From Clostridia bacterium (GTDB lineage: Bacteria > Bacillota > Clostridia > Oscillospirales > Acutalibacteraceae), in NCBI GenBank assembly GCA_017624735.1, contig JAGAMK010000050.1:1-56627 (forward strand): a DNA stretch of 56,627 nucleotides, read 5' to 3'. This document shows, piece by piece, positions 1 through 56,627 of this stretch. The translations under genes and the position numbers were made by a program. Each line of letters starts with the position of its first letter. Positions within the stretch are counted from its first letter, which is position 1. The notes under the pieces are model-generated. The model was given only the letters and a program-made list of their open reading frames with translations. It had not been told where the DNA came from and did no database searches.

Positions 1-40
1 GCAGTTTTAATCCATATAATTTTCGTTTAGACAAAATGAC

Positions 41-77
41 AAAAACCTCACTAGGCTGACGCCTTGTGAGGTTTTTT
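41..77. terminator. Rho-independent terminator of a gene left of the window
   Basis: A 10-bp stem (AAAACCTCAC with GTGAGGTTTT) closes on a short loop and ends in a run of six T. It probably ends a transcript that enters from the left edge. The first 40 bases hold nothing I can identify. Confidence 0.75.
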
Positions 78-157
78 CGTGAAGTATTAACGGAAAGGAT
101 AGGATTAAAACCTATTAAATCCCTAATTGAGAGACCCCTTTAGTGTGGAATTTTTTG

Positions 158-186
158 TTGAAATATCATTTGGAATAATATATACT
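158..186 (+). promoter_or_regulatory. Sigma-A promoter for the EEP/aldo-keto reductase pair
   Basis: TTGAAA (158-163) and TATACT (181-186) are 17 nt apart, which places transcription start about 20 nt before the GTG start at 210. Nothing else is visible between the terminator at 77 and this promoter. Confidence 0.7.
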
Positions 187-209
187 TGTATTGAAAGGCA
201 GGGATTATT

Positions 210-1298
210 GTGGCAAATAAAAAGACTTTAAAAAGAGTTGTTAAGATTATTATATGTATCCTTCTTGCATTGTTGATTGCCGTAGGCGGATATTTAGGCT
301 ATGTTTTGCTTAGTTATTCACGAATTGACGATAATCAGGAGATTATACCAATAAAGACAGGCGAAGATACGACTGTTAGATTAAGTGAAAGCTATAAAAT
401 AGTAACTCAGAATATCGGCTTTGGAGCATATACACAGGATTTTACCTTCTTTATGGATGGTGGTACACAGAGTTGGGCAGAGAGCAAAGAAAGCGTTTTA
501 GAGTGCATAGCAAAAGCAGGGGATACAGCAGAATTATATGAGCCTGATTTTATACTCTTTCAGGAAGTGGATTTTGACTCAACTCGTAGTTACCATATTA
601 ACCAGCGTGAATTTCTTGAAAAAAGGTTTAATTATCTGTCAAGTGCCTTTGCAGTAAACTATGATTCTGCATTTTTAATGTATCCGTTTACTGAACCTCA
701 CGGAGCATCAAAAGCAGGTATTCTGACTTTAAGTAAGTTTAATATTACATCTTCATTAAGACGCAGTTTACCCATTTCTGAAGGTGTAAGCAAGTTTTTG
801 GACCTTGATAGGTGTTATTCTGTTTCAAGAGTTCCTGTAGAAAACGGCAAAGAACTTGTGATATACAATGTGCATCTTTCTGCTTACGGTGGTAGCGATG
901 AAATCAGGACAGCACAGATGACAATGCTTTTCAATGATATGAAATCAGAGTATGAAAAGGGAAATTATTGTGTTTGTGGTGGTGATTTTAATCACGATTT
1001 CACAGGGGATTCCACTCAAAAATTAAATGGCGGACAAAAGGTGGACTTTGGTTGGGCACAGCCATTCCCTACAGAGCTTTTGCCCGATTGTATCAACAGA
1101 TGCACAAATTATAAGGATGAGTCACTAATCCCAACTTGCAGAAACTGTGATATACCTTACAAAGAAGGCAATTTCACAATTATTGTTGACGGATTTTTAG
1201 TGACAGATAATGTAGAAGCTGTGACTGTTGAGAATGTTAAAACGAACTTTGTATATTCTGACCATAATCCTGTTGTTTTGGAGTTTAGGTTAAAGTAA
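210..1298 (+). CDS. Membrane-anchored endonuclease/exonuclease/phosphatase family protein
   Basis: 362 aa. One hydrophobic segment (about residues 11-33) after a lysine-rich start should anchor the protein with its catalytic domain outside. The rest is an EEP (DNase I-like) fold: a metal-binding Glu in FILFQEVDFDS, the D-x-N pair in CGGDFNHDF and the terminal SDHNPVV motif are all present, so it should be an active metal-dependent phosphodiesterase or phosphatase. The family cuts DNA, phosphoinositides or sphingomyelin, and the sequence does not tell which. The start is GTG, with AAGGCAGGG upstream. It is followed after 13 nt by an aldo/keto reductase, so the two are probably co-transcribed. 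Confidence 0.75.
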   Translation: MANKKTLKRVVKIIICILLALLIAVGGYLGYVLLSYSRIDDNQEIIPIKTGEDTTVRLSESYKIVTQNIGFGAYTQDFTFFMDGGTQSWAESKESVLECIAKAGDTAELYEPDFILFQEVDFDSTRSYHINQREFLEKRFNYLSSAFAVNYDSAFLMYPFTEPHGASKAGILTLSKFNITSSLRRSLPISEGVSKFLDLDRCYSVSRVPVENGKELVIYNVHLSAYGGSDEIRTAQMTMLFNDMKSEYEKGNYCVCGGDFNHDFTGDSTQKLNGGQKVDFGWAQPFPTELLPDCINRCTNYKDESLIPTCRNCDIPYKEGNFTIIVDGFLVTDNVEAVTVENVKTNFVYSDHNPVVLEFRLK

Positions 1299-1311
1299 GT
1301 GGGGATTTGTT

Positions 1312-2223
1312 ATGTATAAAATTGAACTTGGTAAAAGTGGTTTGCAAGTACCCACTATTGCAGTTGGTTGTATGCGAATCAGCGATATGAATGAAAAAGA
1401 AGTGTCTACATTTGTGGATACTGCATTAAGCTTTGGTGCTAATTTTTTTGACCATGCCGATATTTATGGTGGTGGCAAAAGTGAAGAGGTTTTTGGAAAA
1501 GCAATCAAAACTTTAAATCGAGAAGACTTAATAATCCAAACTAAATGCGGTATCCGTAAAGGTATGTTTGATTTTTCTTATGACCACATTGTGAATTCAG
1601 TTGACGGTAGCCTTAAAAGACTTGGCACGGACTATATTGACGTTCTTTTACTCCATCGACCTGATGCACTTATGGAGCCTCAAGAGGTGGCAAAGGCTTT
1701 TGATTACCTTAAATCATCAGGTAAAGTTCGAAACTTTGGTGTTTCAAATCAAAATCCATACCAGATGCAATTGTTACAAAGTTCAATGGATATGCCAATC
1801 TGTGCAAATCAGTTGCAATTTGGGATTATGCACACTCCAATGATTCAGTCAGGAATCAATGTGAATATGTATAACGAGTCAGGTGTTAACCGTGATGGAG
1901 GAGTTCTTGATTATTGTAGACTCAATAACATCACAATTCAGCCTTGGTCACCAATGCAATACGGTTTCTTTAAAGGTTGCTTTATTGATAATGAAAAATT
2001 CCCTGAGCTTAATAGCACGATGGAAAGAATTGCAGAAAAATATGGCATTTCAAAAACAACACTTGCATTTGCTTGGATTTTACGTCATCCAGCAAAAATG
2101 CAGCCTGTAACAGGCACAACTAATCTTACACGTCTTGCAGATTGCTTAAAATCAGCGGGTGTAAAGCTTACTCGTGAAGAATGGTACGAAATTTATCGTG
2201 CAGCAGGAAATATCTTACCATAA
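1312..2223 (+). CDS. Aldo/keto reductase
   Basis: 303 aa, the usual length for the family. It is an NAD(P)H-dependent TIM-barrel reductase of carbonyl compounds. The catalytic tetrad is visible: Asp and Tyr in FDHADIYGGG, Lys in IQTKCGI and His in LLHRPD. The C-terminal cofactor region (PVTGTTNLTRL) is also present. It resembles the YdhF type of oxidoreductase. The ribosome site GGGGATTTGTT lies in the 13-nt gap after the EEP gene, which suggests a two-gene operon. The physiological substrate cannot be read from the sequence. Confidence 0.85.
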   Translation: MYKIELGKSGLQVPTIAVGCMRISDMNEKEVSTFVDTALSFGANFFDHADIYGGGKSEEVFGKAIKTLNREDLIIQTKCGIRKGMFDFSYDHIVNSVDGSLKRLGTDYIDVLLLHRPDALMEPQEVAKAFDYLKSSGKVRNFGVSNQNPYQMQLLQSSMDMPICANQLQFGIMHTPMIQSGINVNMYNESGVNRDGGVLDYCRLNNITIQPWSPMQYGFFKGCFIDNEKFPELNSTMERIAEKYGISKTTLAFAWILRHPAKMQPVTGTTNLTRLADCLKSAGVKLTREEWYEIYRAAGNILP

Positions 2224-2227
2224 AAAT

Positions 2228-2263
2228 AACGCCTTACAATTGTAAGGCGTTCCTTTTTTATTT
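2228..2263. terminator. Bidirectional terminator between aldo/keto reductase and the carrier protein
   Basis: A perfect 24-nt palindrome (2228-2251) is followed by a T-rich stretch on the plus strand and by an A-rich stretch that serves the opposite strand. It lies exactly between two convergent genes. Confidence 0.85.
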
Positions 2264-2485
2264 TCTTACTGATGCAATATACTTTGCCATTTCGCCAACA
2301 GTTTTGTAGTCAATAAAATCTTTTGACTTAAGGTCAACTCCAAAAACTGTTTTAACGTCTGTTACAAGACACATTGTATCAAATGAACTCATTTCCAAAT
2401 CAGCTCTAAAATTGCTTTCGGGAGAGATGTCTTCAACTTCCACGTAGTTTTCAAGGATTTCAACAAGCTTTGTGAATTCTTGCAT
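2258..2485 (-). CDS. Free-standing acyl/peptidyl carrier protein
   Basis: 75 aa, four-helix carrier protein size. The phosphopantetheine attachment site is in LEMSSFD, most likely Ser34. It would carry an acyl or aminoacyl thioester between the adenylation and condensation enzymes encoded just upstream. Its ATG lies inside the end of the condensation ORF (97-nt overlap, minus-1 frame). It is preceded by AAAGGAA at a workable distance and by an in-frame TAA at 2492-2494, so it is translated separately rather than as a fusion. It is the last gene of a three-gene operon. It could in principle be a fatty-acid ACP, but the neighbours argue for a dedicated carrier. Confidence 0.85.
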   Translation of the reverse strand: MQEFTKLVEILENYVEVEDISPESNFRADLEMSSFDTMCLVTDVKTVFGVDLKSKDFIDYKTVGEMAKYIASVRK

Positions 2486-3939
2486 TCCGGTTTACCGTTC
2501 CTTTCTGCATCAGTAAGTGCGATTTTATCAAGTATTTCTCCGACTGTAATGTCAGGATTTTGTGCACTCATAACAAGTGCTTTTTCGATTTTAGTATAAA
2601 GAAGACGAAGGTCATATTCTGCAGGTGGCTCTTTTCTGTGTTCAAAGCAAAAGTCAAGACCGTTATCCTGTTTTCTATGTCTTATTGTAACATACAGTGG
2701 TATCATTGTAGAGCCGTTGTTGTACCAAATACTCTTTGCAGTCTTTTCCATTTCCTCATCAATATATGAACTCTTCATAAGTGGTTGATACGAAAGACCA
2801 AAGCTGTCATATGTTGAGTCAGCCTTTGAATTTTCTGGCATAGATTTGTGTCTTTCCTTAAGAGTATCCATAAAACTTAAGCTTGCATGCTGATACATTT
2901 CATTCTGAATATCGGAAATCTTTTGAACTGCTTCACAGAAGGTTTCTTCAGGCTTAACAATACTTCTCATTGGTAAGAAGTTGATGCGAAGACCACCTGA
3001 TTTCTTTTCAGCAATTGTACCACGTCGGTTGATAATCATTTTAAAGGAAACATCCTCCTGATTATCGTTAAAGCAGGAAAGACCTGTACGGACACCCATT
3101 GAAAGCACGGCAAAGATTGAAAGATTTCGGTCATTACAGAGTTTCATAATGCTTTCACTGTCTTCTGCACTCATACTCAGGTTAAAAATATCGGCATCAG
3201 GAAGTCCAGAATGAATGTCAGCATATCTCTGCTCCGGGTTCTTTTCTTGCTGATGTTTAAGACGATTATCAATCATAAAGTCAGTAAAGATTGGCTCAGT
3301 TGACTTTGCGAGTGAATCATACCAATATTTTTTGTCGATTTCACATTGTTCTGATTCCTGATATTCAAGTTCCTTTAGGAGAACAGGGATATAAGGACGC
3401 ATTGGCTTTGGATAAGGAGTACCCTGAGTCTTGCTCTTGTAGATTTCAATAACATCATTTAAGAACATCTTAACTGAATAAGCATCCATAGCAAGGTGAT
3501 GGAATCTTATGAAAAGTCCGTGATAACCGTTCTTGAACTTAACAACTGCAATCTTGTGAACCTCACATTCATACATTGGGATATTCTGTCTTGAAATTCT
3601 TGTAAGCTCTTGTTCAGCTTCTTCAACTGTCTTGTAGCTGTAATCCCAATCCTCAATAACAAGCTCGCTCTTTTCAGTAACATACTGATGAAGATTAAGG
3701 CTTACCTTTTTATCCTTTGTGAAACGAAGTCGCATTGTGTCACAACGCTCGATTGCTTCATAAACGGATTCCTTCAAAATGCCGATATGTAAGTCACCTT
3801 GCCAATAGTATCCACAACCAATGTTGTTAACAGGATATCCTGAACCATATTTGAGTGACATTAAAAACATCATTTTCTGTGAGTTAGAGATTGGATACGC
3901 CTTAACGACCTGACCGTTACGTAGTTTTTTCTCTATCAT
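2389..3939 (-). CDS. Stand-alone NRPS-type condensation domain protein
   Basis: 516 aa, one condensation domain of the chloramphenicol-acetyltransferase fold and nothing else. The active-site motif is HHLAMDA (residues 147-153), with Ala in place of the usual Gly of HHxxxDG. The general-base His148 and the structural Asp152 are kept. The N-terminal AYPISNSQKMMF matches motif C1. It should form an amide or ester between a carrier-bound acyl group and an acceptor. It overlaps the upstream adenylation gene by 4 nt (ATGA). The last 32 or so residues are read out of frame through the carrier protein gene and are unlikely to be functional. No A, T or TE domain is attached. Confidence 0.8.
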   Translation of the reverse strand: MIEKKLRNGQVVKAYPISNSQKMMFLMSLKYGSGYPVNNIGCGYYWQGDLHIGILKESVYEAIERCDTMRLRFTKDKKVSLNLHQYVTEKSELVIEDWDYSYKTVEEAEQELTRISRQNIPMYECEVHKIAVVKFKNGYHGLFIRFHHLAMDAYSVKMFLNDVIEIYKSKTQGTPYPKPMRPYIPVLLKELEYQESEQCEIDKKYWYDSLAKSTEPIFTDFMIDNRLKHQQEKNPEQRYADIHSGLPDADIFNLSMSAEDSESIMKLCNDRNLSIFAVLSMGVRTGLSCFNDNQEDVSFKMIINRRGTIAEKKSGGLRINFLPMRSIVKPEETFCEAVQKISDIQNEMYQHASLSFMDTLKERHKSMPENSKADSTYDSFGLSYQPLMKSSYIDEEMEKTAKSIWYNNGSTMIPLYVTIRHRKQDNGLDFCFEHRKEPPAEYDLRLLYTKIEKALVMSAQNPDITVGEILDKIALTDAERNGKPECKNSQSLLKSLKTTWKLKTSLPKAILELIWK

Positions 3940-5489
3940 TTTGCTTCATCCTCCGCAAAATTAAACTGAATTCTCTTGATTTTACCTGTTGAGGTTCTCT
4001 CAAAAGGCTTTTCTCTGATGATAAATGAATGAATATGTCTGTCTGTATTCAAAGTTGAATTAACTCTGTCCACAATCTTGCTGATTTCGGCAGGAATATC
4101 TGTAATTCCCAAAGTACTAGCAAGTGCTTCATCAGGAAAAATTTCTGCAATGATTGTATCCTTTTCACCACGAACAACGATTTCCTTAACAATTCCATCG
4201 TCAACAAACTTGTTTTCAAGCTCTTCAGGGGAAATGTTTTCGCCGTTCGAAAGGATAATAAGGTTTTTCTTTCTACCAACGAGGTAGATGTGATTGTTTT
4301 CAATATAACCTAAGTCACCTGTATGTAAATATCCGTCTTCAGTAAATGCTTCTGCAGTTCTTTCAGGTTTTTTGTAATAACCCATCATGACTGAAGGACC
4401 TTTAACTTGAATTTCACCGTCAACAATTCGTACATCGTCAACACCGGTGAGAACACCATTTGAATATTTGTTATCTTCTGAAAAGTCAGATGTTGTAATA
4501 CGAGGACTACATTCACTCATACCATAACCCTGACGAGCAGTAATTCCGTATTTTGCAAATTCGTCAATCAAAGCACCACTAAGAAACGCACTACCTGCAA
4601 TAAATCTTGTAAGGCGTTTGCCTACAACAAGTTCAGCAGCCTCACGGGGAGAAAGTTCAGGATGTTTTCTTTCTGCAATTTTGATTTTTGTAATAATAGC
4701 CTTACAAAGTAAAGGAACAATTCGTGTGTTTGTTGGTTCAAAAATTAAAAGATTTCTGTAAAGGTTTGTGAGTGCTCCGTTAAGACAGATTGTAGTGCCG
4801 TCATAAAGACCTTTCAGCACATCACAAGCATAACAGAAAACATGGTGCATAGGTAAAATTGAAAGACAAACTTCACCTACACCAGATTTGTATGTATCGT
4901 AACAAGAGTTAGAAGCAAGGTTATGGTTAGAGAGCATAACACCTTTACGCTCACCGGTTGTGCCCGATGTATAAATTATCAATGCACATTCATAAGGGGT
5001 AATTTCAATGTTTGAGAGGTGAGCATATTCAGAGTCACTTGAATAAGTTCTAAAAATATTATCAAACCAATGCCAGTCACCCAAAGATACAACCTGACGG
5101 ATGCCTTTGTATGTTTTCTGAATTTCCTCTGCTTTTCCTAAAAACTCTTCTTCGCAGAAAAGCATCTGGATATCAGCGTCATCAAAAAGCATGCAAGCTT
5201 CATCGACTGAAATGTTTGGGTCAAACGGTACAACAACATTTCCGCTGCAAATCATACCTGTAAGACAAGCGATATACTCATAACTTGTTTTACCGATAAA
5301 TGCGATGTGCATCTTTTCTTTTTCAATTGTTTTGATATATCTGCTTACCGCAAAGCAGTCTTCACGAAATTCAATAAAATTTTTAATCTCAATTTCACTA
5401 TCACGGAAAAATTTACAAAAGTCTCTTTCACCATATTTTTCAGCAGCAAAATTTACAATATCCTTTACAGTTAAAAGGTTTGGATTCAT
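3936..5489 (-). CDS. Acyl/aminoacyl-AMP ligase (free-standing adenylation enzyme)
   Basis: 517 aa, ANL superfamily. The phosphate-loop motif YTSGTTGERKG lies near residues 173-183, YGMSE is the A5-like motif, HTGDLGYI and GRKKNLIILSNGENI form the hinge and core A7-A8 region, and the C-terminal catalytic lysine is in TSTGKIKR. It should activate a carboxylic acid as its adenylate and pass it to phosphopantetheine, presumably on the carrier protein two genes downstream. It is the first gene of the operon, behind its own promoter at 5565-5593. Substrate is unknown: the pocket is neither a clear amino-acid nor a clear fatty-acid type from inspection. Confidence 0.85.
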   Translation of the reverse strand: MNPNLLTVKDIVNFAAEKYGERDFCKFFRDSEIEIKNFIEFREDCFAVSRYIKTIEKEKMHIAFIGKTSYEYIACLTGMICSGNVVVPFDPNISVDEACMLFDDADIQMLFCEEEFLGKAEEIQKTYKGIRQVVSLGDWHWFDNIFRTYSSDSEYAHLSNIEITPYECALIIYTSGTTGERKGVMLSNHNLASNSCYDTYKSGVGEVCLSILPMHHVFCYACDVLKGLYDGTTICLNGALTNLYRNLLIFEPTNTRIVPLLCKAIITKIKIAERKHPELSPREAAELVVGKRLTRFIAGSAFLSGALIDEFAKYGITARQGYGMSECSPRITTSDFSEDNKYSNGVLTGVDDVRIVDGEIQVKGPSVMMGYYKKPERTAEAFTEDGYLHTGDLGYIENNHIYLVGRKKNLIILSNGENISPEELENKFVDDGIVKEIVVRGEKDTIIAEIFPDEALASTLGITDIPAEISKIVDRVNSTLNTDRHIHSFIIREKPFERTSTGKIKRIQFNFAEDEAK

Positions 5490-5564
5490 ATTTCTACATC
5501 CTCAAAAAAATATAAAACTGCTTTTTCATAAAAAAGCACACGAGTGCATAAAACACTACATAGA

Positions 5565-5593
5565 ATAATAAACAAAAATCCTGTTTATGTCAA
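5565..5593 (-). promoter_or_regulatory. Promoter of the A-C-carrier operon
   Basis: On the minus strand TTGACA (5593-5588) and TATTAT (5570-5565) are 17 nt apart. The leader that follows, about 70 nt long, holds a GCTTTTT/AAAAAGC hairpin and a T-rich stretch before the ribosome site GAGGATG, which could modulate expression. Confidence 0.7.
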
Positions 5594-5660
5594 TAAAATC
5601 GGACAATCTTATACACATTTTGACATTTGTCAAAGTTGTTGAAAATGAGATATATTTTTC

Positions 5661-5689
5661 TTGAATAATTAACACATTAAATGTATAAT
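5661..5689 (+). promoter_or_regulatory. Promoter of the ceramidase-like gene
   Basis: TTGAAT (5661-5666), a 17-nt spacer and a consensus TATAAT (5684-5689). It is back-to-back with the promoter of the A-C-carrier operon, so one regulator could control both sides. Confidence 0.7.
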
Positions 5690-5718
5690 AAAATCAAAGG
5701 TATAAGAGGTGATTTGTT

Positions 5719-7326
5719 ATGTCTAAAAAGATTTTTGCAATAGTTATGGCGCTAGTTTTGTCATTCTCAGTTTTGGCTGTGCCAACTTTTGCGTGCTTTG
5801 ACAATTCTGGAAAAAGTGTTAATACTGAGAATTATATTAATCAGTTGCTTGATGATGTTATACACAAGGCTCTCAAGGTCTTCAATCTTGTATGGCCAGG
5901 TTATGACAGAAATTGGGATTCAAAAGACGAATATGTAACATCTGATTTCTATGAGGGTAAGGAAAAGTTTGACAATCAGGTATCAAATGGTGCAGAATGG
6001 TCATTGGGATATGCAGGTGCTTCCCTTTTGGAAGGCTTGGATATAATGAATGGTGAATATTTCCTTGCTGGTTCGTTGGAACCATTTGCAGGTAGAGTTC
6101 CTACAACAGTTTACGATGACCAGAGAGTAAGAGTTTATGCGATTTCAGATGGTGTAAGCGGAATTGTTATTCAGGCTGTTATTGATGGCTTTGGATTTTC
6201 TCGTGGTGATGTTCAGGAAATTCGTTCACGAATGAATAAATTTGCTGAAGAAAAAGGATACAACATTGTAAGTGTTAATGTGTCAGTTTTACATCAGCAC
6301 TCTTGCATAGATACTCTGGGTATGAATGTGCCACTTTTGTCTGCTCTTGTACTTAATACAACAAATGCTGCATTAGGTGGCTTGTTGGATGATTATAAGG
6401 TGACAAAGAATATGCAGTTTATGGAAAACCTTTTTGAGAAAACCGTAGATTGTATGCAGGCCGCAGTTGAGTCAATGGAAAAAGGAAACTTGTATTATGG
6501 TAATGCAGATATTGAAGAATATATGCGTGATGCCCGTGACCCGATTGCTTTTGATTCAAATGTTCACAGATTAAGATTTGTTCCTACAAATGGTGGTAAG
6601 GAAACTTGGATTTTACAGGGCTCAATGCACGCAACAGGTTTCGGTGCAGGTCCTGATGAATTGACAGCTGACTATCCATACTATATTGAAAAAGCAATCA
6701 ACGAAAAAGTTGGTGCAAATGTTGTATATGTAATGGGCGCTGAGTTGGCAATAAAGATGAAGGATGAATTAGTATATAATCCTGAATTGACTGACATCGA
6801 AAATCTTGCAAATTATGGTTATGCAATAGCAGATAAAGTAATTGCAATAAACAACGATATTCTTTTAAAACCTGTACTTAATGTGGCACACAAAGAAGTA
6901 TTTTTACCTGTTGATAACGGTATTCTTACTCTTGCTGCACGTGAGGATTTGTTTAACACAATCATTGTGAAAGATGGCCTTGCTAAATATGTGATGGTAA
7001 CGGAAATTGGTTATATGGAGCTCGGTAATAAGGTTGGGATTTTCCTTTGTCCTGGTGAATTTGACCCATCAATTATTTTTGGTGGACCCGAATCTGGCGA
7101 TGCAGCATGGAAAGGTGAAACTTGGGATTATCCAGCACTTAAGGATGTAGCAAATGTTGAATATGTTATGGTTTACGGACTTTGTAACGACCAGGCAGGC
7201 TATGTGCTTCGTGATAACGAATATCACTCACTTCTTAGCGAGAATGAAGAAGTAAACATTGTTAATAAGGAATCAGGCTCAATATTCACTCAGGAATATA
7301 TCGACCTTTTAACTATGGTGAAATAA
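5719..7326 (+). CDS. Secreted neutral-ceramidase-like protein
   Basis: 535 aa with a clear signal peptide (residues 1-25, cleavage near TFA-CF). The middle resembles the neutral/alkaline non-lysosomal ceramidase N-terminal domain: a D-x-R-V-R-V-YAISDG strand followed by VSVLHQHSC (192-196), where the family has a zinc-binding HTHSGP, then a second His in QGSMHATGFG (His304) followed by ELTADYPYYIEKA, and a late LCPGEFDPS. Neutral ceramidases cut the amide bond of N-acyl sphingosines with a zinc ion and can run in reverse. The SGP after HxHS is not kept, so activity or substrate may differ. It precedes a tandem of three surface proteins and probably shares a transcript with the first (35-nt gap). 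Confidence 0.6.
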   Translation: MSKKIFAIVMALVLSFSVLAVPTFACFDNSGKSVNTENYINQLLDDVIHKALKVFNLVWPGYDRNWDSKDEYVTSDFYEGKEKFDNQVSNGAEWSLGYAGASLLEGLDIMNGEYFLAGSLEPFAGRVPTTVYDDQRVRVYAISDGVSGIVIQAVIDGFGFSRGDVQEIRSRMNKFAEEKGYNIVSVNVSVLHQHSCIDTLGMNVPLLSALVLNTTNAALGGLLDDYKVTKNMQFMENLFEKTVDCMQAAVESMEKGNLYYGNADIEEYMRDARDPIAFDSNVHRLRFVPTNGGKETWILQGSMHATGFGAGPDELTADYPYYIEKAINEKVGANVVYVMGAELAIKMKDELVYNPELTDIENLANYGYAIADKVIAINNDILLKPVLNVAHKEVFLPVDNGILTLAAREDLFNTIIVKDGLAKYVMVTEIGYMELGNKVGIFLCPGEFDPSIIFGGPESGDAAWKGETWDYPALKDVANVEYVMVYGLCNDQAGYVLRDNEYHSLLSENEEVNIVNKESGSIFTQEYIDLLTMVK

Positions 7327-7361
7327 TAGCATATCATAATTACTGAGAAGGAGAAGTTGTT

Positions 7362-8315
7362 ATGGCAAAGAAAACTTTAACACCTGAACAGGCAGAAATC
7401 AAGGCAATAAAGAAATCAAGAAAATCAATGAATTTTTCGTCCTTTCTTGCAATAGTTTTAGCTGTTGTACTCACAATTGGTGTGGTTGTTATTGCGGACA
7501 ACACATCGTCAAAGCTTGTGACATCGAATAATGTGAATTCAGGTGAAAATGCTACAACACCAACAGATACAGAAGACACAACAGAAAAAATGGATAGTGA
7601 AATGATTATTGGTGACAATGGAACAATCACTATTGTTGGTGGAAATGATGATTCAACAAATAAGGATGAACAGAGTGAAACTAAAAAAGAACTTTCTGCA
7701 AATCCTGCTGAATGGTCCAAAGAGGATATTGTTGCAGTTTATAAAAACTCTGCTGCTAAATCACATAAGGTTGTAGAGTCCTCTCAGGTTTATGCTATGC
7801 CAAAACTTGTTGTGAATGACGGTGATGGAGCTCTTGGCTTTTTCCTTAAAATGATTACCCCAGTAATTGCTTCAGTATTGGAGAAGAATGCTATGTCTTA
7901 TGAAGGCATTACAGGTGGTTACACAAAAATGGTGCCAAATGATGTTCAGTCTGCTAAAGCTTACAAAGATGGCGATTATATCGTAATTGAAATGGTGATG
8001 GTTGAACAGACAGACGGAATATATGGCGATTATCAGGGTGGTTCTGTTGGTCATGCAGTCAATGTTTTAGGTAATGTTGCAACTGCAGTTGAGCAATTCC
8101 CTGCATTTGATATCAAGTTTGAAGAAGCAGATATTAAAATTCATTACACAAAACCAACTGTTAAGGTTAAGATAAACAAAGACGGTGTTATCGAAAAAGG
8201 CACTTGGAGTTATGATGCTCAGATTTATATAAGAAACTTGAAAATTGACAGTATTATGATTAACAAGGCAGATGCTGAAATTATTTATACAATAACAACA
8301 GGTGGCGGATTCTAA
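7362..8315 (+). CDS. Membrane-anchored paralog 1 of a tandem surface-protein family
   Basis: 317 aa, no family I can name. A charged cytoplasmic start (about 25 residues rich in Lys and Glu) precedes one transmembrane segment (about 26-46), then a Thr/Asp/Glu-rich linker (about 50-110) and a domain of about 200 residues shared with the next two genes. Shared landmarks are P-x-x-W-[ST]-x-x-x-I-V, the GITGGY signature, DVQSAKAYKDG, a MVMVEQTD strand, GTWSY and the C-terminal TGGGF. The even spacing of short strands suggests a beta-rich extracellular domain. Its ribosome site AAGGAG lies in the 35-nt gap after the ceramidase-like gene. Confidence 0.75.
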   Translation: MAKKTLTPEQAEIKAIKKSRKSMNFSSFLAIVLAVVLTIGVVVIADNTSSKLVTSNNVNSGENATTPTDTEDTTEKMDSEMIIGDNGTITIVGGNDDSTNKDEQSETKKELSANPAEWSKEDIVAVYKNSAAKSHKVVESSQVYAMPKLVVNDGDGALGFFLKMITPVIASVLEKNAMSYEGITGGYTKMVPNDVQSAKAYKDGDYIVIEMVMVEQTDGIYGDYQGGSVGHAVNVLGNVATAVEQFPAFDIKFEEADIKIHYTKPTVKVKINKDGVIEKGTWSYDAQIYIRNLKIDSIMINKADAEIIYTITTGGGF

Positions 8316-8320
8316 TTTAT

Positions 8321-8346
8321 GACGGGACATAAGTTCCCGTCTTTTT
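8321..8346 (+). terminator. Terminator after paralog 1
   Basis: A 7-bp GC-rich stem (GACGGGA with TCCCGTC) is followed by five T. It separates paralog 1 from the promoter of paralog 2. Confidence 0.75.
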
Positions 8347-8351
8347 ATTCG

Positions 8352-8380
8352 TTGACAAATTAAGTATTATGTCGTAAAAT
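8352..8380 (+). promoter_or_regulatory. Promoter of paralog 2
   Basis: TTGACA (8352-8357), 17 nt, TAAAAT (8375-8380). The 13 bases ATTCGTTGACAAA (8347-8359) recur exactly at the promoter of paralog 3. Confidence 0.7.
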
Positions 8381-8421
8381 ACTATAGTATTAATTGAGTA
8401 TTATCCGAAAGGAAAACGAAT

Positions 8422-9369
8422 ATGGCAAAGAAAGTTTTAAGTGCTGAACAAGCAGAAGTAAAAAAATTGAAAAAACAAAGCTCATCAATGAAGTGGACAG
8501 GATTTTTGGCATTTATGTTAGCATTGGTTTTGGTGTTTGGCATTATAGCTATTGGCAAAGCTGTTCCCTCACCGGGAGAGTACATAGAAGATAATGTTTC
8601 AACAAATACACCTGGTGGACCGGTAAACACACCGGGCGGTCCTGAACCTGTTCCTGGTGGTCCTGTTGATGAAGGAACTGGTGAAAATCCATCGGGTGAT
8701 GATGCAACACCTGATAATCAAAATCCTTCAACACCACAAAGAGAATTGCCTGAAGACCCTAAAGAATGGACAAAGGATGAAATTGTTAAGTTCTATAGGG
8801 AATCTGCCCAAAAGTCAACAGGTGTTAAGTCGGTTCAGAATATGTCAATGAATAATGGCATGAATGTTAAACTGAATAATAGTGCAATCGAATTTGTTAT
8901 TGACCTTGCTGAACCTATTATCAAGTTGGCTTTAAAGAATAACTCAATCGAATTTGATGGCATTACTGGTGGATATAATAGCCTTGTGCCATCCGATGTG
9001 CAGTCTGCAAAGGCGTATAAGGACGGAGAGTATACTGTTGTTGAAATGGTAATGGTTGAACAGACTGACGATGCTTATGGTGATACATATAAGGGTACAG
9101 TTGGTCATGGTATTTCAGTTGTAGGTAATATTGCAGTTGTAGCAGATAATTTCCCTGATTGGAATATCAACTTTAAAGATGCTTTTGTTGAACTTAAATA
9201 TGTGAATCCGGTTATTAAAGTAAGAATTAACAAAAATGGTATAATCGAAAAGGGAACATGGAGTTACCTTGTTAATGTTCATGTTAAAGGCCTTCAGATT
9301 GAAAGTGTTGTGGTTGAAGATGCAACAACAGTAATTGATTACGTTATCAAAACTGGTGGCGGATTCTAA
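8422..9369 (+). CDS. Membrane-anchored paralog 2 with PGGP repeats
   Basis: 315 aa. Same plan as the preceding gene: a Lys-rich cytoplasmic start nearly identical to paralog 1 (MAKKVLSAEQAEVKK), one transmembrane segment (about 27-47), a linker and the shared domain. The linker differs completely and holds four PGGP units (about residues 62-87) followed by a Pro/Asp/Asn-rich stretch. The domain carries GITGGY, DVQSAKAYKDG, VEMVMVEQTD, GTWSY and the end TGGGF. It has its own promoter and terminator, so it is an independent transcription unit. Function unknown. Confidence 0.75.
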   Translation: MAKKVLSAEQAEVKKLKKQSSSMKWTGFLAFMLALVLVFGIIAIGKAVPSPGEYIEDNVSTNTPGGPVNTPGGPEPVPGGPVDEGTGENPSGDDATPDNQNPSTPQRELPEDPKEWTKDEIVKFYRESAQKSTGVKSVQNMSMNNGMNVKLNNSAIEFVIDLAEPIIKLALKNNSIEFDGITGGYNSLVPSDVQSAKAYKDGEYTVVEMVMVEQTDDAYGDTYKGTVGHGISVVGNIAVVADNFPDWNINFKDAFVELKYVNPVIKVRINKNGIIEKGTWSYLVNVHVKGLQIESVVVEDATTVIDYVIKTGGGF

Positions 9370-9380
9370 TAAAATTTATT

Positions 9381-9414
9381 AAGGTGCTAATTCATTAGAA
9401 TTTGGCACCTTTTA
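9381..9414 (+). terminator. Terminator after paralog 2
   Basis: AAGGTGC (9381-9387) pairs with GCACCTT (9405-9411), and AATTC with GAATT inside it. A short T run follows. Confidence 0.7.
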
Positions 9415-9500
9415 TCGCTTTCTTCCTTTAATGCATAATAAGTAAATAACATTCAAAAAAGCGAATCACAAATTTGAGGATAAAATGCAAACGGCATTCG

Positions 9501-9529
9501 TTGACAAAGTACATTTTTTATAGTAAAAT
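9501..9529 (+). promoter_or_regulatory. Promoter of paralog 3
   Basis: TTGACA (9501-9506), 17 nt, TAAAAT (9524-9529). The same hexamers and the same flanking ATTCG occur at the promoter of paralog 2, which points to gene duplication together with its control region. Confidence 0.7.
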
Positions 9530-9560
9530 TTATATGTATGTTTACTAGGAGGATATCTCG

Positions 9561-10439
9561 ATGAAAAAAATACTTGCAATATTTGTTGCTCTTTCAATGC
9601 TTGTATGTATGGCATCATGCACAAAGATTAGTGTAGTTGTTCCAAATAAGACTAATCCAAACAATCAGCAAAACAATAATCAAAATAATGATTATCAGAT
9701 TCCTGATGATTTCAATAATGATTTTACTGACAACAATCAAGATAATTCGTTTGACAACAATGATGTACAGAATGACAACTCTCAATCAGGTCAGTTAAGC
9801 GATAATCCTGCAGACTGGTCAACAGCACAGATTGTTGACTATTATAAAAAAGCAGCAGGCAGAACACATAATTCAGTAACATCATATCAGAATATGACAA
9901 TGCGTAAAGGTTCTTTGAGTGCTCCTGGTATTAACAGCACTTTGCTTAGCTTTGCAGAGGGTGTTATGGCAACAGCACTTTCAAATAACTCAAAGGATTT
10001 TAAGGGCATTACAGGCGGACATCAAAAACTTGTTGCATCCGACGTTGCAAGTGCAAACGCATATAAGAGTGGCAACAATATTGTTATTGAAATGAAAATG
10101 AAGGAACAGACTGATAAGGGTAACGGTAAGATGTACGAAGGTACAGTAGGTCATGCTATTTCAGTTGTTGGTGATATTGATTCAGTTATAGGTCAGTTCT
10201 CAGGTCTTGGAATGGATGCTCAGATTGCCGATAACGACTGTACACTTCAATACAAGAACCCTGTGCTTAAGGTTACTATCAACAATAATGGTATGATTAT
10301 CAACGGAACATGGAGTTATGTAGTATATATTACTCTTAATAACCTTCAGATTAAGGCAATGGGATTGACTGTTCCTGTTAAGCAGGCAACCTCAATCGTT
10401 GATTTCTATGTAATTCTTAATGGCGGATTTAAAGCATAA
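9561..10439 (+). CDS. Lipoprotein paralog 3 with Asn/Asp-rich linker
   Basis: 292 aa. Unlike paralogs 1 and 2 it begins with a lipoprotein signal peptide ending in the lipobox MASC (Cys about residue 20), so it should be lipid-anchored outside the membrane. A strongly Asn/Asp/Gln-rich linker (about 30-75) follows, then the shared domain with W-S-T-A-Q-I-V, GITGGH, DVASANAYKSG, a MKMKEQTD strand and GTWSY. It ends NGGFKA. The ribosome site is AGGAGG. It is a third independent transcription unit of the family, with a changed mode of anchoring. Function unknown. Confidence 0.75.
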   Translation: MKKILAIFVALSMLVCMASCTKISVVVPNKTNPNNQQNNNQNNDYQIPDDFNNDFTDNNQDNSFDNNDVQNDNSQSGQLSDNPADWSTAQIVDYYKKAAGRTHNSVTSYQNMTMRKGSLSAPGINSTLLSFAEGVMATALSNNSKDFKGITGGHQKLVASDVASANAYKSGNNIVIEMKMKEQTDKGNGKMYEGTVGHAISVVGDIDSVIGQFSGLGMDAQIADNDCTLQYKNPVLKVTINNNGMIINGTWSYVVYITLNNLQIKAMGLTVPVKQATSIVDFYVILNGGFKA

Positions 10440-10453
10440 TTGAATAAAAAAGT

Positions 10454-10487
10454 AATTGCCCATGGTAATAAACCGTGGGCAATTTTT
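10454..10487. terminator. Bidirectional terminator between paralog 3 and the C-fold protein
   Basis: A 12-bp stem (AATTGCCCATGG with CCGTGGGCAATT, one G-T pair) has T runs on both strands and separates convergent genes. Confidence 0.85.
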
Positions 10488-10497
10488 GTTATGTTTT

Positions 10498-11937
10498 TTA
10501 GTTGTTTGCAATTTCTTTCATGCTTTCTTCCATATAGTTAAAGAAAGTATCAAGCATTTCCTTGTCTTTCTTGGTGCCTTGAATACACATTGTAATAATA
10601 GCATTACCGTTAAGGGATAATGCAGTGGCAACTGCACAGTTCTTTTTCTTTGCCGCACCCGCAACCATAGCAAAGGTTGGCTCGTGTCCGTCTAAAGAAC
10701 AGAATTTCGCATCAAGGCGACCAACATTACTGACGGAAAGGTTAGCATTGTTATAGAACATCTTTACAATCAATTCTGCCTGAATATAAACAAGCTGAGT
10801 AAAAGCATAATTGAGAAGAGGGAGTCCGTATAGACCTAAAAACTCATCTTCCTTTGATTTCCTGTTACACTCAGAAACTTCTTTAAGAGTATCAAAAACA
10901 GTTTTGCCCCTTTTTGATACTGTACATGGCATGAAGGTTGTTTGGTTGGTGTAACCAATTCTGTTTGGGTCCTTCATATATCGTCTTAAATCAACAGCGC
11001 AGGAGAGAGTAAGGCTTTCGTCGTCGCAACCTAACATCTTATATGTAGCATCAATATAACTTGCAGAAAGGACGTCGTTTGCAGTTGCACCTATTTCCTT
11101 TGCCTTCTTCACAGCACCCATAAATATTTCTGAAGGTATAACCTTGGTGATAAGAATATTATGGTCATTTTCTGATGTTTCTGTAAAGGGTAGCGTTTTC
11201 TTTTCTTTTGAAGTCTTATTGGCAAATTTGGTCTTTGCTGCTTTTCTTGTTGATTCAGGTAAGTCTTTGTATACTTCATCAAGTTTTCTCGAGCCTGTTC
11301 TGAAGTCCAATGGCGTTTTACCATCGGCAACATATTCATTGTATGCTTTGAAAAAGTCCCCAAGTAATTGCTTGATTCCGCCACCGTCCGTAATCATGTG
11401 ATTCCAAAGAACACATAATGCACATTTGTTATCCGTTACACACAACTTAAATTTAAGCTGAACATTGTCTTTAAGGTCAATGGTCTGAACAAGAAAATCG
11501 TAGGTACTTTTTTCAATATCGTTAGTATTTTCAATTGATAAAACATCATCAATGTTATAATCACAAACTTTCCAGTATGGTGCAATATGATTGTCAATAA
11601 ACATTGAGTGCAGAATAGGTGAGTGCTCAAAAAGGCTTATAAGTACAGTTTTAACTGCTTCAAAGTCAGGAATGAAATCGTAGTCAAGCCTAAAACGTGC
11701 TATTCTGTCCATATAACAACGGCACATATAGTTTACCTTGTCATATACCTCTGCACGGACTTTCTTTGCATTATAGCCATTCTTTATAATATCCACTGCA
11801 ATTTCTGCACATGCTTTATCATCGTTAAGACCACGCTTTTTAAGTAAATCACAGTATTCGTTGATTTTTGAAAAGGCTAAAGCCTGCTTTTTTACAGGCA
11901 GGCTTTCAGTATATTGTTTAATAATTGTTTCTTTCAT
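10498..11937 (-). CDS. Condensation/acyltransferase-fold protein
   Basis: 479 aa. The active-site motif LWNHMITDGGG (His180, Asp184, Gly185) is the HxxxDG of the chloramphenicol-acetyltransferase/NRPS condensation superfamily, with Asn in place of the first His. A late N-x-T-F-M-P-C segment and NLSVSNVGR fit the C-terminal half of that fold. It resembles the free-standing alcohol/amine acyltransferases of this superfamily more than a modular C domain. It starts 14 nt after a GH3-family gene on the same strand, so the pair probably act together in forming an ester or amide. Substrates are unknown. Confidence 0.7.
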   Translation of the reverse strand: MKETIIKQYTESLPVKKQALAFSKINEYCDLLKKRGLNDDKACAEIAVDIIKNGYNAKKVRAEVYDKVNYMCRCYMDRIARFRLDYDFIPDFEAVKTVLISLFEHSPILHSMFIDNHIAPYWKVCDYNIDDVLSIENTNDIEKSTYDFLVQTIDLKDNVQLKFKLCVTDNKCALCVLWNHMITDGGGIKQLLGDFFKAYNEYVADGKTPLDFRTGSRKLDEVYKDLPESTRKAAKTKFANKTSKEKKTLPFTETSENDHNILITKVIPSEIFMGAVKKAKEIGATANDVLSASYIDATYKMLGCDDESLTLSCAVDLRRYMKDPNRIGYTNQTTFMPCTVSKRGKTVFDTLKEVSECNRKSKEDEFLGLYGLPLLNYAFTQLVYIQAELIVKMFYNNANLSVSNVGRLDAKFCSLDGHEPTFAMVAGAAKKKNCAVATALSLNGNAIITMCIQGTKKDKEMLDTFFNYMEESMKEIANN

Positions 11938-11951
11938 AAGGTTTTCACCCT

Positions 11952-13655
11952 TTAAAATTGTGTATGGTTAAAGAAGAATTCTTTTCTTTCTTCTGAATTG
12001 ATAACCTTGATAGGCTTAATCTGGTTAAGGTTTGCACCATTCATTCTGAGCATTTCGCGATATTCATCGTATGTGCCGTGACGAAGGAATTTAACTTCAC
12101 AGTGTCCCAACGCACCACTCTTGATAAGTGGACCAACAGAAACGTTACCTGCACAAAGACATTTTTCAAATTCTTCTGCATAAATAGCTTCATCTTCTTT
12201 TGTATGTTCTTTTGTGCCTTCAACAAGGAGTATGTAATGTCCTGGTGAAGTATCTCTGTCAGGATAAATGCTGTAACCAACAAACATTTCTCCCATATTA
12301 TCAGAGAAATTACCAACGATTTCATCAAAAGCAAGCTGATTGATTTTCTCACCACTGATGTTAGCAATCTGATTAAGACGATAGCAGAAAGTAACCTTTG
12401 GAGATTCGTGATAATAACCTGTTACCTTAACAACGTCTTCGATACGATAACGGTAGAAACCACTTCTGTTTGTAAGAATAAGTTCATATTCCTTGCCAAC
12501 TTCAAGTTCGCTGATTGTTAAAGGCTTTGTGCCTTCAGGAGCATCCAATGGAAGGAATTCAAAGAAAGCATTCTGTGGAAGAATAACATATTCATAAGAG
12601 TTTAATTCGTTTGGAACAGCCATAAGAGCTTCAGTAGCAGCATAACCAACATAATGGATTGGCATATCTTCACCAATGTAGCGGCGAAGTCTCTGCTGAT
12701 AGTGAGAAAGAGCACCTGTACCCATACCATACATCCAACCACATCTTGGCCAGATTCTTGTAACGATTGCTGACTCGTCAAAGCCTTTTTCAAATTCAGC
12801 ACGGAGCTTTGCAGCACGTTTTGGGTTTGGCTTGATTCTCTTTTGAAGACTTGCACGGATGTGGTCAGGGATTCTTACATTTTCATTAAGTTTACCCTTT
12901 GCAATATCGTCACAGAACATTTCCCAGTTTTCTTCAAGATAGAAGAACATTGATTCAAGTGTTGTAATGAAAATTGTACCAAGGTAACTGATATCCTCGT
13001 CCTGCAAGGCAAAGAAAAGCTTTACATAGTGCATATCCATATCTACATCAGCTTCAGGGAACATAACCTCTTTTGGAGAGCATGTGTAGAATTTAACAAT
13101 AGGTTTCATGTTAAGGAAAGGGATTGATGAAAGACATGAAACAGTAGCACCACCAGGGGTCTTTCTGTAATTAACCTCAGCAGTAAGAAGACCTCTTTGA
13201 GGAGGAAGAAGCTTGTGCTTTTCTTTCCAGAAGTATTTTACTGCACAACCAACAGGCAAACTAAAACTGAAGCACATAATTGTCCATTCAGAAAAACCTG
13301 AAAGAGGAACAAGCTTGCTTCTACCCGTACTACCTGAAGATTCGGTGAAACGACGGATATATCTGTTTGTAATGAGTCCTTTTTCACCCTTTGCCATTCT
13401 CATAATATAATCTTCATAATCAAGGTATCCTGAGAGAGGAACAATATTCTGATAATCCTCTATTGATTTAACCTTGTCAAAATTATTCTTTTTACCGTAT
13501 TCGGTAGTCTTGTTATCACGCATAAGGTCTTTAAGCACCTTTTCCTGCATTTTATTTGCATTTTTTGCGTAGATGTTAAGTTTGATTTGTTCACTGATAC
13601 CAAGGAAACCGCCGATAGCAGTAAACAAAGGTCTGAAAAGTTTCATAATCTTCAT
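11952..13655 (-). CDS. GH3-family acyl-adenylating amide synthetase
   Basis: 567 aa, matching GH3 proteins in length and motifs. The ATP-binding motif TESSGSTGRSKLVPLS (about 104-119), the central HYVGYAATEA and the hinge region NRSGFYRYRIEDVVKV are characteristic. Plant GH3 enzymes adenylate carboxylic acids such as indole-acetate or jasmonate and join them to an amino acid without a carrier protein. Bacterial members are mostly uncharacterised. Coupled to a condensation-fold gene and next to an MFS transporter, it suggests synthesis of a small acyl-amino-acid-like conjugate; that is inference. ATG start with AAGGGG about 10 nt upstream. No convincing promoter was found in the AT-rich 13656-13800. 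Confidence 0.8.
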   Translation of the reverse strand: MKIMKLFRPLFTAIGGFLGISEQIKLNIYAKNANKMQEKVLKDLMRDNKTTEYGKKNNFDKVKSIEDYQNIVPLSGYLDYEDYIMRMAKGEKGLITNRYIRRFTESSGSTGRSKLVPLSGFSEWTIMCFSFSLPVGCAVKYFWKEKHKLLPPQRGLLTAEVNYRKTPGGATVSCLSSIPFLNMKPIVKFYTCSPKEVMFPEADVDMDMHYVKLFFALQDEDISYLGTIFITTLESMFFYLEENWEMFCDDIAKGKLNENVRIPDHIRASLQKRIKPNPKRAAKLRAEFEKGFDESAIVTRIWPRCGWMYGMGTGALSHYQQRLRRYIGEDMPIHYVGYAATEALMAVPNELNSYEYVILPQNAFFEFLPLDAPEGTKPLTISELEVGKEYELILTNRSGFYRYRIEDVVKVTGYYHESPKVTFCYRLNQIANISGEKINQLAFDEIVGNFSDNMGEMFVGYSIYPDRDTSPGHYILLVEGTKEHTKEDEAIYAEEFEKCLCAGNVSVGPLIKSGALGHCEVKFLRHGTYDEYREMLRMNGANLNQIKPIKVINSEERKEFFFNHTQF

Positions 13656-13809
13656 GCTTTTATTACCCCTTTATTTGTGTCTTAATATCAAATTATAAGT
13701 TTATAGACACATAACAATATAATTGTATAACATTTTAATCTTTAATGCAACAAATTTTTTGTTATTTAATATATATTTGAATAGTTGTTTAAATGAAACG
13801 CAATAAATG

Positions 13810-13838
13810 TTGACATAGATAGTTTTAATATTTATAAT
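13810..13838 (+). promoter_or_regulatory. Consensus promoter of the MFS transporter
   Basis: TTGACA (13810-13815), 17 nt, TATAAT (13833-13838): a perfect sigma-A consensus. The transcript starts about 20 nt before the ribosome site AGGGGAG. Confidence 0.8.
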
Positions 13839-13866
13839 TTATAGTAAGAAAATAGGGGAGAGTAAT

Positions 13867-15258
13867 ATGAAAAATACAGAAAAAGTTGCATTAAAAGAGC
13901 AACAACAAGTAAAACGTCTGAAAAGGATGCAGGGAAAAGGTAGTAGTAAGTATTTCTTTGTCTTGCTTATTCTTATTGCCATTGTTAACATTCTGGATGA
14001 GGTAACAAGTAATCTTACTGTTACGGTTCAATCTTCTTTTGTAACGGAGTTTTTTGTCAATAATCCGTTTATGGGTAAGTTTTACTCATTTGAAGAGGGC
14101 TTGGCGCTACATTCAACCATTGGCATATTTACCTATGTTTTAGGCATTATAACACCATTCTATAAAGCACTTGCTGATAAATGGGGAAGAAAACCTTTGT
14201 TTGCCCTTTCAACTCTTGGTATGGCAACTGGTCTTTTTGTTATCAACCTTTCAACAAGTTACATAATGTTTTTAGTTGGTTTTGCTATTATCAGTTTCTT
14301 TATGGGGCACGATATTCAGATTATCTATATCCTTGAAGAAGCACCTGATAAACATCGTGCAAAGATATATAGCTTCTTGAAGAGCTTTGGTATTTTGGGT
14401 GTTATTCTTATTCCAACACTTCGGGATATGTTTATGGGAGATGACCCAACAAAATGGCGTGAAATATTCCTTGTTCCGGCTGTTATTGGGTTTGCGGCAG
14501 TTCTTTTAGTTGTTCTCTTTGCAAAGGATACAAAGGTTTTTATTAATGAAAGAATCGAATATCTTTCCCGTCCTTATGAAGAACGTCAAGCAGAGAAAGA
14601 ACTCAAAAAACAACAAAAAGAAGCTCAAAGAAACCAGTCAGGTGTCTTTAATGGGGTAAAATATATCTTCTCAAATTCTGACACAAAGAATCTTATCATT
14701 TCTCATATCATCTTTGACTCTGCAATGCCTGCAATTGCCCTTTATTTTGAATCCTCCATGCACAAAGTTGGTATGAGTACAAGTGAAATTACCAAGGCAT
14801 TATTTATGGTGCCTGTGGTTTATGCTACAATAACATTCCTTTCAGGATTTATTGCAGATAAGCTTGGCAGAAAAGTTACCATTACAGGTTTTTCCATTAC
14901 TTGTATAATTGGATATTCATTGTTCGTTGCAGGTATCCTTTGTGGTTGGAATCCATATCTTATTGGTTTCTTTGCAGGACTTTATCAAGGTTCATACTGG
15001 ATTGGCAGAGATTATATGAATGTTATGATGACGGAAAAAGTTCCAACAGACATCCGTGCATCCGTTGTAGGTGCAGAAGGGCTTTTAGTAATCATCGGAC
15101 TTGCAGTAGGTTATTTGTTAGCAGTTGTAGGAATGCTTGTGTTCCCAATTTGGTGGGTATGCCTTGCGATTTCTGTTGCAGCAGTAGGTGTGGCAGCAAT
15201 AATGTTTACATTAAAAGTTAAAGAAACCAAAGGCGTAAACCTTGATGAAATAAATTAA
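13867..15258 (+). CDS. Major facilitator superfamily transporter
   Basis: 463 aa with about 12 hydrophobic segments. The MFS loop 2-3 signature is visible in DKWGRKPLFALSTLG, and its echo between segments 8 and 9 in DKLGRKVTITG. A charged central loop rich in Lys, Gln and Glu (about 235-255) separates the two halves, and the first 30 residues are a basic cytoplasmic tail. It resembles the sugar/metabolite porter branch, but the substrate cannot be named. It is divergent from the GH3 gene, so export of the GH3/C-fold product is possible. Confidence 0.8.
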   Translation: MKNTEKVALKEQQQVKRLKRMQGKGSSKYFFVLLILIAIVNILDEVTSNLTVTVQSSFVTEFFVNNPFMGKFYSFEEGLALHSTIGIFTYVLGIITPFYKALADKWGRKPLFALSTLGMATGLFVINLSTSYIMFLVGFAIISFFMGHDIQIIYILEEAPDKHRAKIYSFLKSFGILGVILIPTLRDMFMGDDPTKWREIFLVPAVIGFAAVLLVVLFAKDTKVFINERIEYLSRPYEERQAEKELKKQQKEAQRNQSGVFNGVKYIFSNSDTKNLIISHIIFDSAMPAIALYFESSMHKVGMSTSEITKALFMVPVVYATITFLSGFIADKLGRKVTITGFSITCIIGYSLFVAGILCGWNPYLIGFFAGLYQGSYWIGRDYMNVMMTEKVPTDIRASVVGAEGLLVIIGLAVGYLLAVVGMLVFPIWWVCLAISVAAVGVAAIMFTLKVKETKGVNLDEIN

Positions 15259-15266
15259 ATCAAATG

Positions 15267-15310
15267 AAAAAATAAAGGAGAATGGCTTGAACCATTCTCC
15301 TTTATTTTTT
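15267..15310. terminator. Bidirectional terminator
   Basis: A perfect 19-bp inverted repeat with a 6-nt loop (15267-15285 and 15292-15310), A-rich on one side and T-rich on the other. It ends both the MFS gene and the convergent phosphoesterase gene, whose stop codon it touches. Confidence 0.9.
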
Positions 15311-16595
15311 ATCCGCTAAACTCTTCGTTAAGAACCTGCATTGTAACCTGTTCTTTGTCAGGGTTTGCATATTTATCCTGGTAGTAGTTTTCAGGGTAAC
15401 AGTCAAATGTACCATCAGGTTTTACTGTAATCACCGTACAACCGCGTTGTGTACCCTTTGTATCAATTTTACTGTAGGCAGTATAATCAATACTCATGCC
15501 GTATGTAAGACGAATTCCTTTGTAATCCAATGAAAAAATATTAATATGGTCATGACCTACAAACATTCCTTGTGTGCTTCCCAATTCAAGAGCAGCTTCA
15601 AAGAATTGGTCGTCATTTGTAGGGTGGCATACTTTTTCTCCTAGTGTTCCATAATAGTACTTTACATTTTCAGTATCCTTGTATCCGTTAGCCTTGAATT
15701 CGTCCCATGCCTGTTGGTACTCAACGGGAGGGATGTGCATAAATACAAGTGACTTTACAAGACCGTATTTTTCAAGTAAGTGAGTCTGCTCATCACCTTC
15801 AAATGTCTTTTCAATAAATGCTTTGTTATCTGCATTAAGTCTTTCACAGGTTGTTTTATACCAATCAATTTGGTTTTCGTGGATATTATCGTAATTACCT
15901 GTAATTCCGGCTACAAGACCAGCAAATTTATTATCCTGCGGATAATCATTTGAATCTATTGTGATAAGTGCCTGAGTGATAACACCATCGCTGTTTTTTA
16001 CCTTGATTACGCTGTTACCAACTCCGTCAATACTTTCGTCATCCATAAGGTAAAGACAATTTTTCCATTCATCGCTACTATAAAACTCACCCATTTTTTC
16101 ACGGTTGTAAATTGAGTATATTTCGGAATCATGATTACCGAAAGTAACAGTCCACGGAATGTTAAGAGTTTCCATAACTGTTGCAAATATGCGAGCAGCA
16201 TATTGATTGTTGAATGTTCCTGCTGTGAATGGTATAGGGTAACTGATGTCGCCTGTTGCAATAACTATGTCAGGCTTTTCTTCAGCAACCATAGTCGCAA
16301 TAGTATCAATGACCTTGTAATCATCCTTTTTAGACATCCAGCCCCCGCCAAGATGAATATCAGTAAGTTGTACGATTTTAACATCACGGTCAGAAATAAT
16401 TGTGTAGAAGCCATCTGTGTCCTTTTCGATAGATAATCTGTCTTCTAAAACAACAGGCTCAAGTTTTTTGATATATTCAAGGGTGTTTTTAATATATACC
16501 TTGTTTGCAATTGTTCCTGCAATTCCGATGATTACAAAAACAGCTATAATAATTCCAAATACTTTCATAACTTTTTTCCCGTTATGCTTTTTCAT
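15309..16595 (-). CDS. Membrane-anchored metallophosphoesterase
   Basis: 428 aa. One N-terminal transmembrane segment (about 10-30) is followed by a calcineurin-like phosphoesterase domain. The dinuclear-metal motifs are in order: QLTDIHLGGG, IATGDISYP, TFGNHDSE, a His in FMHIPP and VGHDHIN. The active site would face outside the membrane. It follows the LTA-synthase-family gene by 15 nt on the same strand, so a role at the cell envelope, perhaps removing phosphate from polymer or lipid intermediates, is plausible but unproven. Confidence 0.8.
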   Translation of the reverse strand: MKKHNGKKVMKVFGIIIAVFVIIGIAGTIANKVYIKNTLEYIKKLEPVVLEDRLSIEKDTDGFYTIISDRDVKIVQLTDIHLGGGWMSKKDDYKVIDTIATMVAEEKPDIVIATGDISYPIPFTAGTFNNQYAARIFATVMETLNIPWTVTFGNHDSEIYSIYNREKMGEFYSSDEWKNCLYLMDDESIDGVGNSVIKVKNSDGVITQALITIDSNDYPQDNKFAGLVAGITGNYDNIHENQIDWYKTTCERLNADNKAFIEKTFEGDEQTHLLEKYGLVKSLVFMHIPPVEYQQAWDEFKANGYKDTENVKYYYGTLGEKVCHPTNDDQFFEAALELGSTQGMFVGHDHINIFSLDYKGIRLTYGMSIDYTAYSKIDTKGTQRGCTVITVKPDGTFDCYPENYYQDKYANPDKEQVTMQVLNEEFSG

Positions 16596-16610
16596 ATTTT
16601 ATTACCTCAT

Positions 16611-18440
16611 TTAGTCAGTTTTTCTCTTGACAAGGATGTTGTTATTGTAGAATTGACTACGTTCGGAAAGTTCGGAATTAACAACGGAAATACCATCTCT
16701 TTCGATAAGTGTTTTTTCTCCGGAGAACATATTTGTACCAATTCCAAGGCGATTACCCTCAATCTCTATTCCAAGACTTGCAACTATTGACGGGAACATA
16801 TCAAAAGGACCCCAATCTCTGTTTACTGTGTAACTTTCTGGAATATCAGCAACATTCTTTGCAGGGTTAAGGAAAAGGTTGTACATAGTACGTTTATAAC
16901 CTGAAACATTTTCAAAGAATGAGCTTGCCATGCTCAAGTGGTCACCGATGATAACGATTGTTGTGTTTTCATAGAAAGGTTGTGCTTGAATCCAACGAAT
17001 GAACTTAACAGCCTCTTTTTGGCTATAATGAATTGCGTTTGCATACTGTGTATCGAATTTCTTTTCTGCATTAGCACTGAGATAACCTTCAGGTGCATGG
17101 GTGTCAGCTGTTTCCATAACAAAGTGGAAGGGTTTATCTGTGTTTGCAAGACGAGTGAGTTCTGTTTTCGCAAACTCATAGAGCTTATCGTCCTCATATC
17201 CCCACCATACATTGTAGTATTCGGGAAGCCAACCTTTTTCAATAACACCTTTGTGGTCAAGAATCTGGAAATCGCCGTGTGACTGGAATAAGAATCTAAG
17301 TCCGCCAAAGGTAGCATCTGCACCGAACATTACAGATTGTTCATATCCTTGTTCAGCTAAAATATCACCGAGAGCAGTTCCACCGGGGAGGAAGTTGCCG
17401 GGTGCTCCGTATGAATTTCCGTCAACAGGCACTTTCATTGGAAGTCCAAAGCTCATGTTTACCATTGCGGCAACTGACCAACCGGAACCTGATGTTGGCA
17501 CAGGACCGCCAAAACCTGTGTCTGTGTGTGAAAAACTTATTCCTTCTTTTGTGAGTTCAGCAAGTTCGGGCATAAGGTTTTCGTCAAAATATCCACCAAG
17601 TTCTTTTGAGAAGAATGTGTTTTCCATGGATTCAAGATATATGTGGATAAGATTTCTCTTTTTTTCGGGGAAAGTGAGCTGTGTTGTGGTAGGGTCTGCA
17701 TAGTTTTCTTCAATATATGATGAATCAGTTAAATATGCATCATAAAGAGTCATAAGTTGGAATTTATTAATTCCAAATGCACATCCACCAACAAGCATAG
17801 CCAATGCAATTACAAGTGCGATTATTCTTACTGCAATTGAAGGGAAAATTGCGACATACTTTTCATTCTTTTCGTATGTGACTTTATAGTTTGGAAATAC
17901 AAGAATACAGAATAAAACTGTAAACAACAAAGTAGTGAGTACAGGTCCTTCAAAAAGGGAAATGTAAACACCGATATCTGTGCCTTCAGTAGGAGAGTTA
18001 AGATTTATAAGAATCTGGTCTGCTGCAAGGTCCCCGAAAGCTTCTTTACCCCAGAGTGTGCCTGTGTATGCAGCAAGTCCGAGTGCGAAGAAAATTGTTG
18101 AGATAATTTTAACAGCGAGAGCAATCTTATTGTTTTTAGGTGCACTATATTCGAATTTTAAAATTCTCTTTACAAAACCGATGATGCACCACAAAACAAC
18201 ACCAACTGCCAAGGCAAGACCTGCATATTTCCACGTAAAAGAAGGTCTGTGAGCATCAGGCATAAAGATATTACTTACATTAAGGAAATTTTTCATTAAG
18301 AAAAATGATGTGAGATTGATTGTAAGTACATCTCTTAAAATTATGCGAATAAAAGTACCGATTCGTTTGTCATCTGCAAGCAGAAGAATATCTGCAATAC
18401 TGATTAAAAGACCAACGGCAATAGCTAAAAACCAAAACAT
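16611..18440 (-). CDS. LTA synthase family phosphoglycerol transferase
   Basis: 609 aa from the ATG at 18440, chosen because AAAGGGG is 8 nt upstream of it; the ATG at 18446 is too close to that site. About six transmembrane segments fill the first 225 residues, then an extracellular sulfatase/alkaline-phosphatase fold. The metal site and nucleophile lie in IYLESMENTFFS (Glu270 and Thr275), with a later D-x-H in IIGDHLSMAS. LtaS enzymes transfer glycerol phosphate from phosphatidylglycerol to build lipoteichoic acid, and relatives modify other glycolipids. The exact product is not certain. It has its own promoter and is followed by a metallophosphoesterase gene. Confidence 0.8.
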   Translation of the reverse strand: MFWFLAIAVGLLISIADILLLADDKRIGTFIRIILRDVLTINLTSFFLMKNFLNVSNIFMPDAHRPSFTWKYAGLALAVGVVLWCIIGFVKRILKFEYSAPKNNKIALAVKIISTIFFALGLAAYTGTLWGKEAFGDLAADQILINLNSPTEGTDIGVYISLFEGPVLTTLLFTVLFCILVFPNYKVTYEKNEKYVAIFPSIAVRIIALVIALAMLVGGCAFGINKFQLMTLYDAYLTDSSYIEENYADPTTTQLTFPEKKRNLIHIYLESMENTFFSKELGGYFDENLMPELAELTKEGISFSHTDTGFGGPVPTSGSGWSVAAMVNMSFGLPMKVPVDGNSYGAPGNFLPGGTALGDILAEQGYEQSVMFGADATFGGLRFLFQSHGDFQILDHKGVIEKGWLPEYYNVWWGYEDDKLYEFAKTELTRLANTDKPFHFVMETADTHAPEGYLSANAEKKFDTQYANAIHYSQKEAVKFIRWIQAQPFYENTTIVIIGDHLSMASSFFENVSGYKRTMYNLFLNPAKNVADIPESYTVNRDWGPFDMFPSIVASLGIEIEGNRLGIGTNMFSGEKTLIERDGISVVNSELSERSQFYNNNILVKRKTD

Positions 18441-18471
18441 TTCCATATCCCCTTTATTTTGATATATTCAA

Positions 18472-18500
18472 ATTCTATCACACTAAACGTGCTTTTTCAA
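18472..18500 (-). promoter_or_regulatory. Promoter of the LTA-synthase family gene
   Basis: On the minus strand TTGAAA (18500-18495), 17 nt, TAGAAT (18477-18472). It lies in the gap after the DUF554 gene. Confidence 0.65.
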
Positions 18501-18508
18501 CAAAGTGT

Positions 18509-19195
18509 TTAAATAAGCGACACCAACCACATTATTACAAACCAGAGTGGTGGAATAATAAGTGCAGGTAACATATTAAGTGTTTTAAGATTCTTGATTT
18601 CGAGAATTGCAAGACCTGATGATGCAATTAAAAAGCCACCAACAACACTTATTTCGCACATGAGCTCGGGACTCATGAATTCACCTAAAAATGTTGCAAG
18701 CAAGTAGATTGAGCCTTGCCATAAGAATAATACCGGTGCTGCCAAAGCAATTCCTATACCATAAGTAGATGCTAAAACCATGCTTGTTACAAAGTCAAGT
18801 GTTGCATTTGTGAAAAGGTAAGTATGGTCATTATTAAGTGCTGAGTTTATAGGACCTAAAATCGATAAACTTCCAATGCAGAAAAGAAGAATTGCAGTTG
18901 AAAGACCTTTTCCTAATTCACTTTTTCCTTTCTTTTCTGTTAAAGCATTGAAACGCTTGTCCAAGTCAATCATATTACCAAAAAGTGAACCCAAAGCAAG
19001 ACTTACAATAAAAAGTACGGGATATTTACTATTAGGCATATTCTGCACAACGGAATTTATACCAATACCAGCCGCAGCAAGTCCCATAGCATTCATAAGA
19101 CATTTTGTGTATTTTTCTTTAATTCCTTTTTTCAATAAACTGCCGATTATACTACCCGTAAGTATTGTAGCAGTGTTTACTATTGTTCCAATCAT
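18509..19195 (-). CDS. DUF554 family membrane protein
   Basis: 228 aa, integral membrane protein with about six segments. The start [19 protein letters not shown] is the hallmark of DUF554 (YdfK/YqgA family), whose function is not established; a transport role has been proposed. Its start codon overlaps the stop of mfd by 4 nt, so it is the last gene of the glmU-like, pth, mfd transcription unit. Confidence 0.85.
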   Translation of the reverse strand: MIGTIVNTATILTGSIIGSLLKKGIKEKYTKCLMNAMGLAAAGIGINSVVQNMPNSKYPVLFIVSLALGSLFGNMIDLDKRFNALTEKKGKSELGKGLSTAILLFCIGSLSILGPINSALNNDHTYLFTNATLDFVTSMVLASTYGIGIALAAPVLFLWQGSIYLLATFLGEFMSPELMCEISVVGGFLIASSGLAILEIKNLKTLNMLPALIIPPLWFVIMWLVSLI

Positions 19196-22100
19196 CCGTT
19201 ATCAACTCTCGTTCTTTCCACAGCCTCAAAAATCTCTTTTAAAGTATCAAGAGAATTCTGATTTGGAAGTTTTTTTACATTTATACTTTTTCTACCGCTA
19301 TTTGTGACTCCAACACGTCCTCTTAAAACAGAAGAAATGTTCAATACGAGTGAGGTGTTGATTTCTTCACAGTAAAGAGCGATTATGTCCCCTCGCTGAC
19401 CTATTTCATAGATTCCAAGACTTGATGCAGTGTTTCTGCATAGGGACACCTCAATAAGTCCTTCGACTGATGGTGGCACATCACCAAAACGGTCACGTAA
19501 TTCATCACGTACATCTTCGGCATCTTCAAAGGTGCGGATATCAGCAATTCTGCGATAAACTGTAAGTCTTTGTGCAAGCGCAGAAATATATTTGTCAGGA
19601 ATATGAGCATTGATTTGAAGGTCGATAAGACATTCTTTTGTCTTTTTCTTTTCACCTTTTTCCTGACTGATTGCTTCACTCAAAAGCTTCATATACATAT
19701 CATAGCCGACTGCTGCAAGATGACCGTGTTGTTGTGCACCCAGAAGATTGCCAGCCCCTCGGATTTCAAGGTCACGCATAGCAATTTTAAAGCCTGAACC
19801 AAATTCTGTATATTCACGGATTGCCTGTAATCTCTTATAAGCAATTTCAGTAAGGTTTTTATCTCGTTTATAAGTGAGATAAGCACTTGCTCGTCTTGCG
19901 CTTCGTCCCACACGTCCACGCAACTGGTGAAGCTGAGCAAGACCAAGTCTATCTGCATCTTCGATAATTAGTGTGTTGGCATTTGGCACGTCAACACCTG
20001 TTTCAATGATTGTTGTGCATACAAGAATGTCAATTTCGCCATTCATAAGGTCACGCCAGATTTCACTTAATTCTTCTTCATTCATTTTACCATGAGCAGT
20101 TTTAATTCTTGCGTCAGGCAAGTATTCCTGAATGGCAACTGCAACACCATCAATGGTTTCAACACGATTGTGGAGGAAATAAACCTGACCACCACGACGA
20201 AGCTCTTTTTCCATAGCCTCACAAAGTAATGGGAGATTGTGTTCAACAACATAAGTCTGAACAGGGAAACGGTCCGACGGGGCTTCTTCAATAACTGACA
20301 TATCACGAATTCCCGACATTGCCATATTTAGCGTTCTCGGAATAGGTGTAGCAGAAAGTGTAAGTACATCAACTCCTGGAAACATTTCTTTTAATTTTTC
20401 TTTTTGAGCAACACCGAATCGTTGTTCTTCATCAACAATTAACAGACCTAAATCTTTAAATTTTACGTTTTTTGATATAAGCGAATGTGTACCAACAACG
20501 ATATCAATAAAACCGGAGTTTATTCTTTTGATAATTTTTGCTCTTTGAGTAGGTGTGCGGAATCGTGAAAGCATTTCTGCTTCAATTGGGAATCCCTCAA
20601 AACGCTTTAAGATAGTCTGATAATGCTGTAACGCAAGAATAGTAGTTGGAACTAAAATTGCGCATTGTTTTCCGTCTGCAATACATTTAAAAACGGCACG
20701 TAATGCTACCTCTGTCTTACCAAAACCAACATCACCACAAAGAAGTCTGTCCATAGGATATGGTTTTTCCATATCGCACTTGATTTCGTCGATACTGCGT
20801 AACTGGTCACCAGTTTCTTCAAACGGAAAACGACGTTCAAAATCCATCTGCATATCTATATCAGGGGAGAAGGCATATCCTTCACTGTGTAAACGTTGTG
20901 AATAGAGCTTGATAAGTTGGTCTGCCATGTCCTTAACAGCAGTACGAACCTTGTTTCTTGTCTTTTCCCATTCACCACCGCCAAGACGGTTAAGTTTCAA
21001 TGTCTTTCCGTCGTCTTCGTGTGGACCGATATATTTTGACACCAAATCAAGTTGAGTAACAGGTACATAAAGTACGTCACTTTTTGCATACTTGATTTTG
21101 ATATAATCTTTTATGATTTTATTTGCTTCAAGCTGAGTAACACCATCAAAAATACCGATACCATGAACTGCGTGAACGATATAGTCACCTTTTTTGAGTT
21201 CATCAAGGGAGTGAATAGTGTCTCTTGCTTTAAAGCCCGTGTTTCGTCTTTTTGCCTTTGCTTGATAAACTTTTGAATATGTGAAAACATAAAGTTTTTC
21301 TCTTGGGTAAGAAAAACCTGAGCTTAAAGAGCCTGCAAGCACGCAGACAGCACCTTTCGGGAATTGTGCAGGAATAACAGGAAAATAAACTGATGTAATA
21401 TCTTCATCATTAAGTGCATCTGCAAGATTTTTTGCACTTTTTTCTGTACCTGCAAAAACTACAATTGTACTATCCTTTGACACAATGTGTTGAAGGTCTT
21501 CCATAAGCACATCAAGTCTGCCATTCCATATTGGCAGAGTATTTCCGCTGAATGTTGTAAGACCTTTAACTGGTGTATCAAAACTTCCACGTGCAAAGTT
21601 ATCAATATAAGTTGCACCGAAATTCTCATATTGGTCAACTAGTTCATTAAACGTAAGGCTGAATTTATCAAGCCCTTTGCAAAGAGTGCCATCTTCAACA
21701 CAAGCCTTGATGTCTTCAAGTAATAATTTTTGAGAGGCATTTAGTTTTTCTTTAATTCCACCTGTTTCAAATGCGAAAAGAAGATAATTTTCCGCATAGT
21801 CAAAAATTGTGGCAGGGGAATAAATGAGTGGTAAATATTTGTCAGCGGAGCCGACAGATAACCCATTTTTAAGTCTATCTATATCTTGATATAACTTTTC
21901 ACGTATGATTTCAGTTTTCTTGCCACGGATTGAAGAAGCAAGATTTTGAATTCTATCAATTAAAACTTCTGGTTCATCAATAATAATCTCTCTTGATGGT
22001 GCAATTAAAATCTCATCAATATTAACTGTTCGTCTTTGGGAAACAATGTCAAAACGACACATTGTATCAACTGTGTCACCCCAAAGTTCAATTCTGACAG

Positions 22101-22665
22101 GCTCTTCATCATCAGGGGAGAAAAAGTCAACAATGCCACCGCGGACGGAGAATTGGCCAACACCCTCAACTGCGTCAACCCTTGTGTATCCCGCAAAGTT
22201 TAAAGAGAGGATAATACTCTCAAGCGTTGTTTCTTCGTTCTTTTTCAAAAGAACAGATTTTTGCCTTAAAATCTCAGGTGGAACAGTATATGAAACAGAA
22301 GCCTCGGCACTTGCAACAACTACATCGCAACGATTATCAAGCATTCTGCGTAATACTTTGATTCTTTTTTGTTCGTATTCATAACTCTGCGAATCAGTTG
22401 TGTAGAAAGATAAACTACGTGATGGATATTGCAAAGCAGACACACCAAAAGCAGTTAAATCTTCACAAAGTCGTACTGCAGTTGCATCGTCGGGCACGAC
22501 AACAAGGGCCTTTTTTTTAAGACCCCCCACTAATGCAGAAACTAAATGTGATTTCATTACGGGTATTAATCCTAAAACACCCTGTGGCAGAAAACCTTTT
22601 TTAATACTGTTTTCAACACCTTCATATTCTGCAGAATTTTTAATTGCCTGTGTAAATGCTGACAT
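19192..22665 (-). CDS. mfd: Transcription-repair coupling factor Mfd
   Basis: 1157 aa, full family length. It removes RNA polymerase stalled at DNA lesions and recruits UvrA for nucleotide excision repair. The N-terminal UvrB-like module is followed by the CarD-like RNA-polymerase interaction domain ([17 protein letters not shown]) and a superfamily 2 translocase with Walker [16 protein letters not shown] box and TATPIPRTL. The C-terminal TRCF region includes GRVGRS and IRGAGNLLG. It follows pth by 18 nt, an arrangement common in Firmicutes. Confidence 0.97.
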
Positions 22666-22683
22666 AATTAATTACCTCTGTAA

Positions 22684-23295
22684 TTAACTGTTATATAAGT
22701 TCATAGCCTTATCAATTTGGTTATCAAGCATAAGCTCAAGAGCCTTACATGCGTTTTCTAATGCAGGTTCAAGTTCTTTTAACTCATCTTTTTTAAATTC
22801 TGAAATTACCCAGTCAATAAGGTCATAGTCGGGATGTGGCTTTTTACCGCACCCTAATTTAATTCTTGGGAATTGGTCGTTGTTAAGATGATAAATAATA
22901 CTCTTAATTCCGTTGTGACCACCGTCAGTACCTTTTCTACGTATACGCAGTTTACCTACATCAAGAGAAATATCGTCATAAACAACAATAACTCTTTCAG
23001 GTGGAATTTTATAGAAATTTGCACATTCCCTTATTGCCTCACCGCTATTGTTCATAAAGGTTTGTGGTTTCATAACAATACAACGATGACCGTTTATTTT
23101 AGTGTCACAGATAAGTGACTTGAATTTGAGTCTGTCAATTCTGAAATTAAGTTTTTCTGCTAACATATCCATGCACAAAAATCCCGAATTGTGTCGTGTG
23201 TAGGTGTACTTATTACCCGGGTTTCCAAGCCCTACCACGATGAATTCAGGTGTGCCTACAGATGCGTTTGTTGTCTTTTTGAATCTGTTAAACAT
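22684..23295 (-). CDS. pth: Peptidyl-tRNA hydrolase
   Basis: 203 aa. It releases tRNA from prematurely dropped peptidyl-tRNAs. The catalytic His is in YTRHNSGF, with GLGNPG at the start, KPQTFMNNSG, and YDDISLDVGKLRIRRKG followed by GGHNG. Full length, with a short extension (about 17 residues) before the core. It lies between the GlmU-like gene (31 nt upstream) and mfd (18 nt downstream). Confidence 0.96.
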   Translation of the reverse strand: MFNRFKKTTNASVGTPEFIVVGLGNPGNKYTYTRHNSGFLCMDMLAEKLNFRIDRLKFKSLICDTKINGHRCIVMKPQTFMNNSGEAIRECANFYKIPPERVIVVYDDISLDVGKLRIRRKGTDGGHNGIKSIIYHLNNDQFPRIKLGCGKKPHPDYDLIDWVISEFKKDELKELEPALENACKALELMLDNQIDKAMNLYNS

Positions 23296-23326
23296 ATTTG
23301 ATTTTTTCCTTTGGGATTATATAGTT

Positions 23327-24007
23327 TTATTTCTTAAATCTATCCTTATTGATTATACGCCAATCAATGATATTAACCTGTCTTGCTCGTGCAATACCAA
23401 GTGAATCAGCAGGGACTTCTTCTGTGATTGTTGAACCTGCCGCAGTGTAAGCTCCATCACAAAGCTTAACAGGGGCTACAAGATTGGTGTTACAACCGAT
23501 AAAGCAATCATCACCAATAACAGTACGATGCTTGTTTTTGCCGTCATAGTTAACTGTAACAGTACCACAACCGAAGTTTACACGCTTACCAACATCGGAA
23601 TCGCCGACATAGGTAAGGTGGGAAACCTTTGTACCTTCATCAATATTTGAGTTTTTAACTTCAACAAAGTTACCTAAATGAACTTTATTGCCGATTACAG
23701 AATTAGGCCTTATATGAACAAAGGGACCAATATCAGCACCGTCAAGAATCTTTGACTGATAACACTGAACAGAATTGAGTTTAACCTCATTTCCAATTAT
23801 GCTTTCTTTAATGAGTGTGTTAGGACCTATAACGCAGTTTTCACCGATTACAACACCTGAAAAAAGCATTGTGTTGGGCATAATAATTGTGCCTTTACCA
23901 ATGACAACTCCTTCTTCAATAACAACACTTTGATGATAAGGTATTTCTACGCCATTTTCCTCATGCATTTCAATATTCTTTTGGTTCTGAATGTCTTTTT
24001 CTGTCAT
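23327..24007 (-). CDS. Stand-alone GlmU-type acetyltransferase domain (left-handed beta helix)
   Basis: 226 aa from the ATG at 24007, which has AAGAGGTG upstream; an upstream in-frame start at 24058 would lie before the promoter. The protein is a left-handed parallel beta helix with the GlmU C-terminal signature: [29 protein letters not shown] and [12 protein letters not shown]. The N-terminal uridylyltransferase half of bifunctional GlmU is absent; the first 35 residues replace it. It should acetylate glucosamine-1-phosphate or a related sugar. It occupies the place glmU holds upstream of pth-mfd in other Firmicutes, so it is probably a shortened glmU, with prs also missing from the usual glmU-prs-pth order. 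Confidence 0.8.
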
Positions 24008-24036
24008 AAGAACACCTCTTTTTATTCTATCAATAT

Positions 24037-24065
24037 ATTCTATCATAATAACAAGCAATTTTCAA
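24037..24065 (-). promoter_or_regulatory. Promoter of the glmU-like/pth/mfd/DUF554 operon
   Basis: On the minus strand TTGAAA (24065-24060), 17 nt, TAGAAT (24042-24037). It supports the start codon at 24007. Confidence 0.65.
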
Positions 24066-24098
24066 CTGTAAAATGAGCTTGTTTTTGCTATAAAAACC

Positions 24099-24127
24099 TT
24101 GAAAAATCAAGGATTGAATGATATAAT
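24099..24127 (+). promoter_or_regulatory. Promoter of the recJ operon
   Basis: TTGAAA (24099-24104), 17 nt, TATAAT (24122-24127). It is divergent from the glmU-like promoter and about 45 nt before the recJ start. Confidence 0.7.
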
Positions 24128-24175
24128 GATAAATTAGAAAATTCTGTATAATTTTTATGAAAGGGGAGAAGATTT

Positions 24176-26218
24176 ATGAGCCGAAAAAAGTGGATTACTG
24201 CACATCTTGATAAAGAATTGGCAGCTCAGGTTGCTGAAAATCATAGTCTTGACCCCTTTACTGCTTTGATACTTGTTTCTCGTGGAATTACGGAATACGA
24301 GGACGTTGAAGAGTTTTTTGAAAGGGATTTTTCTTTCTGTGACCCATATTTGATTACCGATATGGATAAGGCAGTTGAAAGAATAGAAAAAGCTATTGAT
24401 AATTTCGAGAAAATCTGTGTTTTTGGTGACTATGATGCCGATGGCGTAACTGCAACTGCTTTAATGTATTCGTACCTTTCTTCCCGTGGTGCAGATGTGA
24501 TGTATTACATTCCTGACAGAGTCAGTGAAGGCTACGGAATGAATTGTGATGCTGTCGACAAACTTAATGAACAAGGGGTAAAACTCATTGTAACGGTTGA
24601 TAATGGTATATCAGCCATAAATGAAATTGCCTATGCTAAATCTCTTGGTATAGAAACTGTTGTGACAGACCATCATCAGGTAGGCGATGCTTTGCCCGAT
24701 GCTGTTGCTGTGGTTGACCCACACAGACAGGATTGTAATCTTAATTTTAAGGATTGGGCTGGTGTAGGTGTTGCCTTTAAAGTTGTTTGTGGACTGGAAA
24801 AAGGCGATTATTCTGAAATTTTAAATAATTATGCAGACATTATTGCTGTTGGTACAGTTGCCGATGTGGTTGAATTAAAGGATGAAAACCGTGCAATCGT
24901 AAAATACGGTATTGCAAAAATCAATACTTGTCCTTGCAACGGAATTAATGCACTGCGTCAGGTATCAGGTGTAAGCGAAAGAGCATTGAATGCAGTTGGG
25001 GTTACTTATTCATTAGCACCGCGCATAAATGCTGCGGGTAGAATTGAATCAGCAGAAACTGCGCTCAAATTGTTGATATGTGATAATCTTGCAACAGCCC
25101 TTGATATTGCTGATAAGGTTGACGGATGCAACCGTCAACGGCACGAATTTGAAAATGAAATAATGGAAGCGGCAGTTGCCCACATTGAAAATAACGACCA
25201 ACTGAAATATTCAAAGGTCATTGTTGTTTGTGGTGAAGGTTGGCACCACGGTGTGGTGGGTATCGTAGCTGCAAGACTTGTTGAAAAATACGGAAAACCT
25301 GCTATTGTAATCACATTTGATGGAGATGAAGGTACAGGCTCTGCTCGTAGTATTGACGGATTTTCAGTTTATGATGCAATCAAGTCTTGTGAAGATTTGC
25401 TCACTCATTTTGGTGGACACACAATGGCTGCTGGACTTGGAATAAACAGAGAAAATACTAATGAATTTTTCGTGAGAATAAACGAGTATGCAAACATAGT
25501 TAATGATGTTGTACCAACTCTTTTGTTGGATTGCAAACTGAATCCTGCTTATATTGACGCATCTTTGGTGGAGTCTCTTGAAATGCTTGAACCTTTTGGT
25601 GCAGGTAATGCACAACCATTATTCGGCATTTTTGGAGTAACGATAGAAAGTATCAGACCTGTGGGAGAAGGCAAACATTTACGATTAACATTCTCTAAGG
25701 GAAATACTCAGTTTGTTGCGATGAAATTCTCAACAGCATTGAATGAATTTTCATTTTTTGAAAAAGATGTTGTTGACCTTGCTGTAAGAATTGACAAAAA
25801 CGAATTCAGGGGCGAAGTAAAAGCCTCTGTGCAGATAAGGGATATGCGTTTTTCAAATGTAGACGAGGATAAGCTGTTTAAATCACAATCTCTTTATGAA
25901 AAATACAGACGACGTGAAGCTTTAACACAACATGAAGCAAGGTTTTTAACACCAACAAGAGAATTTTTATTGGGTGTTTATGGAGTGTTAAAACAGTATA
26001 AGCTCTGGCAATATGATATTGAAACCTTGACTTACAGAGCAAAATGCCCAATCGAAAGATATTGTACAATGTTAGTGTCTGTTGATGTGCTTTGTGAATT
26101 GGGACTCATAAAAAGAGAAAGCGGACAGCTTATTTTTGACGGTGAGGGGAAAAAAACTGATTTATCCCAGTCAGAAATTTTAAATAACCTGAATAGAATT
26201 CAAGGAGGTGAACAGTGA
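24176..26218 (+). CDS. recJ: Single-stranded-DNA-specific exonuclease RecJ
   Basis: 680 aa. A 5'-3' single-strand exonuclease of recombination and repair. The DHH phosphoesterase motifs are in order: VFGDYDADGVTA, VTVDNGIS, VTDHHQVG, VVDPHR, then the DHHA1 motifs GWHHGVVGIVA and GGHTMAAGLGI. An OB-fold C-terminal region follows from about residue 450. First gene of a long plus-strand run, with AAGGGGAG as ribosome site. Its stop overlaps the start of relA. Confidence 0.95.
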   Translation: MSRKKWITAHLDKELAAQVAENHSLDPFTALILVSRGITEYEDVEEFFERDFSFCDPYLITDMDKAVERIEKAIDNFEKICVFGDYDADGVTATALMYSYLSSRGADVMYYIPDRVSEGYGMNCDAVDKLNEQGVKLIVTVDNGISAINEIAYAKSLGIETVVTDHHQVGDALPDAVAVVDPHRQDCNLNFKDWAGVGVAFKVVCGLEKGDYSEILNNYADIIAVGTVADVVELKDENRAIVKYGIAKINTCPCNGINALRQVSGVSERALNAVGVTYSLAPRINAAGRIESAETALKLLICDNLATALDIADKVDGCNRQRHEFENEIMEAAVAHIENNDQLKYSKVIVVCGEGWHHGVVGIVAARLVEKYGKPAIVITFDGDEGTGSARSIDGFSVYDAIKSCEDLLTHFGGHTMAAGLGINRENTNEFFVRINEYANIVNDVVPTLLLDCKLNPAYIDASLVESLEMLEPFGAGNAQPLFGIFGVTIESIRPVGEGKHLRLTFSKGNTQFVAMKFSTALNEFSFFEKDVVDLAVRIDKNEFRGEVKASVQIRDMRFSNVDEDKLFKSQSLYEKYRRREALTQHEARFLTPTREFLLGVYGVLKQYKLWQYDIETLTYRAKCPIERYCTMLVSVDVLCELGLIKRESGQLIFDGEGKKTDLSQSEILNNLNRIQGGEQ

Positions 26219-28413
26219 TGGCAGATATTAACGTGAATGTTAATGAACTTTATGGTAAGCTACGAGAAAAAATAGAGTCAATTCATTGTGATAAGGATAT
26301 TGAAACAGTTGATAAAGCCTTTAATCTTGCGAATGAATACCATGGTGACCAAAAGCGTAAGTCAGGTGAACCATATATTATCCATCCCATCGCTGTTTGC
26401 GATATTCTTGTTGATTTGGGTATGGATTGCCAATCTCTTGTGGCAGCGCTTTTACATGATGTTGTTGAAGATACACCATATACAATTGAACAATTAACAG
26501 AAGATTTTGGTGATGAAATAGCACTTTTAGTTGATGGTGTTACAAAGCTTGGCAAAGTTCAGTTGAATTCAAGCGAAACAAAGGAAGAACAACAAGCGGA
26601 GAACATACGAAAAATGCTTTTGGCTATGTCAAAAGATATTAGAGTTATTATCGTAAAACTTGCCGACCGTCTTCACAATATGAGAACACTTGAGTTTATG
26701 TCACCTCAAAAGCAGAGAGATAAGGCTCTTGAAACTCTTGAAATTTTTGCACCTATTTCTCATAGACTTGGTATTCGTTCTGTAAAGGAAGAATTAGAGG
26801 ATAGAGCAATTCGATTCCTTGACCCGGTGGCATATGACGGAATTGAAGAAAATCTTAAAAAATCAAGTAATTCAGGTAATGATTTCCTTGAAAGTATCAA
26901 GAAAAAAATTGGGGACAGAGTAAAACAGGCAGTACCCGGTGCGCAAATCAGCGGACGAATCAAATCAGTTCACGGAATTTACCGTAAAATGTATATGCAG
27001 GGCAAACAGTTTGACGAAATTTACGATATTTACGCAGTTCGTATTATTGTTGACAGCGTAATCGATTGTTACAACTGCCTTGGTATTATTCACGATATGT
27101 ATAATCCACTTCCAGGAAGATTTAAGGATTATATTTCAACTCCAAAGCCCAATATGTATCAGTCACTTCATACCACAGTTATCGGTAAAGAGGGAACACC
27201 TTTTGAAGTGCAAATCAGAACATGGGAAATGCATCGTACTGCAGAATTCGGTATCGCAGCCCATTGGAAATATAAACTTGGTGTTTCAGGTGGAAAACAG
27301 AGCTTTGACCAGCGTCTTCAATGGATTCGTGAGATGCTTGAAACACAGCAGGAGTCAGGGGACGCAAGAGAACTTGTTTCTACAATCAAAACTGACCTTA
27401 TTACTGACGAAGTATTTGTATATACCCCAAAAGGTGATGTTATCAATGTGCCTGTTGGTTCAACAGTAATCGACTTTGCATATGCAATTCACTCTGCTGT
27501 TGGTAACAAAATGACAGGTGCAAAGGTTGATGGAAGAATTGTTCCTATTGATTACGTGATTTCAACAGGTGAAATTGTTGAGATTCTTACATCTTCTCAA
27601 CAGGGTAAAGGCCCAAGCCGTGACTGGCTTAATATAGTAAAAACAAGCCAAGCAAAGAGTAAAATTCGTTCTTGGTTTAAAAAGGAAAAACGAGAAGAAA
27701 ACATCCTTGAAGGTAAAGCTGAAATTGAACGTGAATTCAGACGAAATTATATTCGTCTTTCTGATGAAGATTATCAGAAGTTTATCAAAAAACTTGCAGA
27801 GCGTCAGCGAATGGATAATGTTGACGATTTCTATGCGGCAATCGGTTATGGTGGACTTTCCATTAACCGAATGATGCCATACATTAAGGAAGAGTATCAG
27901 AAGAACTACGATAAGAGCAAAACTGAAATCAAAATTGTTCCAATCAAGGATAATTCAAAGAAGAACAAAGATGGAGTTACTGTTGAAGGAATTGACAACT
28001 GTCTTATTAAATTTGCTCAATGTTGTAATCCACTTCCTGGTGACAATATCATTGGCTTTATAACTCGTGGTCACGGCGTTTCAATTCATAAAAGAGATTG
28101 TACCAATGTACCAAAGGATGTTTCTAATTGTGCCGAGCCTGCTCGTTGGGTAAATGCTTATTGGAATCAGAATGTTCGTGAAGATTATAAAGCAACACTT
28201 CAACTTACTTGCCTTTCAAGAGTTGGTCTTATGGCAGAGGTTGCTATGCAGGTTGCCAATATGCGTGTTAACATTACAAGTATCAGTACTCACGACATGA
28301 AGGACGGCAGAACAATTGTTGAACTTACAGTTAATGTCAGTGGTATTGACCATTTGAAAAACTTAATTTCCCGTATAGAAAAAGTTGACGGAATTTTAAG
28401 TGTGGAGAGATAA
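26218..28413 (+). CDS. relA: Bifunctional (p)ppGpp synthetase/hydrolase RelA/SpoT
   Basis: 731 aa. It makes and degrades the alarmone (p)ppGpp of the stringent response. An N-terminal HD hydrolase domain (LLHDVVEDTPYT), the synthetase domain (YDIYAVRIIVD and YISTPKPNMYQSLHTTV), a TGS domain (EVFVYTPKGDVINVP), a helical/zinc-finger region (FAQCCNPLPGDNI) and a C-terminal ACT domain are all present, so both activities are expected. AGGAGGTG fits the ATG at 26218 better than the GTG at 26215. It overlaps the recJ stop (TGATG). Confidence 0.96.
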   Translation: MADINVNVNELYGKLREKIESIHCDKDIETVDKAFNLANEYHGDQKRKSGEPYIIHPIAVCDILVDLGMDCQSLVAALLHDVVEDTPYTIEQLTEDFGDEIALLVDGVTKLGKVQLNSSETKEEQQAENIRKMLLAMSKDIRVIIVKLADRLHNMRTLEFMSPQKQRDKALETLEIFAPISHRLGIRSVKEELEDRAIRFLDPVAYDGIEENLKKSSNSGNDFLESIKKKIGDRVKQAVPGAQISGRIKSVHGIYRKMYMQGKQFDEIYDIYAVRIIVDSVIDCYNCLGIIHDMYNPLPGRFKDYISTPKPNMYQSLHTTVIGKEGTPFEVQIRTWEMHRTAEFGIAAHWKYKLGVSGGKQSFDQRLQWIREMLETQQESGDARELVSTIKTDLITDEVFVYTPKGDVINVPVGSTVIDFAYAIHSAVGNKMTGAKVDGRIVPIDYVISTGEIVEILTSSQQGKGPSRDWLNIVKTSQAKSKIRSWFKKEKREENILEGKAEIEREFRRNYIRLSDEDYQKFIKKLAERQRMDNVDDFYAAIGYGGLSINRMMPYIKEEYQKNYDKSKTEIKIVPIKDNSKKNKDGVTVEGIDNCLIKFAQCCNPLPGDNIIGFITRGHGVSIHKRDCTNVPKDVSNCAEPARWVNAYWNQNVREDYKATLQLTCLSRVGLMAEVAMQVANMRVNITSISTHDMKDGRTIVELTVNVSGIDHLKNLISRIEKVDGILSVER

Positions 28414-28414
28414 A

Positions 28415-28876
28415 ATGAAAGCAGTAATTCAAAGAGTATCACGCGCGTCAGTTACGGTTGACGGTGAACTTATTTCAAAAATAGATAAAGGGTATCTCAT
28501 TCTGTTGGGTGTAATGGATGACGATACTGAATATGATGCAGAGGTTCTTGCTAAAAAAACATCATCCCTTCGTGTTTTTGAAGATGATGAGGGAAAAATG
28601 AACCTTGATATTCAAAATGTGGATGGTGAGATTTTGGCAGTTTCTCAATTCACTCTCTGTGCAGATGTGAAAAAAGGAAACAGACCGTCTTTTATCCGTT
28701 CAGCACATCCTGACCGTGCTAATGAGTTATACGAATATTTCTGCGACAAACTCATTGAAAATGGTGTAAAAAACGTGGAAAAAGGTGTTTTCGGTGCCGA
28801 CATGAAAGTTGAACTTTTAAATGACGGACCGGTTACCATTCTTTATGATTCAGAAACTTGGAGAAAAAATAGATAA
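28415..28876 (+). CDS. dtd: D-aminoacyl-tRNA deacylase
   Basis: 153 aa from the ATG at 28415, the normal family start (MKAVIQRVSRASV). It hydrolyses D-aminoacyl-tRNAs and thus proofreads chirality. The two active-site motifs SQFTL and NDGPVT are present. One base separates it from the relA stop; relA-dtd order is typical of Firmicutes. Confidence 0.96.
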   Translation: MKAVIQRVSRASVTVDGELISKIDKGYLILLGVMDDDTEYDAEVLAKKTSSLRVFEDDEGKMNLDIQNVDGEILAVSQFTLCADVKKGNRPSFIRSAHPDRANELYEYFCDKLIENGVKNVEKGVFGADMKVELLNDGPVTILYDSETWRKNR

Positions 28877-28890
28877 GGAAGTAAAAAGAT

Positions 28891-29544
28891 ATGATTACAG
28901 TAAAAAAACATTTAGCCGTTATGGACGACGGTTTTACAACAAACACTTATATCGTTACAGATGAAGAAACAGGTGCAACTGCAGTTGTTGACCCATCATT
29001 ACCTGAAGAAAGTTTAATCGAAAAGCTTTCAGGTAAAGATGTTCAGTACATTCTTTTGACACATGGTCATTTTGACCACTTCTGTGGTGCAAAACTTGTT
29101 AAGGAAAAAACAGGTGCAAAAGTTGTAATTCATAAAGATGACGAAATAATGCTTCATGATGTTACAAAGAATGAGTTCCAAATAAACTGTGTCGGATATC
29201 AATTCCCCGAAATTGATGCTGACATCTTAACAGAAGACGGAACAGAACTTATGCTTGGAAATACCAAAATAACAGTTATGCACACACCAGGTCACTCAAT
29301 GGGTGGTGTATGTTATCTTTTTATGGAAGACAAAGTAATGTTTTCAGGTGACACACTCTTCAAACTTTGTGCAGGTAGAGCAGACCTATATGGTGGAAAT
29401 GGTCGTCAGGAATTGCGTTCTCTTGCAAAAATTAGCGAGTTAGAGGGGAACTATAAAGTTTATCCTGGACATGAAGACGATACAACTCTTGATTTTGAAC
29501 GTGAAAACAACAGATATATAAGAACTAGATTCAGAAGAAAATAA
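28891..29544 (+). CDS. Metallo-beta-lactamase fold hydrolase (glyoxalase II-like)
   Basis: 217 aa. The zinc motifs are complete: THGHFDHFCG, a His in MHTPGHSMGG, an Asp in FSGDTLF and a final His in VYPGHEDDT. This is the hydroxyacylglutathione-hydrolase-like subfamily that sits after dtd in many Clostridia. The substrate is not established. It follows dtd by 14 nt and overlaps hemZ by one base. Confidence 0.88.
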   Translation: MITVKKHLAVMDDGFTTNTYIVTDEETGATAVVDPSLPEESLIEKLSGKDVQYILLTHGHFDHFCGAKLVKEKTGAKVVIHKDDEIMLHDVTKNEFQINCVGYQFPEIDADILTEDGTELMLGNTKITVMHTPGHSMGGVCYLFMEDKVMFSGDTLFKLCAGRADLYGGNGRQELRSLAKISELEGNYKVYPGHEDDTTLDFERENNRYIRTRFRRK

Positions 29545-30980
29545 TGAAACTGTTGGTAATTAATCATAAATTTCATTACGAAATGGAAAAGTTAGTCAGA
29601 ATATTTATGCCCGACGAAAAAATTCAGGTGGTATGCGAAGAATGTGATGATTTTAATCTTCTCACATCCGTTACAGATGAAATTTTAGTCACAATAAATT
29701 TTGACGATTTTAACAAAATACTTACAGCTCCGTTATGTGAAGACAATGAGATGCAGATGGGTAGAATGGTATATTCTCTTTTTGGAGAATATACTGGCTT
29801 TTATCCAAAATGGGGTGTGCTTACAGGTGTAAGACCTTCAAAACTGCTTATTAATACCGAAAAAGTTGTGGGCAGGAAAAAAACAGAAGAGTATTTCAAG
29901 AACGATTTACTTGTTAGTAATGAGAAATTCAATCTTGCAAGAACTGTTGCTGACTGTGAAGAAAAGATTATTGCAACATCACAGCCACAGTCAATGAGCT
30001 TGTATATTTCAATTCCGTTTTGCCCTTCAAGATGCAGTTATTGTTCATTCGTTTCCCATTCAGTTGAGAATGATAAAGCAAGAAATCTGTTACCACAGTA
30101 TGTTTCACTTTTGGAAAAGGAAATTGCTGAAACAGGTGAAATTGCACAGAAAATCGGTGTTAAGCTTGAAAGTGTGTATATAGGTGGTGGTACACCTACA
30201 ACTCTTTCAGCGGAACAATTGAAAACAGTAATAGATGCAGTGAAAAACAATTTTGACTTATCAACTTGTCGTGAATTTACAGTTGAAGCAGGTCGTCCGG
30301 ATACAATAACAGAAGAAAAACTGCTTGTGCTCAAAAATAGTCCTGTTGACAGAATAAGCATAAATCCACAAACTTTTAATGATTCTGTTTTAGAAGCAGT
30401 TGGCAGACGACACAGTGCAGAAGATACAATAAGAATTTTTAAACTTGCAAGAGAATTGGGATTTGATAATATCAATATGGATTTGATTGCAGGACTTCCA
30501 ACGGATACACTTGATGGATTTAAACATTCTCTTGATACTGCAATAAGTTTAGACCCTGAAAATATTACTGTTCATACTCTTGCAGTTAAAAGGGCATCGG
30601 GAATAGGTCAAACTTCACCTAAAATTGCAGTTGAAAATGCTACTTTGGCATCTCAAATGCTTGATTACGCGTATGATAAATTAAATGACAAATATCATCC
30701 ATACTATATGTACCGTCAGTCTAAATCGGCAGGTAGTCTTGAAAATGTCGGATGGGCAAAAGATGGTACAGAGTGTATTTACAATATATTTATGATGGAA
30801 GAATGTCATACAATTTTATCTTGTGGTGGTGGGGCAGTTACGAAACTCAAAGCACCACATGGGGATGAAATTGAACGTATTTTTAACTTTAAATATCCGT
30901 TTGAATACATTTCGGGATACGAAGAACTCCGTAACAGAAAGAAACGAATAACAGAGTTTTACGATACATATTCATTATAG
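29544..30980 (+). CDS. hemZ: HemZ-type radical SAM coproporphyrinogen dehydrogenase-like protein
   Basis: 478 aa. A radical SAM protein with the iron-sulfur motif C-x3-C-x2-C at residues 160-167 (FCPSRCSYCSF), a GGGTPT glycine motif (IGGGTPTTL) and the NMDLIAGLP segment of HemN-like enzymes. The 150-residue N-terminal extension is typical of HemZ rather than HemN or HemW. Named as oxygen-independent coproporphyrinogen III dehydrogenase, but no other haem genes are in view, so the actual reaction is uncertain. Confidence 0.85.
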   Translation: MKLLVINHKFHYEMEKLVRIFMPDEKIQVVCEECDDFNLLTSVTDEILVTINFDDFNKILTAPLCEDNEMQMGRMVYSLFGEYTGFYPKWGVLTGVRPSKLLINTEKVVGRKKTEEYFKNDLLVSNEKFNLARTVADCEEKIIATSQPQSMSLYISIPFCPSRCSYCSFVSHSVENDKARNLLPQYVSLLEKEIAETGEIAQKIGVKLESVYIGGGTPTTLSAEQLKTVIDAVKNNFDLSTCREFTVEAGRPDTITEEKLLVLKNSPVDRISINPQTFNDSVLEAVGRRHSAEDTIRIFKLARELGFDNINMDLIAGLPTDTLDGFKHSLDTAISLDPENITVHTLAVKRASGIGQTSPKIAVENATLASQMLDYAYDKLNDKYHPYYMYRQSKSAGSLENVGWAKDGTECIYNIFMMEECHTILSCGGGAVTKLKAPHGDEIERIFNFKYPFEYISGYEELRNRKKRITEFYDTYSL

Positions 30981-30997
30981 ATGTGAGGTATTGTGAA

Positions 30998-31924
30998 ATG
31001 GATAATGTAATGAATAAACTTGAATATATCAATGAAAAGGCTATTGAAAATCCACAGGAGTTTATAAACGAATGTGAAAAGAAATATGAAAGAATCATTG
31101 ATGAAATAGTAAAAAAAATCACCTCGGAAGAGGGCAGAGAAATTGTTATGCTTGCAGGTCCTTCATCAGCAGGTAAAACAACCACTGCAAGACGAATCAA
31201 AGAAAGTCTTGAAAAAAATGACATAAAAACTTATGTTTTAAGTCTTGATGATTTCTATCTTAATCGTGAAGACATTCCGTACTTGTCAGACGGCTCTCAG
31301 GATTATGAAACTGTTTATGCTCTTGATTTGGAATGTCTTGAAAGTGAACTCAATGCACTACTACGTGGAGATAAGGTGAAAACACCTGTATTTGATTTTA
31401 CTACTGGTAAAAGAAGTGAATCAAAATTCAATGAGATAGTTCTTGGTAAAGAAGATGTTGTAATTATTGAAGGGTTACATGCACTTAATCCTGTAATTAC
31501 TGAAAAGATACAAGGAAAACTTCTAAAAATTTATATAAACGTATCATCAAGAATTTATGATGAAAACGGAGATGTAGTTTTGAATAAAAGAAACCTTCGA
31601 TTTATACGACGTATGGTGCGTGACTATAAATTCCGTGACAGTTCAGTTGAAAATACTTGTAGATTGTGGAAAAACGTTACAAAGGGTGAGGATGAATATC
31701 TTTTCCCATATCGTGATAACGCGGATATTAAAGCAGATACAATTCATCTTTATGAGCCTTGTGTTTTAAAACATCAAGCATTAAGAATGATTAGTGAAGA
31801 TGATGTTTCTGAAGAATATAAGGATACTGTTTATAAGATTGCAAAAGCGTTAGAGAGATTTAATGATATAGAAGAAAATTTAGTTCCTGAAAATTCTCTT
31901 CTACGTGAGTTTTTAGGTGAATAA
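30998..31924 (+). CDS. Uridine-kinase-like P-loop nucleoside kinase
   Basis: 308 aa from the ATG at 30998, which has GAGGT 9 nt upstream (a GTG at 30983 is in frame but lacks a site). A Walker A motif GPSSAGKTT (54-62), the YVLSLDDFY stretch and VVIIEGLHALNP place it in the phosphoribulokinase/uridine kinase family. The family's common form in Clostridia carries an N-terminal TGS-like region; here only a 45-residue helical start is present. It probably phosphorylates a nucleoside; the substrate is unproven. Confidence 0.82.
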   Translation: MDNVMNKLEYINEKAIENPQEFINECEKKYERIIDEIVKKITSEEGREIVMLAGPSSAGKTTTARRIKESLEKNDIKTYVLSLDDFYLNREDIPYLSDGSQDYETVYALDLECLESELNALLRGDKVKTPVFDFTTGKRSESKFNEIVLGKEDVVIIEGLHALNPVITEKIQGKLLKIYINVSSRIYDENGDVVLNKRNLRFIRRMVRDYKFRDSSVENTCRLWKNVTKGEDEYLFPYRDNADIKADTIHLYEPCVLKHQALRMISEDDVSEEYKDTVYKIAKALERFNDIEENLVPENSLLREFLGE

Positions 31925-31955
31925 TAAGAAACTAAACATAAGGGTGTGACAATAA

Positions 31956-33719
31956 ATGGCAGAAAAAACAAGAAAAAACCAGAGTTTGCTTAATGGTGCA
32001 TTAGTATTAAGTTTAGCGACACTCGTTGTAAAAGTTATTGGTGTTATTTATAAAATTCCTCTTTCCAATATGATTGGTACAGTGGGTCGTGGCTATTTTG
32101 ACTCTGCATATAACCTTTATGTGCCAATTTATACTGTTTCAATGGCAGGACTTCCTGTTGCAATTTCAAATATGGTGTCAAAAGCAATGGCAACGGGCAA
32201 ATTCCGAGATGTTAAAATTATCCGAAAGGTTGCTCAAAGGCTTTTCCTTGTAGTTGGTATATTGGGAACATTGGCAATGTTTATTCTTGCGTATCCTTAT
32301 GCTTTGTCAGCTAAGAATATGAACGTTCTTCCTGCAGTATTTGTTATTACCCCTGCGATTTTCTTTTGTTGTTTAATGTCAAGTTATCGTGGATATTATA
32401 ACGGACTTTCTAATATGACTCCAACTGCTATTTCTCAAGTGTTTGAAGCAGCCGGCAAATTGATTTTTGGTCTTGTTTGTGCAAAATGGGTAATCAGCTA
32501 TGGCTATTCCCGATTTGAACAAGGCTTAACAGTTTTTGGTAAAACAGTAGCAAACGAAACAGAAGCATTAAGTGCAATTTATCCTTATGCTGCTGCAGGT
32601 GCCGCTGCGGGCGTAACACTTGGCACAGTTGTGGGCTTGATTTACCTTATAATTCTTCATAAGATTAAGGGTGATAATATTACCAAAACAGAATTGGCAA
32701 ATGCACCAAAGCCTGAACAGGCAAGTGTTATCGCAAAGAATATTATAAAATTTGCAATTCCGGTAGCCCTTAGTTCACTTGTTTTCAGTATTACAAACCT
32801 TATTGACTCAATCACAATTCAAAACAGACTTGAATATATGATTGCAGGGAATCTTGATTATATCAGAAACCTTTATGCAACAGAGCTCACAGGCATATTG
32901 GATGCTGATGTTAAGAATTTCCTTTATGGTTCATATTCACTTTCCCTTGACTTTAGAAATCTCATCCCATCCCTTACAATGACTTTGGGAATTAGTGCAA
33001 TTCCAACACTTTCTGCCGCATGGGCAGTAAAAAATAGAGAGAAGATTAAAGTTTCTATTGAATCAGTACTTCGAGTAACAATGCTTGTGGCGATGCCTTG
33101 CGGAATAGGAATGGGTGTGTTGGCACAACCGATTCTTGCAATGTTTTATGGCAAGGGCGAGTCTGCAAGTGGTGTTTCAATTGCAGCTCCCGTACTTACA
33201 GCATATGGATTCAGCATTTTCCTTATGGCGCTTTCACAGCCTATGACTAATATGCTTCAGGCTCTTGATAAAACAAAAGTACCACTTATTTCATTATCAT
33301 TGGGCGCACTTGTAAAGCTTGTGTCAAACTTTATTTTTGTATCAATTCCAAGTCTTAATGTTAATGGTGCGGTAATCGGTACAATTCTTTGTTATGTTGT
33401 TATTGTAGCAGTCAATCTTTTTGCACTTGTTAAGACAACAAGAATAAGGTTTAATTTGATTTCGGTTTTTGTTAAACCAATTCTCTGCGGTATTCTCTGT
33501 GGTGTAGCTGCTTATACATCATTCGGACTTTGCAACAGATTTATTCCGGAATTCGGCCTTAAAAACATTATGGCATTGGGTATTAGCATTGGTTTTGGCG
33601 GAATTATTTATGTTATTTCAATGCTTTTCATCAAAGGTATCTCAAAAGATGATGTTGTTATGCTTCCAAAGGGAGAAAAAATTGCAAAAATACTTGCAAA
33701 ATATGGATTTATAGAGTAA
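31956..33719 (+). CDS. MOP-superfamily polysaccharide flippase (YabM/SpoVB/MurJ-like)
   Basis: 587 aa with about 14 hydrophobic segments. The N-terminal LSLATLVVKVIGVIYKIPL and YNLYVPIYTVSMAGLPVAIS are typical of the SpoVB/MurJ-like lipid-linked oligosaccharide flippases. In Bacillus the homologue yabM lies directly before mazG (yabN) and yabO, the same order as here. The likely role is flipping a lipid-linked precursor, lipid II or a spore or polysaccharide intermediate; which one cannot be decided. Confidence 0.85.
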   Translation: MAEKTRKNQSLLNGALVLSLATLVVKVIGVIYKIPLSNMIGTVGRGYFDSAYNLYVPIYTVSMAGLPVAISNMVSKAMATGKFRDVKIIRKVAQRLFLVVGILGTLAMFILAYPYALSAKNMNVLPAVFVITPAIFFCCLMSSYRGYYNGLSNMTPTAISQVFEAAGKLIFGLVCAKWVISYGYSRFEQGLTVFGKTVANETEALSAIYPYAAAGAAAGVTLGTVVGLIYLIILHKIKGDNITKTELANAPKPEQASVIAKNIIKFAIPVALSSLVFSITNLIDSITIQNRLEYMIAGNLDYIRNLYATELTGILDADVKNFLYGSYSLSLDFRNLIPSLTMTLGISAIPTLSAAWAVKNREKIKVSIESVLRVTMLVAMPCGIGMGVLAQPILAMFYGKGESASGVSIAAPVLTAYGFSIFLMALSQPMTNMLQALDKTKVPLISLSLGALVKLVSNFIFVSIPSLNVNGAVIGTILCYVVIVAVNLFALVKTTRIRFNLISVFVKPILCGILCGVAAYTSFGLCNRFIPEFGLKNIMALGISIGFGGIIYVISMLFIKGISKDDVVMLPKGEKIAKILAKYGFIE

Positions 33720-33739
33720 AATAGACTACGGTGATATGA

Positions 33740-34549
33740 ATGGTTGAAAATTTTAAATTTAAAGACCACTACGATGTTAGTGATTTGATTGACATTGTTG
33801 AAATTCTTCGTTCACCCGGTGGTTGTCCTTGGGACAGAGAACAGGACCACAAATCTATCCGTCGTGATTTCCTTGAAGAAACTTACGAAGTTATTGAGGC
33901 AATCAATAAGGATGATAAGGACTTGCTTTTGGAAGAACTTGGCGATGTGCTTTTGCAAATTGTTTTCCATACTCAAATTGAGCGCGAAAAAGGAACATTC
34001 CAGTTGTCCGATGTTGCAGATGGTGTTTGCAAAAAGATGATTGAGCGTCATCCTCACGTTTTTGGTGAGATTAACGTAGAAACAAGTGAGCAGGTTCTTG
34101 AAAATTGGGATGTTATAAAAAAGCGTACCAAACAGCAAAAGACTCAAACAGAGTCAATGCTTTCAATTCCTCGTGAATTCCCCGCACTTATGCGTGCCGA
34201 CAAGGTTCAGAAAAAGGCTTCAAAAGTTGGCTTTGATTGGGATAGTGCCGATGGTGCTTTCGATAAGGTTAGTGAAGAACTCAATGAACTTAAAGAAGCA
34301 TATTTAAAAGGTGATAGTGAAAATATCCATGAAGAATTAGGCGATTTGCTTTTCTCCGTTGTCAATGTTTCTCGATTTGTTGAGGTTGACAGTGAAGAGG
34401 CTCTTACAAATTCAACGGACAAGTTTATTAACCGTTTCTCTAAAGTTGAGAAAATGGCAGATGAACAAGGATTAGATATGAAAAATACAGACTTGGCTAC
34501 ATTGGACAAGTTATGGGATATGGCTAAAAAGGACGAAGGTTCTTTTTAA
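33740..34549 (+). CDS. mazG: Nucleoside triphosphate pyrophosphohydrolase MazG
   Basis: 269 aa, two tandem MazG domains. It hydrolyses NTPs and dNTPs to monophosphates and clears aberrant nucleotides. The first domain starts at ILRSPGGCPWDREQ and carries EETYEVIEAI and EELGDVLLQIVFH; the second has ELNELKEAY and EELGDLLFSVVNVSR. The metal-binding E-E-x-x-E / E-x-x-D pattern is present in both. It follows the flippase by 20 nt. Confidence 0.94.
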   Translation: MVENFKFKDHYDVSDLIDIVEILRSPGGCPWDREQDHKSIRRDFLEETYEVIEAINKDDKDLLLEELGDVLLQIVFHTQIEREKGTFQLSDVADGVCKKMIERHPHVFGEINVETSEQVLENWDVIKKRTKQQKTQTESMLSIPREFPALMRADKVQKKASKVGFDWDSADGAFDKVSEELNELKEAYLKGDSENIHEELGDLLFSVVNVSRFVEVDSEEALTNSTDKFINRFSKVEKMADEQGLDMKNTDLATLDKLWDMAKKDEGSF

Positions 34550-34585
34550 AATAAAAAGAGAAAATTTTATTTGGAGGAAATAAAA

Positions 34586-34858
34586 ATGAACAAAACAGAA
34601 CTCGTAGCAGCAGTAGCAGCTAAAGCAGGTATTTCAAAGAAGGACGCAGACGCAGCAGTAGCAGCAGTTTTCGCATCAGTTACAGATGCACTTGCAAATG
34701 GTGACAAAGTTCAGCTTATCGGCTTTGGTACATTTGAAGTTCGTGCTCGTTCAGAAAAGACAGCTCGCAACCCAAGAACAGGCGAAACAATGACAGTTCC
34801 TGCAACAAAAGTTCCAGCTTTCAAAGCAGGTGCAGCTCTTAAAGCAGCAGTTAAATAA
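34586..34858 (+). CDS. hup: Histone-like DNA-binding protein HU
   Basis: 90 aa. A nucleoid protein that bends DNA as a dimer. The start is MNKTELVAAVAAKAG, and the arm carries GFGTFEVRARSEKTARNP and TGETMTVPA. The ATG at 34586 is preceded by GGAGGA. Codon use is strongly biased to a few codons, as expected for an abundant protein. It is followed by a good terminator. Confidence 0.97.
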   Translation: MNKTELVAAVAAKAGISKKDADAAVAAVFASVTDALANGDKVQLIGFGTFEVRARSEKTARNPRTGETMTVPATKVPAFKAGAALKAAVK

Positions 34859-34878
34859 TTAAAGTTTAGCAAAAAATC

Positions 34879-34908
34879 AGGGTCGCCAAAAGCGACCCTT
34901 GTTTTTTT
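34879..34908 (+). terminator. Terminator after hup
   Basis: AGGGTCGC (34879-34886) pairs with GCGACCCT (34892-34899) and is followed by a T-rich tail. It should end most transcripts of the recJ-hup run before rqcP. Confidence 0.9.
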
Positions 34909-34910
34909 AT

Positions 34911-34960
34911 TGCCTCCCTTGTTAAAGGGAGGGGGACCGTGGAACACGGTGGAGGGATTC
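34911..34960 (+). repeat. Two-hairpin palindromic element that supplies the rqcP ribosome site
   Basis: Two adjacent hairpins: CCTCCCTT/AAGGGAGG (34913-34920 and 34925-34932) and ACCGTG/CACGGT (34936-34941 and 34945-34950). GGAGGGATTC comes right after. The GGAGGG (34951-34956) is 8 nt before the rqcP ATG and is its only visible ribosome site. The GC-rich composition differs from the surroundings. Similar CCTCCC...GGAGGG elements are, from memory, dispersed in clostridial genomes; no second copy is present in this window. Confidence 0.6.
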
Positions 34961-34964
34961 TCTT

Positions 34965-35207
34965 ATGAGATTAGACAAGTTTTTAAAAGTATCAAGAATA
35001 ATCAAACGTCGTACAGTAGCCAACGAGGTTTGTGATGCAGGTCATGTGAGTGTAAGTGGCAGAGTTGTAAAAGCTTCTTATGATGTTAAAGAAGGCGATG
35101 TTCTGGAAATTCAATTTGGTGAAAAAGTAACAAAGTATAAAGTTCTTACAGTAACAGAATATGCCACAAAGCAGACTGCAGGGGATATGTACGAAGTAGT
35201 AAAATAA
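34965..35207 (+). CDS. rqcP: S4-domain ribosome quality control protein RqcP (YabO)
   Basis: 80 aa, one S4 RNA-binding domain (MRLDKFLKVSRIIKRRTVAN, then GHVSVSGRVVKASYDVKEGD). RqcP works with RqcH in adding alanine tails to peptides on split large ribosomal subunits. The position after mazG matches Bacillus (yabN-yabO), here with hup inserted between. It is translated from a ribosome site inside a palindromic element. Confidence 0.93.
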   Translation: MRLDKFLKVSRIIKRRTVANEVCDAGHVSVSGRVVKASYDVKEGDVLEIQFGEKVTKYKVLTVTEYATKQTAGDMYEVVK

Positions 35208-35237
35208 CAAGCGAAAGACTTAATGTCTTTCGCTTGT
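35207..35237. terminator. Bidirectional terminator between rqcP and dut
   Basis: A 13-bp perfect stem (35207-35219 with 35225-35237), loop TTAAT, begins at the last base of the rqcP stop. The T-rich tail is better on the minus strand, so it mainly serves dut. Confidence 0.75.
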
Positions 35238-35267
35238 ATTAATATGGTTTAATTTTAAATATCACAA

Positions 35268-35711
35268 TTACTTTGTACCGGTTGAGCCAAATCCACCTGC
35301 ACCACGGTCGGTTTCATCAAGGTCATCCACCTCAAGTAATTCTGGAAGTGCAACAGGCTGAATAACCATTTGTGCAATTCTTTCAAATGGCACTATTGTA
35401 TATGGCTCTTTAAGTTGATTTATAACACCAACACATATTTCGCCACGGTAGTCACTATCAATAACACCAACGGAGTTAAGAAGACCAATTCCGTGTTTGA
35501 TAGCAAGTCCGCTACGTGCGTATACAAAAGCAGCATATTCAGGTGAGCTGAGTCCAATTGCAATACCTGTTGGAATAACAGCTTTGTCACCACCGTTTAA
35601 TGTAATTGGCTCATCAATACAAGCGTAAAGGTCCATACCTGCACTACCAACAGTAGCTCTTGTAGGCAATTTTGCATTTTCTCTTACCTTTTTTATTTTT
35701 AACTCTTTCAT
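35268..35711 (-). CDS. dut: dUTP diphosphatase
   Basis: 147 aa trimeric dUTPase. It cleaves dUTP to dUMP and pyrophosphate. Conserved motifs in order: SAGMDLYA, ARSGLA, GVIDSDYRGEI (catalytic Asp), RIAQMVI and the glycine-rich C-terminal arm RGAGGFGSTG. Its ATG overlaps the stop of the U32-family gene by one base, making a zapA-U32-dut operon. Confidence 0.96.
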   Translation of the reverse strand: MKELKIKKVRENAKLPTRATVGSAGMDLYACIDEPITLNGGDKAVIPTGIAIGLSSPEYAAFVYARSGLAIKHGIGLLNSVGVIDSDYRGEICVGVINQLKEPYTIVPFERIAQMVIQPVALPELLEVDDLDETDRGAGGFGSTGTK

Positions 35712-37741
35712 TATTCAACACCCCTATATAAAAGTCCTCGGGTAAATTCGCCTGTGGACTTTTCTTCATTTTCATAAGCTGAAATTATATTTCCAACATC
35801 ATATTTACTCTCCGTGGTGAAATTGAAAAACATAATGTCGCAGTCAGGAATTTCACCCATTCTGTCCGCCATATAAATCGGACGGGAATTAAGAACTTCC
35901 GAATATCCCATATGACATCTTACAGGAAATTTAATTCCCATTCTGTCTGTAATATAACTTTCACGATTACACTCTGCACATTTCTTACCATTCTTAACTG
36001 GGCAATTTCTTGTAAGCATAAGCGGAATTCTGCCATAAACAGTAAGTCCTATTGGTACACTTGATGATATCTTACTAAATTTTTCAAGAGTACACTCATT
36101 AGAAATAATGACCTTGTCAATTCCAAGTGATTTTGCAACATCCATTGAAAGAGAGTTCATCACATTAAGTGATGGTGATGCAATTGCTTTTTTGTTGTGT
36201 TTTTTTGCAATTGCAACAGCATCAAGTGTATGGCAAAGACAATATTCTGCAGAAGATTTTCCTAATAACTTGTCCACTTTTTCTTGATTTCCAAACATTC
36301 CATGTGGTAACTCAACACCATAATTATTTGTTTTTACAATATTGTCATCAGTCACCAAAGGAACAAAAACCATATCAGCATTTATGTTACTTGGAATTTG
36401 CTCAGCATTGTCAAATCGACAGTAAAACTCCCTATAATTATCTGATACAATACTTGTAGGAACAGGTGATGGGAATAAAACTCGTTCTTTTCTGTTTGTT
36501 ATTTTGTTTTCAAGCAAATCAAGAACAGTTCTTCTCATTGAATTAAGTGCTGAAATTGGCAATGAATAATCAATATCCTCAACTATTTCAATACTCTCTG
36601 CATTGAACTGTGTTCCACCACATTTTGAAAGAGCGTCTTTTATTCTTTCTTCGGAAATAGGACGATTTATAGGTGCTTCACAAAGCATTTCACTTTCTGT
36701 TGAAACAGTATTGCCATTACACTCTGCAATAAGCTTTGCTTTTTCACCGATTTTTCCACTGAATGTAAATTTTACATCAAATCTTGACTGCTCTTTCTCG
36801 TAAACCGAAGCATATTTTGAAAGCAATTCCTTTGTAGCAGATTGAACGTTCTCTTTTTCGCGGTAGCCGAACATTTCTCTGCCAAGTTGATTTTTATAAT
36901 ATCCGTCAGTAAAACCTGAACGAGAGAAAAGGTCCGATAAATCCTTTTTAAGTAAAGAGTTGTAATTGCCATTTGCTGATTCTCTACAAGCCGTCACAAC
37001 AGCACTTACATATTCAGGACGTTTCATTCTGCCCTCAATTTTAAAGGAACAAACACCTAATTTTGCAAGTTCGGGGATATGTTCAATAAGTGACAAATCT
37101 TTAAGGCTTAAATCGTGTCCGGTGCCTTTTTGCACTTTGAATGGTAAACGGCAAGGCTGAGCACAAAGACCTCTGTTACCGCTTCTTGAACCAAGTACGG
37201 CACTCATTAAGCATTGACCTGAAACGCACATGCACAAAGCACCATGAATAAACACTTCAAGGTCAATAGGGGAGTGCTCACAAAGGTGTTTTATTTCATT
37301 AAAACTCAATTCCCTTGGGAGAACTGCACGGTCAAAGCCCATTTCTTTCAATATGTAAAGACCTTGGAGAGTACCAACACTCATTTGAGTTGATGCATGC
37401 ATTTCAATATCAGGACAAACTGTTTTGATAACCTTTGCAAGTCCCAAATCCTGAACAATAATAGCATCTGCACCAAGAATGCATATTTTCTTTACACACT
37501 CTATTGCATCTTTTATTTCTGCATCCTTAATAAGGGTGTTAAGAGTAATGTGAACCTTAACACCCCTTGAATGACAATATTCTATTGCATTTTTGATTTC
37601 TTCATCCGTTGAAAAATTCTGTGCATTACGACGAGCATTAAAGTTGCCCATACCAAAATAAACTGCATCTGCACCCGAAAGCACAGCAGCCTTTAATGCT
37701 TCTGCATTTCCAACAGGAGCAAGTATTTCGATTTTATTCAT
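35711..37741 (-). CDS. U32 peptidase-family protein (RlhA-like, with DUF3656)
   Basis: 676 aa from the ATG at 37741 (37747 and 37759 are in frame). The U32 signature EVFIHGALCMCVSGQCLMS is followed by cysteines (GLCAQPC) that fit the cluster-binding set of the family. The length and the middle region match the long form with a DUF3656 domain, like E. coli RlhA, which hydroxylates a 23S rRNA cytidine, rather than the short TrhP that modifies tRNA uridine. The old collagenase name is probably wrong. The start overlaps the end of zapA by 8 nt. Confidence 0.82.
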   Translation of the reverse strand: MNKIEILAPVGNAEALKAAVLSGADAVYFGMGNFNARRNAQNFSTDEEIKNAIEYCHSRGVKVHITLNTLIKDAEIKDAIECVKKICILGADAIIVQDLGLAKVIKTVCPDIEMHASTQMSVGTLQGLYILKEMGFDRAVLPRELSFNEIKHLCEHSPIDLEVFIHGALCMCVSGQCLMSAVLGSRSGNRGLCAQPCRLPFKVQKGTGHDLSLKDLSLIEHIPELAKLGVCSFKIEGRMKRPEYVSAVVTACRESANGNYNSLLKKDLSDLFSRSGFTDGYYKNQLGREMFGYREKENVQSATKELLSKYASVYEKEQSRFDVKFTFSGKIGEKAKLIAECNGNTVSTESEMLCEAPINRPISEERIKDALSKCGGTQFNAESIEIVEDIDYSLPISALNSMRRTVLDLLENKITNRKERVLFPSPVPTSIVSDNYREFYCRFDNAEQIPSNINADMVFVPLVTDDNIVKTNNYGVELPHGMFGNQEKVDKLLGKSSAEYCLCHTLDAVAIAKKHNKKAIASPSLNVMNSLSMDVAKSLGIDKVIISNECTLEKFSKISSSVPIGLTVYGRIPLMLTRNCPVKNGKKCAECNRESYITDRMGIKFPVRCHMGYSEVLNSRPIYMADRMGEIPDCDIMFFNFTTESKYDVGNIISAYENEEKSTGEFTRGLLYRGVE

Positions 37742-38102
37742 TTTCATTTGCCTTTGCAAAGAGATTTATCTGGTCGTTTTTGAATTTAGCCTCAGTCTTG
37801 ATTCGTTCAAGCTCACGCTTGTAATAATCTCTTTCAGATTTTGCCTTTGCAGAGTCTTCAAGATAATCCTTAACCTGAACTTTTAAAGATTCAAGTTCTT
37901 GCTTACTTTTATAAAGTTCATCAGACTTTTCAAGAGCAACAAGCACGGCAGCCTGAGTCATAGAGATAAATGAGCCACCCTTTAGTATTTCAGCTAATCT
38001 CTCGTCAATTTCTCTTGCCAATTCCTCTGTATATTCAGTGGATTCGTCTGTATTTACAAAAAATGTTATTCCGCGAATTTCAAGTTTTACTCTGTTGTTC
38101 AT
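37734..38102 (-). CDS. zapA: Cell division protein ZapA
   Basis: 122 aa from the ATG at 38102, which has GGGGTG upstream. The N-terminal ZapA core (VKLEIRGITFFVNTDES) is followed by a helical, coiled-coil C-terminal half rich in Lys and Glu (about 60-120). ZapA bundles FtsZ filaments at the division site. The pairing with a U32-family gene is common in Clostridia. Confidence 0.9.
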   Translation of the reverse strand: MNNRVKLEIRGITFFVNTDESTEYTEELAREIDERLAEILKGGSFISMTQAAVLVALEKSDELYKSKQELESLKVQVKDYLEDSAKAKSERDYYKRELERIKTEAKFKNDQINLFAKANENE

Positions 38103-38138
38103 TTTCAACACCCCGAAACAATAATTGTTATCGATATT

Positions 38139-38167
38139 ATTGTATCATATAATATTCCCCATTTCAA
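38139..38167 (-). promoter_or_regulatory. Promoter of zapA-U32-dut
   Basis: On the minus strand TTGAAA (38167-38162), 17 nt, TACAAT (38144-38139), directly after the ymxH stop. Confidence 0.65.
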
Positions 38168-38172
38168 GATGC

Positions 38173-38472
38173 CTATTTGTGCCTGAATAGTGAGTCAAGG
38201 AAATTGCCATTATTTGTTTTTTTACACTCTTTTGGACAATCAAAATCAACAAGGATTGTGTCGTCACCAATTACTTTAATATCGTTCCAACATATTTTTA
38301 TGTCTTCACATTTTCCACCTAATCCAAAAGCCTTATTTCTACCAAAAACAACTATTGAAACAATAGTGCCACTGCAAGTGTCAAATTCCACATCGCAAAC
38401 AGAGCCTAAACGACAACCATCACGAAGATTTATTATTTCCTTTTCTCTCATATCAGTTATAAAACAATTCAT
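38173..38472 (-). CDS. YlmC/YmxH family PRC-barrel protein
   Basis: 99 aa. A PRC-barrel-like protein of the YlmC/YmxH sporulation family (REKEIINLRDGCRLGSVCDVEF, then GRNKAFGLGG and DIKICWNDIKVIGDDTILVD). Its role is not established. It follows sigG, the usual place. Its ribosome site AGAGGTG lies in the 3' arm of the hairpin that ends sigG. Confidence 0.85.
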   Translation of the reverse strand: MNCFITDMREKEIINLRDGCRLGSVCDVEFDTCSGTIVSIVVFGRNKAFGLGGKCEDIKICWNDIKVIGDDTILVDFDCPKECKKTNNGNFLDSLFRHK

Positions 38473-38510
38473 AAAAACACCTCTTTAAATTTTATTGAGA
38501 GGTGTTTTTA
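38472..38510 (-). terminator. Hairpin after sigG that contains the ymxH ribosome site
   Basis: A 13-bp perfect stem (38498-38510 with 38472-38484) on the minus strand, just after the sigG stop. The 3' arm reads AGAGGTGTTTTTA and runs straight into the ymxH start codon. It can act both as an intrinsic terminator (five T) and as a structure that hides the ribosome site. Confidence 0.75.
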
Positions 38511-38514
38511 TTTA

Positions 38515-39285
38515 TTACGATTCTTTTATTTTCTTAATTGCACCTTTTTCTAAACGGCTGACTTGTGCTTGACTTATTCCCACTTCGCTTGCAACCTCCA
38601 TTTGAGTTTTACCCTGTATAAAACGGAGATTTAAAATCTGTTTTTCCCTATCACCTAAATTCTTTATTGCTTCTTTAATAGAGATTTCATTAAGCCAGTC
38701 AGCATCACTTTCAGAACTGCCAATCTGGTCCATTACAAAAATTGTATCTCCACCGTCAGAATAGACAGGCTCATAAAGAGAAATAGGCTCAACAATAGCT
38801 TCAAGTGCTAAAATTACGTCAACAGGCTCAATTTCCATTTCTTTTGCAATTTCATCAATCGTAGCATCACGCCCTAAGTCATTCTGTATTCTCTCTTTAA
38901 TCTGCATAGCGTGATATGCAGTGTCACGAAGTGAACGACTTACTCGTATGGTGTTATAATCTCTTAAATATCGTCGAATTTCACCTATAATCATTGGCAC
39001 GGCATAGGTGGAAAAGCGAACATTTTGTGTAATATCAAAATTGTCAATGGCTTTAATCAGTCCGATGCAACCTACCTGAAACAAATCATCGGGATTTTCA
39101 CCACGATTAGCAAACCTTTGAATAACGGAAAGCACAAGTCGTAGGTTTCCTTCAATTAACTCTTGCCTTGCTTTTTTGTCATTTGTTTCACGTATTTTTC
39201 GAAGCAACGCCATCTTTTCAGCCTCTTTCAAGACCTTGATTTTAGATGTATTGACTCCGCAAATTTCCACTCTGTTATACTGCAC
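38515..39285 (-). CDS. sigG: RNA polymerase sporulation sigma factor SigG
   Basis: 256 aa. The N-terminal VEICGVNTSKIKVL is diagnostic of sigma-G, the late forespore factor. Regions 2 (GNLRLVLSVIQRF, DDLFQVGCIGLIKAIDNFD), 3 and 4 (GKTQMEVASEVGISQAQVSRLEK) are complete. GTG start with AAGGAAG upstream. No sigma-A type promoter is obvious in 39286-39360, as expected for a gene read by forespore sigma factors. Its presence shows that the organism has at least part of the endospore programme. Confidence 0.94.
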   Translation of the reverse strand: MQYNRVEICGVNTSKIKVLKEAEKMALLRKIRETNDKKARQELIEGNLRLVLSVIQRFANRGENPDDLFQVGCIGLIKAIDNFDITQNVRFSTYAVPMIIGEIRRYLRDYNTIRVSRSLRDTAYHAMQIKERIQNDLGRDATIDEIAKEMEIEPVDVILALEAIVEPISLYEPVYSDGGDTIFVMDQIGSSESDADWLNEISIKEAIKNLGDREKQILNLRFIQGKTQMEVASEVGISQAQVSRLEKGAIKKIKES

Positions 39286-39382
39286 ACAAATCTTCCTTTA
39301 TTTAATAGTTTATGTACAAAATTGGGAGTGGATATGTAATTTTATTATTGCCAGATGGTGGATTTTATAAACAGAATAAAAT

Positions 39383-39414
39383 AAAAAAATTGCTCGGGTT
39401 TTTACAGAGCAATT
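39383..39414 (-). terminator. Terminator of glmS
   Basis: GAGCAATT (39414-39407) pairs with its complement (39395-39388) on the minus strand and runs into a seven-T tail. Confidence 0.85.
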
Positions 39415-39430
39415 CTTTCATTAAAGTGAA

Positions 39431-39456
39431 TTTATCTTCTGCATTCAGAAGATAAA
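39431..39456 (-). other. Hairpin between the glmS stop and its terminator
   Basis: A perfect 10-bp stem (TTTATCTTCT with AGAAGATAAA) with a 6-nt loop, without a T tail. It lies in the 3' untranslated region of glmS and could protect or destabilise the message. Confidence 0.5.
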
Positions 39457-39466
39457 AACTCTAGTT

Positions 39467-41284
39467 TTATTCGACTGTAACTGACTTTGCAAGGTTTCGT
39501 GGTTTGTCAACATCAAGACCACGCTGGACTGTTGTGTGATATGCGAGTAATTGTAATGGAATTACTGTAAGTGATGGCATAAGATATCTTGATGATGTGG
39601 GAATATAAATTACTTCATTTGCCATTTCTTCAATACCTTCTGTACCTTCTTTTACAACTGCAATCACATAAGCGCCACGGGCATGAACCTCCTTGATATT
39701 AGAAATCATTTTTCCGTAAAGAGCATCATCAGTTGCGATGGCAACAACAACTGTGCCGTTCTCAATAAGTGAGATTGTGCCGTGTTTCAATTCTCCTGCA
39801 CCGTACCCCTCACAATGGATATAGGAAATTTCTTTTAATTTGAGTGCACCTTCAAGACAGAGTGGGTAGTCAATACCACGCCCAATGAAAAACATATGCT
39901 CTTTTGTTGCAATATGCTTTGAAAGACTTTTTGTAATATTGTCGCAATCAAGAGCAGTCTTGATTTTTTCAGGTAACTGAAGAACTTCATCAGTAAATTC
40001 TTTGAGTCCATTGTCACTTATAAGACCCTTTTCGTGTGCCATATATGCAGAAAGAACATAAGCAACAGCCAATTGGGCGGAGAAAGCCTTTGTTGTAGCA
40101 ACTGCAATTTCTGTCCCTGCATTAGTATAAATAACACCATCACTTTCTCTTGCAATAGAACTGAAAAGCACGTTGACAATTGACATTGTGAACGCTCCTC
40201 TTGCCTTTGCTTCTCGTAAAGATGCTAAAGTATCTGCCGTTTCACCTGACTGACTTACAAAAATGCAAAGGTCACCTTTGCCGATAATAGGATTTCTGTA
40301 CCTGAATTCGCTTGCAATATCAACCATTACAGGCACTCTTACCGTATCTTCAATAATATATTTTGCAGTAACACCAACATGGAAAGCACTGCCACAAGCA
40401 ACAATGTATATTCTTTTAAGATTTTTTATAAAGTGCTCAGGGAATTCGAAAGGTAGTTGAATTTTACCATCTTTGATAAGAGGAGAAACAGTGTCTCTTA
40501 CTGCTTTTGGTTGTTCAAAGATTTCCTTTGCCATAAAGTAGTCGTATCCACCTTTTTCAGCGGCATCAATACTCAAATTGATAGTTTGAATGTTCACTTC
40601 TTTTTCATTAGCATCTTTGTTAAAAACTTTAATATGGTTTTTAGATATTTCAATAAATTCATCGTCGTTAACAATATAGCAATCTCTTGTATATGGTAAA
40701 ATCGCAGGAATGTCAGATGCAAGATAGTTTTCTTTGTTGCCCTTGCCCACAATCAAAGGACTATCTTTTTTCATGGCATATACTTTATCATCATAACCTT
40801 TAACAAGTATAGCAACTGCATAAGAACCCTTTAATCTTTCAGCGGTTTTAATAAGTGTACCTAACGCATCACCATCAAAAAGACTGTCATAAACTTGTGC
40901 AATAACCTCTGTGTCTGTTTCTGATTTGAACTCATAACCTTTGGTAATAAGGTCATTCTTAAGTTCCATATAATTTTCAATAATTCCGTTGTGAACAAGT
41001 GTTACAATACCATTCATTGACTTGTGTGGATGAGCATTTATTTGGTCAGGCACACCATGTGTTGCCCAACGGGTATGACCAATTCCAACAGCACCTTTGG
41101 GATTGACTTTATCAGCACAGGTCTGCAAATTATCAATCCTGCCTTTTTCTTTCACAATGACAGTATCATCGTCTTTAACAGCAATACCTGCCGAGTCATA
41201 GCCACGATATTCCAGACGACGCAAGCCTTCAATAAGAATTGGAGTAGCTTCATTTTCTCCTACATAGCCAACTATTCCGCACAT
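39467..41284 (-). CDS. glmS: Glutamine-fructose-6-phosphate aminotransferase
   Basis: 605 aa. It makes glucosamine-6-phosphate from fructose-6-phosphate and glutamine, the first step to UDP-GlcNAc. The N-terminal nucleophile Cys2 (MCGIVGYVG) starts the glutaminase domain; two SIS domains follow (CGSAFHVG, SQSGETADT; GRGIDYPLCLEGALKLKE). The C-terminal DKPRNLAKSVTVE is typical. The leader is only about 30 nt, too short for the glmS ribozyme found in many Firmicutes. Confidence 0.97.
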   Translation of the reverse strand: MCGIVGYVGENEATPILIEGLRRLEYRGYDSAGIAVKDDDTVIVKEKGRIDNLQTCADKVNPKGAVGIGHTRWATHGVPDQINAHPHKSMNGIVTLVHNGIIENYMELKNDLITKGYEFKSETDTEVIAQVYDSLFDGDALGTLIKTAERLKGSYAVAILVKGYDDKVYAMKKDSPLIVGKGNKENYLASDIPAILPYTRDCYIVNDDEFIEISKNHIKVFNKDANEKEVNIQTINLSIDAAEKGGYDYFMAKEIFEQPKAVRDTVSPLIKDGKIQLPFEFPEHFIKNLKRIYIVACGSAFHVGVTAKYIIEDTVRVPVMVDIASEFRYRNPIIGKGDLCIFVSQSGETADTLASLREAKARGAFTMSIVNVLFSSIARESDGVIYTNAGTEIAVATTKAFSAQLAVAYVLSAYMAHEKGLISDNGLKEFTDEVLQLPEKIKTALDCDNITKSLSKHIATKEHMFFIGRGIDYPLCLEGALKLKEISYIHCEGYGAGELKHGTISLIENGTVVVAIATDDALYGKMISNIKEVHARGAYVIAVVKEGTEGIEEMANEVIYIPTSSRYLMPSLTVIPLQLLAYHTTVQRGLDVDKPRNLAKSVTVE

Positions 41285-41297
41285 AATATTTCTCCTT

Positions 41298-41325
41298 AAA
41301 GTATTATTTTGATTTCAAATGTCAA
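41298..41325 (-). promoter_or_regulatory. Probable glmS promoter
   Basis: On the minus strand TTGACA (41325-41320), 16 nt, TACTTT (41303-41298). The -10 is weak. Confidence 0.5.
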
Positions 41326-41350
41326 CAATAGTTTAAAAGGGGGCAATAAA

Positions 41351-42187
41351 ATGGAAACATCCTATTTTAAACTGAATGCAAAAAGAAGAATGATGAAAAA
41401 TCATTTTAAATGTTTTATAGTTTCAGTTTTTCCTTTTATGACGGTTCTATTACTTACAATTTTTAATTATTTTCTGGCGAAAGTATTAAATGGTATAAGT
41501 TTTAATGCCATTCTTTTACCATATGCTATGTATATACGACTTTTACTTTTAGCGACAAGTATAATTTTATCAATTTTCATATGGAAAAGTGTGCAACTTG
41601 TTGTTGACGGTTATTTTTTATCTAAAGTCCATGTCAAAAATATTACATTGAGGCAAATGATAAAGTGTATTACATTCCGTCAATGTCTTACATTTTTTTT
41701 GGTGTCAATAATTAGATTCTTTTTATCGATAAGCTGGTTTGTTTTTTATTTTTCTCCATGTATAGCCGTTTTCTGCCTTTTGCTTTACAGTTATCAAAAT
41801 GAGAAGAACGGATTTAAGATAAATTTAACATTGATTGTGTCAGCTATTATGCTTTTAATAATAGGACTCTCCTTTCTATATATTACGCTGAAAAGATATT
41901 CAATGTGTTCATCAGTCATACTGAACGATGAAGAAAAAAATCCGTTAAAAGTAATAGCAAGAAGTGCTGAGATTATGGAAAATCATTCGGTACAGTACGC
42001 TTTTTATTGTCTCTCTTTTTCCGGGTGGTTACTATTATGTTTATTAATAATTCCTGTAATATATGTAGTGCCATATTTTAAAATGAGTAAATTCTGTTTT
42101 AGGAATTCCCTTGGTTTATCCAAACATATTGAACAGAAAGAAGAAAAACCAATTGTATTCTATTTCCCTAAAAGAGTTGAAAATTAG
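41351..42187 (+). CDS. DUF975-like integral membrane protein
   Basis: 278 aa from the ATG at 41351, with AAGGGGG upstream. About five hydrophobic segments. The C-terminal third (a KNPLKVIARSAEIMENH helix, then YCLSFSGWLLLCLLIIP and a PYFKMSKFCF end) follows the DUF975 pattern of clostridial membrane proteins of unknown role. The N-terminal half is diverged, with many Phe, Ile and Ser. No operon partner. Confidence 0.6.
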   Translation: METSYFKLNAKRRMMKNHFKCFIVSVFPFMTVLLLTIFNYFLAKVLNGISFNAILLPYAMYIRLLLLATSIILSIFIWKSVQLVVDGYFLSKVHVKNITLRQMIKCITFRQCLTFFLVSIIRFFLSISWFVFYFSPCIAVFCLLLYSYQNEKNGFKINLTLIVSAIMLLIIGLSFLYITLKRYSMCSSVILNDEEKNPLKVIARSAEIMENHSVQYAFYCLSFSGWLLLCLLIIPVIYVVPYFKMSKFCFRNSLGLSKHIEQKEEKPIVFYFPKRVEN

Positions 42188-42189
42188 AT

Positions 42190-42226
42190 AAAAAAGTTGG
42201 TGATTAGGAAATACTAATCACCAACT
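42190..42226 (-). terminator. Terminator of pduL (bidirectional hairpin)
   Basis: A 13-bp perfect stem (42195-42207 with 42214-42226). On the minus strand it is followed by six T, so it ends pduL; it also lies just after the DUF975-like gene. Confidence 0.85.
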
Positions 42227-42252
42227 AATGTTAATTATGAAATTAAATCTAA

Positions 42253-42825
42253 TTAAAGGATTTCACCCATTGTACCAGGAGCACAGAGTGCAGCATTTGA
42301 TTCGTCTGTATCAATGTGCATTGCAAGAGCAAAGTTAGGATTAACTCTAACTACAACATCACCGAATGTAAGTGTTCTGTCTGCTGATGTAACCTTAACT
42401 TCAACTACTTGTTTGTCAACAAGACCATATTTTTCGGCATCGTCCGGAGTCATGTGGATATGACGTTTTGCAACGATAACACCATTTTCGATTTCGATTT
42501 CGCCTTTAGGACCAACGATTTTACAACCTGGTGTACCTGCGATGTCACCTGATTCTCTAACAACTGCCTGGACACCGATTGAACGAGCATCAGAAGCAGA
42601 AATTTCAACCTGAGTAGCAGGTCTTACAGGACCAAGGATAGAAACGCCTGGGAACTGACCTTTAGGTCCGATAACTGCGATTCTTTCTTCACAAGCATAC
42701 TGACCTGGTTGAGAAAGGTCTTTTTTCTTTGTGAGTTCATAGCCCTCACCAAAAAGGATTTCAAGATGCTCTTTTGAAATGTGAGCATGTCTTGCACTTG
42801 TTTCAACTAAAACTGTCTTTTCCAT
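42253..42825 (-). CDS. pduL: Phosphate propanoyltransferase PduL
   Basis: 190 aa, two beta-barrel halves. It interconverts acyl-CoA and acyl-phosphate. The two zinc-binding motifs SARHAHIS and AKRHIHM are present, and the last strand ends near HIDTDESNAA. No long N-terminal encapsulation peptide precedes SARHAHIS, and no microcompartment shell genes lie nearby. It is therefore probably a cytosolic phosphotransacetylase used for acetate formation. Single-gene unit with its own promoter and terminator. Confidence 0.9.
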   Translation of the reverse strand: MEKTVLVETSARHAHISKEHLEILFGEGYELTKKKDLSQPGQYACEERIAVIGPKGQFPGVSILGPVRPATQVEISASDARSIGVQAVVRESGDIAGTPGCKIVGPKGEIEIENGVIVAKRHIHMTPDDAEKYGLVDKQVVEVKVTSADRTLTFGDVVVRVNPNFALAMHIDTDESNAALCAPGTMGEIL

Positions 42826-42860
42826 ATATCATTCTTCTTTCATAAAAATTTTCTGTCTAT

Positions 42861-42889
42861 ATAATAGACCTTTTTTTGCAATTTGTAAA
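42861..42889 (-). promoter_or_regulatory. Promoter of pduL
   Basis: On the minus strand TTTACA (42889-42884), 17 nt, TATTAT (42866-42861). Confidence 0.6.
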
Positions 42890-42894
42890 GCATA

Positions 42895-43542
42895 TTAAAG
42901 TAATTCCTTAAAGGATTTTATGTAATAATCGGCAACTTCACGGATTTCTTCTTCATCATCTGCAGAACTTTTATCATAAACACCACAAACAGTAAAATTA
43001 CCTTTTTTAGCACCATGGACGGCTTCAATTATATCTTCAAAAACAATACATTCAGAAGCTGTAAGTCCCATTCTTTCAGCTGCAAGAAGATAAATATCAG
43101 GTTCTGTTTTGCCGATGTTGATTTCACTTACATAAGCGAAAGTTTCAAAGAAATCAAATATTCTGTGCTTTTTGAGTACGCCTTCGCAAACCTGTTTTTC
43201 ACTTGCAGTAGCAAACGCCATTTTAATTCCTTTGTCGTGTAACATTTTAAGATATTCAAAAACTCCTTCTTTTAAATCAACATCATTCAAATATCCTTGA
43301 GCACAAAGTTCGAGCCATTCTTCAACGATTTCTTCAATATCTTCTTTTATGCCATACTTTTCCTTTGTGTAAACGGCAGCAGCCTTTAAGTGCATATTCT
43401 TAATAATTTCGATATATTCTGGAGTAACTTTCAGATTTCTCCTTCTAAAGAATTCTTCGTCCACATCGTGCCAAATGTGCATTGAATCAAGTAAGGTGCC
43501 ATCTAAGTCAAATATAGCACCCTTAAAGTTTTTAATATCCAT
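42895..43542 (-). CDS. HAD-superfamily hydrolase (beta-phosphoglucomutase-like)
   Basis: 215 aa from the ATG at 43542, which has GGAG 6 nt upstream; the first in-frame ATG (43560) lies within the preceding gene. The HAD motifs are in order: FDLDGTLLDS, ATASEKQ, a Lys in IGKTEPD and VFEDIIEAV. The cap domain between residues 15 and 80 is the subfamily I helical type. Probably a phosphatase or phosphomutase of small sugar phosphates; exact substrate unknown. It overlaps the preceding Cof-type gene region closely. Confidence 0.8.
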   Translation of the reverse strand: MDIKNFKGAIFDLDGTLLDSMHIWHDVDEEFFRRRNLKVTPEYIEIIKNMHLKAAAVYTKEKYGIKEDIEEIVEEWLELCAQGYLNDVDLKEGVFEYLKMLHDKGIKMAFATASEKQVCEGVLKKHRIFDFFETFAYVSEINIGKTEPDIYLLAAERMGLTASECIVFEDIIEAVHGAKKGNFTVCGVYDKSSADDEEEIREVADYYIKSFKELL

Positions 43543-43543
43543 A

Positions 43544-44386
43544 TCATTCTCCAAATACATATTCTCTTATTGCTTTTGCAACACCGAAATTATCATTAGT
43601 GTCCGTCATGAATTTTGCCGTGTTTTTCGCATAATCACTTCCATTAGCCATAGCGAAAGAATAGTCAGCAAGAGAGAGCATGGAGCAGTCATTTTCACCG
43701 TCACCAAAGCACATAATATTTTCTTTGCCTATATTCAAAGCATCTGCCAGACCTTTAACAGCAAAGCCCTTTGTGGCATTGATATCAGTCATTTCAAGAT
43801 TTCCGTTAGCACCTTTTACGATGGGGAATGAAGATGCAAATGCAACATTGCAAGTTTTGTTTATTTTTTCCTCAAGTTCAATTCTCTCTTCACCTGAAAG
43901 TGAAAGAATGTTAAGTTTTTCAATGCCTTGTCCGTCTATGAGCATCTGCAAATCAGAAACAGGTTTAATGAAATCTTTAAGCAAGGCGTGGATGTGTGGT
44001 GGCACATGCTCTGCATCAAACATGGAATAACTCTTATTGTTCATATAGCATTTTCCATCAAAATAAATTTCATAAATAAGGTTGTAATCTTTAAGAATAT
44101 TGAAAATCTCCACGGATTGTTGATTATCAATAAGAGTTGAACAAACAGGTTTATTTGTTTTCATGTCGTATGTAATTGCACCATTTGAAGTGATAAGATA
44201 ATCCAAAAATGGCAATTGCTCAACAATATAGTCGGTTAAAATCTTTGTTCTTCCACTTGCGATTGCAACTTTTACACCCATCTCGTGAGCCCTTTTAAAA
44301 GCATCAATATTCTCTTGTGGAATTGTAACGTGATTAGTATTTAAAAATGTTCCGTCAAGGTCAGTAACGATAAGTTTAATACTCAT
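43544..44386 (-). CDS. Cof-type HAD-IIB family hydrolase
   Basis: 280 aa. The HAD motifs DLDGTFLNT, ASGRTK, a Lys in NATKGFAVKGL and FGDGENDCSML with MANGSDYAK define the Cof/YbiV subfamily of sugar-phosphate and flavin phosphatases. Its start has TAGGAG upstream and follows the FkbM gene by 9 nt. The three genes FkbM, Cof and HAD form one minus-strand operon. Confidence 0.87.
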   Translation of the reverse strand: MSIKLIVTDLDGTFLNTNHVTIPQENIDAFKRAHEMGVKVAIASGRTKILTDYIVEQLPFLDYLITSNGAITYDMKTNKPVCSTLIDNQQSVEIFNILKDYNLIYEIYFDGKCYMNNKSYSMFDAEHVPPHIHALLKDFIKPVSDLQMLIDGQGIEKLNILSLSGEERIELEEKINKTCNVAFASSFPIVKGANGNLEMTDINATKGFAVKGLADALNIGKENIMCFGDGENDCSMLSLADYSFAMANGSDYAKNTAKFMTDTNDNFGVAKAIREYVFGE

Positions 44387-44395
44387 TTTATTCTC

Positions 44396-45451
44396 CTAAA
44401 TACAGTAAATATTAGTGTCCCAGAATGATATATGGGGATGATGTCTGAGATGTATTTTATAGTCAGAATTTATGTTTTTAGCACGATTTATTAAATCAAA
44501 AATATCTTCGCTGCGGTGATAAACAGCCATACATAGTTTAGGCTTGTATTGTTGCAAGGTCAATTCTGCACCTTGCAACATCTCCTTTTCAGCACCCTCG
44601 ACGTCAATGTTAATGTACGTGAATTTTCCATAGTTCTCGGTAAGGTAATCAACGCAAATAGCAGGAATTTCAACACCTTTGCTCTTTGCTGAACCACCAC
44701 GACCTTTGTTGTCCTCAAAGTGTAAAGTGCAATTTTCACTCCATATTGCGTTGTTGAGCAAGGTGCAATTTTCAAGGTTTTCACAGTTGAGTTGCAACTT
44801 CTTAAAAGTTCTTTTATCAGGCTCAACTGCAACAATTTCTTCATAGCTTTCTGCATAGTGTAGGAATTCTTGAATTGTGTCACCACGGTAAGCACCAAGG
44901 TCAAGAAAACTCTCATTTCCGCTTAATTTAAGTATTTTGAAGGCTTCATCTTTATCACTTTCACAATCGAAACAATAGTCAAGATTACCCGTAATTTGAA
45001 ATTTTATAATATTCTCAAAAACTTTTTTTGATTGGTCATCACTGAGTGAATTATAAGCTTTTTCAATGTCTTCAAGATGTTTTTCTAAAAACTCTTTGTT
45101 GAAAATATTGTCACCGAAAACAGGGACGGATGGCATAATTACTCTGTGTCTTTTTGATATCGATTTAATGTTTTCTATAACATTAGATAGGGGACTAGCA
45201 AAAGCAAGAGCAATTACAAAATCACCAATTTCATTTTCAAACTGTGATACTGATTTTACTTCAAATCCGTGAAAAGTACGCTTTCTCACAAAGCCATCAC
45301 TTGCCACAACTGCATTAATTGTTATTCCAAGTTTATGAAATTCTTCAAAAACCTTATCAGCACCATTTCCTGTGCCATAAATGGCTATTGGTAGTGAAGT
45401 GTTTAGGAAAAATTCCCAAGAAGATTCAGTTTTAAGTAATTCTTCAAACAC
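44396..45451 (-). CDS. FkbM family methyltransferase
   Basis: 351 aa. An N-terminal nucleotide-binding-like segment (AIYGTGNGADKVFEEF) precedes a SAM-dependent methyltransferase domain with FLDLGAYRGDTIQEF, VAVEPDKRTFKKL and YINIDVEGAEKEML, the FkbM signature. FkbM proteins methylate hydroxyl groups of sugars and polyketides. The substrate is unknown; a sugar or envelope glycan is likely given the length and N-terminal half. GTG start with GGTGG upstream. Confidence 0.82.
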   Translation of the reverse strand: MFEELLKTESSWEFFLNTSLPIAIYGTGNGADKVFEEFHKLGITINAVVASDGFVRKRTFHGFEVKSVSQFENEIGDFVIALAFASPLSNVIENIKSISKRHRVIMPSVPVFGDNIFNKEFLEKHLEDIEKAYNSLSDDQSKKVFENIIKFQITGNLDYCFDCESDKDEAFKILKLSGNESFLDLGAYRGDTIQEFLHYAESYEEIVAVEPDKRTFKKLQLNCENLENCTLLNNAIWSENCTLHFEDNKGRGGSAKSKGVEIPAICVDYLTENYGKFTYINIDVEGAEKEMLQGAELTLQQYKPKLCMAVYHRSEDIFDLINRAKNINSDYKIHLRHHPHISFWDTNIYCI

Positions 45452-45483
45452 AATTCCACCACCTTACATGTATATTAAACAAA

Positions 45484-45512
45484 ATAATACCATATTTTTT
45501 CTTTCTTTACAA
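45484..45512 (-). promoter_or_regulatory. Promoter of the FkbM-HAD operon
   Basis: On the minus strand TTGTAA (45512-45507), 17 nt, TATTAT (45489-45484). It faces away from the EamA promoter 10 nt to the right. Confidence 0.55.
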
Positions 45513-45520
45513 TAAAACTG

Positions 45521-45549
45521 TTGACGATATTTAAACTTTGGAATAAAAT
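45521..45549 (+). promoter_or_regulatory. Promoter of the EamA transporter gene
   Basis: TTGACG (45521-45526), 17 nt, TAAAAT (45544-45549), followed by the ribosome site TTGGAG. Confidence 0.65.
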
Positions 45550-45578
45550 ATTTTCATTACATTCTTGGAGATGTTTTT

Positions 45579-46457
45579 ATGAAAAAACCATTGAATGCAA
45601 GAACAATGTTAATAGTATCAATGACAATTTTCGGTACAATCGGACTTTTTGTACGAAACATTCCCTTGCCATCAGGTGAAATTGCTCTTTATCGTGCTGC
45701 TTTAGCAGCTTCACTTATTGGCCTATTCTTGCTTATAACAAAACAAAAAATTCCATTCTCAAAAATTAAAAAAGAAATTCCACTTTTAATTTTATCAGGT
45801 GTGGCAATGGGCTTTAACTGGATTTTACTTTTTGAGGCATATAAATACACAACAGTTTCCGTTGCAACATTAAGTTATTATTTTGCACCTGTTATTGTAA
45901 CTATTGCTTGTCCCATTCTTTTTAAAGAAAAAATGGGTGCAAAACAATGGATTTGCTTTATTATGTCAACTCTTGGTATTGTTTTAATTACAGGTATCGG
46001 TGATTTAAGTCAAGGTAGCAGTCACTTAAAAGGTATTGCATTCGGACTTGGTGCAGCATCTCTTTATGCGACGGTAATTCTTGTGAATAAGTTTATTAAA
46101 AATGTTGAGGGAATCCACCGTACATTCTTGCAATTCCTTGCTGCCATAGCTGTTCTAGTGCCTTATGTATTCTTAACAGATGGCGTAAATCTAAAAACAT
46201 TGAACGGAAAAGGATGGGCATTCCTTCTTGTTATAGGTCTTATTCATACAGGTATTACATATTGTCTTTATTTCTCATCACTTAAAGAATTACCAGGGCA
46301 AAAAGCAGCAATTTTAAGTTATATTGACCCACTTGTAGCAGTGCTTATTTCTGTTGTTGTTCTTCATGAGAAAATGACAGTAATGCAGATTGTTGGTGGC
46401 TTGTTAATTCTTGGATTTACCTTGTGGAATGAGGTTTCACCTAAAAAACAAAAATAA
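45579..46457 (+). CDS. EamA family (DMT) transporter
   Basis: 292 aa with ten hydrophobic segments in two EamA repeats (each about 140 residues). The second repeat ends with SYIDPLVAVLISVVVLHEK, the typical pattern. Members export amino acids and other metabolites; no substrate can be assigned. It is followed after 14 nt by the 2Fe-2S/ASKHA gene, so the two may be co-transcribed. Confidence 0.85.
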   Translation: MKKPLNARTMLIVSMTIFGTIGLFVRNIPLPSGEIALYRAALAASLIGLFLLITKQKIPFSKIKKEIPLLILSGVAMGFNWILLFEAYKYTTVSVATLSYYFAPVIVTIACPILFKEKMGAKQWICFIMSTLGIVLITGIGDLSQGSSHLKGIAFGLGAASLYATVILVNKFIKNVEGIHRTFLQFLAAIAVLVPYVFLTDGVNLKTLNGKGWAFLLVIGLIHTGITYCLYFSSLKELPGQKAAILSYIDPLVAVLISVVVLHEKMTVMQIVGGLLILGFTLWNEVSPKKQK

Positions 46458-46471
46458 AGGATAAAATCTTT

Positions 46472-47881
46472 ATGTGTAAAATTAAAATAAATGACGAAGT
46501 TTTGTTTGCCGAAAAAGGTGAATTGCTTTCAGACATTTTAATTAGAAACGGAAAATCAGTAGAACACCCTTGTGGTGGCAGAGGAACTTGCCGAAAATGT
46601 AAGGTTTTAGTTGACGGCAGGGAAGAGTTGTCCTGCCAATATTGGGTGGTTGGAGATGTTTCCGTTTCTCTTTTTACGCAGGGTGAAATTCAGTCTGAAA
46701 CTGGTGCAGAAATAAAAGATGAGATTACTGATAATATGTGTTTTTGCCTTGATATAGGCACTACAACACTTGCGTTGGCTCTCGTTTCATTGGATACAGG
46801 AAATGTTTTAAAAGTAGAAACTTCAACCAATCCACAATGTATTTTTGGTGCAGATGTAATGACAAGAATTGATTATTGTCGTAAAAATGGCATTGAAAAG
46901 TTGCAGTCTGTATTAGTTGAAAAAATCAACGAAATGATTGATGATTTTAATATCTCGAAGCCTCTTGACATGTATGTGTCTGCTAATGTGACAATGCTTC
47001 ACACATTATTTAATGTGGATTGCTCATCAATTGGTGTATCACCATACAAAGCAGACTTCCTTGAAAGCAAAATGGAAAAAGGTGAAAACATCGGACTCAC
47101 AAAAGTTGGAAATGTGATTTCATTACCATCAATACATTCCTTTGTGGGTGCAGATATAGTTGCAGGAATGAATTATATAGGTTTTCCTGCAAATGAAAAA
47201 TATAATCTTTTGGTTGATTTGGGTACTAATGCAGAAATCGTGCTATATTCAAAGAATTCTGCAATTTGCACTTCTGCTGCAGCAGGACCATGTTTTGAGG
47301 GCGCAAACATTTCTTGTGGTATGAGTGCAACGGATGGTGCTATTTATAGATTTAGTCGAAAAAATGGTCAAATTGAAATAGATACCATAAACAAAAAAAG
47401 TCCCAAAGGTATTTGTGGGACAGGACTTGTTGATATTGTTGCAGATTTTTTAAATAACGAAATTGACGAAACAGGATTTATGGAAGAAGATTTTAGAATC
47501 TATGGAAATATATCACTTAATCAAGCCGATGTACGTCAGTTCCAACTTGCTAAATCTGCTGTTTATTCGGGAATTATCACACTGATTAACCTTGAAAAAA
47601 TAGATTTTGACCGGATAGATAAACTATATATTTCAGGTGGATTTTCTGCAAAAATCAACATTGAAAATGCAGTAAAAGTTGGATTATTACCAAGAAGATT
47701 AAAAGAAAAATGTATAGCAATTAATAACAGTAGTCTGTTAGGTACTGTAAAATTTGCCTATGAAAAAAACAACTTAAATTCCTATGTGGAAAATACTGAA
47801 TATGTTGATTTATCAACGAATTTAGACTTTTCAGAGCAATTTATGAAGAGTATGCTGTTCGGCAGTGAAAGTGATGAGTAA
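46472..47881 (+). CDS. 2Fe-2S/ASKHA-domain corrinoid-protein activator-like (DUF4445)
   Basis: 469 aa. An N-terminal plant-type 2Fe-2S ferredoxin domain has Cys34, Cys40, Cys43 and Cys55 (HPCGGRGTCRKCKV). An ASKHA ATPase-fold domain follows, with CLDIGTTTLALALV, LLVDLGTNAEIVL, GICGTGLVDIV and YISGGFSAKINIENAV. RamA- and RACE-type proteins with this build use ATP to reduce and reactivate cob(II)alamin in corrinoid methyltransferases. This copy is shorter than RamA, lacking a C-terminal ferredoxin domain. No corrinoid protein is in view. Confidence 0.82.
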   Translation: MCKIKINDEVLFAEKGELLSDILIRNGKSVEHPCGGRGTCRKCKVLVDGREELSCQYWVVGDVSVSLFTQGEIQSETGAEIKDEITDNMCFCLDIGTTTLALALVSLDTGNVLKVETSTNPQCIFGADVMTRIDYCRKNGIEKLQSVLVEKINEMIDDFNISKPLDMYVSANVTMLHTLFNVDCSSIGVSPYKADFLESKMEKGENIGLTKVGNVISLPSIHSFVGADIVAGMNYIGFPANEKYNLLVDLGTNAEIVLYSKNSAICTSAAAGPCFEGANISCGMSATDGAIYRFSRKNGQIEIDTINKKSPKGICGTGLVDIVADFLNNEIDETGFMEEDFRIYGNISLNQADVRQFQLAKSAVYSGIITLINLEKIDFDRIDKLYISGGFSAKINIENAVKVGLLPRRLKEKCIAINNSSLLGTVKFAYEKNNLNSYVENTEYVDLSTNLDFSEQFMKSMLFGSESDE

Positions 47882-47960
47882 AGTAGCAGATGTAACAGGT
47901 GCAAGTTCAGGACTTGGCAGACATAGTGCAATAGCACTATTAAAAAGAGTGTTGCAGTAA
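47874..47960 (+). pseudogene. Remnant of a short-chain dehydrogenase gene
   Basis: An ATG overlapping the stop of the ASKHA gene opens a 28-codon frame that reads like the start of an SDR: a beta strand then TGASSGLGR, the TGxxxGxG cofactor motif, and SAIAL. It stops after LLKRVLQ, just before the terminator. Intact SDRs are about 250 residues, so about 90 percent of the gene is gone. Translation could still occur, but the peptide cannot be a dehydrogenase. Confidence 0.65.
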
Positions 47961-47963
47961 TTA

Positions 47964-47991
47964 AAAAAGTGAGGTTTTAGCCTCACTTTTT
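47964..47991. terminator. Bidirectional terminator between the SDR remnant and nhaC
   Basis: An 11-bp stem AAAAAGTGAGG/CCTCACTTTTT with a 6-nt loop, T-rich on both strands. It overlaps the nhaC stop codon at 47983. Confidence 0.85.
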
Positions 47992-49293
47992 CTTTTCAGG
48001 AATTAAGAATATAAACACAAGTGAACTTGTAAGGAGCATCATTGGGTAGAAAAGATGTGAAATTATTTGGAATGCAGTCAATTCATAACCAAGAGTGTTA
48101 ACTACGGAAAGTGCTACAAGAATCTGTGCACCATAGGGGAGAATACCCTGGAAGATACATGAATAAGTGTCAAGAATTGATGCTGTTTTTCTTGGAGAAA
48201 TATCAAAATCCTTTGCCATTTCACTGGCAATTGGGTTAGCCATAACGATAGCCACCGTGTTATTTGCAGTAGCGATGTCCATAAGACCAACTAAAAGACC
48301 AATACCAAGTTGACCACTCTTTTTACCCTTGAAAACGCGTTTTATTCCATTAAGTAATGCTTCAAAACCACCGTTATGTTTTATTAAGCCACAAAGCGCA
48401 GCAACGAGAATAGCCACCATTGATGTTTCAAACATTCCGGCTGCACCTGCACCCATTCCAGAAAGTAGGTCTGGGAATGTTACAGAGCCTGTTACAAGCA
48501 TGATAATACTACCCGAAAGAATGCCTATCATAAGTGTTACAAATACGTTGATTCCGATAATTCCACTTAACAGAACAAGAATATATGGAATAATCTGAAT
48601 TAAATCGTAATCCTTAGTAATTCCAGTTGAAATCTCTGCATTGAAAGATAAAGCAAGGATTAGTCCAAAAGTAACAATAGCAGCAGGAATAACTATCGCA
48701 ATATTAGTACGGAATTTGTCTTTCATTTTACAACCCTGACCGTTACAAGCAGCAATAGTCGTGTCAGAAATAAAGGAAAGATTATCACCAAACATAGCAC
48801 CACCAACAACCGTGCCAACACAAAGGGGGAGCGAGAATCCTGAACCTTCTGAGATTGCAACAGCAATTGGAGTTATGAGTGTAATTGTACCAACGGATGT
48901 ACCCATTGCAGTTGAAACAAAACAACTGATAATAAAAAGGACGACAACTGCAAATCGTGGGGGAGTGATTGAAAGCATAAAGTATGCAACACTTTCAGCA
49001 GAATCTCTGCCAACAACTCCTACGAAAATACCTGCAAGCATGAAAATAATGAGCATCGTTATGATGTTTTTATCGCCAACACCCTGTCCCATAATCTCAA
49101 ACTTTTTGTCAAGGGAAACACCCTTTGTTTGAAGTACAGCGACGAATAATGCAACAAGAAAGGCAACTACAACAGGAACGTTGTAAAAGCCCATGGGAAT
49201 TTTCATAACATATTCAAAAACGATACCCAGTGTAAGATAGAAAACAACAAATACTCCAATTGGAATGAGTGCCAACGCGTTAGATTTTTTCAT
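47983..49293 (-). CDS. Na+/H+ antiporter NhaC family protein
   Basis: 436 aa with about 11 hydrophobic segments. The conserved GVVGRDSAESVAYFMLSI, the GTSVGTITLITPIAVAI loop and the region GGAMFGDNLSFISDTTIAA fit the NhaC family (Na+/H+ or substrate/H+ exchange at the plasma membrane). NhaC relatives also include malate/lactate and amine-compound antiporters, so the ion pair is not certain. It follows tRNA-Trp on the same strand and may be read partly by read-through of that terminator. Confidence 0.85.
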   Translation of the reverse strand: MKKSNALALIPIGVFVVFYLTLGIVFEYVMKIPMGFYNVPVVVAFLVALFVAVLQTKGVSLDKKFEIMGQGVGDKNIITMLIIFMLAGIFVGVVGRDSAESVAYFMLSITPPRFAVVVLFIISCFVSTAMGTSVGTITLITPIAVAISEGSGFSLPLCVGTVVGGAMFGDNLSFISDTTIAACNGQGCKMKDKFRTNIAIVIPAAIVTFGLILALSFNAEISTGITKDYDLIQIIPYILVLLSGIIGINVFVTLMIGILSGSIIMLVTGSVTFPDLLSGMGAGAAGMFETSMVAILVAALCGLIKHNGGFEALLNGIKRVFKGKKSGQLGIGLLVGLMDIATANNTVAIVMANPIASEMAKDFDISPRKTASILDTYSCIFQGILPYGAQILVALSVVNTLGYELTAFQIISHLFYPMMLLTSSLVFIFLIPEKKK

Positions 49294-49315
49294 TTTAAAA
49301 CTCTCTTTCTTTTAA

Positions 49316-49353
49316 TAAAAAATCACCTACTAAAACAATAGCAGGTGATTTTT
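49316..49353 (-). terminator. Terminator of tRNA-Trp
   Basis: AAAAATCACCT (49353-49343, minus strand) pairs with AGGTGATTTTT (49328-49318), followed by a T-rich tail. The 15 bases AAAAATCACCTACTA on the plus strand recur at 50074-50088. Confidence 0.8.
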
Positions 49354-49428
49354 GGCAGGGGCAGTAGGATTCGAACCCACGGCACGTGGTTTTGGAGACC
49401 ACTGCTCTACCAACTGAGCTATACCCCT
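49353..49428 (-). tRNA. tRNA-Trp (anticodon CCA)
   Basis: 76 nt with an encoded 3' CCA. The acceptor stem AGGGGTA pairs with TGCCCCT. The D loop contains AGTTGG, the anticodon loop CTCCAAA carries CCA, and the T arm has GGGTTCGAATCC. The discriminator base is G, as expected for bacterial tRNA-Trp. It has a consensus promoter about 45 nt upstream and its own terminator. Confidence 0.96.
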
Positions 49429-49473
49429 ATATTTATTTGTCGGATTAACTTTCTCTGTTTCAAATCCTAAAAC

Positions 49474-49502
49474 ATTATACACAGTACTTATTGTTTTGTC
49501 AA
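49474..49502 (-). promoter_or_regulatory. Consensus promoter of tRNA-Trp
   Basis: On the minus strand TTGACA (49502-49497), 17 nt, TATAAT (49479-49474): a perfect sigma-A consensus. Confidence 0.85.
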
Positions 49503-49533
49503 GGAGTATTTTTATTTTATTTAATCAAAAGTT

Positions 49534-49561
49534 AAAGCCAACAGCATTTACCATTGGCTTT
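49534..49561 (-). terminator. Probable terminator of panD
   Basis: An 8-bp stem AAAGCCAA/TTGGCTTT (49554-49561 with 49534-49541) after panD. The T tail is short. Confidence 0.55.
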
Positions 49562-49591
49562 TCACATCATATTAGAGAATAATTTCTCCTA

Positions 49592-49975
49592 TTATTTTAT
49601 TTCACCATGTTTTTCGTAATTAACAACTTCAGCAATTTCGTTTTTGTCGTTAACAAAAACAACTTTTGGGAAGTGAGTTTCGTTTTCCTCGGGAGTCATC
49701 TGAACATAAGCCATAATTATAACTTTATCTCCAACTTCAACACACTTTGCTGCTGCACCATTAAGACAAATACAACCGCTGTTTTCCTCACCTGCGATTA
49801 TATAGGTCTCAAATCTATTACCATTATCAATATCAGCTATTTGTACTTTTTCGTATTCAAGCAGTCCAGCCGCATCCATAAGTGCTTTGTCAATTGTGAT
49901 GCTTCCCACGTAATTCAATTCCGCCTGGGTCACAGTAGCACGATGAATTTTGCTTTTTAACATTGTAAGATACAT
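49592..49975 (-). CDS. panD: Aspartate 1-decarboxylase
   Basis: 127 aa from the ATG at 49975, preceded by GAGGTG. With this start the self-cleavage site falls at Gly24-Ser25 (NYVGSITID), the same numbering as E. coli PanD. Cleavage makes the pyruvoyl cofactor that decarboxylates aspartate to beta-alanine for pantothenate and coenzyme A, and so for the phosphopantetheine arms of the carrier proteins nearby. No other pantothenate genes are present. Single gene with its own promoter. Confidence 0.95.
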
Positions 49976-50028
49976 TTCACACCTCATATATGTAAAAACA
50001 AATAATTTGTCTTTTTATGTCATAGAGC

Positions 50029-50057
50029 ATTATATCACACTATTTTCTAGAATACAA
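50029..50057 (-). promoter_or_regulatory. Promoter of panD
   Basis: On the minus strand TTGTAT (50057-50052), 17 nt, TATAAT (50034-50029). Confidence 0.65.
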
Positions 50058-50072
50058 GAGTTGTGTTAACTG

Positions 50073-50103
50073 TAAAAATCACCTACTATTAAGTGAGTGA
50101 TTT
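50073..50103 (-). terminator. Terminator of the ligase/carrier operon
   Basis: AAATCAC (50103-50097, minus) pairs with GTGATTT (50082-50076) with an imperfect inner stem, followed by five T. One arm is a near copy of the tRNA-Trp terminator. Confidence 0.6.
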
Positions 50104-50107
50104 GAAC

Positions 50108-50332
50108 TTATATATTTTTTTCAAGGAATTTTACAACGTCGCCAACTGTTTTAATCTTCTTAACAACAGAATTTGGAATGTCCACATCAAACTCATCTTC
50201 AAGAGCACAAATAAGTTGAATAAAGCTCAATGAAGTGAAATCAAAATTCTTATCAAGTCTTGTTTTTTCTGTAAAATCAAGGTCTTCTCTGCCTGTTACT
50301 TCTGAAAAAACTTTTTCAATTCTTTTAACCAT
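50108..50332 (-). CDS. Acyl carrier protein of the NRPS locus
   Basis: 74 aa. The phosphopantetheine serine is in FDFTSLSFIQL (most likely Ser34), followed by the acidic helix EDEFDVDIPN. It starts 3 nt after the stop of the acyl-AMP ligase, so the two are translationally tied. It probably accepts the fatty acyl group from that ligase and presents it to the starter condensation domain of the divergent NRPS. Confidence 0.87.
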   Translation of the reverse strand: MVKRIEKVFSEVTGREDLDFTEKTRLDKNFDFTSLSFIQLICALEDEFDVDIPNSVVKKIKTVGDVVKFLEKNI

Positions 50333-50335
50333 AAC

Positions 50336-52054
50336 TTAACCCTTCTTTTCGTTCATATCCGCAGTAATTTTTTTGAAATTAATCTTTCCCATCGCAGTTC
50401 TTGGCAATTCTGCCTGGAATATAACATCCCTTGGCATTGCAAATTCTGCAACATTGTTTTTACAAGTTTCAAGAATTCTTTCACGCAGAGCTTCTAAATC
50501 CATATCCATTGATACAGGCTGAACAACAGCCACGATTCTTTGACCCACACTACGGTCCTCAATGCCTATTACACAGCTTACAGCAACACCATTACAACCA
50601 TTTATTACTTCTTCAATCTGTGTAGGATAAATGTTGTAACCTGCTGAAATAATCATCTTGCAGTGTCTTTGACGATAGTATAAATATCCGTCCTCATCCA
50701 TACACCCAATATCGCCTGTGTGAAGCCATTTCTCGCCATCCTCATGCACTTGTAATGCGAGATTTGTTTCAACTTCGTTCTTGTAATAACCCTTCATCAA
50801 AGTAGGTCCGGTAATACAAATTTCGCCATCTTCACCACGAGGAACTTCATTATGAGTACCAAACTCACAAATCTTGATTTTATTATCAGGGAGAGGTAGT
50901 CCGGTACTGCCATATTTATGACCGAAGAATGGGCTGATGCAAGCAGCAGAAAGGCACTCTGTAAGACCATAAGCCTCTGTCATTTGCTCAGACGAGCCAC
51001 CGTTTTTCAAATATTTATTCATTCGTTTATGGAGTTTGTCGCTCATTTTATCTCCTGAAAAGGCAACCATTTCAAGGAAGGATAAATCTTGCTTTTCAAT
51101 TTCTTCTGAACGAGAAAGTGCTTCGAATAAAGCGGGAACAGCATAAACGTGATTGATTTTGTTCTTGAAAATCAACTTTGTACAAGCTTTAAAATCAAAT
51201 TTTGGAACAAGGAAAACCTGCATGCCGAAATATAACATAACATGCATACACATGGCAAGTCCAAAACCGTGGAAAACAGGCATAAGTGCTAATGCCTTTT
51301 TACCTGCAGCTTCTTTTGTGTTATCACGTTTAATTTCTTCTGCTTGTATAGCCATGCAGTTGAAAGCACGATTATGAATCATAACTCCTTTTGGAATTCC
51401 TGTTGTACCACCACTGTATAGAATAGCAGCAATATCGTCACCCTTGCCATCGTCAACAGGAAGTGATTCTTTTCTGTTTTTGCCAGTTTTAAGGAAATCA
51501 TTCCAATAAATGATGTTATGGTTTGGATTGAACTTCAAATCCAATTTATTCTTCATCAAATAAAGTGGCTTGAGATAAAAGGGGAGAGCATCTGCTATAC
51601 GAGCTAATACCATAACAGGTTTTTGTGATGTTTCCCATTCTATATCTGCAAGTTTTGGATAAAGCATATCAAATGTGATAATCGCTTTACTGTCAACGTG
51701 TTCAACAAATTTTTTTATCTCATTTGCAGAGAGTAATGGGTGAATCATATTTGCAACTGCACCCATACGATTAATTGCGTAAACAGAAATGAGTGCTTGT
51801 GGAGTGTTAGGTGCAACAACTGATACGAAATCACCTTTTTTTACACCGCTTGCCAGTAATGCTTGTGCAACAGTCTCGATAGTTTCAATCATCTGTGCAA
51901 AAGTTATTTTTTTGTTATTGAAATTAAGAGCATAGTAATCAGGATATTTTTCTGCAGTTTCTTTTAAAAGGGAAACCACAGAAAACTCTGGATATTCAGG
52001 TCTGAAATTTTCAGGCGAGTGATTTTCACTCCAGATATTTCTTTCTCTTGTCAT
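50336..52054 (-). CDS. Acyl-AMP ligase (fatty acyl starter loading)
   Basis: 572 aa, ANL superfamily of the long-chain acyl-CoA synthetase/fatty acyl-AMP ligase branch. Motifs: ILYSGGTTGIPKG (about 212-223), YGLTECLSAAC, a HTGDIGCMDEDGYLYY hinge and GYNIYPTQIEEVI, then the catalytic lysine in TAMGKINF. With a carrier protein directly downstream and an NRPS divergent, it most likely activates a fatty acid and loads it on that carrier. I see no large insertion to separate FAAL from CoA ligase with certainty. Confidence 0.85.
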   Translation of the reverse strand: MTRERNIWSENHSPENFRPEYPEFSVVSLLKETAEKYPDYYALNFNNKKITFAQMIETIETVAQALLASGVKKGDFVSVVAPNTPQALISVYAINRMGAVANMIHPLLSANEIKKFVEHVDSKAIITFDMLYPKLADIEWETSQKPVMVLARIADALPFYLKPLYLMKNKLDLKFNPNHNIIYWNDFLKTGKNRKESLPVDDGKGDDIAAILYSGGTTGIPKGVMIHNRAFNCMAIQAEEIKRDNTKEAAGKKALALMPVFHGFGLAMCMHVMLYFGMQVFLVPKFDFKACTKLIFKNKINHVYAVPALFEALSRSEEIEKQDLSFLEMVAFSGDKMSDKLHKRMNKYLKNGGSSEQMTEAYGLTECLSAACISPFFGHKYGSTGLPLPDNKIKICEFGTHNEVPRGEDGEICITGPTLMKGYYKNEVETNLALQVHEDGEKWLHTGDIGCMDEDGYLYYRQRHCKMIISAGYNIYPTQIEEVINGCNGVAVSCVIGIEDRSVGQRIVAVVQPVSMDMDLEALRERILETCKNNVAEFAMPRDVIFQAELPRTAMGKINFKKITADMNEKKG

Positions 52055-52105
52055 TTTAAATCTCCATGTTTTTCATAATCAAAAGACTATATATTTTCAT
52101 TCTAA

Positions 52106-52134
52106 ATTATACTGAAAATTTCTGTAAATTTCAA
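52106..52134 (-). promoter_or_regulatory. Promoter of the ligase/carrier operon
   Basis: On the minus strand TTGAAA (52134-52129), 17 nt, TATAAT (52111-52106). Confidence 0.7.
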
Positions 52135-52178
52135 GGGTTTTTGGATAAATGTACATCTCTATTTATTGCCTGTTTTTC

Positions 52179-52207
52179 TTGACAATATGTATTATTATAT
52201 ATATAAT
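52179..52207 (+). promoter_or_regulatory. Perfect consensus promoter of the NRPS gene
   Basis: TTGACA (52179-52184), 17 nt, TATAAT (52202-52207). The spacer is AT-rich. The leader of about 65 nt ends in the ribosome site GAGGAGA. It is back-to-back with the ligase promoter, 45 nt away. Confidence 0.85.
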
Positions 52208-52279
52208 TAACTTAACTATAGCATTTATATAATAGGCGTGTTATGTGCAAAAAATATATTACTTCGAGGAGAATCTAAA

Positions 52280-55200
52280 ATGAGGTTCAAACTTACATCT
52301 TCACAAATGAATTTCTACAACAAAAATTTCACTCTGGACAGTCAAATCTGGAATCAGGGTGTTATGGAGATATTCCCCAAAGTATATTCTTATGAAGAAA
52401 TTAACAATGCATATAACAAACTCGTTGAAATTCATGACAGTCTTCGTGTAAAACTCGTTGAAACAGAAAATGGTGTTGTAGCTGACGTTAAAGAACATGA
52501 GTACATAAACTATCGTTTTTGGCAAGTAGAAACTGAAGAAGAACTTATGGAAAAGGCTCAGGATTTTCTTAACGAGCCTACTGACCGATATGGACTTTTG
52601 GTTGACTGCGCAATTTTCCATACTCCTACAACTTCGGGTATCATGATTAATGCTCACCATATTGTTGTTGATGGTTACAGCGTTATTGTTATGGCAGAGC
52701 ATATGAACGAATTGCTGAAAGACTTGAATTTCTCACCTGTTATTCAGAAATATTCTGATTATGTTGAAGCAGAAGAAAAGCATAAACAATCACGACGCTT
52801 TGAAAAAGCAAAGGATTTTTGGTTGAAAGAATTTTCAAATAAACCGGATTGCAATATTTTCACCGCTAAAGATAATACTCTTGACTATCTTTCTAATGAG
52901 GTGAACTCTGTAATTCCAAAAGATTTATTTGATGCAGTCAGCAGATTCTGCCAGGAAAATGAGATTTCCGTTACATCTTTTTTCAACACAATTTACGGAA
53001 TATATTTTTCCAGAATGTATGAGACCACATCATTCACTATGGGTGTGCCCGTACTTAACCGAATAACTCAATCCGAGTTTAACACCATTGGACTATATAT
53101 GCATGTACTACCAATGGTTTGCAATATTGTTGGTGATGCATCTTTCTTGCATAATGCAAAGCAAATTGAAGACTCACAGATGAATTTGCTGAGACACCAA
53201 AAATTTACACAGACCGATATTAAGGAAGCTTTGGAAACTATCGATTATGAATCAAACAATCTTTTTAGCATCGCTACTGACTATCAGTCTTTCACAACAA
53301 AAAACGAGTATGAAATACTCATTAAATACGCTAATTATTTAGCAACACCATTAGAAATACACTTGCAGAGTTTTAATGATACATTGCACAAATTTAAAAT
53401 TCGTTACAGAACATCTTACTTCAATGAGCAAGAAATTGAGATTATGTTGAAATCAATAGTTGCTTTGGTAGAAGATGCTGTAGAAAATCCTGGAAAGTGC
53501 ATTAACAAGCTTGAAATGATTTCAGATGATGAAAAACAAAAGCTCCTTAATGATTTTAACAATACAACTGTAGACTATGTAAAAGATAAGTATATCCATA
53601 CGTTGTTTGAAGAACAAGCAGAAAAAACACCGGACAAGATAGCACTTGTAGCATGTGACAAAACGCTTACATACAGAGAGTTGAATGAAGAGGCAAACAG
53701 ACTTGCAAATTCACTTATGGGAAGAGGAATAGGTAAAGGCGATATAGTCGGCATTAAGCTTTCAAGGACAAGCAAATTTTTAATTTCTGTGCTTGGTATT
53801 CTTAAAACTGGTGCGGCATATCTTCCGTTTGACATTACTCATCCACAAGAGAGAATTGACCAAATTTTGTTTGATAGTGATGCAAAGCTTTGCATTACCG
53901 AAGAAAACTTCAATGAATTACTTGATAATCTATACACAGAGAATCCTGATATAAAAATATCAGGTAATGCTCTCTGTTATTGTATCTATACATCAGGTAG
54001 TACGGGTATTCCAAAGGGCGCAATGATACAGCATAAAAACTTGTGTTGGTATATGTCAGCGTTGATGAGTATTTATGGTACAGAACCTATAAATATGCCT
54101 TTTTTCACATCAACAAGTGTTGACTTGTCAATCCCCTCATATTTTCTCCCTTTAATGACAGGTGGTACAACATATTTTTATGATAATGATTTAGCAAGAG
54201 ATTTATCTGATATTATCGACAACGAAGAAATCAATACAATCAAAGTAACTCCAACACATTTACAGATAATTTTACAACATATCAAAGGTAAAACACTTCA
54301 CAATATAAAATATTTGATATCTGGTGGCGAATCGCTTCGTTATTCTAATTGTGTTGAGTTTTTAGAAAAATTCGGCAAACACATAGAGATACATAATGAA
54401 TATGGTCCAACAGAAACAACTGTAAGCTGTGTTGACTATTTGTTCTCTTTAAACGATACAGATGACATTGTTTCCATAGGTGCTCCTATTGACAACGCTC
54501 AGATATTCATCGTTGATAAGCACACAAACCTGCTGCCAATCGGGGTAACGGGTGAACTTTGTATTGCCGGTGATGGTGTATGTGCAGGTTATCTAAATAA
54601 CCCTGAGCTTACGGCCGAAAAGTTTATCGATAACCCATTTGGTGAAGGTAAACTCTATAAAACTGGTGACCTTGCTTACTGGAGAGAAGACGGAAATATT
54701 GTATTCGTGGGAAGAAAGGACTTCCAGGTTAAAATTCGTGGTCTTCGAATTGAACTTGGGGAAATTGAAAGTGTATTGCAGGCTGTTAAAGGTGTTGAAA
54801 GTGCAGTAGTTGCTGTTCGTAAGGATAAGAAAGAGCGCCAGCTTATCTGTGCATTCTATACAGGTGAAGAGCTTGATGTAAAAGAATTGAGAATGCAACT
54901 TTCGGTAACTCTGCCTAAATACATGGTTCCACATACCTTTACACACCTTGAACAGATGCCAATGACAGCAAGTGGTAAAGCAAGCAGAAACGATTTACCG
55001 GAAATTGACCTTGATAATATTTCCACAGAAGCAGAATATGTAGCTCCACAGACGTTTGAAGAAGAAATCTTAACTGTTGCAACTGAAACAGTTCTTGACA
55101 TTGAAAAAGTAGGTGTGCTTGATAACTTTTTTGATTTAGGTGGGGACTCACTTAAATCGATAGAACTTGTAAGTGAAATTGAAGATAAGGGTTATACCGT

Positions 55201-56627
55201 AAACATCAAGGCAATTTTTGAAGCAAAGGATATTCAAAATCTTGCAAAAAAATTAACAGTAAAAGAAGAAAAAAATGAAAGTGTGCAATATTCATCTGTC
55301 CTTCCTGCTACAGCTGCACAGATGTCTGTATATACTCCACAGATGATGAATGCAAATTCTACCCTATACAATATTCCTTGCATATTCAAAGTTAAAGAGC
55401 TTGATGTGACCAAACTTGAAGACTCAATAAATAAACTAATTGCCCGACACGAAGGTTTAAGAACTAGTTTTGAAAACAGAAATGGTGAGATTGTTCAGAT
55501 TATCAACGATACAGCAGCAATATCCATTGAAGAACTTAAAAATGATAATCCTGAAGAATTTATTAGACCATTTGATTTGAGCATATTCCCACTTCTTCGT
55601 GTAGGATATTATAAAAACACAGTTATGGTGGATATGCATCATATTATAGCTGATGGTAGCACTGTTGCTATTTTTTACAGAGAACTCAATGAAATGTATA
55701 TGGGTAGAGAATTACCTTCAACAGTTCAATATGCCGAATTTGCTGTAACAAGCAAATATACGGAAGAAGATAAACAATATTGGCTTAACGAATATAAAGA
55801 TATACCTGCTCTTGAACTATATACAGATTATCCTAAATCTGAAATACGAAGTGTCGCGGGTTCAAGGATTTATGAACGCATAAACATTGAAACACATAAT
55901 AAAATTATAGAAAAGTGTAGAGAATTAAACATAACACCTTATGTCTATTATATGGCATGCTACAATATTCTACTTTCAAAGTATTCGGGAAATGAAGATA
56001 TATCCGTAGGTGTACCTTCAAGTGGCAGAAGCAGTAAATACCTTAATTCATGGGGAATGCTTGTAAATATGCTTTCATTGAGAACTCAACCAACAGGCAC
56101 CAAGGACTTTAAAACTTTTGTAAATGAGGTTAAGAAAAAATCAATTGAGGCAATCAGTCATCAAAATTATCCTCAACAAGAACTTATCAAAAATACAAAT
56201 AGTAAGAAAACTCTCTTTGATGTTATGTTCATATACCAGAGTGAAGAAATGACAAAGCCAGTTCTTGGTGATAAAAAAGCTGAGCTTATTCCGGTATATG
56301 GCAACACAGCAAGATGCGATTTATGTTTCCAATTATTACCAAGAGAAAATGAAACAGTACTTATGGCGGAGTACTGCACAGATTTATTCAAAGAAGAAAC
56401 TATAAACAAGTTCCTTAACGGATATATTTCCATACTTAATTCTTCTCTTAACGAAGAAACACTCATCAAGGATATCTCTGTATTAAGTGAAGAAGAACGA
56501 GAAACAATTCTCAAGGAATTCAATAATACAACAGCAGAATATGCAAGGGAAAAGTGTATTCATGAGTTGTTTGAAGAGCAGGTAGAAAGAACACCAGACA
56601 AAGTTGCAGTAGTAGCAAGTGATAAGA
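52280..56627 (+). CDS. Nonribosomal peptide synthetase (C-A-T-C-A..., truncated by the window edge)
   Basis: At least 1449 codons, open to the right edge. Domains: starter condensation (about 1-435, HHIVVDG at 126-132); adenylation (about 440-910, YTSGSTGIPKG at 570-580, NEYGPTETT at 706-714, KTGDLAYW); carrier (GGDSL, Ser957); second condensation (about 1010-1425, HHIIADG at 1120-1126); then a second adenylation domain from 1428, cut off. The HELFEEQ start of A2 repeats HTLFEEQ of A1, 988 residues apart. No epimerase is seen in module 1. Pocket residues of A1, aligned by eye to GrsA, read D-L-P-K-I-G-E-V-S, closest to Asn-type codes (D-L-T-K-L-G-E-V-G). A condensation domain at the very start, with a ligase and carrier alongside, indicates N-acylation: a lipopeptide or acyl-peptide product. 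The ATG at 52280 has GAGGAGA upstream. Confidence 0.93.
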   Translation, partial: MRFKLTSSQMNFYNKNFTLDSQIWNQGVMEIFPKVYSYEEINNAYNKLVEIHDSLRVKLVETENGVVADVKEHEYINYRFWQVETEEELMEKAQDFLNEPTDRYGLLVDCAIFHTPTTSGIMINAHHIVVDGYSVIVMAEHMNELLKDLNFSPVIQKYSDYVEAEEKHKQSRRFEKAKDFWLKEFSNKPDCNIFTAKDNTLDYLSNEVNSVIPKDLFDAVSRFCQENEISVTSFFNTIYGIYFSRMYETTSFTMGVPVLNRITQSEFNTIGLYMHVLPMVCNIVGDASFLHNAKQIEDSQMNLLRHQKFTQTDIKEALETIDYESNNLFSIATDYQSFTTKNEYEILIKYANYLATPLEIHLQSFNDTLHKFKIRYRTSYFNEQEIEIMLKSIVALVEDAVENPGKCINKLEMISDDEKQKLLNDFNNTTVDYVKDKYIHTLFEEQAEKTPDKIALVACDKTLTYRELNEEANRLANSLMGRGIGKGDIVGIKLSRTSKFLISVLGILKTGAAYLPFDITHPQERIDQILFDSDAKLCITEENFNELLDNLYTENPDIKISGNALCYCIYTSGSTGIPKGAMIQHKNLCWYMSALMSIYGTEPINMPFFTSTSVDLSIPSYFLPLMTGGTTYFYDNDLARDLSDIIDNEEINTIKVTPTHLQIILQHIKGKTLHNIKYLISGGESLRYSNCVEFLEKFGKHIEIHNEYGPTETTVSCVDYLFSLNDTDDIVSIGAPIDNAQIFIVDKHTNLLPIGVTGELCIAGDGVCAGYLNNPELTAEKFIDNPFGEGKLYKTGDLAYWREDGNIVFVGRKDFQVKIRGLRIELGEIESVLQAVKGVESAVVAVRKDKKERQLICAFYTGEELDVKELRMQLSVTLPKYMVPHTFTHLEQMPMTASGKASRNDLPEIDLDNISTEAEYVAPQTFEEEILTVATETVLDIEKVGVLDNFFDLGGDSLKSIELVSEIEDKGYTVNIKAIFEAKDIQNLAKKLTVKEEKNESVQYSSVLPATAAQMSVYTPQMMNANSTLYNIPCIFKVKELDVTKLEDSINKLIARHEGLRTSFENRNGEIVQIINDTAAISIEELKNDNPEEFIRPFDLSIFPLLRVGYYKNTVMVDMHHIIADGSTVAIFYRELNEMYMGRELPSTVQYAEFAVTSKYTEEDKQYWLNEYKDIPALELYTDYPKSEIRSVAGSRIYERINIETHNKIIEKCRELNITPYVYYMACYNILLSKYSGNEDISVGVPSSGRSSKYLNSWGMLVNMLSLRTQPTGTKDFKTFVNEVKKKSIEAISHQNYPQQELIKNTNSKKTLFDVMFIYQSEEMTKPVLGDKKAELIPVYGNTARCDLCFQLLPRENETVLMAEYCTDLFKEETINKFLNGYISILNSSLNEETLIKDISVLSEEERETILKEFNNTTAEYAREKCIHELFEEQVERTPDKVAVVASDK

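Follow-up and report, generated by a model that had tools for sequence, protein, structure and literature searches.

Clusters of the fatty-acid-amide (FAA) type have been described from gut Clostridia, for example OaaA/OaaC/OaaACP of Coprococcus eutactus (Chang et al., cited in PMC13142362), and PMC13142362 reports that FAAs of these bacteria act on host GPCRs. In the OlsH/OlsI ornithine-lipid pathway of planctomycetes (PMC12493201), a bacterial GH3-like enzyme and an acyltransferase are encoded in one operon; the same source leaves the substrates of bacterial GH3 enzymes outside planctomycetes open.

Here we analyse a locus of a Clostridia bacterium (Acutalibacteraceae) in which genes resembling both systems lie close together. 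The window, i.e. the whole stretch of DNA analysed, is 56,627 nucleotides long (contig JAGAMK010000050.1). The new part of the locus is the company kept by the FAA kit: a GH3 ligase and a stand-alone putative C-fold protein (CF), which are apparently an undescribed pair.

Organisation of the locus

All ten genes that a sequence-only reading of this DNA had placed between positions 2258 and 15258 are present there as ORFs (ORF list and Pfam), and that reading was right that no housekeeping gene lies between them. The features are as follows.

2258..2485, minus strand: free-standing ACP of the FAA operon (PF00550, E 3.2e-10)
2389..3939, minus strand: stand-alone FAA-type condensation protein (C), motif HHLAMDA (PF00668, 1.1e-35; PDB 12kh, E 2.6e-65)
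3936..5489, minus strand: stand-alone adenylating enzyme (A), AMP-binding (PF00501, E 3.4e-42)
5490..5718, no strand: divergent intergenic region between A and the ceramidase-like gene (sequence read)
5719..7326, plus strand: candidate secreted neutral-ceramidase-like zinc amidase, divergent from A (profile match to 4wgk)
7362..8315, plus strand: paralog 1, anchored, extracellular (42% identity to paralog 2; N-terminal membrane anchor by eye)
8422..9369, plus strand: paralog 2, anchored, extracellular (paralog comparison; N-terminus by eye)
9561..10439, plus strand: paralog 3, lipoprotein-type N-terminus (38-42% identity to paralog 2; lipobox-like Cys at about residue 20, by eye)
10454..10484, plus strand: terminator-like hairpin between the convergent genes of paralog 3 and CF (13-pair stem, T-rich tail)
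10498..11937, minus strand: CF, candidate stand-alone C-fold acyltransferase, motif WNHMITDGGG (weak PF00668; profile match to NRPS C-folds)
11952..13655, minus strand: GH3-family acyl-acid amido synthetase (PF03321, PF23571 and PF23572, all above cut-offs)
13656..13866, no strand: divergent intergenic region between GH3 and MFS (sequence read)
13867..15258, plus strand: MFS transporter, divergent from GH3 (PF07690, E 1.3e-29)

The A gene shares 4 nt with C, and C in turn shares 97 nt with ACP, which is read in another frame. CF begins 14 bp downstream of GH3; the pair is transcribed separately from the FAA operon and lies some 8 kb from C. Promoter-like sites are found on both strands of the region between A and the ceramidase-like gene, and the promoter scan gave a 12-of-12 sigma-70-like match on the plus strand between GH3 and MFS (13810-13838); the total for the whole region, 57 sites, is hardly above that of shuffled sequences (mean 46.9, s.d. 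6.2).

The A, C and ACP genes

The best PDB match of the C protein, 12kh, is taken to be OaaC on the basis of its description and motif; the runner-up is at 1.2e-11. In a tree of 33 stand-alone C rows, including 12kh, and six NRPS C rows, the window protein lies inside the stand-alone clade with 12kh and apart from the NRPS C domains (support 100/99). Of these NRPS rows, three fill less than half of the columns and four have long branches. Apart from the NRPS outgroup stretches, C matches outside 400-560 aa or below 100 bits were left out of this tree.

The motif HHLAMDA fits the FAA-type pattern (D/H)HxxxD, in which the next residue is mostly S, A or G; according to PMC13142362, that residue is Ala in 36 per cent of FAA C domains. 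Because C groups with OaaC and carries an FAA-type motif, the word 'undescribed' does not hold for this part of the locus: judged by sequence, the operon at 2258-5489 is a known type of FAA cluster, of the OaaA/OaaC/OaaACP kind.

GH3 and its putative C-fold partner

The GH3 protein matches the N, M and C models of Pfam at 9.8e-76, 2.7e-25 and 3.6e-16, and is homologous to plant GH3.8 over nearly its full length (E 6.7e-54). It has intact SSGSTG, GYAATE and FYRYRIED sequences, which we take to be the three nucleotide-binding motifs of GH3 enzymes. Among 80 GH3 ORFs longer than 500 aa from the window and loci L150-L229, 79 carry motif 1; motif 2 is present in 24 or 56 and motif 3 in 61 or 50, the last two counts depending on which of two patterns is applied. 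The name OlsH was rejected, the score against NCBIfam NF052613 being 64.9 bits with a cut-off of 620. Pfam detected no OlsI-type alpha/beta-hydrolase among the ten window proteins; the partner of GH3 is CF.

CF matches the Pfam Condensation model PF00668 at 1.9e-4 and 20.7 bits, under the curated cut-off of 30.6, and a four-row CF profile matches an NRPS C-fold in the PDB (bacitracin synthase) at 2.1e-5. The putative active-site stretch NHMxxDGG is conserved in all four aligned rows and intact in the window protein.

Secreted and anchored proteins

As a single sequence, the protein at 5719-7326 gave no credible Pfam match, ceramidase included, and nothing useful from the PDB. The earlier label 'ceramidase-like' nevertheless seems right, if distant: a 37-row profile matches neutral ceramidase 4wgk with a whole-sequence E of 2.2e-5, composed of two colinear pieces of which the better has an i-E of 0.0036, and also matches 2zws at 0.0039. 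The HxH motif is conserved in 37 of 37 rows, the second H in 35, the Glu of PGE in all 37 and the Tyr in 36; these H, H, E and Y positions are presumably the zinc ligands of neutral ceramidase. The SPN motif, whose Ser we assume to have a role in neutral ceramidase, occurs in none of the 37 aligned proteins. The name 'ceramidase proper' was therefore rejected, and ceramide is doubtful as a substrate because of this absence. By eye, the N-terminus resembles a signal peptide.

The three related surface proteins noted earlier do stand in tandem on the plus strand, with anchor- or lipobox-like starts. Their PDB profile search gave nothing significant (best 0.048), and a weak match of paralog 3 to PF11485 (0.012) was not used.

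Gene order in related genomes

The five genes A-C-ACP-GH3-CF follow one another without interruption on the same strand in three MAGs (L173, L174 and L177), with gaps of 6-7 bp between ACP and GH3 and 5 bp between GH3 and CF in the first two. The frame consisting of A-C-ACP, the ceramidase-like gene, three paralogs and MFS recurs in L150, L181 and L319. The MFS protein is 89-91% identical in L181 and L150. In L181, where A, C and ACP are 91-93% identical, CF is absent, and the position of GH3-CF is occupied by a different GH3 together with an S1P-lyase-like gene; in L319 no GH3 lies beside the frame. The order in L192 is GH3, ceramidase-like, C, ACP and lipase-like, and in L136 and L137 a C protein adjoins GH3.

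Among the 80 GH3 loci, CF adjoins GH3 in 28, a secreted alpha/beta-hydrolase-like (lipase-like) protein does so in 21, and DUF819 with an S1P-lyase-like gene is found beside it in four. Ceramidase-like, lipase-like, S1P-lyase-like and M20 peptidase genes all occur near GH3 or FAA genes; a resemblance of M20 to PM20D1 was not retained, the PDB matches being only weak, to aminoacylase and DapE. The bit thresholds for these loci were 100 for FAA C, CF and lipase-like, 90 for ceramidase-like, 60 for paralogs and 400 for A.

Co-occurrence and linkage

A search for co-occurrence in relatives, proposed in the sequence-only reading, was positive for FAA C with GH3 and for GH3 with CF; the gene set is whole in L150, largely present in L181, and in L319 complete but for GH3-CF. 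The overall interpretation of that reading is partly supported.

In a sample of 150 genomes, FAA C is present in 13 of the 18 genomes with GH3 and in seven of the 132 others (Fisher test 2.8e-10, uncorrected for ancestry; C matches with E above 1e-10, in G011, G054, G078, G096 and G111, not counted). It lies in eight of the 80 GH3 loci, as against 0.51 copies expected, and five independent contexts give P 2e-4; this estimate uses hand-taken copy numbers, an assumed 2.3 Mb per genome and our own judgement of independence. There are 24 places with a stand-alone C in the sample: four are no more than 10 kb from a GH3 and a fifth is 12 kb away, while in the stretches taken around the other 19 no GH3 was found.

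Ceramidase-like genes are present in 16 of the 18 GH3 genomes and in 11 of the 132 others. How near they lie to GH3 barely differs from chance (P 0.03-0.07, with a copy number that counts pieces and is an upper bound). These genes and the paralogs belong to families that are multi-copy in these genomes, and nearness alone is therefore weaker evidence for them.

No FAA C with E below 1e-20 was found in 16 of the 37 GH3 clade-I genomes searched, whose completeness is not stated; matches above this value (G542 and G564) were not counted, and one of the 38 loci, L186, falls outside clade I. The GH3 tree covers ORFs of more than 400 aa, without five duplicate rows and without L130-L134; L133 is represented in it by no other row. 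GH3-CF is a separable module, found also in genomes where FAA C was not detected.

In other clostridial families, six of the 19 genomes with GH3 also encode a stand-alone FAA C (E below 1e-70), never near GH3, and neither this protein nor other stand-alone partners reached the bit thresholds in any of 24 GH3 stretches, the stronger of 42 places listed outside the window (the weakest were left out; in L268, L269 and L275, A-like proteins score 100-153 bits, below the A threshold, and are uncounted). The linkage of FAA C to GH3 is therefore no general habit of GH3 genomes. Outside the family, only 35 bp separate a 988-aa A-T-C protein of L268 from a GH3 pair, a parallel pairing.

Interpretation of the locus

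We tentatively favour the view, at somewhat less than even confidence, that a known FAA operon is coupled to a second acyl-amide module, GH3-CF. By homology with the reported OaaA reaction, A would adenylate a fatty acid and load the free ACP, and on the same basis the OaaC-type C would join the acyl group to a small amine that diffuses freely, so that an N-acyl amine results. GH3 could then form a further amide bond with ATP, either at the carboxylate that stays free when an amino acid such as 5-aminovalerate serves as the amine, or on a second acid; CF, with its conserved HxxxDGG site, may add a second acyl group as OlsI does after OlsH. More speculatively, the divergent MFS would export the product, and the ceramidase-like amidase and anchored paralogs might act on it or bind it outside the cell. 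As first suggested, these window proteins may export, bind and recycle the product. The coupled reading is supported by the OaaC-like C protein, the five-gene rows, the linked orders in L192, L136 and L137, the excess of FAA C in GH3 genomes and loci, the frame kept around another GH3 unit in L181, the failure to find FAA C near GH3 in other families, the parallel pairing in L268, and the intact GH3 and CF motifs. Against it count the clade-I genomes without FAA C, the frame without adjacent GH3 in L319, the missing CF in L181, the 19 C places with no GH3 found around them, the separate GH3-CF unit in the window and the near-chance position of the ceramidase-like genes.

A fuller version of this scheme seems rather unlikely: two unrelated ligations (ACP/C and GH3) would act in sequence before the C-fold acyltransferase, yielding an N-acyl amide with an extended chain or a second acylation, which the secreted amidase and paralogs act on or sense, and exchangeable GH3 units (CF, S1P-lyase-like, secreted lipase-like) would diversify the product in herbivore-gut Oscillospiraceae. 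The clade-I genomes without FAA C and the near-chance position of the ceramidase-like genes argue against one obligate pathway.

It is quite possible, though we lean against it, that two self-contained pathways are simply neighbours, sharing fatty acids and perhaps regulation but no intermediates. GH3 would here make an N-acyl amino acid and CF would O-acylate it, by analogy with OlsH/OlsI, giving a two-chain membrane amino lipid beside the FAA operon. The same clade-I genomes, the GH3 loci with lipase-like or DUF819 and S1P-lyase-like genes instead, and the OlsH/OlsI precedent (PMC12493201) agree with this; the five contiguous genes of the three MAGs, the enrichment of FAA C in GH3 genomes and near GH3, and the low OlsH score of the window GH3 speak against it.

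The hydrolase genes near GH3 and FAA genes, and the excess of ceramidase-like genes in GH3 genomes, would also suit a breakdown locus for host, dietary or microbial N-acyl lipids, in which secreted enzymes release fatty acids and amines that A and GH3 re-activate or detoxify by conjugation. We consider this improbable, since FAA C enzymes are biosynthetic (PMC13142362), ceramide is a doubtful substrate without the SPN motif, and the ceramidase-like genes are only weakly associated in position with GH3. Neighbours by chance, with no functional links, are very improbable and as the sole explanation are contradicted by the contiguous rows and the linkage estimate, and also by the recurring frame in the window, L150, L181 and L319, even though the multi-copy families and near-chance ceramidase-like linkage would fit.

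Under the coupled FAA and GH3-CF reading, the unbroken row of both kits in some relatives hints at new microbial lipid signals. If GH3-CF extends or doubly acylates FAAs, microbial lipid mediators would include a family for which no one has yet looked, and bacterial GH3 enzymes would gain a testable role in gut bacteria.

Comparison with known systems

Like OaaA/OaaC/OaaACP, the window encodes separate A, C and ACP proteins together, with C in the 12kh clade and a (D/H)HxxxD(S/A/G)-type motif. It differs by the addition of GH3, CF, the ceramidase-like protein, three anchored paralogs and MFS, none of which is mentioned for FAA clusters in the available excerpts of PMC13142362.

The locus shares with OlsH/OlsI the pairing of a bacterial GH3-like enzyme and an acyltransferase, but its GH3 scores far below the OlsH cut-off and its partner is a putative C-fold protein, whereas OlsI is an alpha/beta-hydrolase. 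The ceramidase-like protein resembles neutral ceramidase (4wgk, 2zws) in having the HxH, H, PGE and Tyr motifs in the same order and, by eye, in being secreted; it is distant from it, and SPN is absent from all 37 aligned proteins. With plant GH3.8 and JAR1, the window GH3 has near full-length homology and the three nucleotide-binding motifs in common, but it is bacterial and operon-borne.

Organization of the region

The region 2258-15258 of the window is composed of four gene blocks, as read from the ORFs of the window sequence, with two divergent intergenic regions:

2258-5489, minus strand: A, C and ACP genes (A-C-ACP block), with overlaps of 4 nt (A/C) and 97 nt (C/ACP)
5490-5718: divergent intergenic region between A and the ceramidase-like gene
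5719-10439, plus strand: ceramidase-like gene (5719-7326) and three paralogs coding for anchored surface proteins (7362-10439)
10498-13655, minus strand: candidate stand-alone C-fold acyltransferase CF (10498-11937) and GH3 family protein (11952-13655), 14 bp apart
13656-13866: divergent intergenic region between GH3 and the MFS gene
13867-15258, plus strand: MFS transporter gene

Pfam and NCBIfam support the gene assignments of the sequence-only reading, weakly in the case of CF; they give no support to the ceramidase-like assignment. The genome (2.04 Mb) is 97.5% complete. The C/ACP overlap (2389-2485, in differing frames) is also found in the loci L148, L150 and L181. A distinct biosynthetic locus lies elsewhere in the window: an NRPS with C-A-T-C domains (52238-56626, plus strand), continuing past the window end, and an adjoining acyl-CoA-ligase-like gene (50336-52054, minus strand).

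The A-C-ACP operon

In a PDB search, the nearest solved structure to the C protein is 12kh (E 2.6e-65), followed by an ordinary NRPS (1.2e-11). The molecule name of 12kh is merely 'Condensation Domain Protein'; we take it to be OaaC, from the fatty-acid amide (FAA) cluster of Coprococcus eutactus (Chang et al., as cited in PMC13142362), on the strength of its motif DHRLMDS and its stand-alone form, both in agreement with PMC13142362. The C tree (39 rows) joins the 33 stand-alone C rows, 12kh included, in a single group (100/99) separate from the six NRPS C rows; 12kh is placed in the sister group of that of the window protein. The window motif is HHLAMDA; according to PMC13142362, the FAA C motif is typically (D/H)HxxxDS, the residue after the Asp being Ser in 42%, Ala in 36% and Gly in 17%. 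The description of this part as undescribed thus fails, as the C protein groups with 12kh and its motif fits the FAA type: judged by sequence, the A-C-ACP part is of a known kind, an FAA operon. Of the 150 genomes sampled from the window's family, 20 encode FAA-type C proteins (E under 1e-20). In the subclade of 12kh, the FAA operons L296, L298, L299 and L300 have two genes upstream of C, one TetR-like as judged by eye and one encoding a protein of about 320 aa.

The GH3-CF module

The window GH3 has all three GH3 domains (Pfam) and resembles plant GH3 over almost its full length. Its score is far below the NCBIfam cut-off for OlsH, the planctomycete ornithine-lipid enzyme (PMC12493201), and the GH3-CF part looks undescribed. 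The closest relatives of this GH3 are from herbivore-gut Clostridia and Oscillospiraceae MAGs (L150, 90%; L151 and L152, 84%).

GTDB species genomes were scanned for GH3, and the best 80 of 91 loci were used. CF is present in 29 of these 80, in 28 as same-strand neighbour of GH3. In the GH3 tree (119 rows), the 90 rows of the window's family form one clade. The CF subclade comprises 32 rows, and the two without CF (L154 and L180) both stop at contig ends. CF is absent from its sister subclade (six rows from five genomes), where four loci (L175, L176, L179 and L181) carry genes for a DUF819 permease and an S1P-lyase-like enzyme downstream of GH3. The enzyme tested, that of L181 (12881-14323), has S1P lyases as best solved relatives (E 6e-112, versus 2.5e-32 for tyrosine decarboxylase). 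In a second large clade, GH3 is often flanked by a secreted lipase-like alpha/beta-hydrolase, present in 28 of the best 80 loci and adjoining GH3 in 21.

The CF motif NHMxxDGG is kept in four aligned rows, with HxxxDGG in the GH3-linked CF motifs listed. A second CF subfamily, mostly with the motif ENHMCMDGGD, occurs in the window's own genome (G000:C14:82654-83982, L284) and in relatives (L287-L292); FAA C, GH3, ceramidase-like and lipase-like genes are missing from the stretches examined around it. M20 peptidases adjoin GH3-CF in L164 (13102-14604) and an FAA operon in L328 (12836-14287); these and that of L271 resemble, by eye only, PM20D1-type N-acyl amino acid enzymes.

Linkage of FAA genes with GH3

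A, C, ACP, GH3 and CF follow one another unbroken on the same strand in L173, L174 and L177. GH3, ceramidase-like, C, ACP and lipase-like genes share a strand in L192, C and ACP lie about 6 kb from GH3 in L227/L228, and a C protein is encoded directly 3' of GH3 in L136 and L137. L136 (6758-15814, minus strand) carries a row formed by a carboxylic-acid-reductase-like A-T-R/Fe-alcohol dehydrogenase fusion (1376 aa), GH3, stand-alone C and A, which suggests a related pathway with reduction to alcohol.

FAA C occurs in 13 of the 18 GH3 genomes of the 150-genome family sample and in 7 of the 132 others (Fisher 2.8e-10); for the ceramidase-like family the corresponding numbers are 16 of 18 and 11 of 132 (1.2e-12). 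Ancestry is ignored in both comparisons. The copy-number control on the 80 GH3 loci gave eight loci with FAA C against an expectation of 0.51 copies (P 2e-4, counted as five contexts), five with paralogs (0.57 expected, P 3e-4) and seven with ceramidase-like genes (2.9 expected, P 0.03, or 0.07 for six contexts).

The frame A-C-ACP, ceramidase-like-paralogs and MFS is seen again in L150, L181 and L319. L150 keeps all the genes of 2258-15258 in unchanged order. L181 shares 89-93% identity with the window in A, C, ACP and MFS, and its GH3, from the other subclade, is 60% identical; the expected place of CF is taken by the DUF819 and S1P-lyase-like genes. L319, from the genome that also contains L179, has the frame without GH3; a different contig of this genome carries its two GH3 copies together with the DUF819 and S1P-lyase-like genes. 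We infer that, within the frame, GH3 is an accessory open to exchange.

Of the 38 genomes of L150-L187 searched (37 in GH3 clade I), 21 carry FAA C (E under 1e-20), all in clade I, and 16 the window subtype (42% identity or more). No FAA C was found at this threshold in 16 of the 37 clade I genomes, whose completeness is not given. Among 24 stand-alone C places (E under 1e-20) in the 150-genome sample, four are within 10 kb of GH3 and one at 12 kb; the stretches around the other 19, several being short contigs, hold no GH3. Just one (L319) of a further 11 C loci from GH3 genomes shows the frame. These results speak against one obligate pathway.

As a control, 24 GH3 stretches were taken from other families of the class. 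Stand-alone FAA C, CF, ceramidase-like, paralog and lipase-like genes are absent from all of them, and their sole M20 peptidase (L271, 11039-12487) adjoins GH3. Outside the family FAA C genes are present but unlinked to GH3, since 6 of 19 of these genomes carry a stand-alone one elsewhere (E under 1e-70). Two observations run counter to this control. L268 (4876-11153, minus strand) encodes a single 988-aa A-T-C protein on the strand of a tandem GH3 pair and 35 bp away from it. L269 and L275 each have an NRPS with C-A-T-reductase domains at 3.7 kb from a GH3 pair; A/T/C machinery in another form thus also meets GH3 outside the family. Weighed against each other, the unlinked FAA C and the L268 pairing about balance. 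Tandem GH3 pairs occur in six of the 24 stretches (L264, L265, L267, L268, L269 and L275), several, by eye, near ABC-transporter-like genes.

Proposed function and comparison with known systems

In the ceramidase-like family, the four positions aligned with zinc ligands are kept in 37, 35, 37 and 36 of 37, and the SPN motif in none of 37. Provided that the Ser of the ceramidase SPN motif serves to recognise the ceramide headgroup, its absence suggests an N-acyl amide other than ceramide as the substrate.

From the gene content, homology, motifs and linkage observed, a putative order of steps, with substrates and product, may be proposed. By homology to Oaa, A would load a fatty acid onto ACP and C would couple it with a free amine. 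GH3 may then make a second amide, using ATP, CF may transfer an acyl group, and MFS would be the exporter; the secreted amidase and the anchored paralogs would work outside the cell.

For Oaa, loading of the fatty acid on ACP by A and its joining to a free amine by C are reported. Among the matches listed in the literature searched, which covered few subscription papers, none links GH3 or a ceramidase-like protein to FAA clusters. We class as new the coupling of a known FAA operon to a GH3-CF module.
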